Shown here: positions 1 to 48,147 of the stretch, piece after piece
How the letters are laid out: each line of letters begins with the position of its first letter
Numbering within the stretch: the stretch's first letter is position 1
Assembly (NCBI RefSeq): GCF_018861905.1
Contig: NZ_JAHLDU010000026.1
Location: 1 to 48,147 of the forward strand
Source of the DNA: Clostridium sp. DSM 17811
GTDB taxonomy: Bacteria; Bacillota; Clostridia; Clostridiales; Clostridiaceae
Direction of reading: 5' to 3'
Length of the DNA stretch: 48,147 nucleotides
Made by a program: the position numbers and the translations under genes
The notes under the pieces: model-generated
Told to the model about the DNA's origin: nothing
Seen by the model: the letters and a program-made list of their open reading frames with translations, nothing else
The model's database searches: none

Positions 1-1
1 T

Positions 2-403
2 GTACCAGGTGCTGGAGCAGCAGGAGGACTTGGGGCTGGACTTTTGGCATTTTTAAATGGTACTTTGAAAAAAGGTATCGAAATGGTAATTGAATATACT
101 GGACTAGAAGAGAAAGTAAAAGATGCAGATATGGTTTGGACTGGAGAAGGAAGTATAGATTACCAAACTCAATATGGAAAAACTCCTTTTGGTGTTGCAG
201 CAGTTGCTAGTAAGCACAATAAGCCAGTGATTGCATTAGCTGGAAGAGTTGGTGAAGGCATAGATATATTATATGAAAGCGGAATAGATTCAATATTTGG
301 TATCATGCAAGGAGTAACTTCTATAGAGGAAGCTCTAGCGAATGGATCGGAAAACGTTGAAAAGACAGCTGAAAATATAATAAGACTTATGAACGTATTA
401 TAG
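2..403 (+). CDS. Glycerate kinase, C-terminal part (5' truncated by window edge)
   Basis: The reading frame is open from base 2 and encodes the last ~133 residues of a GlxK/GarK-type glycerate kinase, which phosphorylates D-glycerate with ATP in the cytoplasm to give 2- or 3-phosphoglycerate. The support is the glycine-rich motif GAGAAGGLGAG at the very start of the visible part, followed by the TGEGSIDYQTQYGKTP segment and a C-terminal ALAGRVGEG segment, all typical of this family. An in-frame TTG at 44 is not the true start, because the conserved motif lies upstream of it. The full protein would be about 370-380 residues, so some two thirds are missing. The next gene encodes a CdaR-type regulator, the usual partner of glycerate/glycolate or sugar-diacid genes. 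A strong terminator follows. Confidence 0.9.
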   Translation, partial: VPGAGAAGGLGAGLLAFLNGTLKKGIEMVIEYTGLEEKVKDADMVWTGEGSIDYQTQYGKTPFGVAAVASKHNKPVIALAGRVGEGIDILYESGIDSIFGIMQGVTSIEEALANGSENVEKTAENIIRLMNVL

Positions 404-445
404 TTGTGTATAGTTTCTTTATTTATCATATTTAAATTATACACC

Positions 446-473
446 AAAAGTGGATTCTTCGGAATCCACTTTT
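446..473 (+). terminator. Intrinsic terminator after glycerate kinase
   Basis: A 12-bp perfect stem (446-457 with 462-473) is closed by a TTCG tetraloop, and its 3' arm ends in four Ts. It lies 43 bases after the glycerate kinase stop codon and separates that gene from the cdaR-like gene. The A-run at the 5' base of the stem means it could also work on the opposite strand. Confidence 0.85.
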
Positions 474-576
474 GTATTTACAGAAAAATTGAAGTATACT
501 TTATGATTAGAAAGTGAATTAATAAGAAGGCATTATTAAAAAACATTTAATGATATTTCAGAAGGGTGTGAGTAAA

Positions 577-1620
577 GTGAGTACTATGAAGTTATCGAAA
601 ACTATAGCACAAAGAATTGTTTTGCAAATGATGGATGTTATTCCTTACAATATAAATGTCATGGATGAAAATGGAGTGATTATAGGTAGTGGAGATATTA
701 AACGTATTGGGAATGTTCATGAAGGTGCTAAAAAAGCAATAGATAATCAATTAATAAATGAAGTATATGAAGAAGAAGACGGAGGTATGAAACCAGGGGT
801 AAACGAGCCTATTATTATAGATGGAAATATAATAGGAGTAATAGGAATTACAGGACATCCTGATGAGGTGAGAAGGTTTAGTAAGCTTGTTCGTGTAACT
901 GCCGCTTTATTAATTGAGCAATCTAAACTGGATGAGGAAATTCAGAATAAAAGATTAAATAGGCAGAGGTTTTATCAGGATTTGGCTCACAGAACAACGG
1001 AATATGATGAAGACTTTCATGCGAGGGCTAAAAGTTATGGTCTTGACCTTACAAAAAAGTGTCAGGCTATTCTTGTGTATATAAATTCAAATTCAAGTGA
1101 ATTTAGAATATTATGTAATAAGTACCCTCATTATTATGATATAGATGATAATAAAACAGTATTTTTTACTACAAGTAATTATAAAAATAATACGATATTA
1201 AGTTATATTGAAGAGAGCTCAGACATAAATAAAATATGTTTAGGAGGAGAAGAGGATATTGCTTCGGTTTCATTAAAAAATGCAGAACTAGCAATGGAAT
1301 TTGGTACTAAGATAAAACCATCATCTTTAATATACAATTATGATGATTTAAAGTTCCTTATTCATTTATCTTATGATAATAAAGAATCATTAATTTCTCT
1401 ATTTTCAAATCTTGATAAATCTGGGAACAAACTAGAACTTGTTAAAACTATACAAGCATATGTTGAACAAAATGGTGATATTAATAAAGTATCTAGTAGC
1501 CTTAATATACATAGGAATACCTTAAATTACAGGCTGGAAAGAATAAAACAATTGACAGGAAAAAATCCAAAAATTTTGTTAGAGCTATTTGAATTATTAT
1601 GTGGAATAATTTGGAGATAA
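577..1620 (+). CDS. cdaR: CdaR/PucR-family sugar-diacid transcriptional regulator
   Basis: The product resembles carbohydrate-diacid regulators, cytoplasmic activators that sense glycerate or sugar diacids. Residues ~5-130 match the putative diacid-recognition domain: the stretch INVMDENGVIIGSGD, then a GNVHEGA motif and GVIGITGHP. The last ~50 residues hold a PucR-type helix-turn-helix (INKVSSSLNIHRNTLNYRLE). Start choice: an in-frame ATG at 550 exists, but GAAGGG (561-566) fits better as ribosome binding site for the GTG at 577; an ATG at 586 is also possible. The length of ~347 residues is a little short of E. coli CdaR, with a reduced middle region. It follows glycerate kinase after a terminator, so it is probably transcribed separately and controls the upstream glycerate genes. 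Confidence 0.85.
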   Translation: MSTMKLSKTIAQRIVLQMMDVIPYNINVMDENGVIIGSGDIKRIGNVHEGAKKAIDNQLINEVYEEEDGGMKPGVNEPIIIDGNIIGVIGITGHPDEVRRFSKLVRVTAALLIEQSKLDEEIQNKRLNRQRFYQDLAHRTTEYDEDFHARAKSYGLDLTKKCQAILVYINSNSSEFRILCNKYPHYYDIDDNKTVFFTTSNYKNNTILSYIEESSDINKICLGGEEDIASVSLKNAELAMEFGTKIKPSSLIYNYDDLKFLIHLSYDNKESLISLFSNLDKSGNKLELVKTIQAYVEQNGDINKVSSSLNIHRNTLNYRLERIKQLTGKNPKILLELFELLCGIIWR

Positions 1621-1627
1621 TACCTTG

Positions 1628-1644
1628 CTTTTATGGAATAAAAG
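1628..1644 (+). terminator. Weak AT-rich hairpin after cdaR
   Basis: CTTTTAT (1628-1634) and ATAAAAG (1638-1644) form a 7-bp stem with a GGA loop 8 bases after the cdaR stop. There is no proper U-tract and only one G-C pair at each end, so this is at best a weak terminator. Confidence 0.25.
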
Positions 1645-1705
1645 TTAGTTATGATGCTAATAATATACTAAAAAAGACATAAATTTATTTATTTTAAAAA
1701 TTTAT

Positions 1706-1734
1706 TTGACTTATACTGAAATACGAGGTATACT
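1706..1734 (+). promoter_or_regulatory. SigA-type promoter of the tRNA pair
   Basis: TTGACT at 1706-1711 and TATACT at 1729-1734 are separated by 17 bases, a near-consensus housekeeping promoter. The start point would fall near 1741, about 36 bases before tRNA-Glu. Confidence 0.8.
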
Positions 1735-1776
1735 ATATCTCGTAGTGCAAATCGCTGAAACGCGAATAGCTAATAT

Positions 1777-1851
1777 GGCTCCTTGGTCAAGAGGTTAAGA
1801 CGCCACCCTCTCACGGTGGATTCAGGGGTTCAATTCCCCTAGGAGTCACCA
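1777..1851 (+). tRNA. tRNA-Glu (anticodon CTC), CCA encoded
   Basis: A 75-base cloverleaf. The acceptor arm GGCTCCT pairs with AGGAGTC with one G-U, the anticodon stem CCACC pairs with GGTGG, and the 7-base loop CTCTCAC gives anticodon CTC, which reads GAG. The T arm is AGGGG-TTCAATT-CCCCT. The 3' CCA is encoded at 1849-1851. It is first in a two-tRNA transcript. Confidence 0.95.
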
Positions 1852-1863
1852 TTTATTTTTTAT

Positions 1864-1938
1864 TGGGGTGTAGCCAAGCGGTAAGGCACTAGACTCTGAC
1901 TCTGGCATTCGCAGGTTCGAATCCTGCCACTCTAGCCA
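1864..1938 (+). tRNA. tRNA-Gln (anticodon CTG), CCA encoded
   Basis: A 75-base cloverleaf beginning TGGGGTGTAGCC, typical of bacterial tRNA-Gln. The anticodon stem CTAGA/TCTGG contains a T-G pair, and the loop CTCTGAC gives anticodon CTG, which reads CAG. The T arm is GCAGG-TTCGAAT-CCTGC, and CCA is encoded at 1936-1938. It lies 12 bases after tRNA-Glu in the same transcript. Confidence 0.95.
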
Positions 1939-1989
1939 AAGATTTAATCAAATTAAGAATAATGATTTTTTAATATGATGAATATAAGT

Positions 1990-2028
1990 AATCCTAGCAT
2001 AAATTTATTTTGCTAGGATTATTTTTTT
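1990..2028 (+). terminator. Intrinsic terminator of the tRNA operon
   Basis: The 10-bp stem AATCCTAGCA/TGCTAGGATT (1990-1999 with 2011-2020) has an 11-base loop and is followed by a run of seven Ts at 2022-2028. Confidence 0.85.
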
Positions 2029-2114
2029 ATATATCAAAGTATTGAAAATGATAATTTATCTGGAAATGTTATTTAGAAAAAAGCCAACAACTAGAAAACT
2101 TAGGGGTGAAATTT

Positions 2115-5100
2115 TTGAGTAATAATATTGATATTAATGAAGAGATAATACGAGAAAATACTGATAAAGAGACTTATAAATTTGGGAGAAATTACTATTT
2201 AGATGATAAGGTTAAGGATATAGATGTAGAAATAGAAGAGCTGGAAAATTTGGAAGATTATACACGAACTATGATAACTTCAAATGTACAGTCCTCAAAT
2301 CTTACTTTATATAAAGTAGATGTAAGTTTTGATAATATTAATTTGTTTGTAAACTATAACTGTGATTGCAATAAATATAGTTTTGGTTATTACGGACGCA
2401 GAAATATGTGCAAACATGTTGTAGCTACACTATTAAAGTATGTTAATGAGAAAGAACAAATTATTAAAGTTAAGAAAATGGTTAAAACAAATAATTTAAT
2501 TAAACAAATAACAAATAATATAAATGTGGCTCAAAGAGCAAAAATATATTTAAATATAGATATAAAATACGAGCACGGATCTAGCAGCGAAAATACAAAA
2601 TCATTTGTGAGCCTAAAGATCGGTGAGGATAAGCAATACGTAGTTAAGAACATAAAAGAATTCTTAATTTGTTATAATAAAAGTTTTGAGCCAATGGAAT
2701 TTGGTAAGAAATTTACATACAATCCTTGTTTGCACTCTTTTAGGGATGAAGATCTAAATATTATAGAAATTTTTAAAGAAGCAGGTGAACTTCAGTCGTT
2801 AGCGGGGGCTGCGAATACATATAAGAGTAACCAGGTAAAGTTTCTGTCGGGTAAAAAAGCTTATTTTACTGATAGTATGATTAAAAGATTATTAAAGTGT
2901 TTATATAATAGAGATTTATCTGTTGTTATAAAAGGTGAGACATTTACTAATGTACATATAGAAAAGGAATCTATGCCTTTAGAGTTTAATATAAATAGGG
3001 AAGAGAATAAATTTATATTAGAGCAAAAGAATAATATACCTGTTTCGCTAACTAGTGATGGTGAATTCTTTTTTTATGAAGGGAAAGTATATGAGCCACC
3101 AGTTACACAAAGGGATACTTATATGCCCTTTTATAATAGATTTAAAGATGAAAAAAATGGTTGTATAGAATTTTATGAAGAAGAGAAAGATGATGTAGCA
3201 TCATTTGTACTTCCAACATTAAATAAAATAAGTAGTAAAGTTGATATAGATATGTCTCTTAAAAACGAATTTTATGTAAAAGAGCTTAAGGCAATTGTTT
3301 ATTTTGAAAAAAAATCTGAAAATGTTGAGGCTCTTATAACTTTCAAATATGGAGATATAGAAATAAACCCTTTTAATAGTAAAGAAAACAAATTACAAGA
3401 GGGAAGAGCACTTATAAGAGACATGGATAAGGAAATGAGTATCATAAATCAATTTAATGAATTCGGATTTGTTCGCAGGGATAATGGGTTTGAAATGTTA
3501 AATGAGGAAAAACTTTTAGAGTTTTTAGTTTCAGGACTCGAAAAACTTCAGCAGATGGCGGATGTTTATTATTCAGAGGAATTTAAAAAAATAAGTGTTC
3601 ATGGAAATACTGGGTATAAGTCAAATATTAGACTTAATAAAGATAATCTTTTAGAATTTAACTTTAGTATTGAAGGTGTAGATAATATTGAACTTAAAAA
3701 TATTTTTGCATCACTAAGAGAAAAAAGAAAATATCATAGGCTCAAAAATGGAAGTTTTGTATTACTAGATTCTAATAATTTACTAAAAGTTGCAGAAATG
3801 ATAGAGTATTTAAATATAAAAGATAAAGATATTTCAAAAAATAAAATTCTGCTTTCTAGATATAATACACTATATATAGAAGAAAAATTAAAACGAGAAC
3901 AAATGGATTTTGTTGATACAAATAAAAAATTTAAAGAGTTAGTTTATGATTTAAAAAATACAAAGGAATTGAAAGCAACAGTTCCAAGTTCTTTAGATAG
4001 TATAATGAGAGATTATCAAAAAACTGGATTTAAATGGTTAAAAACTCTTGCTAAATGTGGATTTGGAGGCATACTCGCAGATGAAATGGGCCTTGGGAAA
4101 ACACTCCAGGCTATAGCATTTATTTTGTCCGAGGTGGAGGAAAATGATATCAAACAACCAACACTAGTAGTATGCCCGACATCAGTTGTATACAATTGGA
4201 AGGATGAAATAGAAAAGTTTGCACCTTCGCTAAATTGTATAGTAATATCTGGGAATATACGTCAGAGGGAAGAACAAAAACAAAATATAAATGACAATGA
4301 TGTGGTTATAACATCATATGCACTTATAAGGCGAGATCTTGAGGAGTATAAAAAAATTCAATTTAGATATTGTTTCTTAGATGAGGCCCAGTTTATCAAA
4401 AATTTTAATTCTCAAAATTCTGCTGCTGTAAAAAGTTTGAATGCTTTAGGAAGATTCGCACTTACAGGAACACCTATTGAAAATTCTCTTACCGAACTTT
4501 GGTCAATTTTTGATTTTATAATGCCAGGTTATATGTTGAATCATAGTGCTTTTTCAAAAAAATATGAAGCACCAATTGTGAAAGATGGAAATGCAAATGC
4601 ATTAAAGGAATTAAATAATCATGTAAAGCCATTTATACTTAGGCGAACAAAGGTTGAGGTTGCAAAAGATTTACCTCCAAAAATCGAACATAGGATTTCA
4701 GTGGAAATGACTGAGGAGCAGAAGAAAATCTATTTAGCTTATTTAAAGGATGCTAAAGGAGAATTAGAAGAAGATGTTAGGGAGAAAGGATTTAATAAAA
4801 GCAAGTTTAAGGTACTTTCAATATTAACAAGGTTAAGGCAAATATGCTGTGACCCATCTACTTTTATAGAAAATTATAATGGGGGTAGTGGCAAAATGGA
4901 AGCTTTAGATGAAATTTTAGATAATGGTTTAGAGGAAGGTCATAGAATATTAATATTTTCTCAATTTACAAGAGTTTTAAAGAATATTGCGAGTAGATTA
5001 GAAGCTAAAGATATAAACTATATGTATCTTGATGGTTCAACAAAGTCAGAAAAAAGAGTTAAGATGGTGAAGGATTTTAATGAAGGAGAGTCACAGGTAT

Positions 5101-5405
5101 TCTTAATATCTCTAAAAGCTGGTGGGACTGGGATAAATCTTACAGGTGCAGATATGGTTATACATTTTGATCCTTGGTGGAATCCGGCCGTAGAAGCTCA
5201 AGCAACAGATAGAGCTCATAGAATTGGACAGAAAAAAACAGTAGAGGTTATAAAATTAATAGCAAGAGGAACTATAGAAGAAAAAATATTTAAGCTTCAG
5301 CAAAAGAAAAAAGAAGTTACAGATAGTGTTATTAATGATGAAACAGGAGCAGAATTGTTTCTATCACAGATGAGTCAAAATGATATTGAAGATTTATTTG
5401 TATAA
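2115..5405 (+). CDS. SNF2-family DEAD/DEAH helicase with SWIM zinc finger
   Basis: This large (~1096-residue) Swi2/Snf2 ATPase is of the bacterial HepA/RapA-like type, a DNA translocase thought to remodel protein-DNA complexes. An N-terminal SWIM zinc finger is visible around residues 80-103 (CDC, then CKH). A long, weakly conserved SNF2-associated middle region follows. The C-terminal ~460 residues hold the ATPase core: DEMGLGKT around 655-662, DEAQ near 756, LTGTPIEN, SLKAGGTGINLTGAD and DRAHRIGQ (motif VI) near 1030-1040, so all catalytic motifs are intact. Start choice: AGGGGTG at 2102-2108 best serves the TTG at 2115; an upstream GTG at 2106 overlaps that site. It stands alone behind the tRNA pair and converges on the metallohydrolase gene, with which it shares a terminator. 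The cellular target is unknown. Confidence 0.9.
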   Translation: MSNNIDINEEIIRENTDKETYKFGRNYYLDDKVKDIDVEIEELENLEDYTRTMITSNVQSSNLTLYKVDVSFDNINLFVNYNCDCNKYSFGYYGRRNMCKHVVATLLKYVNEKEQIIKVKKMVKTNNLIKQITNNINVAQRAKIYLNIDIKYEHGSSSENTKSFVSLKIGEDKQYVVKNIKEFLICYNKSFEPMEFGKKFTYNPCLHSFRDEDLNIIEIFKEAGELQSLAGAANTYKSNQVKFLSGKKAYFTDSMIKRLLKCLYNRDLSVVIKGETFTNVHIEKESMPLEFNINREENKFILEQKNNIPVSLTSDGEFFFYEGKVYEPPVTQRDTYMPFYNRFKDEKNGCIEFYEEEKDDVASFVLPTLNKISSKVDIDMSLKNEFYVKELKAIVYFEKKSENVEALITFKYGDIEINPFNSKENKLQEGRALIRDMDKEMSIINQFNEFGFVRRDNGFEMLNEEKLLEFLVSGLEKLQQMADVYYSEEFKKISVHGNTGYKSNIRLNKDNLLEFNFSIEGVDNIELKNIFASLREKRKYHRLKNGSFVLLDSNNLLKVAEMIEYLNIKDKDISKNKILLSRYNTLYIEEKLKREQMDFVDTNKKFKELVYDLKNTKELKATVPSSLDSIMRDYQKTGFKWLKTLAKCGFGGILADEMGLGKTLQAIAFILSEVEENDIKQPTLVVCPTSVVYNWKDEIEKFAPSLNCIVISGNIRQREEQKQNINDNDVVITSYALIRRDLEEYKKIQFRYCFLDEAQFIKNFNSQNSAAVKSLNALGRFALTGTPIENSLTELWSIFDFIMPGYMLNHSAFSKKYEAPIVKDGNANALKELNNHVKPFILRRTKVEVAKDLPPKIEHRISVEMTEEQKKIYLAYLKDAKGELEEDVREKGFNKSKFKVLSILTRLRQICCDPSTFIENYNGGSGKMEALDEILDNGLEEGHRILIFSQFTRVLKNIASRLEAKDINYMYLDGSTKSEKRVKMVKDFNEGESQVFLISLKAGGTGINLTGADMVIHFDPWWNPAVEAQATDRAHRIGQKKTVEVIKLIARGTIEEKIFKLQQKKKEVTDSVINDETGAELFLSQMSQNDIEDLFV

Positions 5406-5448
5406 AAAGCAGGCATAGACCTAATTTAGGGTTCTATTGCCTGCTTTT
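5405..5448. terminator. Bidirectional terminator between convergent genes
   Basis: AAAAGCAGGCA (5405-5415) pairs perfectly with TGCCTGCTTTT (5438-5448) around a 22-base interior that contains a smaller CCTAATTTAGG hairpin. A-run and T-run at the two ends let it act in both directions: for the SNF2 gene, whose stop overlaps its first base, and for the minus-strand hydrolase gene ending at 5456. Confidence 0.8.
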
Positions 5449-5455
5449 GTGTTAT

Positions 5456-6280
5456 TTATAATTTTACAGTTTGGCCTATATCAATAATTTTTATACTTCC
5501 ATCATTTATTCTATTTAATGTGTTAACAGTGTCCTCATCCTTATCTTGGGCTAGAATATAGGTTTTATAATGAATGGGTATCATTAATTTAGCTTTTGTC
5601 ATTTTAAACATTTTAAAGCTTTGCTCTGGAGAACAATGCATCTCTTGAAATTCATCAGGTTTGTAGCAGCCTACAGGCATGATGGCTACATCTGCTACTA
5701 AATCTTTATATGCATCAGTGAGAGCAGTATCACCAGCAAAAAAGATCTTTTTAAGGTTACTTTCAATTATATAGGAGTTGCTCTCAGCTTTAGCTCCCCA
5801 AGGGTAACGCCTTCCATCGTGATTCGCCTTTAATGCCTTTATTTTTATGTGTCTATCACTATATATTTCAGTGTGGTTTAGAAGCACTATATTTTTAAAA
5901 CCTAAAATTTTTAAAGGAATGTTTAAATTTTTAGGAGCAATCACTATAGCACTTTTGTTTATTTTCTTAAGAGTTGAATAATTCATATGATCCATATGAC
6001 CATGAGAAAGAACTATGTAATCAATATTAATGGATGCTAAATTTATAGAGGGTTTAACTAATCTTTTTAGTTCACCAAGATTTAAACTAGTTACAGGATC
6101 AGTTACTATAATCTTATCGTTTAAATTAATAACTACAGTAGCATGACCTACCCAATGAATAGAATTTTTTACTATAGGCTCATATAACGGCGTTTTTATA
6201 GGTTTAAAGTACAATTTAAAGTTTCTACGATGCAATTTATACATATATTCAACTGTTTTAGATAATCTAACAAAGCTCAT
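5456..6280 (-). CDS. MBL-fold metal-dependent hydrolase (UlaG/NAPE-PLD-like)
   Basis: A 274-residue metallo-beta-lactamase-fold protein. It has WVGHATVVI near residues 43-51, then the metal-binding motif HGHMDH at 93-98, a later NHDGRRYPWG segment, AGDTALTD, and a terminal IPIHY. This arrangement (WxGHAT, HxHxDH, AGDT, IPIHY) is typical of the UlaG-like and N-acyl-phosphatidylethanolamine phospholipase D-like branch, and the HDGRRYPWG part leans towards the latter. The substrate cannot be read from sequence. The upstream ~40 residues are basic and carry no signal peptide, so the protein is cytoplasmic. The start ATG at 6280 has AAGAGGT a few bases upstream on the minus strand. It is a single gene convergent with the SNF2 helicase. 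Confidence 0.85.
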   Translation of the reverse strand: MSFVRLSKTVEYMYKLHRRNFKLYFKPIKTPLYEPIVKNSIHWVGHATVVINLNDKIIVTDPVTSLNLGELKRLVKPSINLASINIDYIVLSHGHMDHMNYSTLKKINKSAIVIAPKNLNIPLKILGFKNIVLLNHTEIYSDRHIKIKALKANHDGRRYPWGAKAESNSYIIESNLKKIFFAGDTALTDAYKDLVADVAIMPVGCYKPDEFQEMHCSPEQSFKMFKMTKAKLMIPIHYKTYILAQDKDEDTVNTLNRINDGSIKIIDIGQTVKL

Positions 6281-6606
6281 TTTATACCTCTTAGTTTGTG
6301 TGTTTATTTTATAGTAAATGATTATATTTTTATTTGAAATTTAATTTGTTTGATTTTATTATAGCATAACGTGTATAGACTTTAAATTATAAAAAAGTGA
6401 TACTAAATAGTATTAAGTTTGCAGATGTTCTGACGCAACTAATTAATTTTTGGTTATAATATTTATTGTAATGAAATGTATGAATTATTAGAAGATTCTG
6501 ATGCAATAATAATTTGTACAGATCCACCATTAATAGGAGAAAAGGCGAATTTTTCTGTACAAATCATTGCTATTTTAATTGTAGAATTTCTCTATCATCT
6601 TTTAGT
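6281..6606. other. Intergenic region between hydrolase gene and small unknown gene
   Basis: 326 bases without a convincing gene. It holds the likely minus-strand promoter for the hydrolase, and a 10-bp perfect inverted repeat ATTTGTACAG (6512-6521)/CTGTACAAAT (6554-6563) with a 32-base spacer. The repeat has no U-tract, so it is not an obvious terminator. A short open frame (~6443-6630) reads DAIIICTDPP-like residues but lacks a ribosome binding site. Confidence 0.5.
6358..6386 (-). promoter_or_regulatory. Possible promoter of the MBL-fold hydrolase gene
   Basis: On the minus strand TTTAAA (plus 6381-6386) and TATAAT (plus 6358-6363) are separated by 17 bases. The -10 is perfect, the -35 matches four of six consensus positions. 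It lies about 78 bases upstream of the start codon. Confidence 0.4.
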
Positions 6607-6978
6607 TTATTTAAATGTAGAGGGTTCATAATCAAAGCTTACATTGGTGTTTATTTCCATGCCATCATTATTTGTAGTAGTAGTTTCTTTGAACATTTCA
6701 GCTTGTTTAGAGTTTTCGTCAAATTCTTCATATTGATTAGATTCTTCCTTAATAGTGTAATTTTGTTCGGTCTTTTTTCCCCATGTAACTTTAATTGTAA
6801 AATCACCATAATGTCTATTGCTATCAAGGTTGAATTGATAATTCAACTCTTCATCATCTGGTATGTTAACAAGATGTCCATCTATCTTGAGCTTGTCTTT
6901 GAATAATCTTATAATTTCATCTTTTAAGAAAAAGTAAAACTTCTCTTTATTTCCAGTATATTTTTCATTGTAATCCAT
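6607..6978 (-). CDS. Small acidic protein of unknown function
   Basis: I do not recognise this 123-residue product. It starts MDYNEKYTGNKEK and is strongly acidic in its second half, with many D, E, N and T residues (EEFDENSKQ, then KETTTTNNDG). No signal peptide or membrane segment is visible, so it is probably soluble and cytoplasmic. The start is chosen at the ATG (plus 6976-6978) because AAAGGTGG lies 8 bases upstream; a GTG at 6990 would overlap that site. The antisense frame at 6514-6906 is judged a shadow, because this strand has the better ribosome binding site and a charged, protein-like composition. It is divergent from the exonuclease III gene, with no operon partner. Confidence 0.6.
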   Translation of the reverse strand: MDYNEKYTGNKEKFYFFLKDEIIRLFKDKLKIDGHLVNIPDDEELNYQFNLDSNRHYGDFTIKVTWGKKTEQNYTIKEESNQYEEFDENSKQAEMFKETTTTNNDGMEINTNVSFDYEPSTFK

Positions 6979-7192
6979 GAATAACGCCACCTTTCACTAT
7001 AATAGTATTCTGATTTAATCATAAAGGTGATAATAATTAGACATATTTAAAGAAAAAAGATAAATAATTTTATAATGCTTAAGAGTATGCTATATTAATA
7101 TTATGAGGTTTACATACTAGATTCAAAATAGTAAATGATAAATATATAGGCAATTTGCATGTATAAAATAATTTTATGAGGAAGGTGTTTTT

Positions 7193-7951
7193 ATGAAAAT
7201 TTATTCATGGAATGTAAATGGTATAAGAGCCATAAAGAATAAAGGATTTATTGAATGGATCGAGGGTGAGCAACCAGATGTTTTATGTTTACAAGAAACA
7301 AAAATTCAAGAGGATCAAATAAGTGATGAGCTTAAAAATATAGAAGGGTATTATTCATATTTTTGTTGTGCGCAGAAGAAAGGTTATAGTGGGGTAGCTA
7401 TATACACTAAGCAAAAACCAATATCTGTTATGCGAGGGATTGGAATAGAAAAATTTGATAGTGAAGGACGAATATTAATAGCTGAATTTGAAAACTTCAC
7501 ACTTTTTAATATATATTTTCCTAATGGTCAAAAGGATGAGGATAGATTAAATTATAAAATGGAATTTTATGATAAATTATTGGCTTACTGTGAAAAGTTA
7601 AGAAAAAATGGAAAAAAACTAATTATTTGTGGAGATTATAATACCGCTCATAATGTTATTGATCTTAAAAATCCAAAGGCAAATGAAAAATATTCAGGTT
7701 TCTTACCTATAGAGCGGGCGTGGATGGATAAATTTATATCTCATGGTTATGTTGATACTTTTAGATATCTTCATGCAGAAGAAGTAAAATATTCTTGGTG
7801 GAGTTACAGATTTAAGGCTAGGGAAAAAAATGCAGGGTGGCGTCTTGACTACTTTTTTATAACAAAGGACTTATTAAGCGAGCTGAAGGAAGCATCTATT
7901 TTAAATGAGGTTATAGGGTCGGATCATTGCCCTGTGAGCATTATTTTATAG
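7193..7951 (+). CDS. exoA: Exodeoxyribonuclease III (AP endonuclease)
   Basis: A 252-residue member of the exonuclease III/ExoA family, which incises DNA at abasic sites in base excision repair and has 3'-5' exonuclease and 3'-phosphatase activity. The family signatures are in order: WNVNGIRA near residues 6-13, the metal-ligand segment LQETKIQ near 32-38, GDYNTAHN in the middle, GWRLDYFF, and the C-terminal GSDHCPV with the catalytic Asp-His. The length matches Bacillus ExoA. The ATG at 7193 has GAGGAAGGTG 5 bases upstream. It is monocistronic, with a weakly defined promoter region upstream and a WG-repeat gene downstream that appears to have its own control region. Confidence 0.95.
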   Translation: MKIYSWNVNGIRAIKNKGFIEWIEGEQPDVLCLQETKIQEDQISDELKNIEGYYSYFCCAQKKGYSGVAIYTKQKPISVMRGIGIEKFDSEGRILIAEFENFTLFNIYFPNGQKDEDRLNYKMEFYDKLLAYCEKLRKNGKKLIICGDYNTAHNVIDLKNPKANEKYSGFLPIERAWMDKFISHGYVDTFRYLHAEEVKYSWWSYRFKAREKNAGWRLDYFFITKDLLSELKEASILNEVIGSDHCPVSIIL

Positions 7952-7973
7952 TAATATTTAAAATTACTTATTT

Positions 7974-8033
7974 AAACTAGTTCAGTGTATAATGATATTG
8001 TATTTAGTTAATTTATAATTTTTGAACTAGTTT
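7974..8033 (+). promoter_or_regulatory. Paired palindromic sites flanking the WG-gene promoter region
   Basis: AAACTAGTTCA (7974-7984) and its exact reverse complement TGAACTAGTTT (8023-8033) enclose a 38-base AT-rich stretch with two TATAAT hexamers (7988-7993, 8014-8019). Each arm contains the 8-bp palindrome AACTAGTT, and the two centres are 50 bp apart. This looks like a two-site operator around the promoter of the next gene; the regulator is unknown. Confidence 0.4.
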
Positions 8034-8059
8034 TCAAAAAGTGAAAGGAAGTTTTAGTT

Positions 8060-9073
8060 ATGAACAATGAGAATAATTTATATCCTGTGAAATTTAAGAA
8101 AAGATATGGGTACATAAATAGGGAAGGTAATGTAATTATAGAAAATAAATTTAATTATGCTCAGGAGTTTGAAGGGGACTTAGCGATAGTGGGTATAGAT
8201 AACAAGTATGGTTTTATAAATAAGGCTGGAGAGTTTGTAATTGAGCCTAAGTATGATGAAGTTATGCCATTTAATGAAGGGCTTGCGGCAATAAAAGTAG
8301 GCCATAAAAACGGGTATATTAATTTAAACGGAAAACTTATAGTTGAACCTAAATATGAGGAAGCTAATTTCTTTATTGAAGGAAGAGCGGCAGTAAAGAG
8401 TGGGTATATGTGGGGATACATAGATAGTGAAGGTACGGAAATAGTGCCACCAAAATATTTAGATGCTAACGATTATAGTGAGGGATTAGCAGCAGTTCAA
8501 ATAGGTGGTAAAATAGCATATATAGATAAGGATGGCAAAGTTATAATAGATGCAATTTATGATTATGCTAATGAATTTTACAGTGGTATAGCATCAGTTT
8601 GTTCTAAGGGAAAGTATGGGTATATAAACAAAAGCGGAGAAATAATTATACCGCTACGATATAATGTTTGCGATCAGTTCAATGAAGGATTGGCAGCAGT
8701 TGAGATAAGAGAAAAATACGGATACATAGATAACACAGGAGATATTATTATAAAACCGAAATTTGAGTGGGCGGGTAAATTTTATGAAGGTATAGCTGTA
8801 ATTTGTGAAAATGAAAAATATGGTTGTATTGATAAAAGTGGTAATATTACAATACCAACAAATTTTGAAGATATAGATATTATAAGTGAGGGTTTAATCG
8901 CTGCTCAAATAGGAGATTTGTGGGGTTATATAGATTGTTTAGGTGAAATAATTATAGAACCAATTTTTGAAGAAGCCTATGAATTTACTGAGGGAATTGC
9001 AAGGGTTGAAATAGGTAAAAGGATTGGATATATCAATAAATCGGGAGAATACATTTGGGAATTACAAGCTTAG
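8060..9073 (+). CDS. WG-repeat (KWG) protein
   Basis: The 337-residue product consists almost entirely of WG/KWG-type repeats of ~33-35 residues. Ten copies of the core G-[YF]-I-[ND]-x-x-G are visible, each followed by an I-x-P-x-[YF] strand and a [NS]EGLAA-like turn. Examples are GYINREG at the start, GYIDSEG and GYINKSG at the end. Such repeats probably form a closed beta structure used for protein binding; the role of the family is not known. No signal peptide or membrane helix is present, so the protein is likely cytoplasmic. The ATG at 8060 is preceded by AAAGGAAG. It has an own putative control region and a strong terminator, so it is monocistronic. Repeat divergence is moderate, so this is an old array. 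Confidence 0.85.
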   Translation: MNNENNLYPVKFKKRYGYINREGNVIIENKFNYAQEFEGDLAIVGIDNKYGFINKAGEFVIEPKYDEVMPFNEGLAAIKVGHKNGYINLNGKLIVEPKYEEANFFIEGRAAVKSGYMWGYIDSEGTEIVPPKYLDANDYSEGLAAVQIGGKIAYIDKDGKVIIDAIYDYANEFYSGIASVCSKGKYGYINKSGEIIIPLRYNVCDQFNEGLAAVEIREKYGYIDNTGDIIIKPKFEWAGKFYEGIAVICENEKYGCIDKSGNITIPTNFEDIDIISEGLIAAQIGDLWGYIDCLGEIIIEPIFEEAYEFTEGIARVEIGKRIGYINKSGEYIWELQA

Positions 9074-9090
9074 ATTTTAGATTAATTGGT

Positions 9091-9131
9091 TGCCTCAAAA
9101 TGGAAAGTGATTTCTATTTTGAGGCATTTTT
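9091..9131 (+). terminator. Intrinsic terminator after the WG-repeat gene
   Basis: The 11-bp stem TGCCTCAAAAT (9091-9101)/ATTTTGAGGCA (9116-9126) is followed directly by five Ts. It lies 17 bases after the WG-repeat stop codon. Confidence 0.85.
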
Positions 9132-9199
9132 GTCCGAATATAAAAGTGAATTTTTAGGATACGCTTTTTATATATATTTTCAATAAGAAAATTATTAAC

Positions 9200-10093
9200 T
9201 TAATCTAAATTCTCATGAACGGTTAGAGGGTTTGCATTTAAGAAATCTATAAATACTTTTGAAACAGTGGATAAACAACAATTTTTTCTCCAAACGAGAG
9301 CAATTTTTATAGGAATAGTATTACATAATGGAATTTTTGTTATTTTATCATTATCTTCAACAATTTCTTTTAATAAAAAAGATATACCAACCCCGTTTGT
9401 AATAAGTCCTTTGACGGTTTCTAAGTGGTTGGACGATAAAATAATATTAGGCTGAACATTTTTTTCTCTAAAACGATCTAATACCTTCTCTCTTATGTAG
9501 AAGCCTTCTTTTAGTAGGATAATAGGTTCGCTTTTAATATCTTCAAATGTAATAGTTGACTTTTTTCTTAACGGATGTTCTTTTTTTAAGCAAACTAAGA
9601 GTTCGCTATCTAAAATAGGCAAGGAAGCTAGTAGATCATTACCTGGGTCACCTATAATAAGACCTAAATCCAAGTCTCCATTTTCTATCATTTGTCTTGT
9701 TTCAATAGATCCATATTCTATAATATTTAGTTTGATATTTGGATACAATTGTTTAAATTTAATAAAAACTATAGGAAATATAAAGGTACCGATCATTGGA
9801 GGGATGCCTATTGTAAGTATACCCTTTTTAAGATCCTCGTAATCCTTCATTTCCGTAGTGGCATTGTCTACTAGTTTTAAAATCTCATCTACTCTCTTTA
9901 AAAAAACTTTTCCTTCAACTGTTGGAAAAAGTTGCTTTTTAGATCTGTCAAAGAGTACACAGGACAGCTCTTTTTCTAAATTCTTAATGGAATTGGTAAT
10001 GGATGGTTGGGTTACGTAAAGCTTTTTTGCAGCTTGTGTAATACTATTTAATTGACAAACCATCTGGAAATATTGTAACTGTCTTAATTCCAT
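9200..10093 (-). CDS. LysR-family transcriptional regulator, divergent to the hdr-flx-frd cluster
   Basis: A 297-residue LysR-type regulator. The N-terminal winged helix-turn-helix covers residues 1-60 (MELRQLQYFQMV, then ITQAAKKLYVTQPSITNSI). A linker helix follows, then a periplasmic-binding-protein-like effector domain (LTIGIPPMIGT, GDLDLGLIIGD, GVGISFLLKE). Length and layout are normal for the family. AGGAGG sits 7 bases upstream of the ATG. It is divergently transcribed from the redox cluster, and a 16-bp dyad lies 28 bases upstream of its own start with a second copy near the cluster promoter. This is the classical arrangement for an autoregulated LysR protein that activates the adjacent operon. 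The effector is not visible; a C4-dicarboxylate is a reasonable guess from the neighbours. Confidence 0.9.
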   Translation of the reverse strand: MELRQLQYFQMVCQLNSITQAAKKLYVTQPSITNSIKNLEKELSCVLFDRSKKQLFPTVEGKVFLKRVDEILKLVDNATTEMKDYEDLKKGILTIGIPPMIGTFIFPIVFIKFKQLYPNIKLNIIEYGSIETRQMIENGDLDLGLIIGDPGNDLLASLPILDSELLVCLKKEHPLRKKSTITFEDIKSEPIILLKEGFYIREKVLDRFREKNVQPNIILSSNHLETVKGLITNGVGISFLLKEIVEDNDKITKIPLCNTIPIKIALVWRKNCCLSTVSKVFIDFLNANPLTVHENLD

Positions 10094-10120
10094 AACGCAG
10101 CCTCCTAATTATAGATTTAA

Positions 10121-10183
10121 ACTATGAAACCATAGTTGATTAATGTTTCTAAATTATAATGAAAAACGTTATAATTTTAACAA
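10121..10183 (+). promoter_or_regulatory. Operator plus -10 module 1
   Basis: The 16-bp dyad ACTATGAAACCATAGT (10121-10136) is followed 31 bases later by GTTATAATTTTAACAA (10168-10183), which contains a perfect TATAAT at 10170-10175. No good -35 hexamer is present, consistent with an activator-dependent promoter. The dyad is also well placed to control the divergent lysR gene. The same arrangement recurs 202 bp downstream. Confidence 0.6.
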
Positions 10184-10322
10184 AAATTAAATTAAATTAT
10201 ACAATATATAAAAATATAAAAAAATACTTATTTGTTGATAAATGTAGATATACCAATAAAATTAAGAAAAGAAATACTTTGTTATAGTAAATTTATAAGA
10301 TGTTTCTTTATGATAGGCAAAT

Positions 10323-10385
10323 ACTATTATATCATAGTTTAATGGTATTTTAAATTTAGAATAAGACATGTTATAATTTTAACAA
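10323..10385 (+). promoter_or_regulatory. Operator plus -10 module 2, probable main cluster promoter
   Basis: ACTATTATATCATAGT (10323-10338) shares the ACTAT-N6-ATAGT dyad with module 1, and the identical 16-mer GTTATAATTTTAACAA follows at 10370-10385 with the same spacing. TATAAT lies at 10372-10377 without a recognisable -35. Transcription would start near 10384, giving a ~140-base leader that begins with a small hairpin (GAAGTT 10386-10391/AACTTC 10398-10403). Confidence 0.6.
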
Positions 10386-10481
10386 GAAGTTAAGTGAAAC
10401 TTCATCATTTTTAAGAGATAAACGTTAACAGATAATATAAACATTTTTTATTAACTAGTATTAAAACATTAATAAATTGAA

Positions 10482-10527
10482 GGGAGGTGCAAATCTAGAC
10501 TTATACATTTGTTTAAAAGTCTAGATG
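10482..10527 (+). promoter_or_regulatory. Hairpin between Shine-Dalgarno and start codon of hdrB
   Basis: GGGAGGTG (10482-10489) is a near-perfect ribosome binding site but lies about 36 bases before the ATG at 10525. In between, TCTAGACTT (10494-10502) pairs perfectly with AAGTCTAGA (10517-10525) around a 14-base loop. Folding this 9-bp hairpin removes the intervening bases and brings the site to normal distance. An in-frame TAG at 10522-10524 excludes any start further upstream. Confidence 0.6.
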
Positions 10528-11322
10528 AAAAATATGAAGTATAGTTATTATCCAGGTTGTACGTTAAAGACGAAAGCTCAGAAATTAGAAAAGTATGCAC
10601 TAGATTCTGCAAAAGTCTTGGGGTTTGAGCTAGAAGAGCAAAAAGAGTGGCAATGTTGTGGTGCGGTATATCCAATGGCCACTGATGAAATAGCTACTAA
10701 ATTATCAGCTGTGCGGAGCCTAGCAGCAGCAAGGGATAAAGGTGAAAAGCTAGTCACTTTATGTGCAGCATGTCATCATGTGATTAAAAGAGTAAATGAA
10801 GATATGAAAAGCAAAGAGGATATAAAATCCAAGGTTAACAATTATTTAGACTTGCCAAAAGAATACGAGGGTGAGACACAAGTTCTTCACTATCTAGAAG
10901 TGCTTAGAGATGAAATAGGATTTGATGAACTGGCTAAAAAAGTTACGAATCCTCTTACTAATCGTAAAATTGGTGCATATTATGGTTGTTTGCTCCTTCG
11001 TCCAAGTAGTACCATGAATTTTGATGATCCAGAAAATCCTTCTATTATAGAAGATTTTATAACGGCAATAGGAGCTATTCCAGTTATATATCCATATAGA
11101 ACGGAGTGTTGTGGAGGGTACCTTTGTTTAGAACAGAAGGATCTTGTAAACAAAATGACAGATAATATAATACAATCCGCTGTAAAAAATGGTGCAGAAG
11201 AAATTGTTACTGCATGCCCCCTTTGTAAGTATAACCTAGAAATTAGTAATGATGGGGCAAAAGATAAACTATCTATTACCTATTTCACAGAACTTTTAGC
11301 AGAAGCTTTAGGTGTTAAATAA
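10525..11322 (+). CDS. hdrB: HdrB-like heterodisulfide reductase subunit (two CCG domains)
   Basis: A 265-residue homologue of CoB-CoM heterodisulfide reductase subunit B. It carries both cysteine-rich CCG domains that bind the two non-cubane [4Fe-4S] clusters: C12, C44-C45, C80 and C83 in the first (PGCTL, CCGAV, CAAC), and C155, C195-C196, C231 and C234 in the second (YYGC, CCGG, CPLC). No ligand is missing, so the subunit could still bind or reduce a disulfide, or pass electrons on. It is the first gene of the cluster. Start: ATG 10525, directly behind the hairpin described above; ATG 10534 is an alternative that matches the usual family N-terminus (MKYSYYPGC). The organism's type has no coenzyme M/B, so the physiological acceptor must differ; the downstream fumarate reductase is the candidate. 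Confidence 0.9.
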   Translation: MKNMKYSYYPGCTLKTKAQKLEKYALDSAKVLGFELEEQKEWQCCGAVYPMATDEIATKLSAVRSLAAARDKGEKLVTLCAACHHVIKRVNEDMKSKEDIKSKVNNYLDLPKEYEGETQVLHYLEVLRDEIGFDELAKKVTNPLTNRKIGAYYGCLLLRPSSTMNFDDPENPSIIEDFITAIGAIPVIYPYRTECCGGYLCLEQKDLVNKMTDNIIQSAVKNGAEEIVTACPLCKYNLEISNDGAKDKLSITYFTELLAEALGVK

Positions 11323-11341
11323 GATAGGAGGAGATAGTGTA

Positions 11342-11752
11342 ATGAAAAGAGTGAAAATATATTCAGGCAAAAGATCAAAAGAGTTAGAGCAAATTCTTCA
11401 AATTAGTGGGCAGAGGATACAAGATTGCATCCAGTGTGGAAAATGTTCAGCAAGTTGTCCTGCAAGTGAAGGTATGGATATTCTACCTCATCAGGTCATA
11501 AGATTACTTCAGACAGGAGAACTAGACAAGGTTATAGAGAGTAAAACGATTTGGTCTTGTGCTTCATGTTTTACATGTTCTGAACGTTGTCCTAGGGATA
11601 TAGATATTGCAAACGTTTTAGAGGCAGTGAGACTTATAGTTATTAGGCGTTCAGGAGAAAATAGAATAAAAGCTGAAGACGTTATTAAAAAAATAGATAA
11701 TAAAATGCCCCAACAGGCAATAGTAAGTGCATTTAGAAAATACAATAAATAA
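11342..11752 (+). CDS. hdrC: HdrC-like iron-sulfur subunit
   Basis: A 136-residue HdrC homologue with two classical [4Fe-4S] motifs: C29-x2-C32-x2-C35-x3-C39 (CIQCGKCSASCP) and C73-C76-C79-C83 (CASCFTCSERCP). In Hdr complexes this subunit wires HdrA to HdrB. The start is ATG 11342 with AGGAGG 10 bases upstream; the frame continues up to 11312, but those codons overlap the ribosome binding site. The gap to hdrB is 19 bases and that to hdrA is 48. Length is a little short of methanogen HdrC, with the usual helical tail after the second cluster. It is soluble, with no membrane helix, which excludes the HdrE/HdrD-type membrane system. Confidence 0.9.
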   Translation: MKRVKIYSGKRSKELEQILQISGQRIQDCIQCGKCSASCPASEGMDILPHQVIRLLQTGELDKVIESKTIWSCASCFTCSERCPRDIDIANVLEAVRLIVIRRSGENRIKAEDVIKKIDNKMPQQAIVSAFRKYNK

Positions 11753-11800
11753 TTTTTACATTAAAATAATGATACTGTTATTTTTAAAGGAGGAATCAAA

Positions 11801-13786
11801 TTGCAGAAAATTGGAGTTTTTGTTTGTTGGTGTGGAAGTAATATAGCAGCTACCGTAGACGTTGATAAAGTAATAAAAGAAGCACAAAAAATGCCTGGAG
11901 TTGTATACGCTAAAGACTATCAATATATGTGTTCCGAAGTAGGTCAGAATTTGATCAAAAATGCGATAAAAGATCAAAAATTAGATAGAGTTGTGGTAGC
12001 ATCATGTTCACCTAGAATGCATGAGGCAACATTTAGAAAAGCGGCTAAGGCAGCAGGTCTAAATCCATATTTATTAGAAGTTGCTAATATTCGAGAACAT
12101 TGTTCTTGGATTCATAAGGATAAAGAGATTGGGACGCCTAAAGCTATAGCTCTTGTTAGGGCTGCAGTGGCTAAAGCTACATTAAATAGTGGGCTTACAC
12201 CAGGTCAAATAGATGTAACGAAAAGGGCACTTGTTATTGGTGGAGGAATAGCAGGAATTCAAACTGCTCTTGATATTGCTGAGGCTGGTTATCAAGTTGA
12301 TATCATTGAGAAGTCACCAAGTATTGGTGGTAAGATGTCTCAACTTGATAAAACATTTCCAACACTCGATTGTTCTGCCTGTATTTTGACACCGAAAATG
12401 GTAGATGCCGCATCTCATGAAAATATAACATTATATACATATAGTGAACTTGAGGCAGTTAAGGGCTACGTTGGAAACTTTGAAGCAACCATTAACCAAA
12501 AGGCACGAAGTGTAAATATGGATAAGTGTACTGGTTGTGGTGTCTGTACTGAAAAATGTCCTTCGAAAAAAGCTAAAAGTGAGTTTAATGAAGGATTAAG
12601 AAACAGAGGGGCAATTTATATGCCTTTCGCTCAGGCGGTTCCAAACGTACCGGTTATAGATAGAGAACATTGTATCAAGTTTAAAACAGGAAAATGTGGG
12701 ATTTGTGAAAAAGTATGTACAGCGGGTGCCATTGATTTTGAACAGGTTGATACTAAAATAACAAAACAATATGGTGCTATAGTGGTATCCACAGGTTATG
12801 ATCTTATAAGTTTAGATAAATTTGGAGAATACCAGTATGGTCAGCATCCGGATGTAATAACATCTCTTGAATTTGAGAGATTAACAAATGCTGCAGGTCC
12901 AACAGCAGGTCATTTATTATGCCCATCTGATCAAAGAGTGCCTAAAAAAGTAGTGTTTATACAATGTGTTGGATCAAGGGACAAGACCTTAAGGGGTAAA
13001 CCTTATTGTTCAAAAATCTGTTGTATGTACACAGCAAAACATGCAATGTTACTTAAGGATCATTATCCTGATATGGAAGCCTATGTTTTCTATATTGATG
13101 TTCGTACACCAGGAAAAAACTTTGAAGAGTTCCAGAGAAGAGCTGTTGAAGAATATGGTGTTCATTATATTAAAGGAATGGTTGGTAAAGTTTTTCCAAA
13201 TGGAGAGAATCTTCAAGTTAATGCTATTGATGCTTCGACTGGAGAGACAGTTCAAATTGATGCGGATATAGTAGTGCTCGCTGCGGCAACTAAGGCCAAA
13301 GATGATGCAACTACAATTAAAAGAATATTAGGCATAAGCACAGATACAAATAATTTCTTTACAGAGGCTCATCCAAAACTTCGTCCTGTTGAAACTCATT
13401 CTGCAGGAATATTTCTAGCAGGAGCATGCCAGGGGCCAAAGGATATACCGGAGACAGTAGCACAAGCAAGTGCTGCAGCAGCAAAGGTAATTGGTGTATT
13501 AAGTAAGGATAAATTAGTTAATAATCCTTGTGTTTCAGAAGTAGATGAATCAATTTGTAGTGGATGTCTTGCGTGTACTAAAATATGTCCATATGATGCA
13601 ATTTCATCAAAAACAATTGAAGTTAAAGAGAATGGGAATATCATTACTAAAATAGTTGCAAGTGTAAATGAAGCACTTTGTCAAGGGTGCGGCGGATGTA
13701 CTGTAGCTTGTCGTCCTGGTGCCATTGATCTTAAAGGATTTACTAATAAACAGATTTTAGCGGAGGTGGATGCAATATGTCGATAG
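11801..13786 (+). CDS. hdrA: HdrA-like flavin- and FeS-containing subunit (presumed bifurcating)
   Basis: A 661-residue HdrA homologue of full normal length. In order: an N-terminal domain (CWCG near residues 9-12), the FAD dinucleotide-binding motif GGGIAG (147-152), the HdrA signature TLDCSACILTPKM (188-200), clusters C243-C246-C249-C253 and C291/C299/C302/C306, a thioredoxin-reductase-like body, and a C-terminal ferredoxin domain with C586-C589-C592-C596 and C627-C630-C633-C637. In characterised HdrABC-MvhADG complexes the HdrA FAD is the electron-bifurcation site and its ferredoxin domains lead to ferredoxin; by homology that role is expected here. Start: TTG at 11801 with AAAGGAGG upstream. 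It overlaps flxD by 10 bases, so the two are likely translationally coupled. No Sec/UGA codon is involved. Confidence 0.93.
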   Translation: MQKIGVFVCWCGSNIAATVDVDKVIKEAQKMPGVVYAKDYQYMCSEVGQNLIKNAIKDQKLDRVVVASCSPRMHEATFRKAAKAAGLNPYLLEVANIREHCSWIHKDKEIGTPKAIALVRAAVAKATLNSGLTPGQIDVTKRALVIGGGIAGIQTALDIAEAGYQVDIIEKSPSIGGKMSQLDKTFPTLDCSACILTPKMVDAASHENITLYTYSELEAVKGYVGNFEATINQKARSVNMDKCTGCGVCTEKCPSKKAKSEFNEGLRNRGAIYMPFAQAVPNVPVIDREHCIKFKTGKCGICEKVCTAGAIDFEQVDTKITKQYGAIVVSTGYDLISLDKFGEYQYGQHPDVITSLEFERLTNAAGPTAGHLLCPSDQRVPKKVVFIQCVGSRDKTLRGKPYCSKICCMYTAKHAMLLKDHYPDMEAYVFYIDVRTPGKNFEEFQRRAVEEYGVHYIKGMVGKVFPNGENLQVNAIDASTGETVQIDADIVVLAAATKAKDDATTIKRILGISTDTNNFFTEAHPKLRPVETHSAGIFLAGACQGPKDIPETVAQASAAAAKVIGVLSKDKLVNNPCVSEVDESICSGCLACTKICPYDAISSKTIEVKENGNIITKIVASVNEALCQGCGGCTVACRPGAIDLKGFTNKQILAEVDAICR

Positions 13787-14241
13787 AAGCCGAAAAAATC
13801 GAGGGGATAGATAAAAGTGAATTTGAACCCTTAATTGTAGCTTTTTGTTGTAACTGGTGTAGTTATGCAGGAGCGGATTTAGCGGGGACAAGCAGATTAG
13901 CTTATCCTGCCAATGTTAAAATTATTAGGGTTCCATGCTCATGTAGAGTAAGTGAAAACTTTATACTTCGTGCATTCCAACATGGGGCTGACGGTGTAGT
14001 AATTGCCGGTTGTCATCCAGGGGATTGTCATTATACAAGTGGGAATTATCATACAAGACGTCGTTTTTCAATTTTGACAAATTTGCTTGTATTTATGGGG
14101 ATAGAAAAAGAACGTTTTAGAGTGGATTGGATTTCAGCAGCAGAGGGACAAAAATTTTCAAGCGTTATGAATGACGTATTAGAGAAAGTTCATAAACTTG
14201 GCCCTAATAGAAAGTTGAGGGATGAAAGATGGATAAGATAA
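13777..14241 (+). CDS. flxD: MvhD/FlxD-like [2Fe-2S] adaptor subunit
   Basis: A 154-residue protein of the MvhD (hydrogenase iron-sulfur subunit) family, the electron-transfer adaptor that docks an oxidoreductase module to HdrA. The cysteines are C24-C25-C28 (CCNWCSYAGAD), C54/C56 (PCSCR) and C79/C84 (GCHPGDCHY), followed by the conserved GNYHTRRR and the C-terminal WISAAEG. From memory, the family usually has PCSGR; here the glycine is a cysteine (C56). Its place between hdrA and the flx genes agrees with the FlxD role of linking NADH oxidation to HdrA. It overlaps hdrA (10 bases) and flxC (13 bases). The start ATG at 13777 has GGAGGTGGA upstream inside the hdrA coding sequence. Confidence 0.9.
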   Translation: MSIEAEKIEGIDKSEFEPLIVAFCCNWCSYAGADLAGTSRLAYPANVKIIRVPCSCRVSENFILRAFQHGADGVVIAGCHPGDCHYTSGNYHTRRRFSILTNLLVFMGIEKERFRVDWISAAEGQKFSSVMNDVLEKVHKLGPNRKLRDERWIR

Positions 14242-15212
14242 CACAAAAAATAAGAGAAACTGCAAAATTAGCCCTAGAAAATGGGGAAGTAGAAAAGATT
14301 ATAGGCTGGGAAAAGGGAGATACATTTGATGATTCTTATCCCGTGTTTATTACAGATGTCGATAAAGTAGATTCTTTAGTATGGGATTGTTTCTGCGTTA
14401 ATAACCTAAGTAAATACTTGCTTAAGGAATTAAAAGATAATAAAAAAGTAGGTATATTTTTAAAAGGATGCGATTCCCTTGGATTTAACCAACTTATAAA
14501 TGATAACAGAGTAGATCGAAGCAAGGTTGTTGTTTATGGAATAGGTTGCCCCGGTATGATTGATCCAGAAAAAGTAAAAAAAGAAGGATTAGATAAAGGC
14601 CTTTTAAGTGTTAAAAGATCTGGGGATGAAATCATATTTGTAAGAAATGATGGTGAAAAGAAGGTTACCTCAAATGAATTTGAATATGATAAATGCATTA
14701 GATGTAGACGGCTTAACCCTGTAGTGTATGATCAGATGATGTCTGATACGGTAACTAGAGAAGTAGATCCACTAGAACGATTTAAAGAAGTGGAAAAACT
14801 TGAAGCTCTAACTGATGAAGAAAAATCTGATTTTTGGTCTGCTCAATTTTCAAAATGCATAAGGTGTAATGCTTGTCGTAATATATGTCCTGCATGTAGT
14901 TGCGTAAAATGTATTTTTGATAACGATAAGGCAGAGGTATCAGGTAAAGCAAATGTAGAAAGTGAAGAGCAGTTTTATCATATTATTAGGGCTTATCACG
15001 TTGGCGGTCGTTGCGTGGACTGTGGAGAATGTAGCAGAGTATGTCCAGCAAATATACCACTTTACCTATTAAATAGTAAAATAATGAAAGACATAAATGA
15101 ACTTTATGGTGAATATGATGCGGGAGTAGATCCAACTAAACAAGCCCCAATCGGAATGTTTAAACTGGATGATAGTGATTCATTTACATCACACGGAGGT
15201 GGGAAAAAATGA
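14229..15212 (+). CDS. flxC: FlxC-like iron-sulfur subunit
   Basis: A 327-residue iron-sulfur protein. The N-terminal half resembles the FrhB/FdhB fold (FLKGCDSLGFNQL near 78-89, YGIGCPGMID near 103-112). It contains extra cysteine pairs C54/C56 and C156/C159. The C-terminal half has C210-C213-C216-C220, immediately followed by C223/C225/C228, and then C262-C265-C268-C272, so two or three [4Fe-4S] clusters are likely. In the known flxABCD-hdrABC clusters this is the third Flx subunit, relaying electrons between FlxB and FlxD. The ATG at 14229 lies inside flxD (13-base overlap) with GAGGGATGA upstream. It is soluble. The assignment rests on gene order plus cysteine pattern; the exact route of electrons through it is not known. 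Confidence 0.8.
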   Translation: MDKITQKIRETAKLALENGEVEKIIGWEKGDTFDDSYPVFITDVDKVDSLVWDCFCVNNLSKYLLKELKDNKKVGIFLKGCDSLGFNQLINDNRVDRSKVVVYGIGCPGMIDPEKVKKEGLDKGLLSVKRSGDEIIFVRNDGEKKVTSNEFEYDKCIRCRRLNPVVYDQMMSDTVTREVDPLERFKEVEKLEALTDEEKSDFWSAQFSKCIRCNACRNICPACSCVKCIFDNDKAEVSGKANVESEEQFYHIIRAYHVGGRCVDCGECSRVCPANIPLYLLNSKIMKDINELYGEYDAGVDPTKQAPIGMFKLDDSDSFTSHGGGKK

Positions 15213-16243
15213 TGAAGAAAATATTAAAAAATAAGTTTTCGGATCTTTTTAGTAAAATTGATGAATCTTATGAACTGTTTTTGCCTATTGAAGTGGATGG
15301 GAAAGTTAACTTTGATATGTGGAAACAAGGAGATATGGTGAATGTAGAAAAACTGAAAACTAATATTTCACCAAAAAGCTTTATTTTCCCACAAAGTGAA
15401 ACTTACTTAAAGTTTAAAAGGGATGGAAAGAAACTTGAACTGGACAATGTAGGAGGAAAAAAAGAGGAGTATGTATTATTTGGAGTCAGGCATTGCGATG
15501 CAAGGAGCTTTAAGCTACTTGACAATGTATTTCTCAGTGATCCTGTAGATGCTTTATATGAGGAAAGGCGAGAAAAAGGAACTATAGTTTCAATGGCCTG
15601 TTTTAATCCTGCGGAAACTTGCTTTTGTAGTTCATTTGGGATTGAGCCACAAACAGCTTCGAAGGAAGTTGATGTTAACACATGGGATATTGGGGATAGC
15701 ATACTTTGGGATCCACAAACTCAAAAGGGTGAAAACTTAACAAAGCAATTAAAGGATATTTTAGAAGATGTTACTGAGCAGGATAAAAGTGAATTAAATG
15801 CATTACAAGAGGCTACAAATGATAAGTTAAAAGAGCTTCCTTTAGCAAACCTAGACCCTAAAAAAATAAAAGGTGAGCTTAATGAGTTATTTGAATCTGA
15901 AATTTGGGGAGAACTTAGTCAGCGGTGCTTAGGATGTGGTTCATGTACTTATGTATGTCCTACTTGTCATTGTTATGATGTTTCTGATTTTAAAGGGGAT
16001 ACATCTGGAGAAAGATTCCGTTGCTGGGATTCATGTATGTTCTCGGATTTTACTCTTATGGCACATGGGAATATCAGAAAAACGCAAAAGGAAAGATTCA
16101 GGCAGCGTTTCATGCATAAGCTTGTTTATTATCCCAATAATAATGAGGGTGTATATGCTTGCGTTGGATGTGGAAGGTGCGTTGAAAAATGTCCAGTTCA
16201 CTTGGATATTGTTAAAGTAATTAAAAAGTTGGGTGGTGAATAA
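15209..16243 (+). CDS. flxB: FlxB-like (AsrA-type) dicluster iron-sulfur subunit
   Basis: A 344-residue protein related to the anaerobic sulfite reductase A subunit/FlxB, which carries electrons from the NAD(P)H-oxidising subunit onwards. The N-terminal ~230 residues form the AsrA-like domain with GVRHCDARS (92-100) and CFNPAETCFCSSFG (131-144), a cysteine-rich segment. The C-terminal part holds two [4Fe-4S] motifs, C240-C243-C246-C250 and C318-C321-C324-C328, with CPTCHCYD just after the first. The start is ATG 15209 (or the adjacent ATG 15212), overlapping the flxC stop by 4 bases, with GGAGGTG upstream: tight coupling. No sulfite reductase catalytic subunit (AsrC) is present nearby, which argues against an Asr complex. 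Confidence 0.85.
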   Translation: MMKKILKNKFSDLFSKIDESYELFLPIEVDGKVNFDMWKQGDMVNVEKLKTNISPKSFIFPQSETYLKFKRDGKKLELDNVGGKKEEYVLFGVRHCDARSFKLLDNVFLSDPVDALYEERREKGTIVSMACFNPAETCFCSSFGIEPQTASKEVDVNTWDIGDSILWDPQTQKGENLTKQLKDILEDVTEQDKSELNALQEATNDKLKELPLANLDPKKIKGELNELFESEIWGELSQRCLGCGSCTYVCPTCHCYDVSDFKGDTSGERFRCWDSCMFSDFTLMAHGNIRKTQKERFRQRFMHKLVYYPNNNEGVYACVGCGRCVEKCPVHLDIVKVIKKLGGE

Positions 16244-16244
16244 A

Positions 16245-17096
16245 ATGAGCTGTACTTGTAATGAACATGAACATGTGAACCCTTTAATGCCAGAAATAGC
16301 TGAGATAATTGATGTTAGAAAGGATACACATGATGTAACTACTTTTAGAGTTATAAAACCTGGTGGTGGAAAACCATTTGAACATATGCCAGGTCAATGT
16401 GCAATGATTTCGGTTCCTCCATTTGGAGAAGCTATTTTCTCAATCACTTCTTCTCCAACGCAAAAGGATTATATGGAGTTTAGTGTAAAAAGATGTGGTG
16501 TGGTTACAGAATATCTACATGGTTTAGAGGTAGGCAGTGAAATCGGAATAAGAGGACCCTATGGAAATAATTTTCCTGTTAATGATGAACTAAAAGGAAA
16601 AGACCTTCTTTTCATCGGTGGTGGAATAGGTTTAGCACCTATTCGTTCTGTTATAAACTATGTAATGGATAATAGAGAAAATTATGGAAAGGTAGATATT
16701 CTATATGGATCAAGATCACCTGAAGATCTTGTTTTTCAAAAGGACATCTTTGAAAACTGGCCATCGAGGCCTAATACAGAGGTTCATTTAACTGTTGATA
16801 GAGAAGCCGAAGGATGGGAAGGACATGTAGGATTTGTTCCATCTTATGTTAAAGAAATTGGATTTGATACAAATAAAGTAGCCTTGTTATGTGGGCCACC
16901 TATCATGATTAAATATACTCTTCAAACACTTATGGAAATAGGATTTAAGAAGGATCAGGTATACACAACGTTAGAATTAAAAATGAAATGCGGCGTAGGA
17001 AAATGTGGACGTTGTAATATTGGAGATAAATATGTGTGTAAAGATGGTCCAGTATTTAGATGCGATGAAATAGATGAACTTCCTGATGAATATTAA
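16245..17096 (+). CDS. flxA: FlxA-like NAD(P)H-oxidising FAD/[2Fe-2S] subunit
   Basis: A 283-residue ferredoxin-NADP reductase-like protein of the AsrB/PyrK/FlxA type, the probable NADH entry point of the complex. It has an FAD-binding barrel (GQCAMISVP near 50-58, FSITSSPT near 65-72, RGPYGNNFP), the nicotinamide-binding GGGIGLAPIRS (125-135) and CGPPIM (216-221), then a C-terminal [2Fe-2S] motif C249, C254, C257, C265 (CGVGKCGRC). It begins with an unusual CTC-x5-H segment at residues 3-10 that could bind metal. Start: ATG 16245, one base after the flxB stop with GGGTGGTG upstream; in-frame GTGs at 16233/16236 overlap that site. NADH rather than NADPH use is inferred from studied Flx systems, not from sequence. 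Confidence 0.88.
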   Translation: MSCTCNEHEHVNPLMPEIAEIIDVRKDTHDVTTFRVIKPGGGKPFEHMPGQCAMISVPPFGEAIFSITSSPTQKDYMEFSVKRCGVVTEYLHGLEVGSEIGIRGPYGNNFPVNDELKGKDLLFIGGGIGLAPIRSVINYVMDNRENYGKVDILYGSRSPEDLVFQKDIFENWPSRPNTEVHLTVDREAEGWEGHVGFVPSYVKEIGFDTNKVALLCGPPIMIKYTLQTLMEIGFKKDQVYTTLELKMKCGVGKCGRCNIGDKYVCKDGPVFRCDEIDELPDEY

Positions 17097-17115
17097 TAAT
17101 AAATCGTTTAAAACC

Positions 17116-17136
17116 ATCCCATTAAAGATTTGGGAT
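17116..17136 (+). other. Small intercistronic hairpin before frdB
   Basis: ATCCCA (17116-17121)/TGGGAT (17131-17136) form a 6-bp stem with a 9-base loop, ending directly at the AAAGGAGG ribosome binding site (17137-17144) of the next gene. It lacks a U-tract. It may mark an mRNA processing or stability boundary between the Hdr-Flx genes and the fumarate reductase genes. Confidence 0.35.
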
Positions 17137-17152
17137 AAAGGAGGCATATAAA

Positions 17153-17833
17153 ATGTCCAACAAAGAAATGGTGGAAATATACATATTAAATAAAAAATAT
17201 TCTGTACCTTCAAGTCTTACAATTATGGATTCGATGGAGTATGCAGGGTACAAATTAGTAAGAGGATGTGGATGTAGGGGCGGCTTTTGCGGTGCTTGTT
17301 CCACAATATATAGAATTAAAGGCAAGAATGAATTAAAGGTATGTTTAGCATGTCAAACTAAGGTTGAAGATGGTATGTATCTTACTCAATTGCCATTTTT
17401 CCCTGGAGACAAAAGAACTTATGATATGAATGAACTAGAGCCAACAGCTGATACAATGATGAAACTTTATCCTGAAATATATAGCTGTATTGGTTGTAAT
17501 TCATGTACTAAGGGGTGTCCACAAGGGCTTAATGTTATGCAGTATATTGCCAGTGCTCAAAGAGGAGATATTGAGAAATGTGCTCATGAATCTTTTGACT
17601 GTGTAATGTGCGGAATCTGTGCTTCTAGATGCCCAGCTGGTATAACTCATTATCAAGTAGCAATGCTTGCTCGAAGACTTACAGGCAAATATATTGCTCC
17701 TGAAACAGAAGATTTGACAAAAAGGGTAAAAGAGATTCAAGAAGGCACGTATGATGATTCAATGAAAGAATTAATGATTAAAAGTATAGATGAATTAAAG
17801 GAATTATATAACACAAGAGATATTACAAAGTAA
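17153..17833 (+). CDS. Fumarate reductase-type iron-sulfur subunit
   Basis: A 226-residue SdhB/FrdB/TfrB-related subunit. An N-terminal plant-type [2Fe-2S] domain has C41, C46, C49 and C64/C67 (GCRGGFCGACS, CLAC). A helical domain follows with C112-C115-C118-C122 (CIGCNSCTKGCP) and C150-C153-C156-C160 (CVMCGICASRCP). The last motif is a full CxxCxxCxxxCP, so a second [4Fe-4S] cluster is expected where quinone-linked FrdB has a [3Fe-4S] cluster; this resembles HdrC. Methanogen TfrB has a fused HdrB-like CCG domain, which is absent here, while hdrB is a separate gene upstream. Start: ATG 17153 with AAAGGAGG 8 bases upstream. The gap to the flavoprotein gene is 50 bases. No membrane anchor gene is present, so the complex should be soluble. 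Confidence 0.88.
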   Translation: MSNKEMVEIYILNKKYSVPSSLTIMDSMEYAGYKLVRGCGCRGGFCGACSTIYRIKGKNELKVCLACQTKVEDGMYLTQLPFFPGDKRTYDMNELEPTADTMMKLYPEIYSCIGCNSCTKGCPQGLNVMQYIASAQRGDIEKCAHESFDCVMCGICASRCPAGITHYQVAMLARRLTGKYIAPETEDLTKRVKEIQEGTYDDSMKELMIKSIDELKELYNTRDITK

Positions 17834-17883
17834 AGAGCACCAATAAATCTCATAAAATATAGGTTTACCAGGGAGGTATTTTA

Positions 17884-19494
17884 ATGTATACAGCAGAAAT
17901 GAGGGTGCTAATAAAGAAGGTAGAGGCCACCCGTGAGCAAAGACTAGGAGTTCAGTTTCCGAGGATGAGTGCTAAGGAAAAGGAAGATATATTAAAGGAA
18001 AATTATCCGGATTATAAGGAAGAAGAGTTCAAAAATCTAAGTGTTGGACCGAGCAAAGGATCTAAGGTTCCATTACAACTTGCAGAACTTATTGAAGCTA
18101 AAAGCAGACTTCAAAATTTAGATATGGATTTAACTAAAGTGGATTATGATGTAGATGTTTTGATAATAGGCGGAGGAGGAGCTGGAGCATCAGCAGCTCT
18201 AGAAGCCCACAAAACAGGAGCAAATGTATTGATTGCCACAAAATTACGTTTCGGTGATGCCAATACGATGATGGCTGAAGGTGGAATACAGGCTGCAGAT
18301 AAGCCAGATGATTCTCCTGCAAAACATTACATGGATGTAATGGGAGGCGGACATTTTACCAATAAAAAAGAACTTGTTAATGCTCTTGTAATGGATGCTC
18401 CAGGAGCAATAAAATGGTTGAATGAACTTGGGGTAATGTTTGATAAAGAAAAAGATGGTACAATGGTCACTACTCACGGAGGTGGAACTTCAAGAAAAAG
18501 AATGCATGCTGCTGCCGACTATTCAGGAGCTGAAATCATGCGTGTCCTTAGGGATGAAGTTATTAACAAAGGTATCGAAGTGGTAGAATTCTCACCTGCT
18601 GTGGAGATAATCCTAGACAAGGATGGCAAAGCTGCTGGAGCTGTATTATTTAATATAGAAACAGAGGAATATCTAATAGCAAGAGCTAAAACTGTTATTA
18701 TAACCACAGGAGGTGCCGGACGACTTCATTATCAAGGTTTTCCTACAACAAATCATTACGGTGCTACAGCAGACGGGTTAGTACTTGGATATAGAGCCGG
18801 AGCTGAACTCATTTTCGCAGATGCTGTGCAGTATCACCCTACAGGAGTAGCATATCCTCCACAAATTTTTGGAGCACTTGTTACGGAGAAGGTTCGTAGT
18901 TTAGGGGCGACACCTCTAAATATTGATGGTGAGCAATTTACTTACCATCTTGAAACCAGAGATGTGGAAACATCTGCATTAATTAGAGAATGTCATATAA
19001 GAAATAAAGGTATTGATACAGCTGCAGGGGAAAAAGGCATATGGCTAGATACTCCTTTAATAGAATTAATTAATGGTGAAGGAACAATTGAAAAGAGACT
19101 TCCAGCAATGCTAAGAATGTACCAAAAATTTGGTATTGATATGAGAATAGATCCAATTCTCGTATATCCAACACTTCATTATCAAAATGGAGGACTTTTA
19201 ATTGATGAAAATGGTCAAACTAAGGTAGAAAACCTTTATGTGGCAGGAGAAGCTTCAGGTGGAATCCACGGTAGTAACAGGTTAATGGGTAATTCACTAT
19301 TAGATATTATTGTTTTTGGACGTAGAGCAGGGTCACATGCAGGCGAAAATTGCAAAAATGTTAATGTGAAAGAACTTAGTCTTGACCATGTTAAAAAATA
19401 CCATAAGAGTCTTGAAGAAAATGGTATAATTACAGACAAAATCTCTCCTATGTTGTTACCACATTATACTCATGGAAGAGAAAATAATAAATAA
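17884..19494 (+). CDS. Soluble fumarate reductase-type flavoprotein subunit
   Basis: A 536-residue FAD protein of the SdhA/FrdA/TfrA family, expected to reduce fumarate to succinate. The FAD motif GGGGAG is at ~96-101. Active-site residues are conserved: H318 (QYHPTG), R359 in TRDVETSAL (proton-donor Arg of the family), and H432 (LHYQNGG); the C-terminal GEASGGIHGSNRLMGNSLLD FAD segment is intact. Three things are odd. The position of the covalent FAD-linking His (SHT in E. coli FrdA) is Asn127 (ANTMMAEGG), so FAD should be non-covalent. About 90 residues precede the Rossmann fold (RLGVQFPRMS, NYPDYKEEEF). The usual C-terminal helical domain of ~130 residues is almost entirely missing. L-aspartate oxidase is unlikely given the iron-sulfur partner. 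Start ATG 17884 has GGGAGGT upstream. Confidence 0.85.
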   Translation: MYTAEMRVLIKKVEATREQRLGVQFPRMSAKEKEDILKENYPDYKEEEFKNLSVGPSKGSKVPLQLAELIEAKSRLQNLDMDLTKVDYDVDVLIIGGGGAGASAALEAHKTGANVLIATKLRFGDANTMMAEGGIQAADKPDDSPAKHYMDVMGGGHFTNKKELVNALVMDAPGAIKWLNELGVMFDKEKDGTMVTTHGGGTSRKRMHAAADYSGAEIMRVLRDEVINKGIEVVEFSPAVEIILDKDGKAAGAVLFNIETEEYLIARAKTVIITTGGAGRLHYQGFPTTNHYGATADGLVLGYRAGAELIFADAVQYHPTGVAYPPQIFGALVTEKVRSLGATPLNIDGEQFTYHLETRDVETSALIRECHIRNKGIDTAAGEKGIWLDTPLIELINGEGTIEKRLPAMLRMYQKFGIDMRIDPILVYPTLHYQNGGLLIDENGQTKVENLYVAGEASGGIHGSNRLMGNSLLDIIVFGRRAGSHAGENCKNVNVKELSLDHVKKYHKSLEENGIITDKISPMLLPHYTHGRENNK

Positions 19495-19586
19495 TAAAAC
19501 TAAATGTAATACAGTTTGAAAGGCGATGATACAAAAAAATAGACCATTGCTTGGAAAATTAAAAAAATGGAAGGAGTTGTTGGTTC

Positions 19587-20429
19587 ATGCGTAAAGTTGA
19601 TGTAAAAGAAATTGAAAATGCTTTAAAAGACATGAGTATTAAGACTAATTTTTATGTGGGAGAAGACGTATTATGCGCCTTTCACAAAGCCGAAAAGGAA
19701 GAAACATCTCCTGTAGGAAGAGATATAATAAGTAATTTGCTTAAAAATGCTGAAATTGCGAAAAATGATCAAGTTCCAATTTGTCAGGATACAGGTATGG
19801 CTGTAGTATTTGTAGAAGTAGGTCAAGAAGTTGAGTTAATAGGTGGAAATATTACAGAGGCAATTAATGAAGGAGTACGACGTGGATATAAAGAAGGATA
19901 TTTAAGAAAATCCGTTGTAGAAGATCCTTTAAAACGAAAAAACACAGGAGATAATACTCCTGCTGTAATCTATTATGATATTGTGCCAGGTGATAAAGTC
20001 AAAGTAACATTAGCTCCAAAAGGTTTTGGTAGTGAAAATATGAGTAGATTAAAAATGCTTAAACCATCAGATGGGTTAGCTGGTGTACTTGATTTTGTTG
20101 TAGAAGCGGTTTCACTTGCAGGTCCAAATCCATGTCCACCTATTGTTGTAGGTGTTGGAATTGGAGGCACATCAGATAAAGCAATGTATCTTGCTAAGAA
20201 AGCTTTAACAAGAGATATTGGTAGTCATAATAAAACTGAGCATTTAAAAGAAATTGAGTTAACTTTACTAGAAAAAATTAATGCACTAGGAATAGGACCT
20301 CAAGGACTAGGTGGTAATACTACAGCCCTTGCCGTTAATGTGGAAGCTTTTGCAACACATATTGCTGGATTACCAGTGGCAGTAAATATTAATTGTCATG
20401 TTGCAAGACATGCAATAACAATAATATAG
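19587..20429 (+). CDS. Class I fumarase/tartrate dehydratase-type hydro-lyase, alpha subunit
   Basis: A 280-residue alpha subunit of the two-subunit, oxygen-sensitive [4Fe-4S] hydro-lyases (fumarase class I; TtdA is the tartrate relative). The three cluster cysteines are C66 (ICQDTGM), C183 (PNPCPP) and C270 (NCHVARH). VGVGIGGTSDKA and GPQGLGGNTTALAV are typical family signatures. The enzyme interconverts malate and fumarate, or dehydrates L-tartrate to oxaloacetate. Because it lies right after the fumarate reductase genes, fumarase is the better call: it supplies fumarate from malate. Start: ATG 19587 with AAGGAG 10 bases upstream. The beta subunit follows after 12 bases. Confidence 0.88.
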   Translation: MRKVDVKEIENALKDMSIKTNFYVGEDVLCAFHKAEKEETSPVGRDIISNLLKNAEIAKNDQVPICQDTGMAVVFVEVGQEVELIGGNITEAINEGVRRGYKEGYLRKSVVEDPLKRKNTGDNTPAVIYYDIVPGDKVKVTLAPKGFGSENMSRLKMLKPSDGLAGVLDFVVEAVSLAGPNPCPPIVVGVGIGGTSDKAMYLAKKALTRDIGSHNKTEHLKEIELTLLEKINALGIGPQGLGGNTTALAVNVEAFATHIAGLPVAVNINCHVARHAITII

Positions 20430-20441
20430 GGAGGGGTAAAA

Positions 20442-20993
20442 ATGGAAATCAAACATATAACTACTCCATTAACACAGGAGAAGTTAAAGGATTTAAAATC
20501 AGGAGATAGTGTCTTAATATCAGGAACTATGTATACAGGAAGAGATGCAGCTCATCAAAGGTTAGTAGATGCAATTAACAATGGTGAAAAATTACCTTTT
20601 GATCCAAAAGATGCCATTATATATTATGTAGGACCTGCTCCAACTAAACCTGGAAATGTAATAGGGTCTGCTGGTCCAACTACTAGTTATAGAATGGATG
20701 ATTTGACTGTTCCACTTCTTGAACTAGGTCTTACTGGAATGATTGGAAAAGGACTTAGAAGCAAAACTGTAGTAGATTCAATGAAGAAAAATGGTGCTAT
20801 TTATTTTGCTGCAATAGGAGGAGCTGGAGCTCTCATTTCTAAATCAATAAAAGAATGTGAAATTATTGCTTTTGAAGATTTGGGTCCAGAAGCCGTTAGG
20901 AAACTTACGGTAGTAGATTTCCCGGCCGTTGTTGTAATAGACAGTGAAGGTAATAATCTTTATGAGACAGAAAGAAAAAAATATCAAAAATAG
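20442..20993 (+). CDS. Class I fumarase/tartrate dehydratase-type hydro-lyase, beta subunit
   Basis: A 183-residue beta subunit partner of the preceding gene, corresponding to the C-terminal domain of single-chain class I fumarases. Visible signatures are SGTMYTGRDAAHQR, YYVGPAPTKPG, GSAGPTTSYRMDD, MIGKGLRSK and IGGAGALIS. These shape the substrate pocket; the cluster ligands are in the alpha subunit. Length is normal for stand-alone beta subunits. Start: ATG 20442 with GGGAGGGG upstream and a 12-base gap to alpha, so the pair is co-translated. Fumarase and tartrate dehydratase cannot be told apart with certainty from sequence alone. Confidence 0.88.
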   Translation: MEIKHITTPLTQEKLKDLKSGDSVLISGTMYTGRDAAHQRLVDAINNGEKLPFDPKDAIIYYVGPAPTKPGNVIGSAGPTTSYRMDDLTVPLLELGLTGMIGKGLRSKTVVDSMKKNGAIYFAAIGGAGALISKSIKECEIIAFEDLGPEAVRKLTVVDFPAVVVIDSEGNNLYETERKKYQK

Positions 20994-21022
20994 AATAGCA
21001 AGATAACCTAATAAAATTAAAT

Positions 21023-21055
21023 AGGGGGGCGTATTAATTAAGTACAAGCCCCCCT
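21023..21055 (+). other. GC-rich intercistronic hairpin before the transporter gene
   Basis: AGGGGGGC (21023-21030) pairs with GCCCCCCT (21048-21055) around a 17-base AT-rich loop. The stem is by far the most GC-rich spot in an AT-rich gap of 123 bases between fumarase beta and the transporter. It is followed by TATAAATT rather than a U-run, so a partial terminator or a processing/stability element that lowers transporter expression is more likely than a full stop. Confidence 0.5.
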
Positions 21056-21116
21056 TATAAATTAAGGTATGGTAGCTAAAATATTTACAAATAAGTAAAA
21101 TAAGGGAGCTTTAATT

Positions 21117-22547
21117 ATGACAAAAAGTTCTAGTAATTCGTTATATTCTGAAAAGTATATTAAGTTTTTAATAGCAATTATCGTAGGTATTATTATATGG
21201 TTTATACCAGCACCTATTGGAGTTAAACCTCAGGCCTGGCACATGCTTGCAATTTTTGTTGCAACAATAGTAGGGTGCATTTTAAAACCGTTTCCGATTG
21301 GAGCGTTGTCTATAATAGGATTAACTGTATCAATTCTAACGGGAACTGTAACTACCAAAATTGCAATTGAAGGTTTTGGCAATAGCAGTATATGGCTTAT
21401 AGTTATGGCATTCTTTATTTCGAGAGGTTTCATAAAAACAGGTCTCGGAACAAGAGTCGCTTATCTATTTGTAAGATCATTCGGGAAAAAGACCCTTGGG
21501 CTTTGTTATTCAATTATTTTCTGTGATCTTGTAATAGCACCTGCTACTCCAAGTAACACAGCAAGAGCAGGTGGAATAATTTATCCTATTATAAAATCTC
21601 TTTCGGAAGCTTTTGGTTCGAAACCTGAGGATGGAACTGAAAGGAAAATAGGATCTTTTCTTATATTCTGTGAATTTCATGGAGATATTATAACTTCTGC
21701 AATGTTTATGACAGCAATGGCAGCTAATCCATTAGCTCAGAGTCTTGCTGCAACTTTTGGAGTTCAAATTACTTGGCTTGGGTGGTTTATAGCGGCTGTT
21801 GTTCCAGGTGTTATTTCTCTTATAGTAATACCTCTTATAATTTATAAACTATATGCACCAGAAATTAAAAGTACACCTAATGCACCAAAATTTGCTAATG
21901 ATGCTCTAAAAGAAATGGGACCTCTTAAAAGAAGTGAAAAATTTATGGCATTAATATTTGTTATAGTACTTATTTTATGGGTAACAGGAACCATAACTAA
22001 TATAGATGCAACACTTACAGCATTTATTGGACTTTCTCTTCTTTTAACTACCGAAGTTCTAACTTGGGATGATGTAAAGAGTGAAAAGGGAGCTTGGGAT
22101 ACGCTCATGTGGTTCTCTGTACTTGTTATGATGGCAACTCAGCTTAATAAACTTGGGCTAATACCATGGCTTAGTAATGCAATTGGACAAAATGTAAAGG
22201 GATTTAGTTGGCCTATTATTTTAATTGTTTTACTTTTAGCTTATTTCTATAGTCACTATATTTTTGCAAGTTCAACAGCACATGTAAGTGCTATGTACTC
22301 AGCATTTCTTGGAGTTGCAATAGCAGGAGGAGTACCACCTATGCTTGCAGCTATAAGTTTAGGAGTATTTGGAAATCTATTTGCTTCAACAACTCATTAT
22401 AGTAGTGGTCCTGCACCTATTCTTTTTGGTTCAGGTTATGTAAGTCAGAATAAATGGTGGAGTTTAAACTTTATTCTTGGAATAGTATACTTTGTTATAT
22501 GGATTGGTGGAGGTTTAGTATGGTGGAAAATTATTGGATTATATTAA
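21117..22547 (+). CDS. DASS-family anion transporter (C4-dicarboxylate/succinate antiporter-like)
   Basis: A 476-residue polytopic membrane protein of the divalent anion:Na+ symporter (DASS) family, which includes CitT (citrate/succinate) and TtdT (tartrate/succinate) antiporters. About a dozen hydrophobic segments are visible, beginning with one at residues ~14-32. The two substrate/ion signature regions are present: PSNTARAGG near residue ~145 and STTHYSSGPAPILFGSG near the C-terminus. Length matches CitT/TtdT (~487). It follows the fumarase genes after a GC-rich hairpin and is probably the last gene of the cluster. I infer uptake of malate, fumarate or a related acid in exchange for succinate, the expected end product. 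Start: ATG 21117 with AAGGGAG upstream. Confidence 0.85.
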   Translation: MTKSSSNSLYSEKYIKFLIAIIVGIIIWFIPAPIGVKPQAWHMLAIFVATIVGCILKPFPIGALSIIGLTVSILTGTVTTKIAIEGFGNSSIWLIVMAFFISRGFIKTGLGTRVAYLFVRSFGKKTLGLCYSIIFCDLVIAPATPSNTARAGGIIYPIIKSLSEAFGSKPEDGTERKIGSFLIFCEFHGDIITSAMFMTAMAANPLAQSLAATFGVQITWLGWFIAAVVPGVISLIVIPLIIYKLYAPEIKSTPNAPKFANDALKEMGPLKRSEKFMALIFVIVLILWVTGTITNIDATLTAFIGLSLLLTTEVLTWDDVKSEKGAWDTLMWFSVLVMMATQLNKLGLIPWLSNAIGQNVKGFSWPIILIVLLLAYFYSHYIFASSTAHVSAMYSAFLGVAIAGGVPPMLAAISLGVFGNLFASTTHYSSGPAPILFGSGYVSQNKWWSLNFILGIVYFVIWIGGGLVWWKIIGLY

Positions 22548-22627
22548 ATATAATTCAATAAGCATTAAAGCTATTTAACGACATTCTTAACTAACTTATG
22601 AAAAAGTAAGAATTAGATATTATGATA

Positions 22628-22656
22628 AAACATCTATAGATATTATAGGTGTTTTT
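22628..22656 (+). terminator. Terminator at the end of the redox cluster
   Basis: AAACATCTATA (22628-22638)/TATAGGTGTTT (22644-22654) form an 11-bp stem with one G-U pair and a GATAT loop. The Ts of the 3' arm continue as TT at 22655-22656. It lies 80 bases after the transporter stop. Confidence 0.65.
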
Positions 22657-22785
22657 ATTGTGTCTGAGGCATAGATTTGTTATTTAATTATATTAACATA
22701 ATAAACTTTCATAACTATATAGAAACTTTTACAGTATAAACTAATAGTATATAAATAAAAGTATATAAAATAAATCAAATATATT

Positions 22786-22820
22786 AAACATGTTTGTTAA
22801 AAAGTGATAAATAAACATGT
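22786..22820 (+). promoter_or_regulatory. Paired AAACATGT sites upstream of the glycosyltransferase
   Basis: AAACATGTTT (22786-22795, a perfect palindrome) and AAACATGT (22813-22820) lie 27 bp apart in the 322-base gap before the glycosyltransferase. They could be operator half-sites. No clear -35/-10 pair can be assigned; the rest of the gap is featureless AT-rich sequence apart from the terminator at 22628. Confidence 0.25.
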
Positions 22821-22870
22821 CTTAGCATAATTATATTGTAAAAGTAGCAAGAGATAGGGGGAAATACCTA

Positions 22871-23860
22871 ATGAAAGTTCTATTGTGCGTTAGACAAGAT
22901 TATTATAGAAATTTTGCAGTGGATTCTATGAAAGTGATTAAAACAGCTGAGTATTTACGTAAATTAGGAGTAACTGTAGATATAAATGATGGTGGAATAT
23001 ACGATTATTCTAGTTATGATATAGTACATTTATTTAACATTGACACCGCAGGGGAAACATATAGATATTACAAGATTGCACAGTTCTATAAAAAAAGCTT
23101 AGTGATTTCTCCTATGCACTGGGATATGAAAAAATATCACATGATAAATAATGAGATTGAAAGTATGAAGTTATATGAAAAGTGTAGCATTTATAAAGAG
23201 GAGATTTTAAAAAAAAGTAAGGTTATTATTTGTAATAGTGAATTAGAAAAGGAACTTATTAAGAGTGAATTTCACGTTAGTGTATATAACGAAGTTATAT
23301 ACAATGGTGTAGAAGTAGAAAATGATGATATACCTTTATATGACTTTAAAGAGAGATATAATTTAAATAATTATGTTTTATGTGTTGGGAGAATAAGCCA
23401 AAGTAAAAATCAACTTGCTTTATGTAGAATATGTGCAGAGCTTGGAAAACAATTAGTTTTAATAGGAAATGTAAATGACAATGAGTATCTTAAAGAATGT
23501 ACTAATTTTAAGAATGTAGTCTATTTAGGATTTATGGATAATTATAATGTATACAATGCATATAGATTTGCAAAGGTGCACATAAATCCAAGTTTTGTAG
23601 GAATGCCTGGCTTATCATCTCTTGAGGCAGCGGCAAGTGGGTGCAATATTGTTTCAACTAAAGGGGGTTGTGCAAAAGAATATTTTAAAGAAATGGCTTT
23701 ATATTGTGATCCATATGATAATAAAAACATGTACGATGCTGTAAAAAAAGGGTTTGAAAAGCGTAAGGATAACATTCTTAAAAATTATGTTAATAAAAAT
23801 TTTAACTATGAGAAACTAACAAATGATTTATACAAAATTTATCTAGAAATTCTTAATTAA
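22871..23860 (+). CDS. Family 4-type (GT-B) glycosyltransferase
   Basis: A 329-residue retaining glycosyltransferase of the GT-B fold. The N-terminal domain starts MKVLLCVRQDYY. The C-terminal domain begins at YVLCVGRISQSKNQ (near 175) and carries the sugar-nucleotide-binding E-x7-E-like segment, GMPGLSSLEAAASGCNIVST (near 244-263), followed by GGCAKEYF. It lacks a signal peptide or membrane helix and acts in the cytosol or at the inner membrane face. Donor and acceptor cannot be read from sequence. It is a lone gene, between the redox cluster terminator and a palindromic repeat, and is not next to the glycan locus that starts 14 kb further right. Start: ATG 22871; the upstream AGGGGGA is an acceptable binding site. 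Confidence 0.85.
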   Translation: MKVLLCVRQDYYRNFAVDSMKVIKTAEYLRKLGVTVDINDGGIYDYSSYDIVHLFNIDTAGETYRYYKIAQFYKKSLVISPMHWDMKKYHMINNEIESMKLYEKCSIYKEEILKKSKVIICNSELEKELIKSEFHVSVYNEVIYNGVEVENDDIPLYDFKERYNLNNYVLCVGRISQSKNQLALCRICAELGKQLVLIGNVNDNEYLKECTNFKNVVYLGFMDNYNVYNAYRFAKVHINPSFVGMPGLSSLEAAASGCNIVSTKGGCAKEYFKEMALYCDPYDNKNMYDAVKKGFEKRKDNILKNYVNKNFNYEKLTNDLYKIYLEILN

Positions 23861-23874
23861 AATGTTTCTATTGT

Positions 23875-24080
23875 TATGCTATAACGAGAATTGTATATTG
23901 CTCTAATGCACTCATTTCGCTTAGGAATTCTAAAATTTATTTTATCTACATCTGCTAAAACACGCAAACTCGCTTACGCTCAAACATGCGTGTTTCTTTA
24001 CGCATATGTAGATAAAATAAATTAAGAATTACTAGAGCTTATTCAATGCATTTTACGCAACATACAATTTTGTTAGCATA
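23875..24080. repeat. 206-bp imperfect palindromic (MITE-like) element
   Basis: The two arms of this non-coding element are inverted copies. Outer ends are TATGCTA (23875-23881)/TAGCATA (24074-24080), followed by AATTGTAT/ATACAATT, AATGCA/TGCATT and AATTCT/AGAATT. The inner arm is a perfect 17-bp match, ATTTATTTTATCTACAT (23935-23951)/ATGTAGATAAAATAAAT (24006-24022). The centre holds a separate 9-bp hairpin, AAACACGCA (23958-23966)/TGCGTGTTT (23987-23995). It encodes nothing, lies between two convergent genes, and has no clear target-site duplication. It could be a miniature mobile element or a structured RNA. The rest of the 23861-24243 gap shows nothing. Confidence 0.7.
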
Positions 24081-24243
24081 ATATATGAAAAATTACTTTT
24101 AAAATTTTATAGATTTTGAGTGGTTAAGCAATTTAAAAACTTAACAAAATTATACGATATGTTTAATAAAGATAATGAGAATGTTCGCATTTTATGATTG
24201 TTGGTAATTAAAATAAAATAATATATGCTAATATTTATTACTA

Positions 24244-26238
24244 TTATAGTGCATTCCTAACAGAGAGTATAAATTTAGCTCTATCTAAAGGATTAACACC
24301 AATTCTTTCCCTTGTGGCTCCTATTTCTAAGGAGCAGGGTTCATAACCTGAAAAACTGGTTGTGATTATTGCTTTTCCGGAAGCGATTTTACTAAGGTCA
24401 CTGGGATATTCAAGGGAAGTAGAGACAGGCATTTTACCTTCTATTGTAAAGGTACCGTTATGTATAAATGGTGTTTCAAAGCTACCACGCATTTTTATGA
24501 TATCATTTAAAACTCTTCCACCTACATTCTCAGGTACTGTAATTCTAAAATTAATTATGGGTTCAAGTAGGGTAGTGCCAATCTCGCGTAGGCCTCTCAT
24601 GATCCCCATGGCAGAGGATGCGGCAAAGTCTCCTGAACGTGAATGCATAACATGGTCTTCACCATTGGTGAAGGTTATTTTTAAATCCGTAACTGGCCAT
24701 CCATATATGCCTTGACTTAAAATTTTATCGAGATTATCTTCTATTTCTCTTTGATATTTTATTTTTACCTTTTCAGTTCGAACCTTTGATTCATAAATAA
24801 GTCCACTTCCTTTTGGCAGTGGCTCAATTAAAAATTCAACTATAGCCCAGCAGGGTTTAGGCATAGTGTAACGCGATTCACCATACCCACTTGCTATAGG
24901 AGTTTCTCTGTAGATAACAGAGGGCGAACCAAAAGTAACTTGCACATTAAATCTTTCCATTAAAATATCTTCAATATATTCAATTTGAATTTTACCCATA
25001 ATTCTAAGATGAATTTCTTTTTTTTCTTTTATCCATTCCATGTTAAGAAGAGGATCTTCCTCTTGAAGTATTGTTAAAGCTTCAACCAAAGTTACATAGT
25101 CTTCCTGAACTTTCGAATAAATTCTTAAGGTGAGAAGAGGAGTTGTGATAGTTTTAAGATTAGGAATATGAGTTTTACTTCCAAGGACATCATAGGTGCT
25201 ACAATTTAAGCCACTCACCATTACCAAATCACTACTGCTTGCCGATGATACATCAATTGATTTTTGATTAACTACTTTTTTAATCATAGTAATCTTTTCT
25301 CTTTTGTTTGTAGTTACATTTAGAATATCATCTCTAGTAGATATTGATCCACTAAATATCTTTATATGAGCTATTTTACCTAAAGTTTTGTTATGGGATA
25401 TCTTATATACAAGGGCTGAAAGTCCTAAATCATCTAAATTCTCAGGTCCTGGGAGATAATCTATTATGCTATGAAGCAAGTCTTTAATTCCTTCACCTCT
25501 TAGTGCTATACCATATAGCACAGGGTAAACTTGGCCAGTATTTGCTTGCAATGTTATCTCACTTTTTAACATTCCTAGGGTTAAAGTCTCGCCAAAGAAT
25601 TGATTTAAAATTTCCTCATTATTATTACCCAGTGTATCTATTATATCTTCGAGTAATTGTTTAAAGGATTCATCTTTTATTTCTAATATGTTTTTTGCGA
25701 AATCTACATTGTCAAATATGTTCCTAACGATAAATTCGTTGTTTTCTTCATAAACTAATTGTAGTGGTATAAGTTTATTAGTTAGAAGCTTTTTCATATC
25801 CTTAATAGTTTTATAGGGAGATGCCCCTATACGGTCAAGTTTGTTTATAAAGAATATTGAAGGTGTATTTAATTCTTTTAAAGCATTAAAATATACCTCG
25901 GTTTGAGGTTGTACTCCTTCGACAGATGATAATACAACTATAGCTCCATCAAGAACGCCTATACTTCTTTCTACTTCAGAACTAAAATCAATATGCCCAG
26001 GTGTATCTATAACATGTACATTAGTTCCTTTGTAAGTAAAATCTGTTTCAGCAGCCTTAACTGAAATACCTCTTTGCTTTTCCATAGCTAAAGAATCTGT
26101 ATGGGTTGTACCCTTATCTACGCTGCCTAGAATCCTGCTAGAACCACTTTGGTAAAGTAGTTGCTCGGTTAAAGTTGTTTTGCCAGCATCTACATGAGCT
26201 ACTATTCCAATATTTCTAATATTATTTTTTATCGTCAT
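24244..26238 (-). CDS. TetM-like ribosomal-protection-type translational GTPase
   Basis: A 664-residue EF-G-like GTPase of the TetM/TetO family, which releases tetracycline from ribosomes in studied members. All G motifs are intact: AHVDAGKTT (14-22), RGISV, DTPGH and NKLD, followed by EF-G-like domains II-V and a C-terminal SGYEPC tail. The domain IV loop equivalent to the TetM segment YSPVS is instead HSRSGDF, so residues that touch the tetracycline site in TetM are not conserved; resistance cannot be assumed. The usual resistance leader peptide or mobile surroundings are absent, which suggests a chromosomal paralogue. Start: the second of two ATGs (26238) has GGAG at normal spacing; the first (26244) is too close. 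Monocistronic, divergent from the U32 gene. Confidence 0.85.
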   Translation of the reverse strand: MTIKNNIRNIGIVAHVDAGKTTLTEQLLYQSGSSRILGSVDKGTTHTDSLAMEKQRGISVKAAETDFTYKGTNVHVIDTPGHIDFSSEVERSIGVLDGAIVVLSSVEGVQPQTEVYFNALKELNTPSIFFINKLDRIGASPYKTIKDMKKLLTNKLIPLQLVYEENNEFIVRNIFDNVDFAKNILEIKDESFKQLLEDIIDTLGNNNEEILNQFFGETLTLGMLKSEITLQANTGQVYPVLYGIALRGEGIKDLLHSIIDYLPGPENLDDLGLSALVYKISHNKTLGKIAHIKIFSGSISTRDDILNVTTNKREKITMIKKVVNQKSIDVSSASSSDLVMVSGLNCSTYDVLGSKTHIPNLKTITTPLLTLRIYSKVQEDYVTLVEALTILQEEDPLLNMEWIKEKKEIHLRIMGKIQIEYIEDILMERFNVQVTFGSPSVIYRETPIASGYGESRYTMPKPCWAIVEFLIEPLPKGSGLIYESKVRTEKVKIKYQREIEDNLDKILSQGIYGWPVTDLKITFTNGEDHVMHSRSGDFAASSAMGIMRGLREIGTTLLEPIINFRITVPENVGGRVLNDIIKMRGSFETPFIHNGTFTIEGKMPVSTSLEYPSDLSKIASGKAIITTSFSGYEPCSLEIGATRERIGVNPLDRAKFILSVRNAL

Positions 26239-26458
26239 ATTCATATCTCCATTAGCAATTTTTTGTACTAAGCTTTCTCAAATAATAGATAAGAAGTAAG
26301 CTAGTCTATTTTTTATTATATTCCATTACTTTTGTTGTGTCCATTATCATAAAACATGAAAATAGACGGTTATATTAATGTAAAATTTTTTAATGACTTA
26401 ATTTATTGCAACATTTATTGTATAATAGGATATAGAAGACTTATTAGGAGAGATGCAA

Positions 26459-28840
26459 ATGAAGAAGATTGAATTATTAGCACCTGCTGGCAGTATGGAA
26501 AGTGTATATGCAGCAGTGCAAATGGGAGCAGACGCAATTTATATGGGAGGGAGTAAGTTCTCGGCAAGAGCTTATGCTTCTAATTTTGATGAAGAAAATA
26601 TAACTCTTGCAGTAGATTATTGCCATATTTATGGGGTACGCGTATATGTTACTTTAAATACGCTAGCAAAGGATAATGAATTAAAAGAAATTATGGAGTA
26701 TGTAGGATTTTTATATAGCATTGGAGTTGATGCATTACTTGTCCAAGATACTGGATTAATATATTTGATAAGAAGCAATTTTCCAGATTTCGAATTGCAT
26801 GCATCAACGCAAATGACTGTTCACAATGGAGAAGCTGCCTTATTTTTAAAGAAGATTGGGTTTAAAAGAATAGTTCTGTCAAGGGAGCTTAGTTTAGAAG
26901 AAATTGATTACATATCTAATACTTTAAACGTGGAAACAGAAGTTTTTGTTCATGGAGCTTTATGTATATGTTATTCAGGGCAGTGTCTTATGAGTAGCAT
27001 TATTGGCGGTAGAAGTGGGAATAGAGGCAGATGTGCCCAACCATGTAGATTGCCATATACGCTGATAGATAAGGCTAATAACAAAGAACATAAAGCATAT
27101 CTTTTAAGCCCTAAGGATACTTGCACATTAGATAGTTTAAAAGACATAGTTGCAAGTGGTACATCCTCACTTAAAATTGAAGGAAGAATGAAAAGAGCAG
27201 AATATGTTGCAGGTACAGTGGAAATATATAGACGTGCGCTTAATAATATTTATAATAATAACAAGATACAAAAATTAGATAAGGATACTAAAGTCTTAAC
27301 TCAATTATTTAACAGAGAAGGATTTTCAAAGGCGTATTTGTATGGTAATAAAGGAAAAGATATGATGGCATACAAAGTTCCTAAAAATTCTGGAATTCCA
27401 ATTGGCATAGCCGGAAGTGATTTAATGGTAACACTTTTAGAAGATGTTGCTTTAAAAGATGGTGTAATGTTCCTTGAGGATGGGTTTACAATATCTAAAA
27501 TTATAAAGGATGGAGTAGATGTAGAAGTAGCATTAAAGGGTGATAGGGTTTTATTAAAACCAACTAAATTTAAGTCTGGAGACTTCTTATATAAAATAAC
27601 AGATGTTTTATTAATGAATAAGCTCGCAGAAAGTTATAGTGATAAATATAGAAGGAAAATTGGAATAAATCTTTTAATAGAATTTAGTGTGAATAAACCT
27701 CTAAGAATTAGTACGAATTATCTTGGTAGAACTTTTGAAATGATAGGAGAACTTGTTCAAGAAGCGATAAATAAGCCACTAGATAAAGAACGTGTAATTA
27801 AGAGTTTATCTAAAACAGGGGATACACCTTTTTTAATAAATGAGGTGACTTTTGAAAGCTTCGAGGATGGATTTATGAAAATGTCATCATTAAATTTAGT
27901 AAGGCGAGAATTAGTGGAGTCTGTGCAGAATTTTATAATAGAAAAATATAAACGAGAGAATACTAATAAGCAAATTAATTATAATAAAGGACTTGCACTA
28001 CAAGAAGATAATAAATGTATAGAAGTAACACAGGAAAAAGATAAAATCATGCCTGAAACTCTTATTGTAGTCTCAACAACTTCGCAATTAAAGGCTGCAA
28101 CACAAATGGGATTTAATAATATTGCTATAAACCCTTTTATGCGTGGGTGCACAATGGATCTAAACATAAAGGATGTAAATATTTACATTAAGGTCCCTAA
28201 TATTATTAAGGGCGAATTTGAAAGTGTTTGTGAGTTTATAGAAAATAATCTAAGTAATATAAAAGGTATTATAACTGCTAATTTAGGAATAATTAGTAGG
28301 TTTAATAAAAGAACAATGGTTATTGGTGATTATAAATTAAATATTTTTAATAGTTATGCAGGAGATTTTTATAAAGAGTTCCTTGCTGGAACTTGTATTA
28401 GCGCTGAATTAAATGCAGCAGAAATAAAAAAAATTGCGTATAAAAGTTCACTTCCACTTCAAATTATGGTATATGGGAAATATGAACTTATGGTTAGTGA
28501 GTATTGTGCTATTGGTAGCGTTTTTGGTGACAAGAGCGAAAATAAAACTTGCCTAGGTAATTGTAGTAAAGGATCTTATACACTTAAAGATAGAAAAGGT
28601 ATAGAGTTTAGTATTAATACTGACAAATATTGTAGAAGTTATATTTACAATAATGTTCCTGTTAACTTGATACCTAGTATTGAGGAAATTAAAAAGAATA
28701 AAATTACTTCATTTAGATTAGATTTTATAGAAGAAAGTTATGATGAAACTATTGAAGTTCTTACAAATTATATTAGCAAAGAGTGGCCAGGAGATTTTAA
28801 AAATTATACAAGAGGTCATTATAAAAGAGGCGTTGAATAA
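26459..28840 (+). CDS. U32-family peptidase / RlhA-like 23S rRNA hydroxylation protein
   Basis: A 793-residue U32-family protein. The N-terminal half starts MKKIELLAPAGSMES and holds the family signature HGALCICYSGQCLMSS, then GGRSGNRGRCAQPCR, whose cysteines are thought to bind an iron-sulfur cluster. The C-terminal half contains the DUF3656-type region and a second U32-like part with further cysteines (CLGNCSKG). E. coli RlhA (YdcP), with the same motif and layout, is needed for hydroxylation of 23S rRNA C2501, so a role in rRNA modification is likelier than proteolysis. Start: ATG 26459, with AGGAG 8 bases upstream; an ATG at 26453 is too close to that site. mutS2 follows after 57 bases and may be co-transcribed. 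Confidence 0.85.
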   Translation: MKKIELLAPAGSMESVYAAVQMGADAIYMGGSKFSARAYASNFDEENITLAVDYCHIYGVRVYVTLNTLAKDNELKEIMEYVGFLYSIGVDALLVQDTGLIYLIRSNFPDFELHASTQMTVHNGEAALFLKKIGFKRIVLSRELSLEEIDYISNTLNVETEVFVHGALCICYSGQCLMSSIIGGRSGNRGRCAQPCRLPYTLIDKANNKEHKAYLLSPKDTCTLDSLKDIVASGTSSLKIEGRMKRAEYVAGTVEIYRRALNNIYNNNKIQKLDKDTKVLTQLFNREGFSKAYLYGNKGKDMMAYKVPKNSGIPIGIAGSDLMVTLLEDVALKDGVMFLEDGFTISKIIKDGVDVEVALKGDRVLLKPTKFKSGDFLYKITDVLLMNKLAESYSDKYRRKIGINLLIEFSVNKPLRISTNYLGRTFEMIGELVQEAINKPLDKERVIKSLSKTGDTPFLINEVTFESFEDGFMKMSSLNLVRRELVESVQNFIIEKYKRENTNKQINYNKGLALQEDNKCIEVTQEKDKIMPETLIVVSTTSQLKAATQMGFNNIAINPFMRGCTMDLNIKDVNIYIKVPNIIKGEFESVCEFIENNLSNIKGIITANLGIISRFNKRTMVIGDYKLNIFNSYAGDFYKEFLAGTCISAELNAAEIKKIAYKSSLPLQIMVYGKYELMVSEYCAIGSVFGDKSENKTCLGNCSKGSYTLKDRKGIEFSINTDKYCRSYIYNNVPVNLIPSIEEIKKNKITSFRLDFIEESYDETIEVLTNYISKEWPGDFKNYTRGHYKRGVE

Positions 28841-28897
28841 TCTAAAATATACAAGTCAATAAATTTAAATTTTTTAACAAAGGGAAGACGGTGGATC

Positions 28898-31264
28898 ATG
28901 AATACAAAATCATTAAAAGTTCTAGAATATTATAAAATTAAAGAAAAAGTTAAAGCATATACGCATACTACGGCAGGTAAAGATATTATAGACAATTTGG
29001 AGCCTTACACAAATGTTTATGAAGTACGCGAACACTTAGAAGAAACTAATGAGGCATTACTTCTTTTATCAAGAAAAGGAAGTGCTCCTTTTGAGGGGAT
29101 ATATGATGTTCGATCTGCAATAATAAGAGCATCAAAGGAAGCATCACTTATGCCAATGCAGCTACTACGGATAGCTCAAATGCTACGATGTGCTAGATTA
29201 TTTCAGAATTATGTTGGTAATAAGACAGATGAATTGTCCTCTAGAGTTTTAGAGGATATATGTATTGGTATTGTTCCAATAAAAAAATTAGAAGATGAAA
29301 TTTTTATGGCTATAATTAGTGATGAAGAAATTTCTGATAGGGCTAGTAGTTTACTTTTTAGTTTAAGAAAATCTCTAAAAGATAAAAATGCTTCTGTAAA
29401 GGATAAGGTAACTTCATTAGTTAGGACTTATGCAAGATATCTTCAAGAAAGTCTTTACACTATAAGAGGAGATAGATATGTAATTCCTGTTAAAATAGAA
29501 CATAAAGGGAGTGTTCCAGGAATTGTGCATGACCAAAGTTCTTCAGGAGCTACACTCTTTATTGAGCCAATGAGTTTAGTAAATTTAAATAATGAAATTA
29601 AGGAAATAATGCTAAGGGAAAAAGCTGAAGTTGAGAGGATTTTAGAAGAACTTTCCTATAAAATATATGAAAATATAAATATTGTTTCAAACAATGCGAA
29701 TATAGTATGGGAATTGGATTTTATTTTTGCAAAGGCAGGGTATGCACTAGAAATTAATGCCATTATTCCAAAGGTTAATGAAGATGGAATAATAGATATA
29801 ACTGAGGCAAGGCATCCGCTTATAGATCCAAAGGCTGTTGTACCTAGTAATATATATTTAGGAGGAGAATTTACGTCACTTGTAATAACGGGGCCAAATA
29901 CAGGTGGTAAAACAGTAACATTAAAAACTGTAGGATTAATTCAATTAATGGCTATGAGTGGGATTTTAATTCCAGCAAGAGAAGGTTCTATGGTTAGCTT
30001 TTTTGATGAAATATTCGCAGATATAGGTGATGAACAAAGTATAGAACAAAGTTTATCTACTTTTTCTTCTCATATGACAAGTATAGTTAATATAATTGCA
30101 AAAGCAGATATAAAATCCTTAGCTCTATTTGATGAATTAGGTGCTGGTACAGATCCTACTGAAGGAGCAGCTCTTGCTGTTTCAATTTTAGAAAACTTAA
30201 GAGCAAGAGGCACAAAAGTTGTTGCAACTACTCATTATAGTGAATTAAAGGGATATGCGCTAAGAACTTCAGGGGTGGAAAATGCTTCTGTAGAATTTAA
30301 TGTTGACACGTTAAGCCCAACTTATAGATTAATAATAGGAGTACCAGGTAAATCAAATGCTTTTGAAATTTCAAAAAGATTAGGACTTCCTGATTATATT
30401 ATAAAAAGTGCTAGAGAAAATATTTCTAAAGAGACATTGGAATTTGAAGAATTAGTACAAAGTTTGCAAGAAAAAAGCATAAAGGTAGAGAGAGATGCTA
30501 GGGAATCTGAGGCTTTGAAACTAGAGGCTAGCAAGTTAAAAGATAAGTATCAAGAAAAATTATATAAACTTGAAAACATAAGAGAAAATGCAATGTATGA
30601 AGCTCAAAGAGAAGCAAAGAGACTTATAAAAAATGCTAAGGAAGAGTCAGATGTTATTCTTAAAAACATGAGAGAACTAGAAAAACTAGGATATTCCTCT
30701 GAGGCAAGGCAAAAGCTTGAAGAGGAAAGAAAAAAAATTAAAAATAAGCTTGATAGTATAGAAATCCATGTAGAAAAAAACAATGAGACTCTAGGAGAAA
30801 AAGTGAAAAATGTAAAACAAGGGGAAGAGGTATATTTGCCATCTCTTAACCAAAAGGTAATTGTAATTTCTAAACCTGATAAAAAAGGTGAGGTACAGGT
30901 TCAGGCTGGTATTATGAAGATAAATGTTAAAGTAGAGGATTTGCGTGTATCAAAGCTTTCTCAGGAAGATAAGAAAAAAGCTAAGATAAAAAAGAGAGAA
31001 ATGAAACTAAATATGAGCAATGTATCAACCTCTGTAGATCTAAGAGGTATGGATTCCGAGGAGGCTATTTTTACTGTTGATAAGTACTTAGATGAAGCTT
31101 GTTTAGGTGGACTTAAAGAAGTTACAATTATTCATGGTAAGGGAACAGGAGTTTTAAGGAAGTCTATTACAGATATGTTAAAGAGGCATGGTCATGTTAA
31201 AGCATATAGATTGGGTAATTACGGGGAAGGCGGTAGCGGAGTTACAGTTGCCGAAATCAAATAA
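28898..31264 (+). CDS. mutS2: MutS2 ATPase/endonuclease
   Basis: A 788-residue MutS2 of typical length. It lacks the mismatch-recognition domain of MutS and begins directly with the core (LKVLEYYKIKEKVK). The ATPase domain has GPNTGGKT near residue 332, DIGDEQSIEQSLSTFSSHM, and LALFDELGAGTDPTEGAAL. A long charged coiled coil (~510-640) follows, then a KOW-like segment, and the C-terminal Smr nuclease domain (VDLRGMDSEEA, IIHGKGTGVLR). MutS2 proteins act on recombination intermediates and, in Bacillus, on collided ribosomes, where they help rescue. Start: ATG 28898, behind AAGGGAAGACGG. It lies 24 bases upstream of the DUF523 gene and probably forms a U32-mutS2-DUF523 transcription unit. Confidence 0.95.
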   Translation: MNTKSLKVLEYYKIKEKVKAYTHTTAGKDIIDNLEPYTNVYEVREHLEETNEALLLLSRKGSAPFEGIYDVRSAIIRASKEASLMPMQLLRIAQMLRCARLFQNYVGNKTDELSSRVLEDICIGIVPIKKLEDEIFMAIISDEEISDRASSLLFSLRKSLKDKNASVKDKVTSLVRTYARYLQESLYTIRGDRYVIPVKIEHKGSVPGIVHDQSSSGATLFIEPMSLVNLNNEIKEIMLREKAEVERILEELSYKIYENINIVSNNANIVWELDFIFAKAGYALEINAIIPKVNEDGIIDITEARHPLIDPKAVVPSNIYLGGEFTSLVITGPNTGGKTVTLKTVGLIQLMAMSGILIPAREGSMVSFFDEIFADIGDEQSIEQSLSTFSSHMTSIVNIIAKADIKSLALFDELGAGTDPTEGAALAVSILENLRARGTKVVATTHYSELKGYALRTSGVENASVEFNVDTLSPTYRLIIGVPGKSNAFEISKRLGLPDYIIKSARENISKETLEFEELVQSLQEKSIKVERDARESEALKLEASKLKDKYQEKLYKLENIRENAMYEAQREAKRLIKNAKEESDVILKNMRELEKLGYSSEARQKLEEERKKIKNKLDSIEIHVEKNNETLGEKVKNVKQGEEVYLPSLNQKVIVISKPDKKGEVQVQAGIMKINVKVEDLRVSKLSQEDKKKAKIKKREMKLNMSNVSTSVDLRGMDSEEAIFTVDKYLDEACLGGLKEVTIIHGKGTGVLRKSITDMLKRHGHVKAYRLGNYGEGGSGVTVAEIK

Positions 31265-31288
31265 AAGATTAATAAAGGATGTTTATAT

Positions 31289-31747
31289 ATGATTATTGTA
31301 AGTTCTTGTTTATGCGGTATTAATTGTAGGTATGATGGTAGTAATAATTTAGATACGCAAGTGCTTAAACTACTAAAAGAAGGGAAAGTTATTCCTGTTT
31401 GCCCAGAACAGCTTGGAGGGCTAGCCACTCCACGAGAACCATGTGAAATTTTAAATGGTAATGGTCTTGATGTAATAGATGGCAAAGCAACAATTATTGG
31501 AACGAAAAATAATGATGCAACTTCAAGCTTTTTAAAAGGTGCCTACGAAACTCTTAAAATAGCAGAGGAAATAGGAGCTACTGTGGCTATTTTGAAGGCG
31601 AGAAGTCCCTCTTGTGGAGTTTCTAAAATATATGATGGAACATTTAGCGGTACTCTAAGGCCAGGTAATGGAGTTACTGCTGAGTTATTGCTATCAAAGG
31701 GCATAAAGGTTTTTACTGAGGAAGATTTAGATGATATAAAATTATGA
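31289..31747 (+). CDS. DUF523/TudS-like desulfidase-type protein
   Basis: A 152-residue DUF523 protein. Members include thiouracil desulfidase (TudS), which uses a [4Fe-4S] cluster held by three cysteines to remove sulfur from thiolated pyrimidines. Candidate ligands are C7/C9/C13 (SSCLCGINCRYDG), C38 (CPEQLGG) and C109 (RSPSCG), all at the conserved family positions. Length matches stand-alone DUF523 proteins. The physiological substrate is unknown; tRNA-derived thio-nucleobases are a guess. Start: ATG 31289 with AAAGGAT upstream. It is the last gene of the U32-mutS2 run. Its TGA stop overlaps the first base pairs of a long palindromic terminator shared with the convergent decarboxylase gene. 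Confidence 0.85.
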   Translation: MIIVSSCLCGINCRYDGSNNLDTQVLKLLKEGKVIPVCPEQLGGLATPREPCEILNGNGLDVIDGKATIIGTKNNDATSSFLKGAYETLKIAEEIGATVAILKARSPSCGVSKIYDGTFSGTLRPGNGVTAELLLSKGIKVFTEEDLDDIKL

Positions 31748-31795
31748 CTAGAACTAAAAAGAACTCCAAAATTGGAGTTCTTTTTAGTTCTAGTC
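31746..31795. terminator. 50-bp near-perfect palindromic bidirectional terminator
   Basis: A 24-bp perfect stem (31746-31769 with 31772-31795) has a two-base AA loop and A-run/T-run blocks inside the arms. It includes the stop codons of both convergent genes: the DUF523 TGA at 31745-31747 and the decarboxylase stop (plus 31790-31792) are parts of the two arms. It should terminate in both directions. Confidence 0.85.
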
Positions 31796-33280
31796 AACAG
31801 TTATGTGCACCGCATCTTCTTCAAGGACAACTTTTATATATTCAACTTCAGGGTCTTCGGTTCCTTGAACATACAATCCAGTATTTTTTAACTTTTCAAC
31901 ATAATCTACAATCTCTTGTGTTATTCTCTCACCGGGGCAAAGAACTGGGATGCCAGGTGGATAAGCCATTAAGAATTCACCGCTTATCATACCAACACTT
32001 TTCTTGATTTCAACAGCGGTATTTACACTATTGAATGCTTCCCTAGGAATTTGAACTTGCTCTGGAATACTAGGTATATCAATGAAATCTATTTTTTTTG
32101 TGCCCTTACCATAATATTCATAACTTATTTCTCCTAGAGCCTTTAGTAATTGTTCCATTCCATCTCTTGTATCACCAAAGGACCCAACTGCTAATATATT
32201 ATAAATATCAGATAACTCCATTTGTATGTGATATTTATTAGAAAGTATCATATCTAAGTCATAACCTGTTATACCTAAATCACGACAAGTTATTGTGATT
32301 TTAGTTGGATCAAAAGCATAAGCTCCAAAGCCATTTAAAATTTCTTCACCGAAACAATAAAATCCAGGAATTTTATTTACTTCACTTCTTACATAATTAC
32401 ATAAATCAATGGTTTTTTCGAGTAGTTCCGTACCATTTAATGCAATTTGCCTTCTTGCACAATCAAGGGATGCCATTAGTATATATGAAGGTGATGTTGT
32501 GTGCATAAGATTTATCAGTTGTTTAACTCTAGCAGGGCTCACAAGTTTAGAATTAACATGAAGCATTGAACTTTGAGTTAAGGAGCCAATAATTTTATGC
32601 GTACTTTGAGCACATATATCTGCACCAGCTTCCATTGCGGACATTGGTAATCTGTTATTAAAATTAAGATGAGGGCCATGAGCTTCATCAACTATAAGAG
32701 GAATGTCATATTCATGAACCATATCTGCAATTTTTTTAATGTCAGTGGAAACGCCATAATATGTAGGGTTAATTATAAGAACAGCTTTTGCATCAGGATT
32801 ATTCTTTAAGGTTTCTTCAACTGTCTCTGGAGAAACCCCATGAGCAACTCCTATTTTCTTATCTAGCTCTGGTTGCATATAAACTGGTACCGCACCTGAT
32901 AAAATTATACCGCCAGTTATTGATTTATGTACATTCCTAGGCACAATGATTTTATCACCTGATCCAACTACAGACATAATCATAGCTTGAATTGCACCAG
33001 AAGTTCCATGAACTGAGAAAAATGATGCATCAGCACCATAGGCATCTGCTGCTAATTCCTGCGCTTTTTTAATAGGGCCGGTTGGGTGGTGAAAACTGTC
33101 AACTAGTTTAAAAACTGTAACGTCAATCTTAAAAGGGTTTTCTCCCATAAATTTTTTAAATTGTTCATCAGCTCCTAAGCCTTTTTTATGACCAGGTACA
33201 TGAAAAGGTAAGGTATCTCTGTCAACATATTCCATTAGAGCATCGAATAATGGAGTTTCATTTTGATTTAATCTATACAT
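31790..33280 (-). CDS. speA: Orn/Lys/Arg decarboxylase (SpeA/Ldc-like, PLP-dependent)
   Basis: A 496-residue fold-type I PLP decarboxylase of the Orn/Lys/Arg group III family, the short form without an N-terminal wing domain, like Bacillus SpeA. N-terminal PFHVPGHKKGLG is typical. VHGTSGA precedes the phosphate-binding region, VDEAHGPHL carries the cofactor Asp, and the Schiff-base lysine is K229 in STHKIIGSL. A C-terminal domain with AYPPGIPVLCPGE, typical of this family, follows. The product is agmatine, cadaverine or putrescine; arginine decarboxylase is the usual assignment in Firmicutes, but substrate cannot be fixed. Start: ATG 33280 behind GAAAGGGGTG; an in-frame TTG at 33298 overlaps that site. 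Convergent with the DUF523 gene; no other polyamine genes nearby. Confidence 0.85.
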   Translation of the reverse strand: MYRLNQNETPLFDALMEYVDRDTLPFHVPGHKKGLGADEQFKKFMGENPFKIDVTVFKLVDSFHHPTGPIKKAQELAADAYGADASFFSVHGTSGAIQAMIMSVVGSGDKIIVPRNVHKSITGGIILSGAVPVYMQPELDKKIGVAHGVSPETVEETLKNNPDAKAVLIINPTYYGVSTDIKKIADMVHEYDIPLIVDEAHGPHLNFNNRLPMSAMEAGADICAQSTHKIIGSLTQSSMLHVNSKLVSPARVKQLINLMHTTSPSYILMASLDCARRQIALNGTELLEKTIDLCNYVRSEVNKIPGFYCFGEEILNGFGAYAFDPTKITITCRDLGITGYDLDMILSNKYHIQMELSDIYNILAVGSFGDTRDGMEQLLKALGEISYEYYGKGTKKIDFIDIPSIPEQVQIPREAFNSVNTAVEIKKSVGMISGEFLMAYPPGIPVLCPGERITQEIVDYVEKLKNTGLYVQGTEDPEVEYIKVVLEEDAVHITVD

Positions 33281-33598
33281 TTTATACACCCCTTTCAAAA
33301 GAATTTATATTAACTATTTAAATTGCTATTTAAAAAATATTCATTCAGCCAATTTATAATTATAGAGGATTAGATATGCAATTGCAATTATAATCCTTTA
33401 TTATTATAAAATAAAACAAAATAATCGTATTTAAAACCTTAAGAAAATAATAATTCATAATAAAGACATTAACAATACCTTTTATTTGTAATAGGTTGAT
33501 AGTATAATATGATAGACTAAAGGCATGTTAATACAAAACATATAGAGAAGATATCAATTGCTATTTTTTTATAGAAAAACTTAAGGAGGACAATATAT
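33281..33598. other. Intergenic region between decarboxylase and phosphoglucomutase genes
   Basis: 318 bases, no gene. It should hold two divergent promoters. A TATAAT in the right half (inside AGTATAATATG, about 33500-33510) is a possible -10 for the phosphoglucomutase gene, but I find no -35. An imperfect 13-bp inverted repeat (33362-33374 with 33389-33401, two mismatches, AGGATTA/TAATCCT core) could form a hairpin in the decarboxylase leader. Otherwise nothing. Confidence 0.4.
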
Positions 33599-35332
33599 AT
33601 GACATATAAAGAGAAATATGAAAACTGGATTAGTTCAAATTTTATAGATGTAGAATTAAAGAAAGAGCTTGAGCAATTAGTAGATGAAAAAGAAATTGAG
33701 GATAGATTTTATAAAGATTTAGAGTTTGGCACAGGAGGGCTTAGAGGAATAATTGGTGCAGGTACGAACAGAATGAATATACATACAATAGGTAAAGCAA
33801 CTCAGGGGTTATCTGACTATTTAAAATCAAAATACACTGAAAAAATTTCAGTTACTATAGCATATGATTCAAGAAATATGTCAATAGAGTTTGCAAAAGC
33901 TGCTGCAGAAACGCTTTGTGGAAATGGTATCTCGGTGAACTTATTTGAAAAATTAACACCAACACCAATTTTATCTTATGCTGTTCGTCAATTAAAAAGC
34001 AAGGCTGGAATTGTTATTACCGCATCGCATAATCCTAAAGAATATAACGGGTATAAGGTTTATGGAGAAGATGGGGGACAAGTTACTGATGAAGTTGCAA
34101 AAGACATAATAACTTGTGTAGGTAGCGTAGAAGACTTTTCTAAAGTTAAAAATATGGGCTTTGATAATGCAAAACAAAATGGAACATTAAAAATCATTGG
34201 AGAGAACATTTATTTATCATATTTGGATAAGGTTAAAAATCTAACTATAAGAAAAGGCTTGGTTAATAAATATGCCAGCGATTTAAAAATAATTTATACT
34301 CCTATTCATGGATCTGGCAATATACCTGTGAGAAGGGTTTTAAAAGAATTAGGTTATAATAATGTATTTGTTGTGAAAGAGCAAGAGATGCCAAATGGAG
34401 ATTTTCCTACAGTGCCATATCCTAATCCAGAAGAACCAAAGGTGTTTGAACTAGCGTTAGAAATGGCAAATGACATTAATCCAGACATTATTTTTGGTAC
34501 AGACCCTGATTGTGATAGAATTGGAGTAGTAGTTAAGGGTGATGAAGGAAAGTACAAGGTACTGTCCGGGAATCAGACAGGAGTATTATTAAGTAATTAT
34601 ATACTAAATGCACTAAGTGAAACGGATCAATTGCCTAAGGATGGTGTAGTAATAAAAACTATTGTTACCACAGATATGGTAGATGCTATTTCTAAAAAAT
34701 ATAATGTAGAAGTGTTAGATGTGCTTACAGGTTTTAAATATATCGGAGAGAAAATTAAAGAATTTGAAAAGACATGTGAGAAAGACTTTATATTTGGATT
34801 TGAAGAAAGTTTTGGTTATTTAGCAGGAAATTTTGTGAGAGATAAAGATGCAGTTATAGCAGCAGTGCTAATTTGTGAAATGACACTTTACTACAAAAAT
34901 AAAGGTCTAAGTTTGTATGATGCTTTAATAGGTATTTATAAAGAACATGGATATTATAAAGAAGGCTTAGTTTCAATAGAGCTTAAAGGAAAAGATGGTG
35001 CAAATAAAATAAGTAATATATTGGAGAATTTAAGATATTCAAAACAAGAATCCATAAACAATAACAGAATCGTAAAAAAAATGGATTATAAATTGGGTTT
35101 AGAAATGGATTTAATTAGCAATACTGAAAAGTCGATTAAATTACCGAAATCAAATGTATTAAAATTTGTATTAGAGGATGGTTCTTGGTTTGTAGTTAGA
35201 CCATCAGGTACTGAACCAAAAATGAAGATTTATCTATCAGTTAAGGGAGATTCTTTGGAAAATGCATCTAAAAAGATAATAAATCTAAGAGAGAACGTTA
35301 TGGTGATAATTGACAAGGCAGGCACAAATTAA
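33599..35332 (+). CDS. pgcA: Phosphoglucomutase / phosphomannomutase family (PgcA-like)
   Basis: A 577-residue alpha-D-phosphohexomutase, the long Firmicutes type. The catalytic phosphoserine S143 is in TASHNPKEYNG, the Mg-binding loop is GTDPDCDRIGV, the sugar-binding loop is GFEESFGY, and the phosphate-binding loop near the C-terminus is RPSGTEPKMKIY. It interconverts glucose-6-phosphate and glucose-1-phosphate in the cytosol and so feeds GalU two genes downstream, which in turn leads into the sugar-nucleotide locus. Start: ATG 33599 with AAGGAGG upstream. A TPR gene follows after 22 bases, likely in the same transcript. Confidence 0.93.
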   Translation: MTYKEKYENWISSNFIDVELKKELEQLVDEKEIEDRFYKDLEFGTGGLRGIIGAGTNRMNIHTIGKATQGLSDYLKSKYTEKISVTIAYDSRNMSIEFAKAAAETLCGNGISVNLFEKLTPTPILSYAVRQLKSKAGIVITASHNPKEYNGYKVYGEDGGQVTDEVAKDIITCVGSVEDFSKVKNMGFDNAKQNGTLKIIGENIYLSYLDKVKNLTIRKGLVNKYASDLKIIYTPIHGSGNIPVRRVLKELGYNNVFVVKEQEMPNGDFPTVPYPNPEEPKVFELALEMANDINPDIIFGTDPDCDRIGVVVKGDEGKYKVLSGNQTGVLLSNYILNALSETDQLPKDGVVIKTIVTTDMVDAISKKYNVEVLDVLTGFKYIGEKIKEFEKTCEKDFIFGFEESFGYLAGNFVRDKDAVIAAVLICEMTLYYKNKGLSLYDALIGIYKEHGYYKEGLVSIELKGKDGANKISNILENLRYSKQESINNNRIVKKMDYKLGLEMDLISNTEKSIKLPKSNVLKFVLEDGSWFVVRPSGTEPKMKIYLSVKGDSLENASKKIINLRENVMVIIDKAGTN

Positions 35333-35354
35333 AGATTGTTAGGAAGGTGTAAAC

Positions 35355-36425
35355 ATGGATAGCAAAACATATTTTTCGGAAAAATTAGCAGCACTTCTTT
35401 TTTTAGAAATAAAAAAGAATAGTAAAATTAATGATTTTATCATTTTGAATGATATTTATTTCCCTGTGAGAACTAATGAGATAATTCAAAAGGTAAAGAA
35501 AAAGGAAGATTTTAAAAATATCCCAGTCAACTTATTTATAGAAGGAATGTTTTATGTTTTGGGAGCAGATGAGCACTTTAAATACAATGAAGAGTATAAA
35601 AAAATTATTAATACTGTACCGAATTCGACAGGATTTATTAAGAGTGTAGTATTTAAAGAAATTAAAGATGAAAATTATGAAGAAGCATATATTATTTTGA
35701 AAGGATTATTAGTTATAGAAGAAAATATCGATAATTATGATAAAATTTTTCTTTTAGTTGACAAATTAAGGCTTAACAATATTATGTTTAAGGAAGAAGA
35801 ACTAAAACTTGTAGAAAAAGCTAAAACTATTACTAATTATAGTAATCCATATTTATATGAGGCGCTAGTATTAAATAGTGAAAGTAAACATGATTTAGCA
35901 TTAATGGCCTTAAGAAATTATACAATTAATGGTGGTGAACAAACTTTAGATGTTGTTGAACTTAAAAATTCATTGGAAACAATAACGGGTTTTGAAAAAG
36001 CAAAAGAGCTAGTGCAGGTGGATCCTAAAGAGGCACTTAAAATTTTAATACCTTTAATAAATCAATTAGGAGATAGACCAGATATATATTATCATTGCGC
36101 TGTTGCCTATAGAAATTTACAAAATTATGAGAAGGCAATATATTATTTAAATGAAGCAGTAGCAATTGATAAAGATTTAATTGAGGTGATTAATGAATTT
36201 GGAATTAATTATGCTTGCCTTGAAAATTACGAGATGGCAATACAATATTTTAGGAAAGCATTTGAAGTTACAAAATCTATAGAGATATGCACAAATCTAG
36301 TTATGTGTTATCTAAATGTAAAAAATGTTGAACAAGCAAGAATACATTTAGATATAGCTAAAAAAATAGATGCAAAAGATGAAATTGTGATCGATTTAGA
36401 AAAACTTTTTACTGAAAGTAAATAA
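35355..36425 (+). CDS. Tetratricopeptide-repeat protein
   Basis: A 356-residue, probably cytoplasmic helical protein. At least three TPR units are visible in the last ~150 residues (YYHCAVAYRNLQNYEKAIYY, then EFGINYACLENYEMAIQYF, then TNLVMCYLNVKNVEQARIHL). The N-terminal half is helical and charged without a recognised domain, though EEAYIILKG-type segments hint at degenerate repeats. No signal peptide or membrane segment is visible. TPR proteins are adaptors; the partner is unknown. It sits between pgcA (22 bases) and galU (107 bases). Start: ATG 35355 with AGGAAGGTG upstream. Confidence 0.8.
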   Translation: MDSKTYFSEKLAALLFLEIKKNSKINDFIILNDIYFPVRTNEIIQKVKKKEDFKNIPVNLFIEGMFYVLGADEHFKYNEEYKKIINTVPNSTGFIKSVVFKEIKDENYEEAYIILKGLLVIEENIDNYDKIFLLVDKLRLNNIMFKEEELKLVEKAKTITNYSNPYLYEALVLNSESKHDLALMALRNYTINGGEQTLDVVELKNSLETITGFEKAKELVQVDPKEALKILIPLINQLGDRPDIYYHCAVAYRNLQNYEKAIYYLNEAVAIDKDLIEVINEFGINYACLENYEMAIQYFRKAFEVTKSIEICTNLVMCYLNVKNVEQARIHLDIAKKIDAKDEIVIDLEKLFTESK

Positions 36426-36532
36426 TGGAGTAGATAGAAAAAATTATATAGTATGATAAATATTTTGGGCGGCAATGGACATAATATTATAAGTAGGAAA
36501 ATTAAGAACATTTATTAGAGGGGAGAAGAATT

Positions 36533-37447
36533 ATGAGAGTTAAGAAAGCTATAATACCTGCAGCGGGGCTTGGCACAAGATTTTTACCAGCTACAAAAGC
36601 GCAACCTAAAGAAATGCTGCCAATCGTTGATAAACCAACAATACAGTATATTATAGAGGAGGCAGTTGCAGCCGGAATTGAGGAAATATTAATTATAACG
36701 GGAAGAAATAAAAGAGCTATCGAGGATCATTTTGATAAGTCAGTTGAACTTGAATACCAGTTACAAAAAAATGGTAAAGATGAAGTTCTAAAGATGGTTC
36801 AAAATATATCCAACTTGGCAAATATTTATTATATACGTCAGAAAGAACCTAAAGGTTTAGGTCATGCGATAAGTTGCGCAAAAACTTTTGTTGGAGATGA
36901 ACCTTTTGCGGTAATGCTCGGTGATGATGTGGTAGATAGTGAAGTACCCTGCCTAAAACAACTTATAGATTGCTACTCAAAATATGAAACTTCAATTATA
37001 GGAGTTCAAGAGGTTCCTGAAAGTGAAGTTTCAAAATATGGTATTGTAGATGGAATATCAGTAGAAGACAGAGTTTATAAGGTTAAAGATGTTATAGAAA
37101 AGCCTAAGGCAAGTGAAGCCCCATCAAATATTGCTATACTAGGAAGATATATTATAACACCTAGAATATTTGATATTTTAGAAAATACAAAACCAGGTAA
37201 GGGTGGGGAAATACAACTTACTGATGCTTTAAAAACTTTAATATCAGAGGAAGATATGTATGCTTATAATTTTGAGGGTAGAAGATATGATGTGGGAGAT
37301 AAAGAAGGTTTTTTAGAAGCAACTGTGGAATATGCACTTAAACGAGATGAGCTTAAAGAAACTTTTATGAAATATCTTTTAACTATTAAAGACAATGATA
37401 TGTTTAAAGAGATTTATAGTAAATGTTTTAATAATCAAAACAAATAG
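36533..37447 (+). CDS. galU: UTP-glucose-1-phosphate uridylyltransferase
   Basis: A 304-residue GalU. Signatures are [19 protein letters not shown] near the N-terminus (nucleotide loop plus catalytic Arg/Lys), the [18 protein letters not shown] segment, MLGDDVVDS (metal-binding Asp), and [12 protein letters not shown]. Length is typical. It makes UDP-glucose from UTP and the glucose-1-phosphate produced by PgcA, for wall and envelope polysaccharides. Start: ATG 36533 with GAGGGGAG upstream. A strong terminator follows, so it ends the pgcA-TPR-galU run and is separate from the glycan genes to the right. Confidence 0.95.
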
Positions 37448-37454
37448 TGTAAAT

Positions 37455-37479
37455 AAAAAGCTAGTGAAACTAGCTTTTT
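37455..37479 (+). terminator. Intrinsic terminator after galU
   Basis: The 10-bp stem AAAAAGCTAG (37455-37464)/CTAGCTTTTT (37470-37479) has a TGAAA loop and ends in five Ts, 8 bases after the galU stop codon. Confidence 0.9.
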
Positions 37480-37607
37480 ATTTATATTAGGCAGAAGTTG
37501 TAATAAGTTAGATAAAGAATTACGAATGTAAATCAAGGGATTTTAGCAGAACATAATTTGTATTAATTTAATGAATTATAAATAAATAGTTAATATACTC
37601 TTATAAA

Positions 37608-37662
37608 TTATACAAATAGAATGATTTAGGATATAATGGTACATGCTGAGATATACCATTAT
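37608..37662 (+). promoter_or_regulatory. Promoter with overlapping inverted repeat at the head of the glycan locus
   Basis: TTATAC (37608-37613) and TATAAT (37632-37637) with 18 bases between make a plausible housekeeping promoter. The -10 overlaps the left arm of a perfect 9-bp inverted repeat ATAATGGTA (37633-37641)/TACCATTAT (37654-37662) with a 12-base spacer, placed over the transcription start. This looks like an operator. The leader to wbpA would be ~195 bases; nothing else is recognised in the 37448-37840 gap. Confidence 0.45.
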
Positions 37663-37840
37663 GTAAGTACAAAAAATATGTTGAATAATTTTAGAAATGA
37701 TGTAAAATGGTTAGGGAGAGTTACACTGATAAAAAATCTATTAGCTTTAATGAAAGTAAAAGTTTATAAATATAAAAGAAAGAGTGTATAAGAAAGTTTA
37801 TACATTAAATAAGACCTTTAAGGTTGCAGGAGGTAACAAA

Positions 37841-39157
37841 ATGTTTCAATTAAAAGATGAATTATTATTAAAATTAAAAAACAAAACAGCTAAACTTGGT
37901 GTAGTTGGACTTGGCTATGTGGGCTTGCCACTAGCTGTAGAGAAGGCTAAGGTAGGATATGAAGTAATAGGGTTTGATGTACAAGATAAAAAGGTTCAAA
38001 TGGTAAATGAGGGACGTAATTATATTGGTGATATTGTAGATGAAGATTTAAAAATGTTGGTAAAGACAGGAAAACTTAAAGCTACTACAGATTTTAGCTT
38101 TGTTAAGGATGTTGATACAGTATGTATAGCAGTTCCTACACCACTTGATTTATACAAACAACCAGATTTGTCATATGTAGTTGCATCAACTAAAAGTGTA
38201 GCTAAGTACTTACATAGGGGAATGCTTGTAGTACTCGAAAGTACTACATACCCAGGAACAACAGAAGAAGTGCTTAAACCAATACTTGAAGAATCAGGAC
38301 TTAAATGTGGAGTTGACTTTTTCTTAGCGTTTTCTCCAGAGAGAATTGATCCAGGAAATAAACAATTTAACACAAAAAATACTCCTAAGGTAGTCGGAGG
38401 ATGTACGAAAGATTGTACAGAAGTAGCTGGGATGTTATACAGAAGTGTGCTTGAGGGAGATATACTAGAAGTGTCTTCACCAGCAGTAGCTGAAATGGAG
38501 AAAATACTTGAAAATACTTTTAGAAATGTAAATATAGCGTTAGCTAATGAAATGGCTATTTTATGTAAAAGAATGAATATAGATATATGGGAAGTAATAG
38601 ATGCAGCTAAAACTAAACCTTATGGTTTTATGCCATTCTACCCAGGTCCAGGACTTGGTGGACATTGTATACCTCTTGATCCGTTCTACCTTGAATGGAA
38701 AGCAAAAGAGTTTGATTATCATACAAAATTAATAGAAGCATCAGGTATAATTAATGATTATATGCCAGAATTTGTTTTAGAAAATGTTATGAAACTTTTA
38801 AATGGTCAGAAAAAAGCATTAAACGGAGCAAAAGTGCTTCTTATGGGTGCAGCTTATAAGAAAGATATAGATGATATGCGCGAATCACCAACATTAAAGG
38901 TTATAGAACAGTTAGAAAAGAATGGTGCTGACATCATTATAAATGATCCGTTTATACCTGCGTTCACACATAATGGCAAAGAATATGTAACTGTAAATTG
39001 GGAAGATGAAATAAAAAGTGCAGATATAGTGATTATAACAACAGATCACAGCAGTTATGATTATGAAAGAATTGTGGCAGAAGCTACTTTGTTATACGAT
39101 ACTAGAAATGCTACAAAACATGTTGTAAATAACAGAGAAAAGATAAATAAGCTTTAA
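37841..39157 (+). CDS. wbpA: Nucleotide-sugar dehydrogenase (WbpA-like, UDP-HexNAc 6-dehydrogenase)
   Basis: A 438-residue UDP-sugar dehydrogenase, the length of WbpA. The NAD-binding loop is GLGYVGLPLA near residue 20, the middle has ESTTYPGTT and SPERIDPGN, and the catalytic cysteine lies in GPGLGGHCIPLDP. It oxidises C6 of a UDP-N-acetylhexosamine to the uronic acid in two NAD-dependent steps; UDP-GlcNAc is the likely substrate because wbpB- and wbpD-like genes follow. UDP-glucose dehydrogenase (Ugd) is less likely given this context. Start: ATG 37841, with AGGAGG 8 bases upstream; the frame is open from 37784, but no binding site supports an earlier start. A promoter-like region separates it from the next gene. 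Confidence 0.88.
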   Translation: MFQLKDELLLKLKNKTAKLGVVGLGYVGLPLAVEKAKVGYEVIGFDVQDKKVQMVNEGRNYIGDIVDEDLKMLVKTGKLKATTDFSFVKDVDTVCIAVPTPLDLYKQPDLSYVVASTKSVAKYLHRGMLVVLESTTYPGTTEEVLKPILEESGLKCGVDFFLAFSPERIDPGNKQFNTKNTPKVVGGCTKDCTEVAGMLYRSVLEGDILEVSSPAVAEMEKILENTFRNVNIALANEMAILCKRMNIDIWEVIDAAKTKPYGFMPFYPGPGLGGHCIPLDPFYLEWKAKEFDYHTKLIEASGIINDYMPEFVLENVMKLLNGQKKALNGAKVLLMGAAYKKDIDDMRESPTLKVIEQLEKNGADIIINDPFIPAFTHNGKEYVTVNWEDEIKSADIVIITTDHSSYDYERIVAEATLLYDTRNATKHVVNNREKINKL

Positions 39158-39194
39158 TGACAGCACTGTAAGTGATTATTTAATATAATAAATA

Positions 39195-39247
39195 TGGCAT
39201 GCAAGCATTGTAAACTATTTTATAATATTGCATGCCAAAATTATAGA
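39195..39247 (+). promoter_or_regulatory. Promoter enclosed by inverted GCATGC sites before wbpB
   Basis: TGGCATGCAA (39195-39204) and its exact reverse complement TTGCATGCCA (39238-39247) enclose TTGTAA (39208-39213) and TATAAT (39231-39236) with 17 bases between, a good promoter. Each site has a GCATGC palindrome, and the centres lie 43 bp apart, about four helical turns. This suggests a repressor that binds both sites, possibly by looping. As RNA it would be a long-loop hairpin. Confidence 0.5.
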
Positions 39248-39349
39248 AATCACTATTTTATTAACCGATAAATATAAGCAGTAAGGAATCCCTTAGAACA
39301 ACGATTAAAAGAGGTTATGTTTTAATGGATATTATAAGGAGGATTTTAA

Positions 39350-40438
39350 ATGAAAAAAATACGTATGGCAATAATAGGATGCGGAAGAATATCATATAAA
39401 CATGTAGAGGCAATAATTCAAAATAAGGATGAAATTGAACTTGTAGCGGTTTGTGACGTGGTAGAAGCTAATGCTATCGCTAAAAAAGATGAATATATAA
39501 AAAAAATAGGTAACAATGCAGATGTTAAAGTTTATAAGGATTACAAAGAAATGCTTGAAAAAGTGGATATTGATATGGTTTCAATTGCTACTGAAAGTGG
39601 ATATCATCCAGAAATAGCTATATATTGTATGAATAAAGGAAAACATGCACTTGTAGAAAAACCAATGGCTTTATCTACTCAAGATGCTGACAGAATGATT
39701 GAATGCGCAAATAAAAACAATGTTAAGCTTTGTGTTAGTCATCAAAACAGATTTAATGAGCCAATACAAAAGCTAAGGGCTGCAGTTGAGGAAAATAGAT
39801 TTGGTAAATTAGTTAATGGAACAGCAAGAATCCTTTGGAATAGGAATATGGGATATTATACTCAAGCACCATGGAGAGGAACTTGGGAACTTGATGGTGG
39901 TACTTTAATGAACCAATGTATTCATAATATTGATTTATTACAATGGATGATGGGCGGAGAAATAGATACTGTTTATGCACAGTGTGGAACATTTTTAAGA
40001 GACATAGAAGCTGAAGATTTTGGAGCAATAATTATTAGATTTAAAAATGGAGCTATTGGTGTAGTTGAAGGTTCAGCTTGTGTATATCCTAAAAATTTAG
40101 AAGAAACATTAAGTATATTTGGTGAAAATGGTACAGTAGCTATTGGCGGTATTGCAGTTAACGCAATAGAAACTTGGAGATTTGCTGATAATAAGGATAC
40201 TGAGGAAGAAATATTAAAACAACAAAAGGGAGACCCGGATTCAGTATATGGTTTTGGACATACACCGTTGTTTAAAGATATGATAGATGCTATAAATACA
40301 AATAGACAACCGCTCATAAATGGAGTAGAAGGAAAAAAAGGTATGTCTATAATACTTGCAGCTTATAAATCAAGACTAACAGGACTTCCAGTTAAATTTC
40401 CAATGGGAGAATTCTCAACAATGCAAATGAAAAAATAG
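39350..40438 (+). CDS. wbpB: Gfo/Idh/MocA-family oxidoreductase (WbpB-like)
   Basis: A 362-residue NAD-dependent sugar oxidoreductase. The Rossmann motif GCGRIS is at residues ~10-15, VEKPMALS near 102-109 contains the catalytic EKP, and NQCIHNIDLLQWMMGG carries the active-site His. It is longer than P. aeruginosa WbpB (316) but has the same layout. WbpB oxidises the 3'-hydroxyl of a UDP-HexNAcA, giving a 3-keto sugar for amination. The wbpA-like gene before and wbpD-like gene after support this. The 3-aminotransferase (WbpE) that should act next is not in the window. Start: ATG 39350 with AAGGAGG upstream. It has its own promoter-like region, so could be expressed independently of wbpA. Confidence 0.82.
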   Translation: MKKIRMAIIGCGRISYKHVEAIIQNKDEIELVAVCDVVEANAIAKKDEYIKKIGNNADVKVYKDYKEMLEKVDIDMVSIATESGYHPEIAIYCMNKGKHALVEKPMALSTQDADRMIECANKNNVKLCVSHQNRFNEPIQKLRAAVEENRFGKLVNGTARILWNRNMGYYTQAPWRGTWELDGGTLMNQCIHNIDLLQWMMGGEIDTVYAQCGTFLRDIEAEDFGAIIIRFKNGAIGVVEGSACVYPKNLEETLSIFGENGTVAIGGIAVNAIETWRFADNKDTEEEILKQQKGDPDSVYGFGHTPLFKDMIDAINTNRQPLINGVEGKKGMSIILAAYKSRLTGLPVKFPMGEFSTMQMKK

Positions 40439-40472
40439 TTTTAAAGATATTATATGAAAAGGGGTTATTTTC

Positions 40473-41213
40473 ATGAAGTATGTTTCAGATAAAAGTAAAT
40501 TGGGCAAAAATATAACAATGGGACATTTTGTAGTAATAGATAATGAGGTAGTAATAGGTGACAATTGTGTTATAGGAAGTAATGTAGTGATCCATGAGGG
40601 AACTATTGTAGGAGATAATGTTAGAATAGATGATAATACAGTAATAGGCAAGCAACCTATGAGATCTGTAAACAGCATATTTAAAAGTGAAGAAAAATTG
40701 CTGCCAGCTAAAATTAATGAAGGATGCCTTATAGGGGCAGGTGTAATCATTTATTGTGGATGCGAAATTGGAACTAAAACACTAATTGCCGATACTGCTG
40801 TAATAAGAGAAAATGTAACAGTGGGTTCAAAGACTATTATTGGTCGTGGAACTACTATTGAAAATTTCTGCAAGATTGGATCTAATTGCAAAATACAAAC
40901 TAATGTATATATAACAGCATACTCATTAGTTGGAGATTATGTATTTATTGCACCTTGCGTTACAACATCTAATGATAATTATGCAGCACGTTCTAAAGAA
41001 AGATTTGGTAAATTTAAAGGTGTAACTATTAAAAATGGTGGAAGAATAGGAGCAGGAGCTGTTATTTTACCAGGTATTACTATACATGAAGATGGTTTTG
41101 TAGCAGCAGGTAGTGTAGTTACAAAAGATGTTGAAGAAGGTGTTATTGTAGTGGGTAATCCTGCTAAGGTAATGCGTGACGTACCAGAAAATCAATTGCT
41201 CAAGAATCAATAA
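40473..41213 (+). CDS. Left-handed beta-helix acyltransferase (WbpD-like)
   Basis: A 246-residue hexapeptide-repeat protein. Repeats of the [LIV]-G-x4 type run almost from the N-terminus (TMGHFVVIDNEVVIGDN, IGSNVVIHEG, VGDNVRIDD), are interrupted by a ~30-residue insert (near 69-90), and resume to TSNDNYAARSKE, the acceptor-site loop, and GAGAVILPGITI. WbpD/WlbB-type enzymes acetylate the 3-amino group of UDP-HexNAc3NA. It is longer than WbpD (~190), with an extra N-terminal coil, so other acceptors are possible. It is the third gene of a wbp-like series and is followed by the FemAB-like gene after 11 bases. Start: ATG 40473 behind AAGGGG. Confidence 0.78.
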   Translation: MKYVSDKSKLGKNITMGHFVVIDNEVVIGDNCVIGSNVVIHEGTIVGDNVRIDDNTVIGKQPMRSVNSIFKSEEKLLPAKINEGCLIGAGVIIYCGCEIGTKTLIADTAVIRENVTVGSKTIIGRGTTIENFCKIGSNCKIQTNVYITAYSLVGDYVFIAPCVTTSNDNYAARSKERFGKFKGVTIKNGGRIGAGAVILPGITIHEDGFVAAGSVVTKDVEEGVIVVGNPAKVMRDVPENQLLKNQ

Positions 41214-41224
41214 AGGAAGTAAAA

Positions 41225-42217
41225 ATGGGAAATTATAATTTTAGAAATCTAGAAAAAAATGAATATGAACTGTGGAATGAGTTTGTAGATAACTCTCCGC
41301 AAGGTAGCATATTTGCTAAAACATTTTGGCTTGATGCAGTAGGATCATATTATAAAATATTAGGGTGTTTTGATAAGGGGAATAGGCTAGTAGCAGGTAT
41401 GCCTATAACTGAAACTAATAAGGGTCATGTATCAATGCCAAAGCTTACGCAAACACTTGGTATACTTTTTAATGACTTCTCTCAAATGAAATATGTGAAA
41501 AAAATTACAAAAGAAAAAGATATAACTATGGAATTTGTAAATAATATTCCTAAATTAAAGTTTTTTGATTGTGCATTTCACTATAATTTTACTAATTGGA
41601 TGCCTTTTATGTGGAAAGGGTATAAAGAGCAAACTAGATATACCTATGTAATAGAAGGTATTCAAGACATTGAAAAAGTTCGGGGGGCGTTTGCAGATAG
41701 CACGAAGTCTGTTATTACGAAATCTATGGGTCTTAATTTAAAGGTTATTGATAGTTTGACCCTTACAGATATGTATAGTATGCTGAAAAAGACTTATGAA
41801 AGGCAGAATATGCCTGTACCTTTCGATTTTAATTGGTTTAGTAGCTTTGATAAAATAATAAATAAAAATAAATCAAGAAAGATGCTTTTTACAGTGGATG
41901 AACAAAACAATCTTCATGCAGCATTATATCTTGTATATGATAGAAACTCTGCATATTACTTATTAGGTGGTGCTGATCCCAAATTCAGAAGCAGTGGAGC
42001 TATGTATTTAAATATTTTTGAAGCTATAAAATATTCAGCAGAATTTACTGATAAATTTGATTTTGAAGGTTCAGTAGCTCCTCAAATAGAGAGTATGTTT
42101 CGCTCCTTCGGAGCGCTTCAAAAGCAATATTTTAGGATAAGTAAAAATAATTCAATTATTCTAAATTTGAAAGAAGATATAAGAAAGTACGGAAAAATCA
42201 TACTTAGAAGGGGATAA
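41225..42217 (+). CDS. FemAB/BioF2-like GNAT-fold acyl- or aminoacyltransferase
   Basis: A 330-residue protein with two related GNAT-like halves, as in the FemAB/lipid II:glycine glycyltransferase family and the BioF2-like domain. Visible features are SIFAKTFWLDAVG near 28-40, then the second-half AALYLVYDRNSAYYLLGGAD near 239-258, and FDFEGSVAPQIESMFRSFGA near the C-terminus, which matches the typical FDFxG-S-x4-IxxFxxxFG family ending. FemAB proteins use aminoacyl-tRNA; related ones use acyl-CoA or others. It is soluble and lacks a signal peptide. In a glycan locus it may put an acyl or aminoacyl group on a sugar; this is inference. It lies 11 bases after the wbpD-like gene and 2 bases before legF. 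Start: ATG 41225 with AAAGGAAG upstream. Confidence 0.75.
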   Translation: MGNYNFRNLEKNEYELWNEFVDNSPQGSIFAKTFWLDAVGSYYKILGCFDKGNRLVAGMPITETNKGHVSMPKLTQTLGILFNDFSQMKYVKKITKEKDITMEFVNNIPKLKFFDCAFHYNFTNWMPFMWKGYKEQTRYTYVIEGIQDIEKVRGAFADSTKSVITKSMGLNLKVIDSLTLTDMYSMLKKTYERQNMPVPFDFNWFSSFDKIINKNKSRKMLFTVDEQNNLHAALYLVYDRNSAYYLLGGADPKFRSSGAMYLNIFEAIKYSAEFTDKFDFEGSVAPQIESMFRSFGALQKQYFRISKNNSIILNLKEDIRKYGKIILRRG

Positions 42218-42219
42218 TT

Positions 42220-42924
42220 ATGTATAAGAACAAAAAATTTCTAGCCATTATTCCAGCAAGAGGTGGTTCTAAGAGTATACCCAATAAAAATATTATGTCT
42301 ATATGTGGTAAACCACTTATAGCTTATACAATTGATGCAGGGAAAAAATCTAAATATATAGATGAAATAATAGTATCAACAGATAGTGATGTAATTAAGG
42401 TGATAGCAGAGCAGTATGGAGCTAAGGTGCCTTTCTTAAGACCAGAGGAATTATCAAATGACACTTCAAAATCTATAGATGTAGTAATACATGCTATAAA
42501 TTTTTATAAAAAAAATGATGTTAGTTATGATTATGTGATATTATTACAACCTACGTCACCTCTAAGGACATTTGAGCATCTGGATAATGCTATAGAGAAG
42601 CTTATTGAATCAAATAGCACATCACTTGTAAGCGTATGTGAAGCAGATGAAAATCCTGTACTTATGAGAAGAATAGAAAATGAAAAATTAAAAGAAGTTA
42701 TTAGTTTTGAGGGAACAAATCTAAGGCGTCAGGATTTACCTACTTTTTATAAATTTAATGGTGCATTATATATAAATTCGAATGATATGTTAATAAATAA
42801 AAGAAAGTTTGTTGATGAAAATACAGTTCCTTATGTAATGGACAAGGAAAGCTCTATAGATATTGATACAATGCTCGATGCAAGACTTGTAGAACTTATA
42901 ATAAAGGAGAGCATAGATGTTTAA
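42220..42924 (+). CDS. legF: CMP-nonulosonate (legionaminate) cytidylyltransferase
   Basis: A 234-residue NeuA/LegF-type enzyme that activates a nonulosonic acid with CTP to the CMP-sugar. Signatures are IPARGGSKSIPNKN at residues 10-23, the STDSDVI segment, LQPTSPLRT in the middle and RRQDLPTFYKFNGALY near the C-terminus. Length fits the single-domain form. The choice of legionaminic over sialic acid comes from context (ptmE, legB, legC downstream), not from the enzyme itself. Start: ATG 42220 with AAGGGGAT upstream. It overlaps legI by 8 bases, so the two are coupled. Confidence 0.85.
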   Translation: MYKNKKFLAIIPARGGSKSIPNKNIMSICGKPLIAYTIDAGKKSKYIDEIIVSTDSDVIKVIAEQYGAKVPFLRPEELSNDTSKSIDVVIHAINFYKKNDVSYDYVILLQPTSPLRTFEHLDNAIEKLIESNSTSLVSVCEADENPVLMRRIENEKLKEVISFEGTNLRRQDLPTFYKFNGALYINSNDMLINKRKFVDENTVPYVMDKESSIDIDTMLDARLVELIIKESIDV

Positions 42925-43960
42925 GATAGAAAATAAAATTATAGGTGATGGAAACAGAACTTTTATTATAGCAGAGGCTGGGGTTAATCATAATGGAGAC
43001 ATAGATATAGCAAAACAACTGGTAGATAAAGCTGTAATTTCAGGTGTTGATGCAATAAAATTTCAGACATTTAAAACAGAAAAGTTAGTTACTGGATATG
43101 CGGATATGGCTGATTATCAAAAAAGTAATATTGGGCATACTTCCTCACAGTTTAGTATGTTAAAGAAACTAGAACTATCACAAGAAAGTTTTATAAAAAT
43201 TCAAGAATATTGTAAATATAAGGGGATTATGTTTTTATCTACTCCTTTTGATTTTGAAAGTGCAGATTTTTTAGAATCTATAGGAATGTCGGCCTTTAAA
43301 ATTAGTTCAGGAGATTTAACTAATATTCCTCTTTTAGAACATATAGCAAAATTTAATAAACCTATAATATTATCTTCTGGAATGGCAAATCTTTCAGAAA
43401 TTGAAGAAGCATTAAATGCAATTTATTGTTTAGGAAATAGTGAGGTTGCTGTACTCCATTGTACTTCAAATTATCCAGCTAAATTACAAAGTGTTAACTT
43501 GAATGCTATGAATACTATAAAGAATGCTTTTAAAGTTGTAGGCGGGTATTCTGATCATACGAAAGGGATAACAGTACCAATAGCTGCAACAGCTATTGGA
43601 GCTAATATAGTCGAGAAGCATTTTACACTAGATAAAAATATGCAGGGACCAGACCACAAAGCTTCATTAAATCCTACGGAACTAAAAGATATGGTTCAAG
43701 CAATTAGGGATGTGGAAACGGCACTTGGAAATGGAATTAAAAGGTATAATCTAAGTGAAGTAGATACAATTAAGGCTGCAAGAAAAAGTATCGTTGCATC
43801 TAGATATATAAAAAAAGGGCAGATTATAACGCTAATGGATTTAGATTACAAAAGGCCAGGCACGGGACTTTCACCTAAATTTTATATAGATCTTGTTGGA
43901 AAAAAAACTAATAGAGATATAGAAATGGATGAACAAATAACTTTAAACATTATAGAATGA
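42917..43960 (+). CDS. legI: Nonulosonate (legionaminate) synthase, NeuB family
   Basis: A 347-residue NeuB-family synthase, which condenses phosphoenolpyruvate with a C6 N-acetyl-mannosamine-type sugar. The TIM barrel begins with IAEAGVNHNGD (residues ~17-27), continues with DAIKFQTFKT, FLSTPFD, KISSGDLTN and LHCTSNYPA, and the C-terminal antifreeze-like SAF domain starts near 288 (SIVASRYIKKGQIIT). Length is standard. For Leg the substrate would be 2,4-diacetamido-2,4,6-trideoxymannose. Start: ATG 42917 inside legF. An 82-base gap with a hairpin separates it from legG. Confidence 0.87.
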   Translation: MFKIENKIIGDGNRTFIIAEAGVNHNGDIDIAKQLVDKAVISGVDAIKFQTFKTEKLVTGYADMADYQKSNIGHTSSQFSMLKKLELSQESFIKIQEYCKYKGIMFLSTPFDFESADFLESIGMSAFKISSGDLTNIPLLEHIAKFNKPIILSSGMANLSEIEEALNAIYCLGNSEVAVLHCTSNYPAKLQSVNLNAMNTIKNAFKVVGGYSDHTKGITVPIAATAIGANIVEKHFTLDKNMQGPDHKASLNPTELKDMVQAIRDVETALGNGIKRYNLSEVDTIKAARKSIVASRYIKKGQIITLMDLDYKRPGTGLSPKFYIDLVGKKTNRDIEMDEQITLNIIE

Positions 43961-43990
43961 AAAGTAGCTAATTAGGTTTACTTTTATATA

Positions 43991-44015
43991 GAATAACAAT
44001 TAATAATTGTTATTC
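43991..44015 (+). other. Perfect hairpin before legG
   Basis: GAATAACAATT (43991-44001)/AATTGTTATTC (44005-44015) is an 11-bp perfect stem with a three-base AAT loop, 12 bases before the AAGGAGG ribosome binding site of legG (44032-). No U-tract follows, so it is not a classical terminator; it may affect mRNA stability or set the level of downstream genes. Confidence 0.45.
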
Positions 44016-44042
44016 TATAAGAGCCCTGCAAGGAGGAAAAAC

Positions 44043-45191
44043 ATGAAAAGAAAAATAGCAGTTATAACAGGTACGAGAGCCGATTATGGAATATTTTATT
44101 ATGTTCTTAAGGAAATTGAAAAACATGAAGATTTAGACCTTAAGCTTATTGTATGTGGAATGCATTTATGTCCTGAATATGGGATGACTGTAAATGAAAT
44201 AGAAAAAGATGGTTTTGATATAGCGGATAAGTTTGAAACTATATTAGCGTCGGATACTGGTGCTTCTATGGCTAAATCAATAGGACTTTCAATTATAAGC
44301 ATGGCTCAAAGCTTTGATCGCATAAAACCAGATCTTTTATTAATACTTGGGGATAGGGGAGAAATGCTTGCTGCAGCAACGGCAGCTATCCATATGAATA
44401 TACCTGTGGCTCATATTCATGGGGGAGAAGTAACTGGAACAGTAGATGAGTCTGTAAGACACGCTATAACTAAACTTTCACATATACATTTTCCTGCTAA
44501 TGAGGATAGTAAGCAAAGAATAATTAAATTAGGTGAGAAAGAAAAGAATATTTATGTAGTGGGGGCACCAGGCCTTGATTATATTAAAAAAACACAATAT
44601 ATTTCAAGAAGTGAAATGCTAAAGAAGTTTGAATTAAAAGATGATAAGATATTTTTATTAACACAGCATCCAGTAACTACAGAGCGTGACATGGTAGAAT
44701 GTCAAATACGACAAACGCTTGATGCAGTTGTAGAGCTAGGGTATCAAACTATAGTTTCATACCCTAACAGTGATAATGGAGGACGTGAAATTATAAAGGT
44801 AATTGAAGAATACAGAGCTAAATACCCATTCTTAAAGGTATTTAGAAACTTAAGTCAAGTAGAATACCTTAGCTTTTTAGAGATAGCAGAGGTAATGATA
44901 GGAAATTCATCTTCAGGTATAATTGAAGCACCTAGTTTCAAGTTACCTGTAGTAAATATAGGTTCAAGGCAAGATGGAAGATTAAGAGCTAGTAATATAA
45001 TAGATGTTTCCTATGGAAAAGAATCTGTTATAAGAGGTATTAAAGAAGCGATATATGATGAAAGTTTTAAGAAACAATTAGAAAATTGTACAAATCCATA
45101 TGGTGATGGCAATGCTAGCGGAAAAATAGCACAAATTATAAGTGAGGTAAAATTAGATAGGGAACTTATACAAAAGAGAATTACTTATTAA
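44043..45191 (+). CDS. legG: Hydrolysing NDP-sugar 2-epimerase (LegG/NeuC family)
   Basis: A 382-residue UDP-GlcNAc 2-epimerase family protein, hydrolysing branch. Signatures: ITGTRADYG near residue 8, GDRGEMLAAATAA, the catalytic HIHGGEVTGTVDE, and IGNSSSGIIEAPSFKLPVVN near the C-terminus. LegG cleaves the nucleotide from the diacetamido-trideoxy-glucose precursor and inverts C2, giving the mannose-type substrate of LegI; NeuC would use UDP-GlcNAc. Start: ATG 44043 with AAGGAGG upstream; the open frame from 44007 lacks a binding site. Flanked by legI and the neuD-like gene in the same orientation. Confidence 0.87.
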   Translation: MKRKIAVITGTRADYGIFYYVLKEIEKHEDLDLKLIVCGMHLCPEYGMTVNEIEKDGFDIADKFETILASDTGASMAKSIGLSIISMAQSFDRIKPDLLLILGDRGEMLAAATAAIHMNIPVAHIHGGEVTGTVDESVRHAITKLSHIHFPANEDSKQRIIKLGEKEKNIYVVGAPGLDYIKKTQYISRSEMLKKFELKDDKIFLLTQHPVTTERDMVECQIRQTLDAVVELGYQTIVSYPNSDNGGREIIKVIEEYRAKYPFLKVFRNLSQVEYLSFLEIAEVMIGNSSSGIIEAPSFKLPVVNIGSRQDGRLRASNIIDVSYGKESVIRGIKEAIYDESFKKQLENCTNPYGDGNASGKIAQIISEVKLDRELIQKRITY

Positions 45192-45218
45192 CTTAGAAAT
45201 TAAAGTTGAGGTGGAATT

Positions 45219-45860
45219 ATGGAGAAAATCGTACTTGTAGGTGCAGGTGGACACTGCAAGGTAATTATAGATATTATAAAAAGTGTTGGTGAATATGATA
45301 TTATAGGTGTAACAGATACTACTTTTAGAGGTCAAAAATTAGTATTAGATATACCTATAATAGGTGATGATAGTATTTTGAAAAAATTGTATAATGATGG
45401 TGTAAAAAATGCTTTTGTATGTATTGGTGCACTTCAAAATATTAAGCTTCGTGATAAAATATATAATAAATTAAAAGATATAGGATTTAATATACCAGTA
45501 CTTATACATAAAGATGCAATAGTTTCATCTTATGCGAGCATTGCTGCTGGAACTTGTGTAATGCCAGGGGCTATAATTAATCCAGGTGTTTCCATAGAAG
45601 AAAATTGTATAATAAACACTGGTGTAGTAATTGAACATGAGTGTAAAATACAAAGGAACACCCATATTTCTCCTAAAGCATGTATAGCTGGTGCGGTGAA
45701 AGTTGGGCATGATACACATGTAGGGATGGGAAGTTGTATAATTCAAGCTCTACATATAGGGAATAATGTAATTATAGGAGCAGGAGCTGTGGTTATTAAT
45801 AATGTAGAAGATAATGTAGTTGCTGTAGGAGTTCCATCAAAAATTATAAAGCGCAGGTGA
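45219..45860 (+). CDS. legH: NeuD/PglD/LegH-type sugar O/N-acetyltransferase
   Basis: A 213-residue acetyltransferase with the typical two-part build: an N-terminal Rossmann-like domain (VLVGAGGHCKVIIDII near residues 4-19) and a left-handed beta-helix from about residue 90 (ASIAAGTCVMPGAIINPGVS), with the catalytic His in VIEHECKI and the C-terminal cap VGVPSKIIK. In a Leg pathway this would N-acetylate the 4-amino sugar made by LegC; in sialic acid loci the equivalent is NeuD. Context favours LegH. Start: ATG 45219 with GAGGTGG upstream. Four bases separate it from ptmE. Confidence 0.8.
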   Translation: MEKIVLVGAGGHCKVIIDIIKSVGEYDIIGVTDTTFRGQKLVLDIPIIGDDSILKKLYNDGVKNAFVCIGALQNIKLRDKIYNKLKDIGFNIPVLIHKDAIVSSYASIAAGTCVMPGAIINPGVSIEENCIINTGVVIEHECKIQRNTHISPKACIAGAVKVGHDTHVGMGSCIIQALHIGNNVIIGAGAVVINNVEDNVVAVGVPSKIIKRR

Positions 45861-45864
45861 TATT

Positions 45865-46920
45865 GTGAAATTTCCAATTGAAAATTATTGTATAGGAGCT
45901 AGTTCTACAATAAAAGAAACTATGAAAGTTATAGATAAAAATTTAACTGGTGGAGCGCTAGTTGTAAATGAAAATAATGAATTAGTGGGAACTATTACAG
46001 ATGGCGATATAAGACGTGCTATGATTAAGGGTTTAAGTATAAATGATAGTATAGAGAATACATATTTCAAAAATTTTAAATTTGTTACAGAAGAGCATAG
46101 TAAAAAGAAAGCAAAAGAGTATATGTTAAGCAATAATATAAGACAGGTTCCTGTAATTGATAAAGATAAAAAATTAATTGATTTATATTTTCTTGATGAT
46201 ATATTATCTTATGATAAAAAGGACAATTATGTTTTTATTCTAGCTGGAGGTTTGGGAACTAGGTTAAGACCATTAACTGAGACAGTACCAAAACCTATGC
46301 TATTAATTGGTGACAAACCAATACTAGAACTTATAATAGAACAATTCAAAGAATATGGGTTTAATAACTTTATGATATCTCTTAATTATAAAGGAGAAAT
46401 AATAGAGGACTACTTCGAAGATGGGAAAAAGTTTGGAGTAAACATAGAATATATAAGAGAAACTAAAAAACTGGGTACAGCAGGATCAATAGCGTTAGTT
46501 AAAGAAAAATTTATAAAACCATTTATAGTTATAAATGGGGATATACTAACAGGTATAGATTTCGAAAAGTTTTTAAATCATCATATTAAAAACGAGTTTA
46601 ATATAACTGTAGGTGTTAGAAATTATGAGGTTAATATTCCTTATGGAGTACTTGTTACTGATAATATGCTTATAGAGTCTTTGGAAGAAAAGCCCACATA
46701 CAAATTTAATATTAATGGTGGTGTATATGTAGTAAATCCAGAAATTATAAAATATATACATGAGAATGAAGTTTACAATATGACAGACTTAATAGAAGAT
46801 GCAATTAATAATAAATATAAGTCAGGTATATATGAAATAACTGAGTATTGGAAGGATATAGGACAAATAGAAGACTATAGAAAAGCCAACACGGATATTC
46901 ACAAATTTTTTAAACTATAA
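45865..46920 (+). CDS. ptmE: CBS-domain nucleotidyltransferase (PtmE-like)
   Basis: A 351-residue fusion: two CBS domains in residues ~1-120 (GTITDGDIRRA and RQVPVIDKDKKL) and an N-terminal-type sugar-phosphate nucleotidyltransferase from ~127 (FILAGGLGTRLRPLTETVPK, KPMLLIGDKP, INGDILTG). This matches PtmE of Campylobacter, which makes GDP-glucosamine for legionaminic acid. The CBS pair probably senses a nucleotide. It strongly supports the Leg rather than the sialic or pseudaminic pathway. Start: GTG 45865, with AGGTGA a few bases upstream and a 4-base gap from legH. legB follows after 16 bases. Confidence 0.85.
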   Translation: MKFPIENYCIGASSTIKETMKVIDKNLTGGALVVNENNELVGTITDGDIRRAMIKGLSINDSIENTYFKNFKFVTEEHSKKKAKEYMLSNNIRQVPVIDKDKKLIDLYFLDDILSYDKKDNYVFILAGGLGTRLRPLTETVPKPMLLIGDKPILELIIEQFKEYGFNNFMISLNYKGEIIEDYFEDGKKFGVNIEYIRETKKLGTAGSIALVKEKFIKPFIVINGDILTGIDFEKFLNHHIKNEFNITVGVRNYEVNIPYGVLVTDNMLIESLEEKPTYKFNINGGVYVVNPEIIKYIHENEVYNMTDLIEDAINNKYKSGIYEITEYWKDIGQIEDYRKANTDIHKFFKL

Positions 46921-46936
46921 AAAAGGGGTAGATTAA

Positions 46937-47929
46937 ATGAATTGGCAAGGGAAAAAAGTTTTAATTACTGGCGCAGAAGGTTTTATAGGAAGTCATTTAA
47001 CAGAAAGATTAGTGGAACTTGGAGCAGATGTTACGGCACTCGCTCAATATAACTCATTCAATAACTGGGGATGGATTGATACTTTTGATAAGAAGGTTAA
47101 AGACAGCATAAAAGTTGTTACTGGTGACATAAGAGAATATGATGGAATGAAAAGAATTATAAAAGGTCAAGAAGTAGTACTACATCTTGCGGCACTTATT
47201 GCAATTCCGTATTCTTATTTATCACCTATGGCTTATGTAAGAACAAATGTTGAAGGTACTACTAATGTCTTAGAAGCATGCAGGGAATACGATGTAGAAA
47301 AAATTGTACATACATCTACCAGTGAAACTTATGGTACAGCCCTTTATGTACCAATTGATGAGAAGCATCCAATGCAAGGTCAATCTCCATATTCAGCATC
47401 AAAAATAGGAGCAGACAAAATGGCAGAAAGTTACTATAAAAGTTTTAATATGCCTATAGCAACTATAAGGCCATTTAATACTTATGGACCAAGACAATCT
47501 GCAAGGGCTGTAATTCCAACAATAATATCACAGATACTCGCAGGAAAAACAGAAATCAAACTTGGAAGTTTAACTCCAACTAGAGACTTTAACTTTGTTA
47601 AAGATACTGCTGAGGCATTCATAAAAATAGCAGAAAGTGAAAAGACTATTGGTGAAGTTATAAATGCTGGTTCAAACTATGAGATAACTATAGGAGAGAC
47701 AGTTAAAAAAATAATAAAAATAATAGGTAAGGACGTAAAAATTATTTGTGATGATGAACGATTAAGACCTACAAACAGTGAAGTTAATAGACTATGGGCT
47801 GATAATACTAAAATAAAGGAATTAACAGGCTGGAAGCCTAATTACAATATAGACGAGGGTCTTTGCGCAACAATAGAGTGGATAAAAAACAATATGCAGT
47901 ATTTTAAAACAGACATATACAATGTTTAA
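46937..47929 (+). CDS. legB: NDP-sugar 4,6-dehydratase of the SDR family (LegB-like)
   Basis: A 330-residue extended short-chain dehydrogenase. The cofactor motif ITGAEGFIGSH is at ~9-19, catalytic TSETYGT and YSASK (Tyr-x3-Lys) follow, and the N-terminus with AQYNSFNNWGWID is typical of the LegB group. It would remove water between C4 and C6 of GDP- or UDP-GlcNAc, giving the 4-keto-6-deoxy sugar that LegC aminates. Start: ATG 46937 behind AAAGGGG, 16 bases after ptmE. The legC start follows after 38 bases. Confidence 0.87.
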   Translation: MNWQGKKVLITGAEGFIGSHLTERLVELGADVTALAQYNSFNNWGWIDTFDKKVKDSIKVVTGDIREYDGMKRIIKGQEVVLHLAALIAIPYSYLSPMAYVRTNVEGTTNVLEACREYDVEKIVHTSTSETYGTALYVPIDEKHPMQGQSPYSASKIGADKMAESYYKSFNMPIATIRPFNTYGPRQSARAVIPTIISQILAGKTEIKLGSLTPTRDFNFVKDTAEAFIKIAESEKTIGEVINAGSNYEITIGETVKKIIKIIGKDVKIICDDERLRPTNSEVNRLWADNTKIKELTGWKPNYNIDEGLCATIEWIKNNMQYFKTDIYNV

Positions 47930-47967
47930 CAAAAGAATAGCTTTTAAAAAAGTAGGAGGTTTTTATA

Positions 47968-48147
47968 ATGATACCTTTATGTATACCAGAAATTAGAGGC
48001 AATGAATTAAAATACGTTAAAGACTGTATAGATACTAATTGGGTATCTTCAGTAGGAAGTTATGTTAATTTATTTGAGAAAAAATTTAGTGAATACGTAG
48101 GCAGCAAAAGTGCTGTAGTTACAATGAATGGTACAGCTGCGCTTCAA
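47968..48147 (+). CDS. legC: LegC-like aminotransferase, N-terminal part (truncated by window edge)
   Basis: The first 60 codons of a DegT/DnrJ/EryC1-family PLP aminotransferase. The start MIPLCIPEIRGNELKYV, then TNWVSSVGSYV and VVTMNGTAALQ, is characteristic of the LegC/PglE group that transfers an amino group to the C4 keto position made by the dehydratase upstream. Start: ATG 47968 with AGGAGG upstream. About five sixths of the gene lie outside the window, so the catalytic lysine cannot be checked. The aminotransferase of the wbp-like pathway (WbpE) has a different usual N-terminus, so this gene should not be taken for it. Confidence 0.85.
   Translation, partial: MIPLCIPEIRGNELKYVKDCIDTNWVSSVGSYVNLFEKKFSEYVGSKSAVVTMNGTAALQ

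Follow-up and report, generated by a model that had tools for sequence, protein, structure and literature searches.

In the 48,147-nucleotide stretch of Clostridium sp. DSM 17811 analyzed here (the window), genes of an Hdr-Flx array run on into genes resembling those of a fumarate reductase. Which electron acceptor does this Hdr module serve? A sequence-only reading had proposed fumarate instead of a heterodisulfide. The ORF list and family profile searches confirm the layout that it described, with hdrBCA-flxDCBA-frdBA-fumAB-DASS on the plus strand from 10525 to 22547 (Table 1) and partial overlaps at hdrA/flxD, flxD/flxC, flxC/flxB, and flxB/flxA. A scan for terminator-like sites (consensus matches only) found none between the operon genes on this strand; the plus-strand matches within the operon fall inside the flxA and DASS genes. 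The divergent LysR-type gene probably encodes the regulator of the operon, and a LysR gene is found at the equivalent position in three other loci (L036, L075, L076). For hdrC, a GTG at 11312 offers an alternative start.

Table 1. Genes of the operon and its divergent neighbor in the window
Feature	Position	Strand	Evidence
LysR-type regulator, divergent from operon	9200-10093	-	family match
HdrB, Frd-side subfamily, two complete CCG motifs	10525-11322	+	family profiles, tree, alignment
HdrC, 4Fe-4S dicluster protein	11342-11752	+	family profiles
HdrA, FAD and ferredoxin domains	11801-13786	+	family profiles, alignment with 5odc_A
FlxD, MvhD/FlpD family	13777-14241	+	family profiles
FlxC, Fe-S protein	14229-15212	+	family profiles
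FlxB, Fe-S protein, AsrA/sulfhydrogenase beta type	15209-16243	+	family profiles
FlxA, FAD- and NAD-binding domains, dihydroorotate dehydrogenase electron-transfer-subunit Fe-S domain	16233-17096	+	family profiles
FrdB, 226 aa	17153-17833	+	family profiles, Cys alignment
FrdA, 536 aa, fumarate reductase flavoprotein	17884-19494	+	family profiles, alignment, structure model
Class I fumarase alpha subunit	19587-20429	+	NF004885 (PRK06246) 418 bits, cut-off 276
Class I fumarase beta subunit	20442-20993	+	NF005310 (PRK06842) 295.5 bits, cut-off 238
DASS-family transporter	21117-22547	+	TIGR00785 434 bits, cut-off 198.6

The seven hdr and flx genes form one array with the domain make-up of FlxABCD-HdrABC, including an HdrA whose FAD and ferredoxin domains resemble those of methanogen HdrA. 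FlxD is the sole FlpD match in the window's own genome, and among solved chains FlxC comes nearest to the formate dehydrogenase beta subunits found in methanogen Hdr complexes. The two-subunit fumarase was correctly called: both fumarase models were passed, whereas those of L(+)-tartrate dehydratase failed (TtdA 183.8 bits, cut-off 365; TtdB 98.1 bits, cut-off 264).

FrdB holds the ligands of one [2Fe-2S] cluster (C41, C46, C49, and C67) and two [4Fe-4S] ligand sets (C112/115/118/122 and C150/153/156/160), and all twelve cysteines are invariant in 88 of 88 rows. A family profile search gave no match to a CCG domain in this protein. As a respiratory complex II iron-sulfur subunit it scores only 25.9 bits (TIGR00384, cut-off 88). 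FrdA has an N-terminal extension of 85 residues and carries the catalytic His, Arg, and Glu residues by which the dicarboxylate site of fumarate reductase flavoproteins (FrdA/SdhA/flavocytochrome c) is marked. In an alignment with SdhA and NadB, H318, E335, R338, R359, H432, and R466, which we take to be the active site residues, are invariant (86/86). In respiratory complex II, a histidine binds FAD covalently; all 86 rows have an asparagine at this position (N127). The sequence-only reading had pointed out neither this substitution nor the extension of FrdA, nor that FrdB has no CCG domain. Ranked by VIA Z, the FrdA model has soluble flavocytochrome c fumarate reductases as its closest structures (37.2), and the top-ranked Foldseek chain is E. 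coli quinol:fumarate reductase. TfrA is the best NCBIfam match, yet at 341 bits it stays below the cut-off of 718, and L-aspartate oxidase NadB was likewise rejected (TIGR00551 267.7 bits, cut-off 452.75).

The sequence-only reading looked to a conserved co-occurrence of hdrABC-flxABCD with frdAB, as opposed to a neighborhood unique to one genome. Indeed, the block is found again at 113 other distinct loci, and the array is therefore not a chance arrangement. Within the class, 40 of 291 genomes encode the short FrdB. At all 39 other class loci fetched and at all 80 named loci (6 loci are common to both sets), frdB adjoins frdA and the pair is joined to Hdr-Flx genes; among the window-type loci examined, this linkage is invariant. 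The complete nine-gene order is present at 29 class and 63 named loci and is interrupted by a contig end at a further 9 and 17, respectively (26 of 119 locus listings end at a contig end). One locus is permuted (frdBA-hdrBCA-flxDCBA), and three with extra weak neighbors that the script had set aside (L049, L098, L104) were assigned from gene order by eye. The linkage spans three phyla. FrdB relatives were confirmed in at least 541 stretches of the genome collection, and many of the best 80 of these are titled gut or rumen MAGs. The carriers include a MAG named Ruminococcus flavefaciens and Treponema MAGs.

A survey of 398 genomes of the phylum found FrdB in 39 and an HdrB match of >200 bits in 28, all of which fall among the 39; in 7 of the 28, the HdrB and FrdB loci lie apart. 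Elsewhere in the phylum the loci are reshuffled: the donor half differs, or hdrC-hdrB alone precede frdBA, giving reduced hdrC-hdrB-frdB-frdA units without HdrA or Flx. In type III loci, hdrB stands immediately before frdB. The plain Flx-Hdr loci fetched from the phylum have the order hdrC-hdrB-hdrA and an HdrB of another subfamily.

Of the HdrB, HdrA, and FlxA trees, that of HdrB sets the two kinds of complex apart. The HdrB of the window retains all ten CCG cysteines, as had been noted before and as the alignment confirms. In the HdrB tree, 65 Frd-associated rows are split from 32 others (SH-aLRT 99), and a careful tree built from 72 of them supports the split between Frd-side and plain HdrB at 100/100. 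This split is partly expected because of how the rows were drawn: the plain HdrBs are a sample, taken from loci of FrdB genomes and from loci of 17 of the 122 genomes that match HdrB but lack FrdB, these 17 being picked as the next best HdrB scores, and seven “in trans” rows were labeled after scores and gene order were known. Five genomes (G333, G535, G558, G581, and G642) hold both kinds; in each, the HdrB encoded immediately ahead of frdB belongs to the Frd side, whereas that of the plain Flx-Hdr locus falls outside it. H51, L57, A60, L61, N65, P79, W189, and R241 are each found in 91–97% of plain rows but in <20% on the Frd side, and the window HdrB has L60 and S61, matching the Frd-side majority. 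The Asn of the ARN(L/I) motif is also present in methanogen HdrBs. A distinct HdrB subfamily thus accompanies FrdBA in cis and in trans. The best HdrA and FlxA trees, in contrast, do not separate Frd-linked from plain complexes, and trees constrained to keep the Frd-linked rows together are not rejected (p-AU 0.38 for HdrA and 0.215 for FlxA).

That the Hdr module uses fumarate as its high-potential acceptor is therefore well supported by linkage, by the HdrB subfamily, by the hdrC-hdrB-frdB-frdA units, and by the fumarate reductase active site of FrdA. We consider it likely from these comparisons that hdrBCA-flxDCBA-frdBA encodes a single cytosolic enzyme, an NADH-dependent fumarate reductase with ferredoxin as a second acceptor. 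NADH, the presumed donor, would pass hydride to FlxA, its probable entry point, and electrons would flow through FlxB, FlxC, and FlxD to the flavin of HdrA. There, each electron pair would be split. One electron would reduce ferredoxin, and its partner would travel via HdrC and the HdrB CCG clusters straight to the Fe-S chain in FrdB, and from there over the non-covalent FAD of FrdA to fumarate. The net reaction would be 2 NADH + fumarate + oxidized ferredoxin → 2 NAD+ + succinate + reduced ferredoxin, with ∼−33 to −49 kJ/mol under standard conditions, as computed from textbook potentials. Fumarase and the DASS transporter may make fumarate available from malate or import C4-dicarboxylates, and reduced ferredoxin may be reoxidized by Rnf or by a hydrogenase. 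A literature search found no biochemistry of an Hdr-Flx-Frd system; bifurcation with ferredoxin reduction, the direction of flow, and assembly of the Hdr, Flx, and Frd subunits into a complex are what we infer.

Direct electron transfer from HdrB to FrdB is a strongly supported prediction, and the two subunits would probably be in contact. In methanogen TfrAB, which is reduced by the CoM/CoB thiols, a CCG protein also feeds an FrdB-like protein. TfrB, however, carries its own CCG domain, whereas CCG here resides in HdrB, a separate Flx-Hdr subunit. SdhE, an HdrB-like CCG subunit, works with SdhB in SdhABE (8-methylmenaquinol:fumarate reductase). The SdhE model fits the window HdrB better than the CoB-CoM HdrB model does, yet the 162.9 bits reached fall far short of the SdhE cut-off of 500, and this HdrB sits in a soluble array, whereas SdhE is designated a membrane anchor subunit. 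A point against a conduit role is that both CCG clusters are kept, which a pure conduit perhaps does not need.

The same subunit chain could also act as a non-bifurcating NADH:fumarate reductase, with HdrA as a mere relay and ferredoxin left unreduced. RnfC is present in the window's own genome but above cut-off in only 20 of the 40 class FrdB genomes, and bifurcation was not shown for the related MetFV-HdrABC-MvhD complex of Moorella in the tests cited in PMC8578096. Against this, the ferredoxin domains of HdrA are retained, and the protein can be aligned over its entire length with that of methanogens (5odc_A, E 7e-204); its E359 and K413 match E356 and K409, which presumably lie by the bifurcating flavin. 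A simple NADH:fumarate reductase would make HdrA superfluous and waste a drop of ∼68 kJ/mol (from the same textbook potentials). We therefore regard this alternative as unlikely.

Because HdrB keeps its cysteines, the sequence-only reading had allowed for a thiol/disulfide intermediate. In such a scheme, HdrB would reduce the disulfide of a DsrC-like protein or a small thiol, and the dithiol would reduce FrdBA, as in TfrAB. DsrC is indeed described as the partner of plain Flx-Hdr in Desulfovibrio (PMC10920352, PMC10504309). However, no DsrC passes the cut-off in any of the 40 class genomes with FrdB (a weak match in G179 falls short of it), FrdB differs from TfrB in having no CCG match, several residues conserved in plain HdrB are missing from the Frd-side HdrB, and hdrB immediately precedes frdB in type III loci. 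These observations make such an intermediate quite improbable.

FrdBA might instead be a free-standing soluble enzyme fed by another carrier, with Hdr-Flx coexpressed for redox balance. Of 38 phylum loci, 17 have no Hdr gene next to frdBA. For 8 of them, the genome encodes a Frd-type Hdr-Flx at another place; the other 9 are in genomes without an HdrB of >200 bits, three with a QmoC-like membrane subunit and one with a cytochrome c set. HdrA was not detected at E 1e-60 in 4 of the 39 phylum FrdB genomes. FrdBA can thus be fed otherwise. For mere neighbors, however, linkage at 113 other loci, co-occurrence in trans, and a dedicated HdrB subfamily even in hdrCB-frdBA units would be surprising, and we give this explanation little credence. 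Most improbable is predominantly reverse operation (succinate oxidation with electron confurcation): the malic enzyme and 2-oxoacid:ferredoxin oxidoreductase genes that flank the array of one type IV locus (L188) could run either way, but the reaction would be uphill by 33–49 kJ/mol under standard conditions, FrdA has Asn in place of the complex II His and by VIA Z is most similar in fold to the flavocytochrome c fumarate reductases, which work one way, and fumarase and DASS genes lie next door.

The NADH-dependent, ferredoxin-reducing fumarate reductase favored here has published relatives. The “succinate operon” of Pseudoclostridium thermosuccinogenes is described as comprising fumarase, Flx-Hdr, FrdAB, and a putative transporter, with succinate formation proposed to be coupled to ferredoxin reduction (PMC7282089, citing a 2019 preprint by Koendjbiharie and van Kranenburg). 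The window likewise unites Flx-Hdr, FrdAB, and fumarase, but fumarase follows frdA, whereas by locus-tag order it comes first in P. thermosuccinogenes. In Thioflavicoccus and tubeworm symbionts, flxABCD-hdrABC is reported with korABCD and tfrAB in an rTCA cluster, and direct electron transfer is suggested (PMC6315080). By this description, Hdr-Flx genes lie among fumarate reductase genes there too, but in a gammaproteobacterial carbon fixation setting with 2-oxoglutarate:ferredoxin oxidoreductase; the nearest arrangement is that of L188, with a POR_N gene after frdBA. Desulfovibrio FlxABCD-HdrABC (Ramos 2015, Ferreira 2023), by description, shares all seven subunits with the window, and its acceptor is held to be DsrC (PMC10920352, PMC10504309).

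The fumarate-acceptor idea is therefore already in print (PMC7282089 and, loosely, PMC6315080), and its novelty had been overstated. What PMC7282089 says of the succinate operon does not include the HdrB subfamily, the reduced or swapped variants, or the DsrC contrast. Our comparison supports the published idea more strongly and points to HdrB as the subunit feeding the fumarate reductase. On balance, we lean toward viewing FrdBA with its own HdrB subfamily as an interchangeable acceptor module, in which HdrB would have turned from a disulfide reductase into a dedicated conduit, and whose donor half may be Flx (for NADH), a double-HdrA/FlpD set, or HdrC-HdrB alone. The HdrB split narrows the question to one interface, namely which HdrB residues make the difference between reducing a disulfide and serving a fumarate reductase. 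If the proposal is correct, soluble fumarate reductase would join the short list of bifurcation acceptors, and Hdr complexes would be seen to exchange acceptors. The NADH-driven form would be a membrane-free bifurcating succinate route in many gut and environmental anaerobes, explaining how many fermenters could make succinate yet gain low-potential ferredoxin without a membrane chain. Because FrdB relatives are common, the balance of hydrogen, succinate, and propionate in gut and rumen could be affected.

The window is the entire contig C26 of a 5.19-Mb genome, and its hdr, flx, and frd genes share one strand with the genes for a fumarase and a DASS transporter. The sequence-only reading had described partly overlapping genes, and adjacent hdrA–flx genes do overlap; likewise, the two-subunit fumarase that it named is confirmed, with both genes above the fumarase models and below the tartrate dehydratase models. 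A tartrate pathway (LysR, TtdAB, and TtdT) was weighed because E. coli has a LysR/TtdAB/TtdT-type set, and is ruled out by these same model scores. FlpD has a single match in the genome, as does HdrB at E 1e-20. Both matches lie inside the operon, which therefore appears from these searches to be the sole Hdr-Flx system of the genome. A second FlxB/FlxA-like pair on another contig (locus L163, ∼30–38% identical) is possibly AsrAB (anaerobic sulfite reductase), and nothing beside it matches an Hdr gene.

Features of the window and of contig C2 of the same genome
Feature	Position	Strand	Basis or remark
hdrB, hdrC, hdrA, flxD, flxC, flxB, flxA, frdB, frdA, fumarase alpha, fumarase beta, DASS transporter	10525-22547	+	ORFs and families
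LysR gene	upstream of operon	divergent	
Protein of nine WG repeats	8060-9073	+	flanked by exonuclease III and LysR genes
EF-G-like protein, like tetracycline ribosomal protection proteins	24244-26244	-	NF012153, 538 bits, under cut-off of 775
Sugar/sialic-acid-like genes	33599-43960	+	phosphomannomutase family, nucleotidyl transferase, UDP-sugar dehydrogenase family, NeuB family
FlxB/FlxA-like pair (L163)	G000:C2:20493-22247		

The nearest solved chain to FrdA by plain sequence is mycobacterial Sdh1 subunit A, and an assignment as L-aspartate oxidase is ruled out, as the model cut-off is not reached. Another FrdA-like locus of the genome (L002, on contig C2) shows 32% identity. The AlphaFold model of FrdA has a mean pLDDT of 87.1, with most of the first 85 residues at ∼90. 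E. coli quinol:fumarate reductase heads the Foldseek ranking and flavocytochrome c that of VIA-align, which hardly covers residues 1–67 and bears little on the N-terminal extension. The model of FrdB (mean pLDDT 56.7, first 90 residues mostly <50) was left out of the fold searches. Among the matches listed, the closest named FrdB is that of Clostridium lacusfryxellense (95% identity).

FrdB matches at E 1e-20 occur in 40 of the 291 class genomes, each with at least 56% identity, and in none of the 12 other listed genomes of the window's own family. We fetched all 39 other class loci, and each of them joins frdB and frdA with flx genes. The nine genes stand complete and in order in 29, a contig end truncates the array in nine, and L074 has the permuted order frdBA-hdrBCA-flxDCBA. 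Among named genomes, at least 591 pattern matches contained at least 541 confirmed FrdB relatives. The best 80 of these at least 541 loci, six of which also belong to the class set, have the full nine-gene order (63) or are cut (17), and include Cetobacterium, Treponema, a Negativicutes MAG, and a MAG named Ruminococcus flavefaciens. Within the fetched stretch, 12 of the 39 class loci and 25 of the best 80 named loci have a match to fumarase alpha. The conserved co-occurrence of hdrABC-flxABCD with frdAB, to which the sequence-only reading had tied its proposal, is thus found in both sets, and in every window-type locus seen FrdBA goes with Hdr-Flx. A search of the class genomes with FlxB yielded, apart from the FrdB genomes, one window-type Hdr-Flx without FrdB (G032); its contig ends within flxA and the genome is 62% complete, so that FrdBA may lie beyond the contig. 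Four further genomes from this search (G037, G065, G070, and G155) carry flxDCBA but no frdB, and their HdrA matches are either fragmentary or long; in G155 a weak frdA-like stretch lies near the array.

At the phylum level, FrdB is found in 39 of 398 genomes, and the 38 loci besides that of the window were sorted into six types. We annotated their surroundings from similarity to the window genes, with Pfam for only a few neighbors (the Pfam scan left out L192).

Arrangements of frdBA in the phylum set
Type	Arrangement	Loci	Remark
I	window-like order, hdrC ahead of hdrB	1	
II	frdBA-hdrBCA-flxDCBA	4	
III	hdrC-hdrB-frdB-frdA; hdrA and flx absent	5	one cut before frdA; fumarase genes in front in three
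IV	hdrCBA, second long HdrA-like gene and FlpD, then frdBA; flxAB absent	11	two left-cut
V	frdBA near fumarase genes; Frd-type hdrBCA-flxDCBA elsewhere in genome	8	in L239 and L242 the Hdr locus reaches a contig end
VI	frdBA; no Hdr neighbors; no HdrB >200 bits in genome	9	

In the type III loci (L173, L175, L178, L179, and L182), which form a reduced unit, hdrC-hdrB stands directly 5′ of frdB, with frdA next where the contig permits, and each genome also has a separate plain Flx-Hdr locus (that is, one without frdBA) and DsrC. The donor appears swapped in ten loci (L180, L181, L185, L188, L189, and L198–L202), where a long second HdrA-like protein, FlpD, and a Pfam-less protein precede frdBA; hdrCBA is present in eight, and L185 and L189 are left-cut. 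In L188 the Pfam-less protein has 376 amino acids, and the array is preceded by malic enzyme and followed by a 2-oxoacid:ferredoxin oxidoreductase subunit. The neighbors in the nine type VI loci include a QmoC-like membrane subunit in three, cytochrome c and FMN-binding genes in one, and a pyruvate carboxylase adjoining frdBA with certainty in one and probably in another (L191, assigned because its ORF matches that of L187 in length, 1144 amino acids, and place). The QmoC-like gene (4Fe-4S and cytochrome b561) follows frdBA in L193, L194, and L197, an arrangement suggesting that the same reductase is able to work in a quinone-linked form. Four of the 39 phylum FrdB genomes have no HdrA at E 1e-60. 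Together with the reshuffled loci, this identifies FrdBA, as judged from gene context, as a module accepting several donors.

An HdrB subfamily accompanies FrdBA both in cis and in trans. All 28 phylum genomes (of 398) with an HdrB above 200 bits are among the 39 FrdB genomes; HdrB and FrdB stand apart in seven of them, and an eighth (G644) has them on separate contigs, since the one with FrdB breaks off within the array. The next-best HdrB match, at 196 bits, comes from a genome that lacks FrdB. In a tree of 97 HdrBs, a branch with SH-aLRT 99 separates the 65 Frd-associated rows (types I–V) from those of plain Hdr loci, the single exception being a second HdrB copy in the L183 array. The split holds with 100/100 in a careful tree limited to 72 of the rows, for which six rows on long branches and half of those of type I had been removed. 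The 97 rows, with query coverage of 75% or more, come from the window, the phylum loci, the 39 class loci, and 10 of the 80 named loci picked for taxonomic spread; 58 of the 65 were labeled Frd-associated by standing in an array with frdB, and seven (type V) after score and gene order had been seen. Plain rows were sampled from the next-best matches, in 17 of the 122 FrdB-less genomes with an HdrB match and in three FrdB genomes, and from the separate Hdr loci of FrdB genomes. Nine of the 20 loci sampled as next-best matches show no flxCBA. A constraint that keeps the HdrBs of all flx-bearing loci in one group is rejected (p-AU 6.6e-8); the test was framed after the tree had been seen, and the value calls for corresponding reserve.

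Since the plain rows are a sample, the cleanest control is the comparison within single genomes. Both kinds of HdrB occur together in the five type III genomes; the copy before frdB is 41–44% identical to the HdrB of the window, the plain Flx-Hdr copy 33–36%, and the plain copies are 54–57% identical to another plain HdrB. This contrast indicates, at the level of sequence, that the subfamily goes with FrdBA rather than Flx. A matching split is neither shown nor rejected in the trees of HdrA (p-AU 0.38), where 3 HdrA rows of the 20 sampled plain loci survived the filter, and FlxA (p-AU 0.215). HdrC has a median length of 134 amino acids in 69 Frd-side rows versus 190 in the 9 plain rows left after the 75% coverage filter.

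All ten CCG cysteines of HdrB are kept, as the sequence-only reading had stated. Plain HdrBs have His-51, Leu-57, Ala-60, Leu-61, Asn-65, Pro-79, Trp-189, and Arg-241 at 91–97%, each below 20% on the Frd side, where Thr-13, Val-86, His-122, Leu-158, Glu-176, and Tyr-199 stand at 92–100%. The disulfide-reducing methanogen HdrBs of the PDB share the Asn of the ARN(L/I) motif, so that Frd-side HdrBs appear to have lost it. The SdhE model scores above the HdrB model in four of five Frd-side and none of four plain HdrBs tested, with small margins. Hdr-associated FrdBs (n = 79) and type VI FrdBs (n = 9) differ at positions 128 and 162 only, too few for a claim about an interface.

Passages of PMC10920352 and PMC10504309 hold DsrC to be the acceptor of Flx-Hdr in Desulfovibrio. 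We searched 70 of the 78 FrdB genomes for DsrC (all but G376, G411, G466, G490, G537, G624, G644, and G662). It exceeds the cut-off in none of the 40 class FrdB genomes, with a weak match below it in G179, and in five of 14 phylum FrdB genomes, precisely those of type III, which carry a plain Flx-Hdr as a second system. In 33 further genomes, DsrC is present in nine of 17 plain-Hdr genomes without FrdB and three of 16 FrdB genomes (G322, G363, and G368, each of the QmoC type with a separate Flx locus). This distribution suggests a division of labor, in which DsrC would partner plain HdrB and FrdBA the Frd-side HdrB; the eight plain-Hdr genomes without DsrC indicate that plain complexes probably have further acceptors. 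In G322, G368, G535, and G558, the HdrA gene of a plain Flx-Hdr locus is open except for one in-frame TGA, perhaps a selenocysteine codon. Of two motif scans for its position in HdrA, the first fitted almost nothing and the second detected no TGA.

The match between HdrA and methanogen HdrA extends over the length of the protein (E 7e-204), and Glu-359 and Lys-413 of the window HdrA align with Glu-356 and Lys-409, which lie beside the bifurcating flavin of the methanogen protein. In the pathway that we infer, NADH would reduce FlxA, and FlxBC and FlxD would carry electrons on to HdrA. One electron would pass from HdrA to ferredoxin and the other through HdrC and HdrB, by contact with FrdB, to FrdA and fumarate. 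From textbook E0′ values of +33, −320, and −420 to −500 mV, the overall reaction is computed to yield 33–49 kJ/mol. What the sequences themselves show is the genes, their motifs, their linkage, and the HdrB subfamily; the contact, the direction of flow, bifurcation, and NADH as the donor belong to the proposed part. The HdrB subfamily, the hdrCB-frdBA unit, the in-trans cases, the donor swaps, and the DsrC contrast together make direct electron transfer from HdrB to FrdB the best and a highly probable reading, and bifurcation likely.

The idea of the sequence-only reading is supported by linkage and by the HdrB subfamily, but it was already in print: a Hdr-Flx-Frd complex is proposed in a passage of PMC7282089, and PMC6315080 describes flxABCD-hdrABC interspersed with korABCD and tfrAB and suggests direct electron transfer. 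We found no experimental or biochemical test of the complex in the passages covered of PMC7282089, PMC5861303, PMC8578096, PMC6776011, PMC10920352, PMC9044749, PMC13014828, PMC10504309, PMC6315080, and other literature within scope (subscription journals and preprints lay outside it). For Pseudoclostridium thermosuccinogenes, a cultured carrier of the system, PMC9044749 describes CRISPRi. The Hdr-Flx-Frd system is real, widespread, and previously proposed, and the window adds a member. Relative to the published passages, the HdrB subfamily, the hdrCB-frdBA unit, the in-trans occurrence, the donor swaps, and the DsrC contrast are new. RnfC is present in the genome of the window (and above the cut-off in 20 of the 40 class FrdB genomes), so that reduced ferredoxin could drive an ion gradient.

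Follow-up and report, generated by a model that had tools for sequence, protein, structure and literature searches.

An hdr-flx-frd operon of Clostridium encodes a candidate soluble, electron-bifurcating NADH:fumarate/ferredoxin oxidoreductase

The window analysed here is a stretch of 48,147 nucleotides from Clostridium sp. DSM 17811 (contig NZ_JAHLDU010000026.1). As a preliminary description of this DNA had proposed, the list of open reading frames places hdrBCA, flxDCBA, frdBA, a two-part fumarase and a DASS transporter, all of them complete, on the forward strand between positions 10525 and 22547 (Table 1). This single operon includes all seven FlxABCD-HdrABC subunits. The names of both fumarase genes and of the divergent LysR-type gene are presumed from sequence likeness. 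A LysR gene is equivalently placed in two related loci, L005 (87% identical) and L006 (71% identical).

The genes had also been described as partly overlapping and running into the Frd genes. Overlaps are present inside the Hdr-Flx part (HdrA/FlxD, 10 bases; FlxD/FlxC, 13 bases; FlxC/FlxB, 4 bases), and reading FlxA and HdrC from their GTG starts gives an 11-base overlap with FlxB and HdrB, respectively, whereas the ATG starts give none. However, overlap stops short of the Frd genes because gaps of 56 and 50 bases separate FlxA from FrdB and FrdB from FrdA. Further gaps of 92 and 123 bases lie between FrdA and the first fumarase gene and between the second fumarase gene and the transporter gene. 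No terminator-like site was found on the forward strand in any of these four gaps, in a scan that yields hits at about the level of shuffled sequence (9 found; mean 6.1, sd 2.8).

Table 1. Genes of the hdr-flx-frd operon and its divergent neighbour (window coordinates).
Feature	Position	Strand	Remarks
LysR-type regulator	9200..10093	-	divergent to the operon; ORF; presumed family name
HdrB	10525..11322	+	two CCG domains; Frd-associated lineage
HdrC, short form	11312..11752	+	GTG 11312 or ATG 11342 start; 4Fe-4S dicluster
HdrA, candidate bifurcating flavoprotein	11801..13786	+	TTG start; K413/E359
FlxD	13777..14241	+	MvhD-like, PF02662
FlxC	14229..15212	+	Fe-S protein, relative of formate dehydrogenase beta subunit of Hdr complexes
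FlxB	15209..16243	+	Fe-S; resembles sulfhydrogenase beta subunit
FlxA, FAD/NAD(P)H oxidoreductase	16233..17096	+	FAD/NAD domain; GTG 16233 or ATG 16245 start
FrdB-like	17153..17833	+	[2Fe-2S] domain and HdrC-like dicluster, two [4Fe-4S] motifs
FrdA-like	17884..19494	+	PF00890; non-covalent FAD predicted; N-terminal extension 1-87
Fumarase, first part of two-part enzyme	19587..20429	+	ORF; presumed name
Fumarase, second part	20442..20993	+	ORF; adjoins first part in related loci; presumed name
DASS family dicarboxylate transporter	21117..22547	+	PF00939

Related loci, taken as the best 80 of 504 relatives and hence the nearest ones, exclude the possibility that this neighbourhood is unique to one genome. 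In tblastn searches, FlxA precedes and FrdA follows FrdB in all 80 of the FrdB loci kept. Seventeen of the 80 are too short upstream for a test of the full operon, and in each of the remaining 63, which hold more than 8 kb upstream, all seven hdr and flx genes precede frdBA. A spacing test using intact ORFs recovered FrdA at 79 and FlxA at 63 of the 80 loci, with the 17 FlxA failures comprising 3 cut loci and 14 over-long mechanical FrdB starts. Records with the core operon fall in Bacillota, Fusobacteriota (Cetobacterium) and Treponema. Among the same best 80 of 504 relatives, a fumarase gene neighbours the operon at 24 loci by ORF and 25 by tblastn, and a DASS homologue is found at none of the 80, of which 64 hold 5 kb downstream. 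The fumarase and DASS genes lie outside the conserved core of the unit, and the DASS gene is a local addition.

A domain search detected no CCG domain in FrdB. Its 12 cluster cysteines are invariant in all 56 rows of an alignment of the window protein with 55 of the 58 FrdB representatives (out of 97). The corresponding FrdA alignment includes 60 of the 64 representatives (out of 105) plus the window protein; in all 61 rows H318, E335, R338, R359, H432 and R466 are invariant, as is N127, which replaces the FAD-binding His. FrdA has the fold and the catalytic type of His and Arg residues of a fumarate reductase flavoprotein, where the positions that we take to be catalytic are presumed, and the PF02910 helical C-terminal domain gave no match in FrdA at E 0.01. 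Its best curated family is TfrA, at 341.2 bits and so below the cut-off of 718, and the score for NadB (L-aspartate oxidase) is 267.7 bits against a cut-off of 452.75; a separate NadB-like gene resides elsewhere in the genome. FrdB and HdrB match residues 18-186 and 261-487 of the 488-residue TfrB, with 34.0 and 39.6 bits relative to a curated cut-off of 385. HdrC matches residues 123-226 of TfrB with 41.9 bits. Because HdrC outscores FrdB, the TfrB argument rests on the [2Fe-2S] part of FrdB.

The claim that HdrB retains all of its CCG cysteines is borne out: the ten are present in the window protein and in every HdrB compared, Frd-associated (40) and classical (17) alike. The classical set consists of 17 Frd-free operons, D. 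vulgaris not among them, that have the order hdrCBA, a long HdrC and another HdrB lineage. A tree that takes 19 of the 68 linked BCA loci together with every one of the 39 rows in the three remaining groups (L171 gave no HdrB) splits the 40 Frd-associated rows from the 17 classical rows plus L149 with support of 100/100. L149, L159 and L122 are on long branches, and L149, which also has an odd composition, is an exception in that its HdrB and HdrC are of classical type though frdBA is near. Of 90 loci in which Frd is linked or co-occurs, 88 have an HdrC of at most 160 amino acids; in all 17 classical ones it is 189-227 amino acids long. At HdrA identities of 62.7-64.5%, HdrB is 51-55% identical to that of the window in six genomes with unlinked frdBA (L153-L158) and 35-39% identical in three Frd-free genomes (L162-L164).

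Between-group relative to within-group distance is 1.83 for HdrB, 1.55 for HdrC, 1.48 for FlxD and 1.21-1.31 for the other subunits. These values use the FlxD of the 12 classical operons (of 17) in which it was found and the FlxA of 25 of the 26 Frd-type operons; an HdrA split by TGA was entered as its longer piece. Since HdrA likewise separates the Frd-associated from the classical group, the HdrB split partly reflects common descent. For the window HdrB the best-scoring model is SdhE (162.9 bits, below the curated cut-off of 500). Preference for the SdhE over the HdrB profile is uneven, being positive in four of six Frd rows (the window, L020, L143 and L115; not L153 or L136) and in L149, and negative in all four classical rows. 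Given the separate HdrB lineage, the short HdrC and a divergence that is largest in HdrB and then HdrC, these acceptor-side subunits look fitted to Frd. What is new here is this sequence evidence on which subunits appear to have been adapted to the fumarate end.

In a sample of 398 genomes from the phylum, FrdB occurs in 39, including that of the window. HdrA is present in 35 of these 39 genomes versus 93 of the 359 others (Fisher odds ratio 25, p 4e-15, uncorrected for kinship), and seven FrdB genomes in which frdBA stands apart carry an Frd-type hdrBCA-flx operon elsewhere. Synteny, co-occurrence and the separate HdrB/HdrC lineage make fumarate a well supported candidate for the high-potential acceptor of the Hdr module in the window. 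The HdrA residues discussed below also favour this reading. The preliminary interpretation is thus partly supported; the fumarase and transporter genes that it counted with the unit are not conserved there, and the idea was already in print (PMC7282089).

K413 and E359 of the window HdrA, by alignment the counterparts of K409 and E356 in the solved HdrA, are conserved in all 102 loci examined. In PMC12054007 the pair is taken as a mark of bifurcating HdrA, and the ferredoxin domains are retained as judged by a domain search. With moderate confidence, we favour a soluble, quinone-free, electron-bifurcating NADH:fumarate/ferredoxin oxidoreductase. FlxA would oxidise NADH, and electrons would travel through FlxB, FlxC and FlxD to the HdrA flavin, which would split the pair. 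The low-potential electron would reduce ferredoxin, and the second would pass by way of HdrC to the pair of CCG clusters in HdrB, from there directly into the iron-sulphur chain of FrdB and on to the FAD of FrdA, where fumarate would become succinate. HdrB would then be the counterpart of SdhE in E-type fumarate reductases and of the C-terminal half of methanogen TfrB. We infer every electron-transfer step, the direct HdrB-FrdB contact and the role of ferredoxin as second acceptor. Reduced ferredoxin could feed Rnf, permitting ion pumping from fumarate without menaquinone. The genome has an RnfC gene over cut-off, and of the two menaquinone-route families tested in it, MenD gave matches below cut-off only and MqnA/D gave none.

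The ten conserved CCG cysteines of HdrB are also those of a disulfide reductase, and TfrA is the best curated family for FrdA, though below cut-off. Both observations would suit a shuttle in which some disulfide is reduced by HdrB and the resulting dithiol serves FrdBA as reductant for fumarate, the role of CoM-SH and CoB-SH in the TfrAB reaction. This route is unlikely, as FrdB is without the CCG half by which TfrB would meet thiols, and the divergence of HdrB along with Frd would not be called for if the shuttle were diffusible. Moreover, CCG clusters need not mean disulfide chemistry, as SdhE has the 10-cysteine motif (PMC2680327) and is named as a subunit of a quinol enzyme. Alternatively, FrdBA might be co-regulated with Hdr-Flx and draw electrons from another donor. 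In the fetched regions of 17 of the 39 phylum genomes, frdBA is accompanied by no hdr gene or only by an HdrC-cytochrome b protein. However, at least 8 of those 17 hold an hdr-flx operon elsewhere (that of G130 has HdrB cut off and HdrA in pieces), and the HdrB and HdrC lineage follows Frd even when unlinked, leaving a separate donor very improbable.

The reaction, with its drop of about 350 mV, can do without a ferredoxin arm, and HdrA homologues are said to occur in non-bifurcating complexes (PMC9430772). Hdr-Flx could accordingly act as a simple wire in a plain NADH:fumarate reductase, but the invariant K413/E359 pair and the retained ferredoxin domains of HdrA make this quite improbable. 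The complex might also be used in reverse, with reduced ferredoxin driving succinate oxidation to NADH. Bifurcating complexes of this kind can be reversible, and a fumarase adjoins in this genome. Nevertheless, Asn takes the place of the FAD-binding His in all aligned FrdA proteins, and in E. coli FrdA the loss of the FAD-His bond costs succinate oxidation more than fumarate reduction. The net reaction would lie about 33-43 kJ/mol uphill (potentials of +33 mV and -320 mV, with ferredoxin at -450 to -500 mV), and we regard reverse use as scarcely probable.

Several known systems resemble the bifurcating arrangement that we favour. The donor and bifurcating modules are alike by name to FlxABCD-HdrABC of Desulfovibrio vulgaris, reportedly described by Ramos in 2015, which is not known to include FrdBA. 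Methanogen CoM-SH/CoB-SH:fumarate reductase is alike in that FrdA best matches TfrA and that FrdB and HdrB match the halves of TfrB. It differs in that TfrB is fused with its CCG half, whereas the window has two proteins that score below the curated cut-offs and are tied to Flx-Hdr. A bifurcating fumarate reductase is not a new idea, having been proposed in 2020 for Pseudoclostridium thermosuccinogenes, with ferredoxin coupling assumed, in a paper that cites a 2019 preprint by Koendjbiharie and van Kranenburg for the proposal (PMC7282089). By its description, the 'succinate operon' of that relative likewise joins fumarase, Flx-Hdr, fumarate reductase and a possible transporter, although locus tags place the fumarase at the Flx-Hdr end and that of the window follows frdA. 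In E-type SdhABE (8-methylmenaquinol:fumarate reductase), SdhB has a second [4Fe-4S] cluster and its partner SdhE a 10-cysteine motif (PMC2680327). The window is alike by motif only: FrdB has two [4Fe-4S] motifs and the operon also encodes a CCG protein with ten cysteines, and the partnership of the two would be analogous; the donor there is a quinol, and NADH is the likely donor here. The acetogen methylene-THF reductase HdrBCA-MvhD-MetVF, in which HdrB and MetF interact in pull-downs, also has an Hdr module that serves a non-disulfide acceptor enzyme, with another acceptor and another donor (PMC9430772).

FrdBA is found in genomes without HdrA (4 of 38) and elsewhere adjoins cytochromes, an HdrC-cytochrome b protein or pyruvate carboxylase. 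It can thus take electrons from other sources and is therefore a portable module. A broader proposal, which we advance tentatively and with slightly more doubt than belief, is that HdrB-HdrC and FrdB-FrdA form a portable fumarate-accepting cartridge, with HdrB re-fitted from a disulfide reductase to a direct FrdB donor. Coupled to various HdrA and donor units (Flx for NADH, units that have an additional, larger HdrA-like protein, or just HdrCB), it would support fumarate respiration through Rnf without quinone in Clostridia, Fusobacteriota and Spirochaetota.

If the favoured bifurcating mechanism is correct, a soluble enzyme would let anaerobes without menaquinone respire fumarate and conserve some of the energy in reduced ferredoxin, and yield and hydrogen calculations for succinate formers would change. 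The Frd-type HdrB/HdrC lineage may serve as a sequence marker separating fumarate-directed Hdr-Flx operons from others, so that the identity of the physiological acceptor of bacterial Hdr-Flx could be tested directly. Two genomes, G252 and G044, each contain one Frd-type and one classical HdrB, and the genome of the window contains one further CCG frame.

The hdr-flx-frd operon claimed in the preliminary description was found in the window as described. Judged from its sequence, it is conserved and widespread and belongs to a kind that has been proposed before. In the proposed chemistry, a soluble bifurcating NADH:fumarate/ferredoxin oxidoreductase, HdrB would donate electrons to FrdB-FrdA and HdrA would reduce ferredoxin, with Rnf following. 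The new contribution here is sequence evidence on which subunits may serve fumarate. Among the matches listed in searches of the open-access, published literature, judged by titles and abstract starts, none describes the purification of such an enzyme. Residues 3-659 of the 661 of window HdrA align with the solved HdrA 5odc_A. Sulfhydrogenase subunits are the likeness of FlxA and FlxB, whereas FlxC is similar to the beta subunit of the formate dehydrogenase found in Hdr complexes. Among the matches listed, the nearest named record for FrdB is from Clostridium lacusfryxellense (L005, 95% identity), and a second near record is from a Clostridium MAG (L006, 91%).

The preliminary description had called for a search for conserved co-occurrence of hdrABC-flxABCD with frdAB, and this is borne out by the loci examined, the best 80 of at least 504 FrdB relatives that were confirmed among species genomes. 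By tblastn, FlxA precedes and FrdA succeeds FrdB in all 80, and the seven hdr/flx genes lie on the same strand within 9.5 kb in 63/63 loci with more than 8 kb upstream. A fumarase is nearby in 24 of these best 80 by ORF (25 by tblastn), and DASS is near FrdB in none of them (5 kb downstream present in 64). Record titles are mainly of Clostridia, with Cetobacterium and Treponema also present; one record (L084) is labelled Bacteroidaceae, possibly through a binning error. In a phylum sample of 398 genomes, the window's included, FrdB is found in 39 (E 1e-30), HdrA in 128 (E 1e-180) and both in 35 (Fisher odds ratio 25, p 4e-15, with kinship ignored and ten of the 39 belonging to one family). With the window's genome set aside, HdrA is absent at E 1e-40 from 4/38 FrdB genomes.

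Contexts of frdBA in the 39 FrdB genomes of the phylum sample (L-numbers, fetched loci)
Context	Genomes	Loci
Full hdr-flx adjoining frdBA	6	Window, L137, L139, L143, L144 and L122; frdBA first, ahead of hdr-flx, in L137, L139, L143 and L144; hdr order CBA in L122
HdrCBA, further HdrA-like protein and FlxD; no FlxA/FlxB matches	11	Ten of one family (L125 and L152 end at contig ends), and L149
HdrCB-FrdBA, no HdrA seen alongside	5	
frdBA apart with fumarase, hdr-flx elsewhere in genome	8	Includes L134 (malic enzyme also beside frdBA) and genome G130 (HdrB cut off, HdrA in pieces)
Genome without HdrA	3	Single genus, including L117, L147 and L120
HdrC-like stretch, cytochrome b downstream	3	L128, L130, L132
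NapC/NirT-like cytochromes adjoining FrdBA	2	L127, L131
None of these neighbours	1	

These varied contexts indicate that FrdBA is a module with several possible donors. The NapC/NirT-like cytochromes are possibly another electron input. In the three cytochrome b loci, a protein with an HdrC-like stretch follows FrdBA (cytochrome b561 domain by Pfam in L128 and L130), an arrangement that is possibly a membrane-bound version. In L138, where frdBA stands apart, an FMN-binding Fe-S protein adjoins it and might be another input. Pyruvate carboxylase adjoins frdB in L117 (by Pfam) and L147 (by equal ORF length). L115 and L149, which lack FlxA/FlxB matches, each encode an HdrA-like protein upstream of FlxD-FrdBA (1091 and 1488 aa, respectively) that carries additional flavin domains. 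Many phylum HdrA genes carry a single in-frame TGA, probably encoding selenocysteine, but no such codon interrupts HdrA of the window.

Two kinds of Hdr-Flx operon can be distinguished. The classical order, hdrCBA-flxDCBA, occurs in the 15 operons read in genomes without a FrdB match and in those of genomes G252 and G044; most FrdB genomes carry hdrBCA-flxDCBA, linked or unlinked, or have a separate HdrCB that adjoins or precedes FrdBA. By mechanical ORFs, HdrC measures 189-227 aa in 17/17 classical operons. In 88/90 others it does not exceed 160 aa; the two exceptions are L149 and an HdrC of 197 aa whose start codon was perhaps placed too early. The HdrB tree splits 40 Frd-associated sequences from the 17 classical ones plus L149 (support 100/100). 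Both HdrB and HdrC of L149 are of the classical kind; in the HdrB tree L149 sits on a long branch, and its composition is unusual. The genome of L149 (G281) holds the sole TfrB over the cut-off among the 398. Each kind of HdrB is present once in G252 (L136, L178) and G044 (L150, L179). Across 26 BCA and 17 CBA operons, between/within distance ratios are 1.83 for HdrB, 1.55 for HdrC, 1.48 for FlxD, 1.31 for HdrA, 1.29 for FlxA, 1.27 for FlxB and 1.21 for FlxC. The HdrA tree likewise parts the groups, but its dividing branches are short, 0.06-0.10, where those of the HdrB tree reach about 1.1; the end branches have medians of 0.09 and 0.20, respectively. Common descent accounts for part of the HdrB/HdrC divergence, and we read its pattern as suggesting adaptation of the acceptor arm.

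The proposed partnership of HdrB with FrdB has analogues. PMC2680327 describes E-type (SdhABE) quinol:fumarate reductases with a second [4Fe-4S] cluster in the iron-sulphur subunit and a partner, SdhE, with a 10-cysteine motif; the SdhE model is the best scorer on window HdrB (162.9 bits, below the cut-off of 500). The two halves of methanogen TfrB are matched by window FrdB and HdrB. Because HdrC also matches the TfrB middle, with 41.9 bits vs 34.0 for FrdB, the fusion argument leans on the [2Fe-2S] part of FrdB. A CCG protein as FrdB partner is therefore known twice, once fused. MetVF, as described in PMC9430772, is a non-disulfide enzyme that an Hdr module can serve and with which it interacts through HdrB.

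With potentials of +33 mV for fumarate, -320 mV for NADH and -450 to -500 mV for ferredoxin, taken from published sources, the fumarate arm yields about -68 kJ/mol vs +25 to +35 kJ/mol for the ferredoxin arm, and the coupling is therefore downhill. RnfC is above the cut-off in the window's genome, where no MenD match exceeds the cut-off (six weak matches) and no MqnA/D family match was found.

Features of the window
Position (strand)	Feature	Reading
1777-1938	Tandem tRNA-Glu(ctc), tRNA-Gln(ctg)	
10525-22547 (+)	hdrBCA-flxDCBA-frdBA, two-part fumarase, DASS transporter	
24244-26244 (-)	EF-G-like GTPase, 666 aa; domains GTP_EFTU, EFG_IV, EFG_C	Could be a ribosomal-protection type protein
37784-46917	Genes for UDP-sugar dehydrogenase, Gfo/Idh oxidoreductase, NeuB, CBS-nucleotidyltransferase	Presumably a surface-sugar cluster, sialic or legionaminic acid kind
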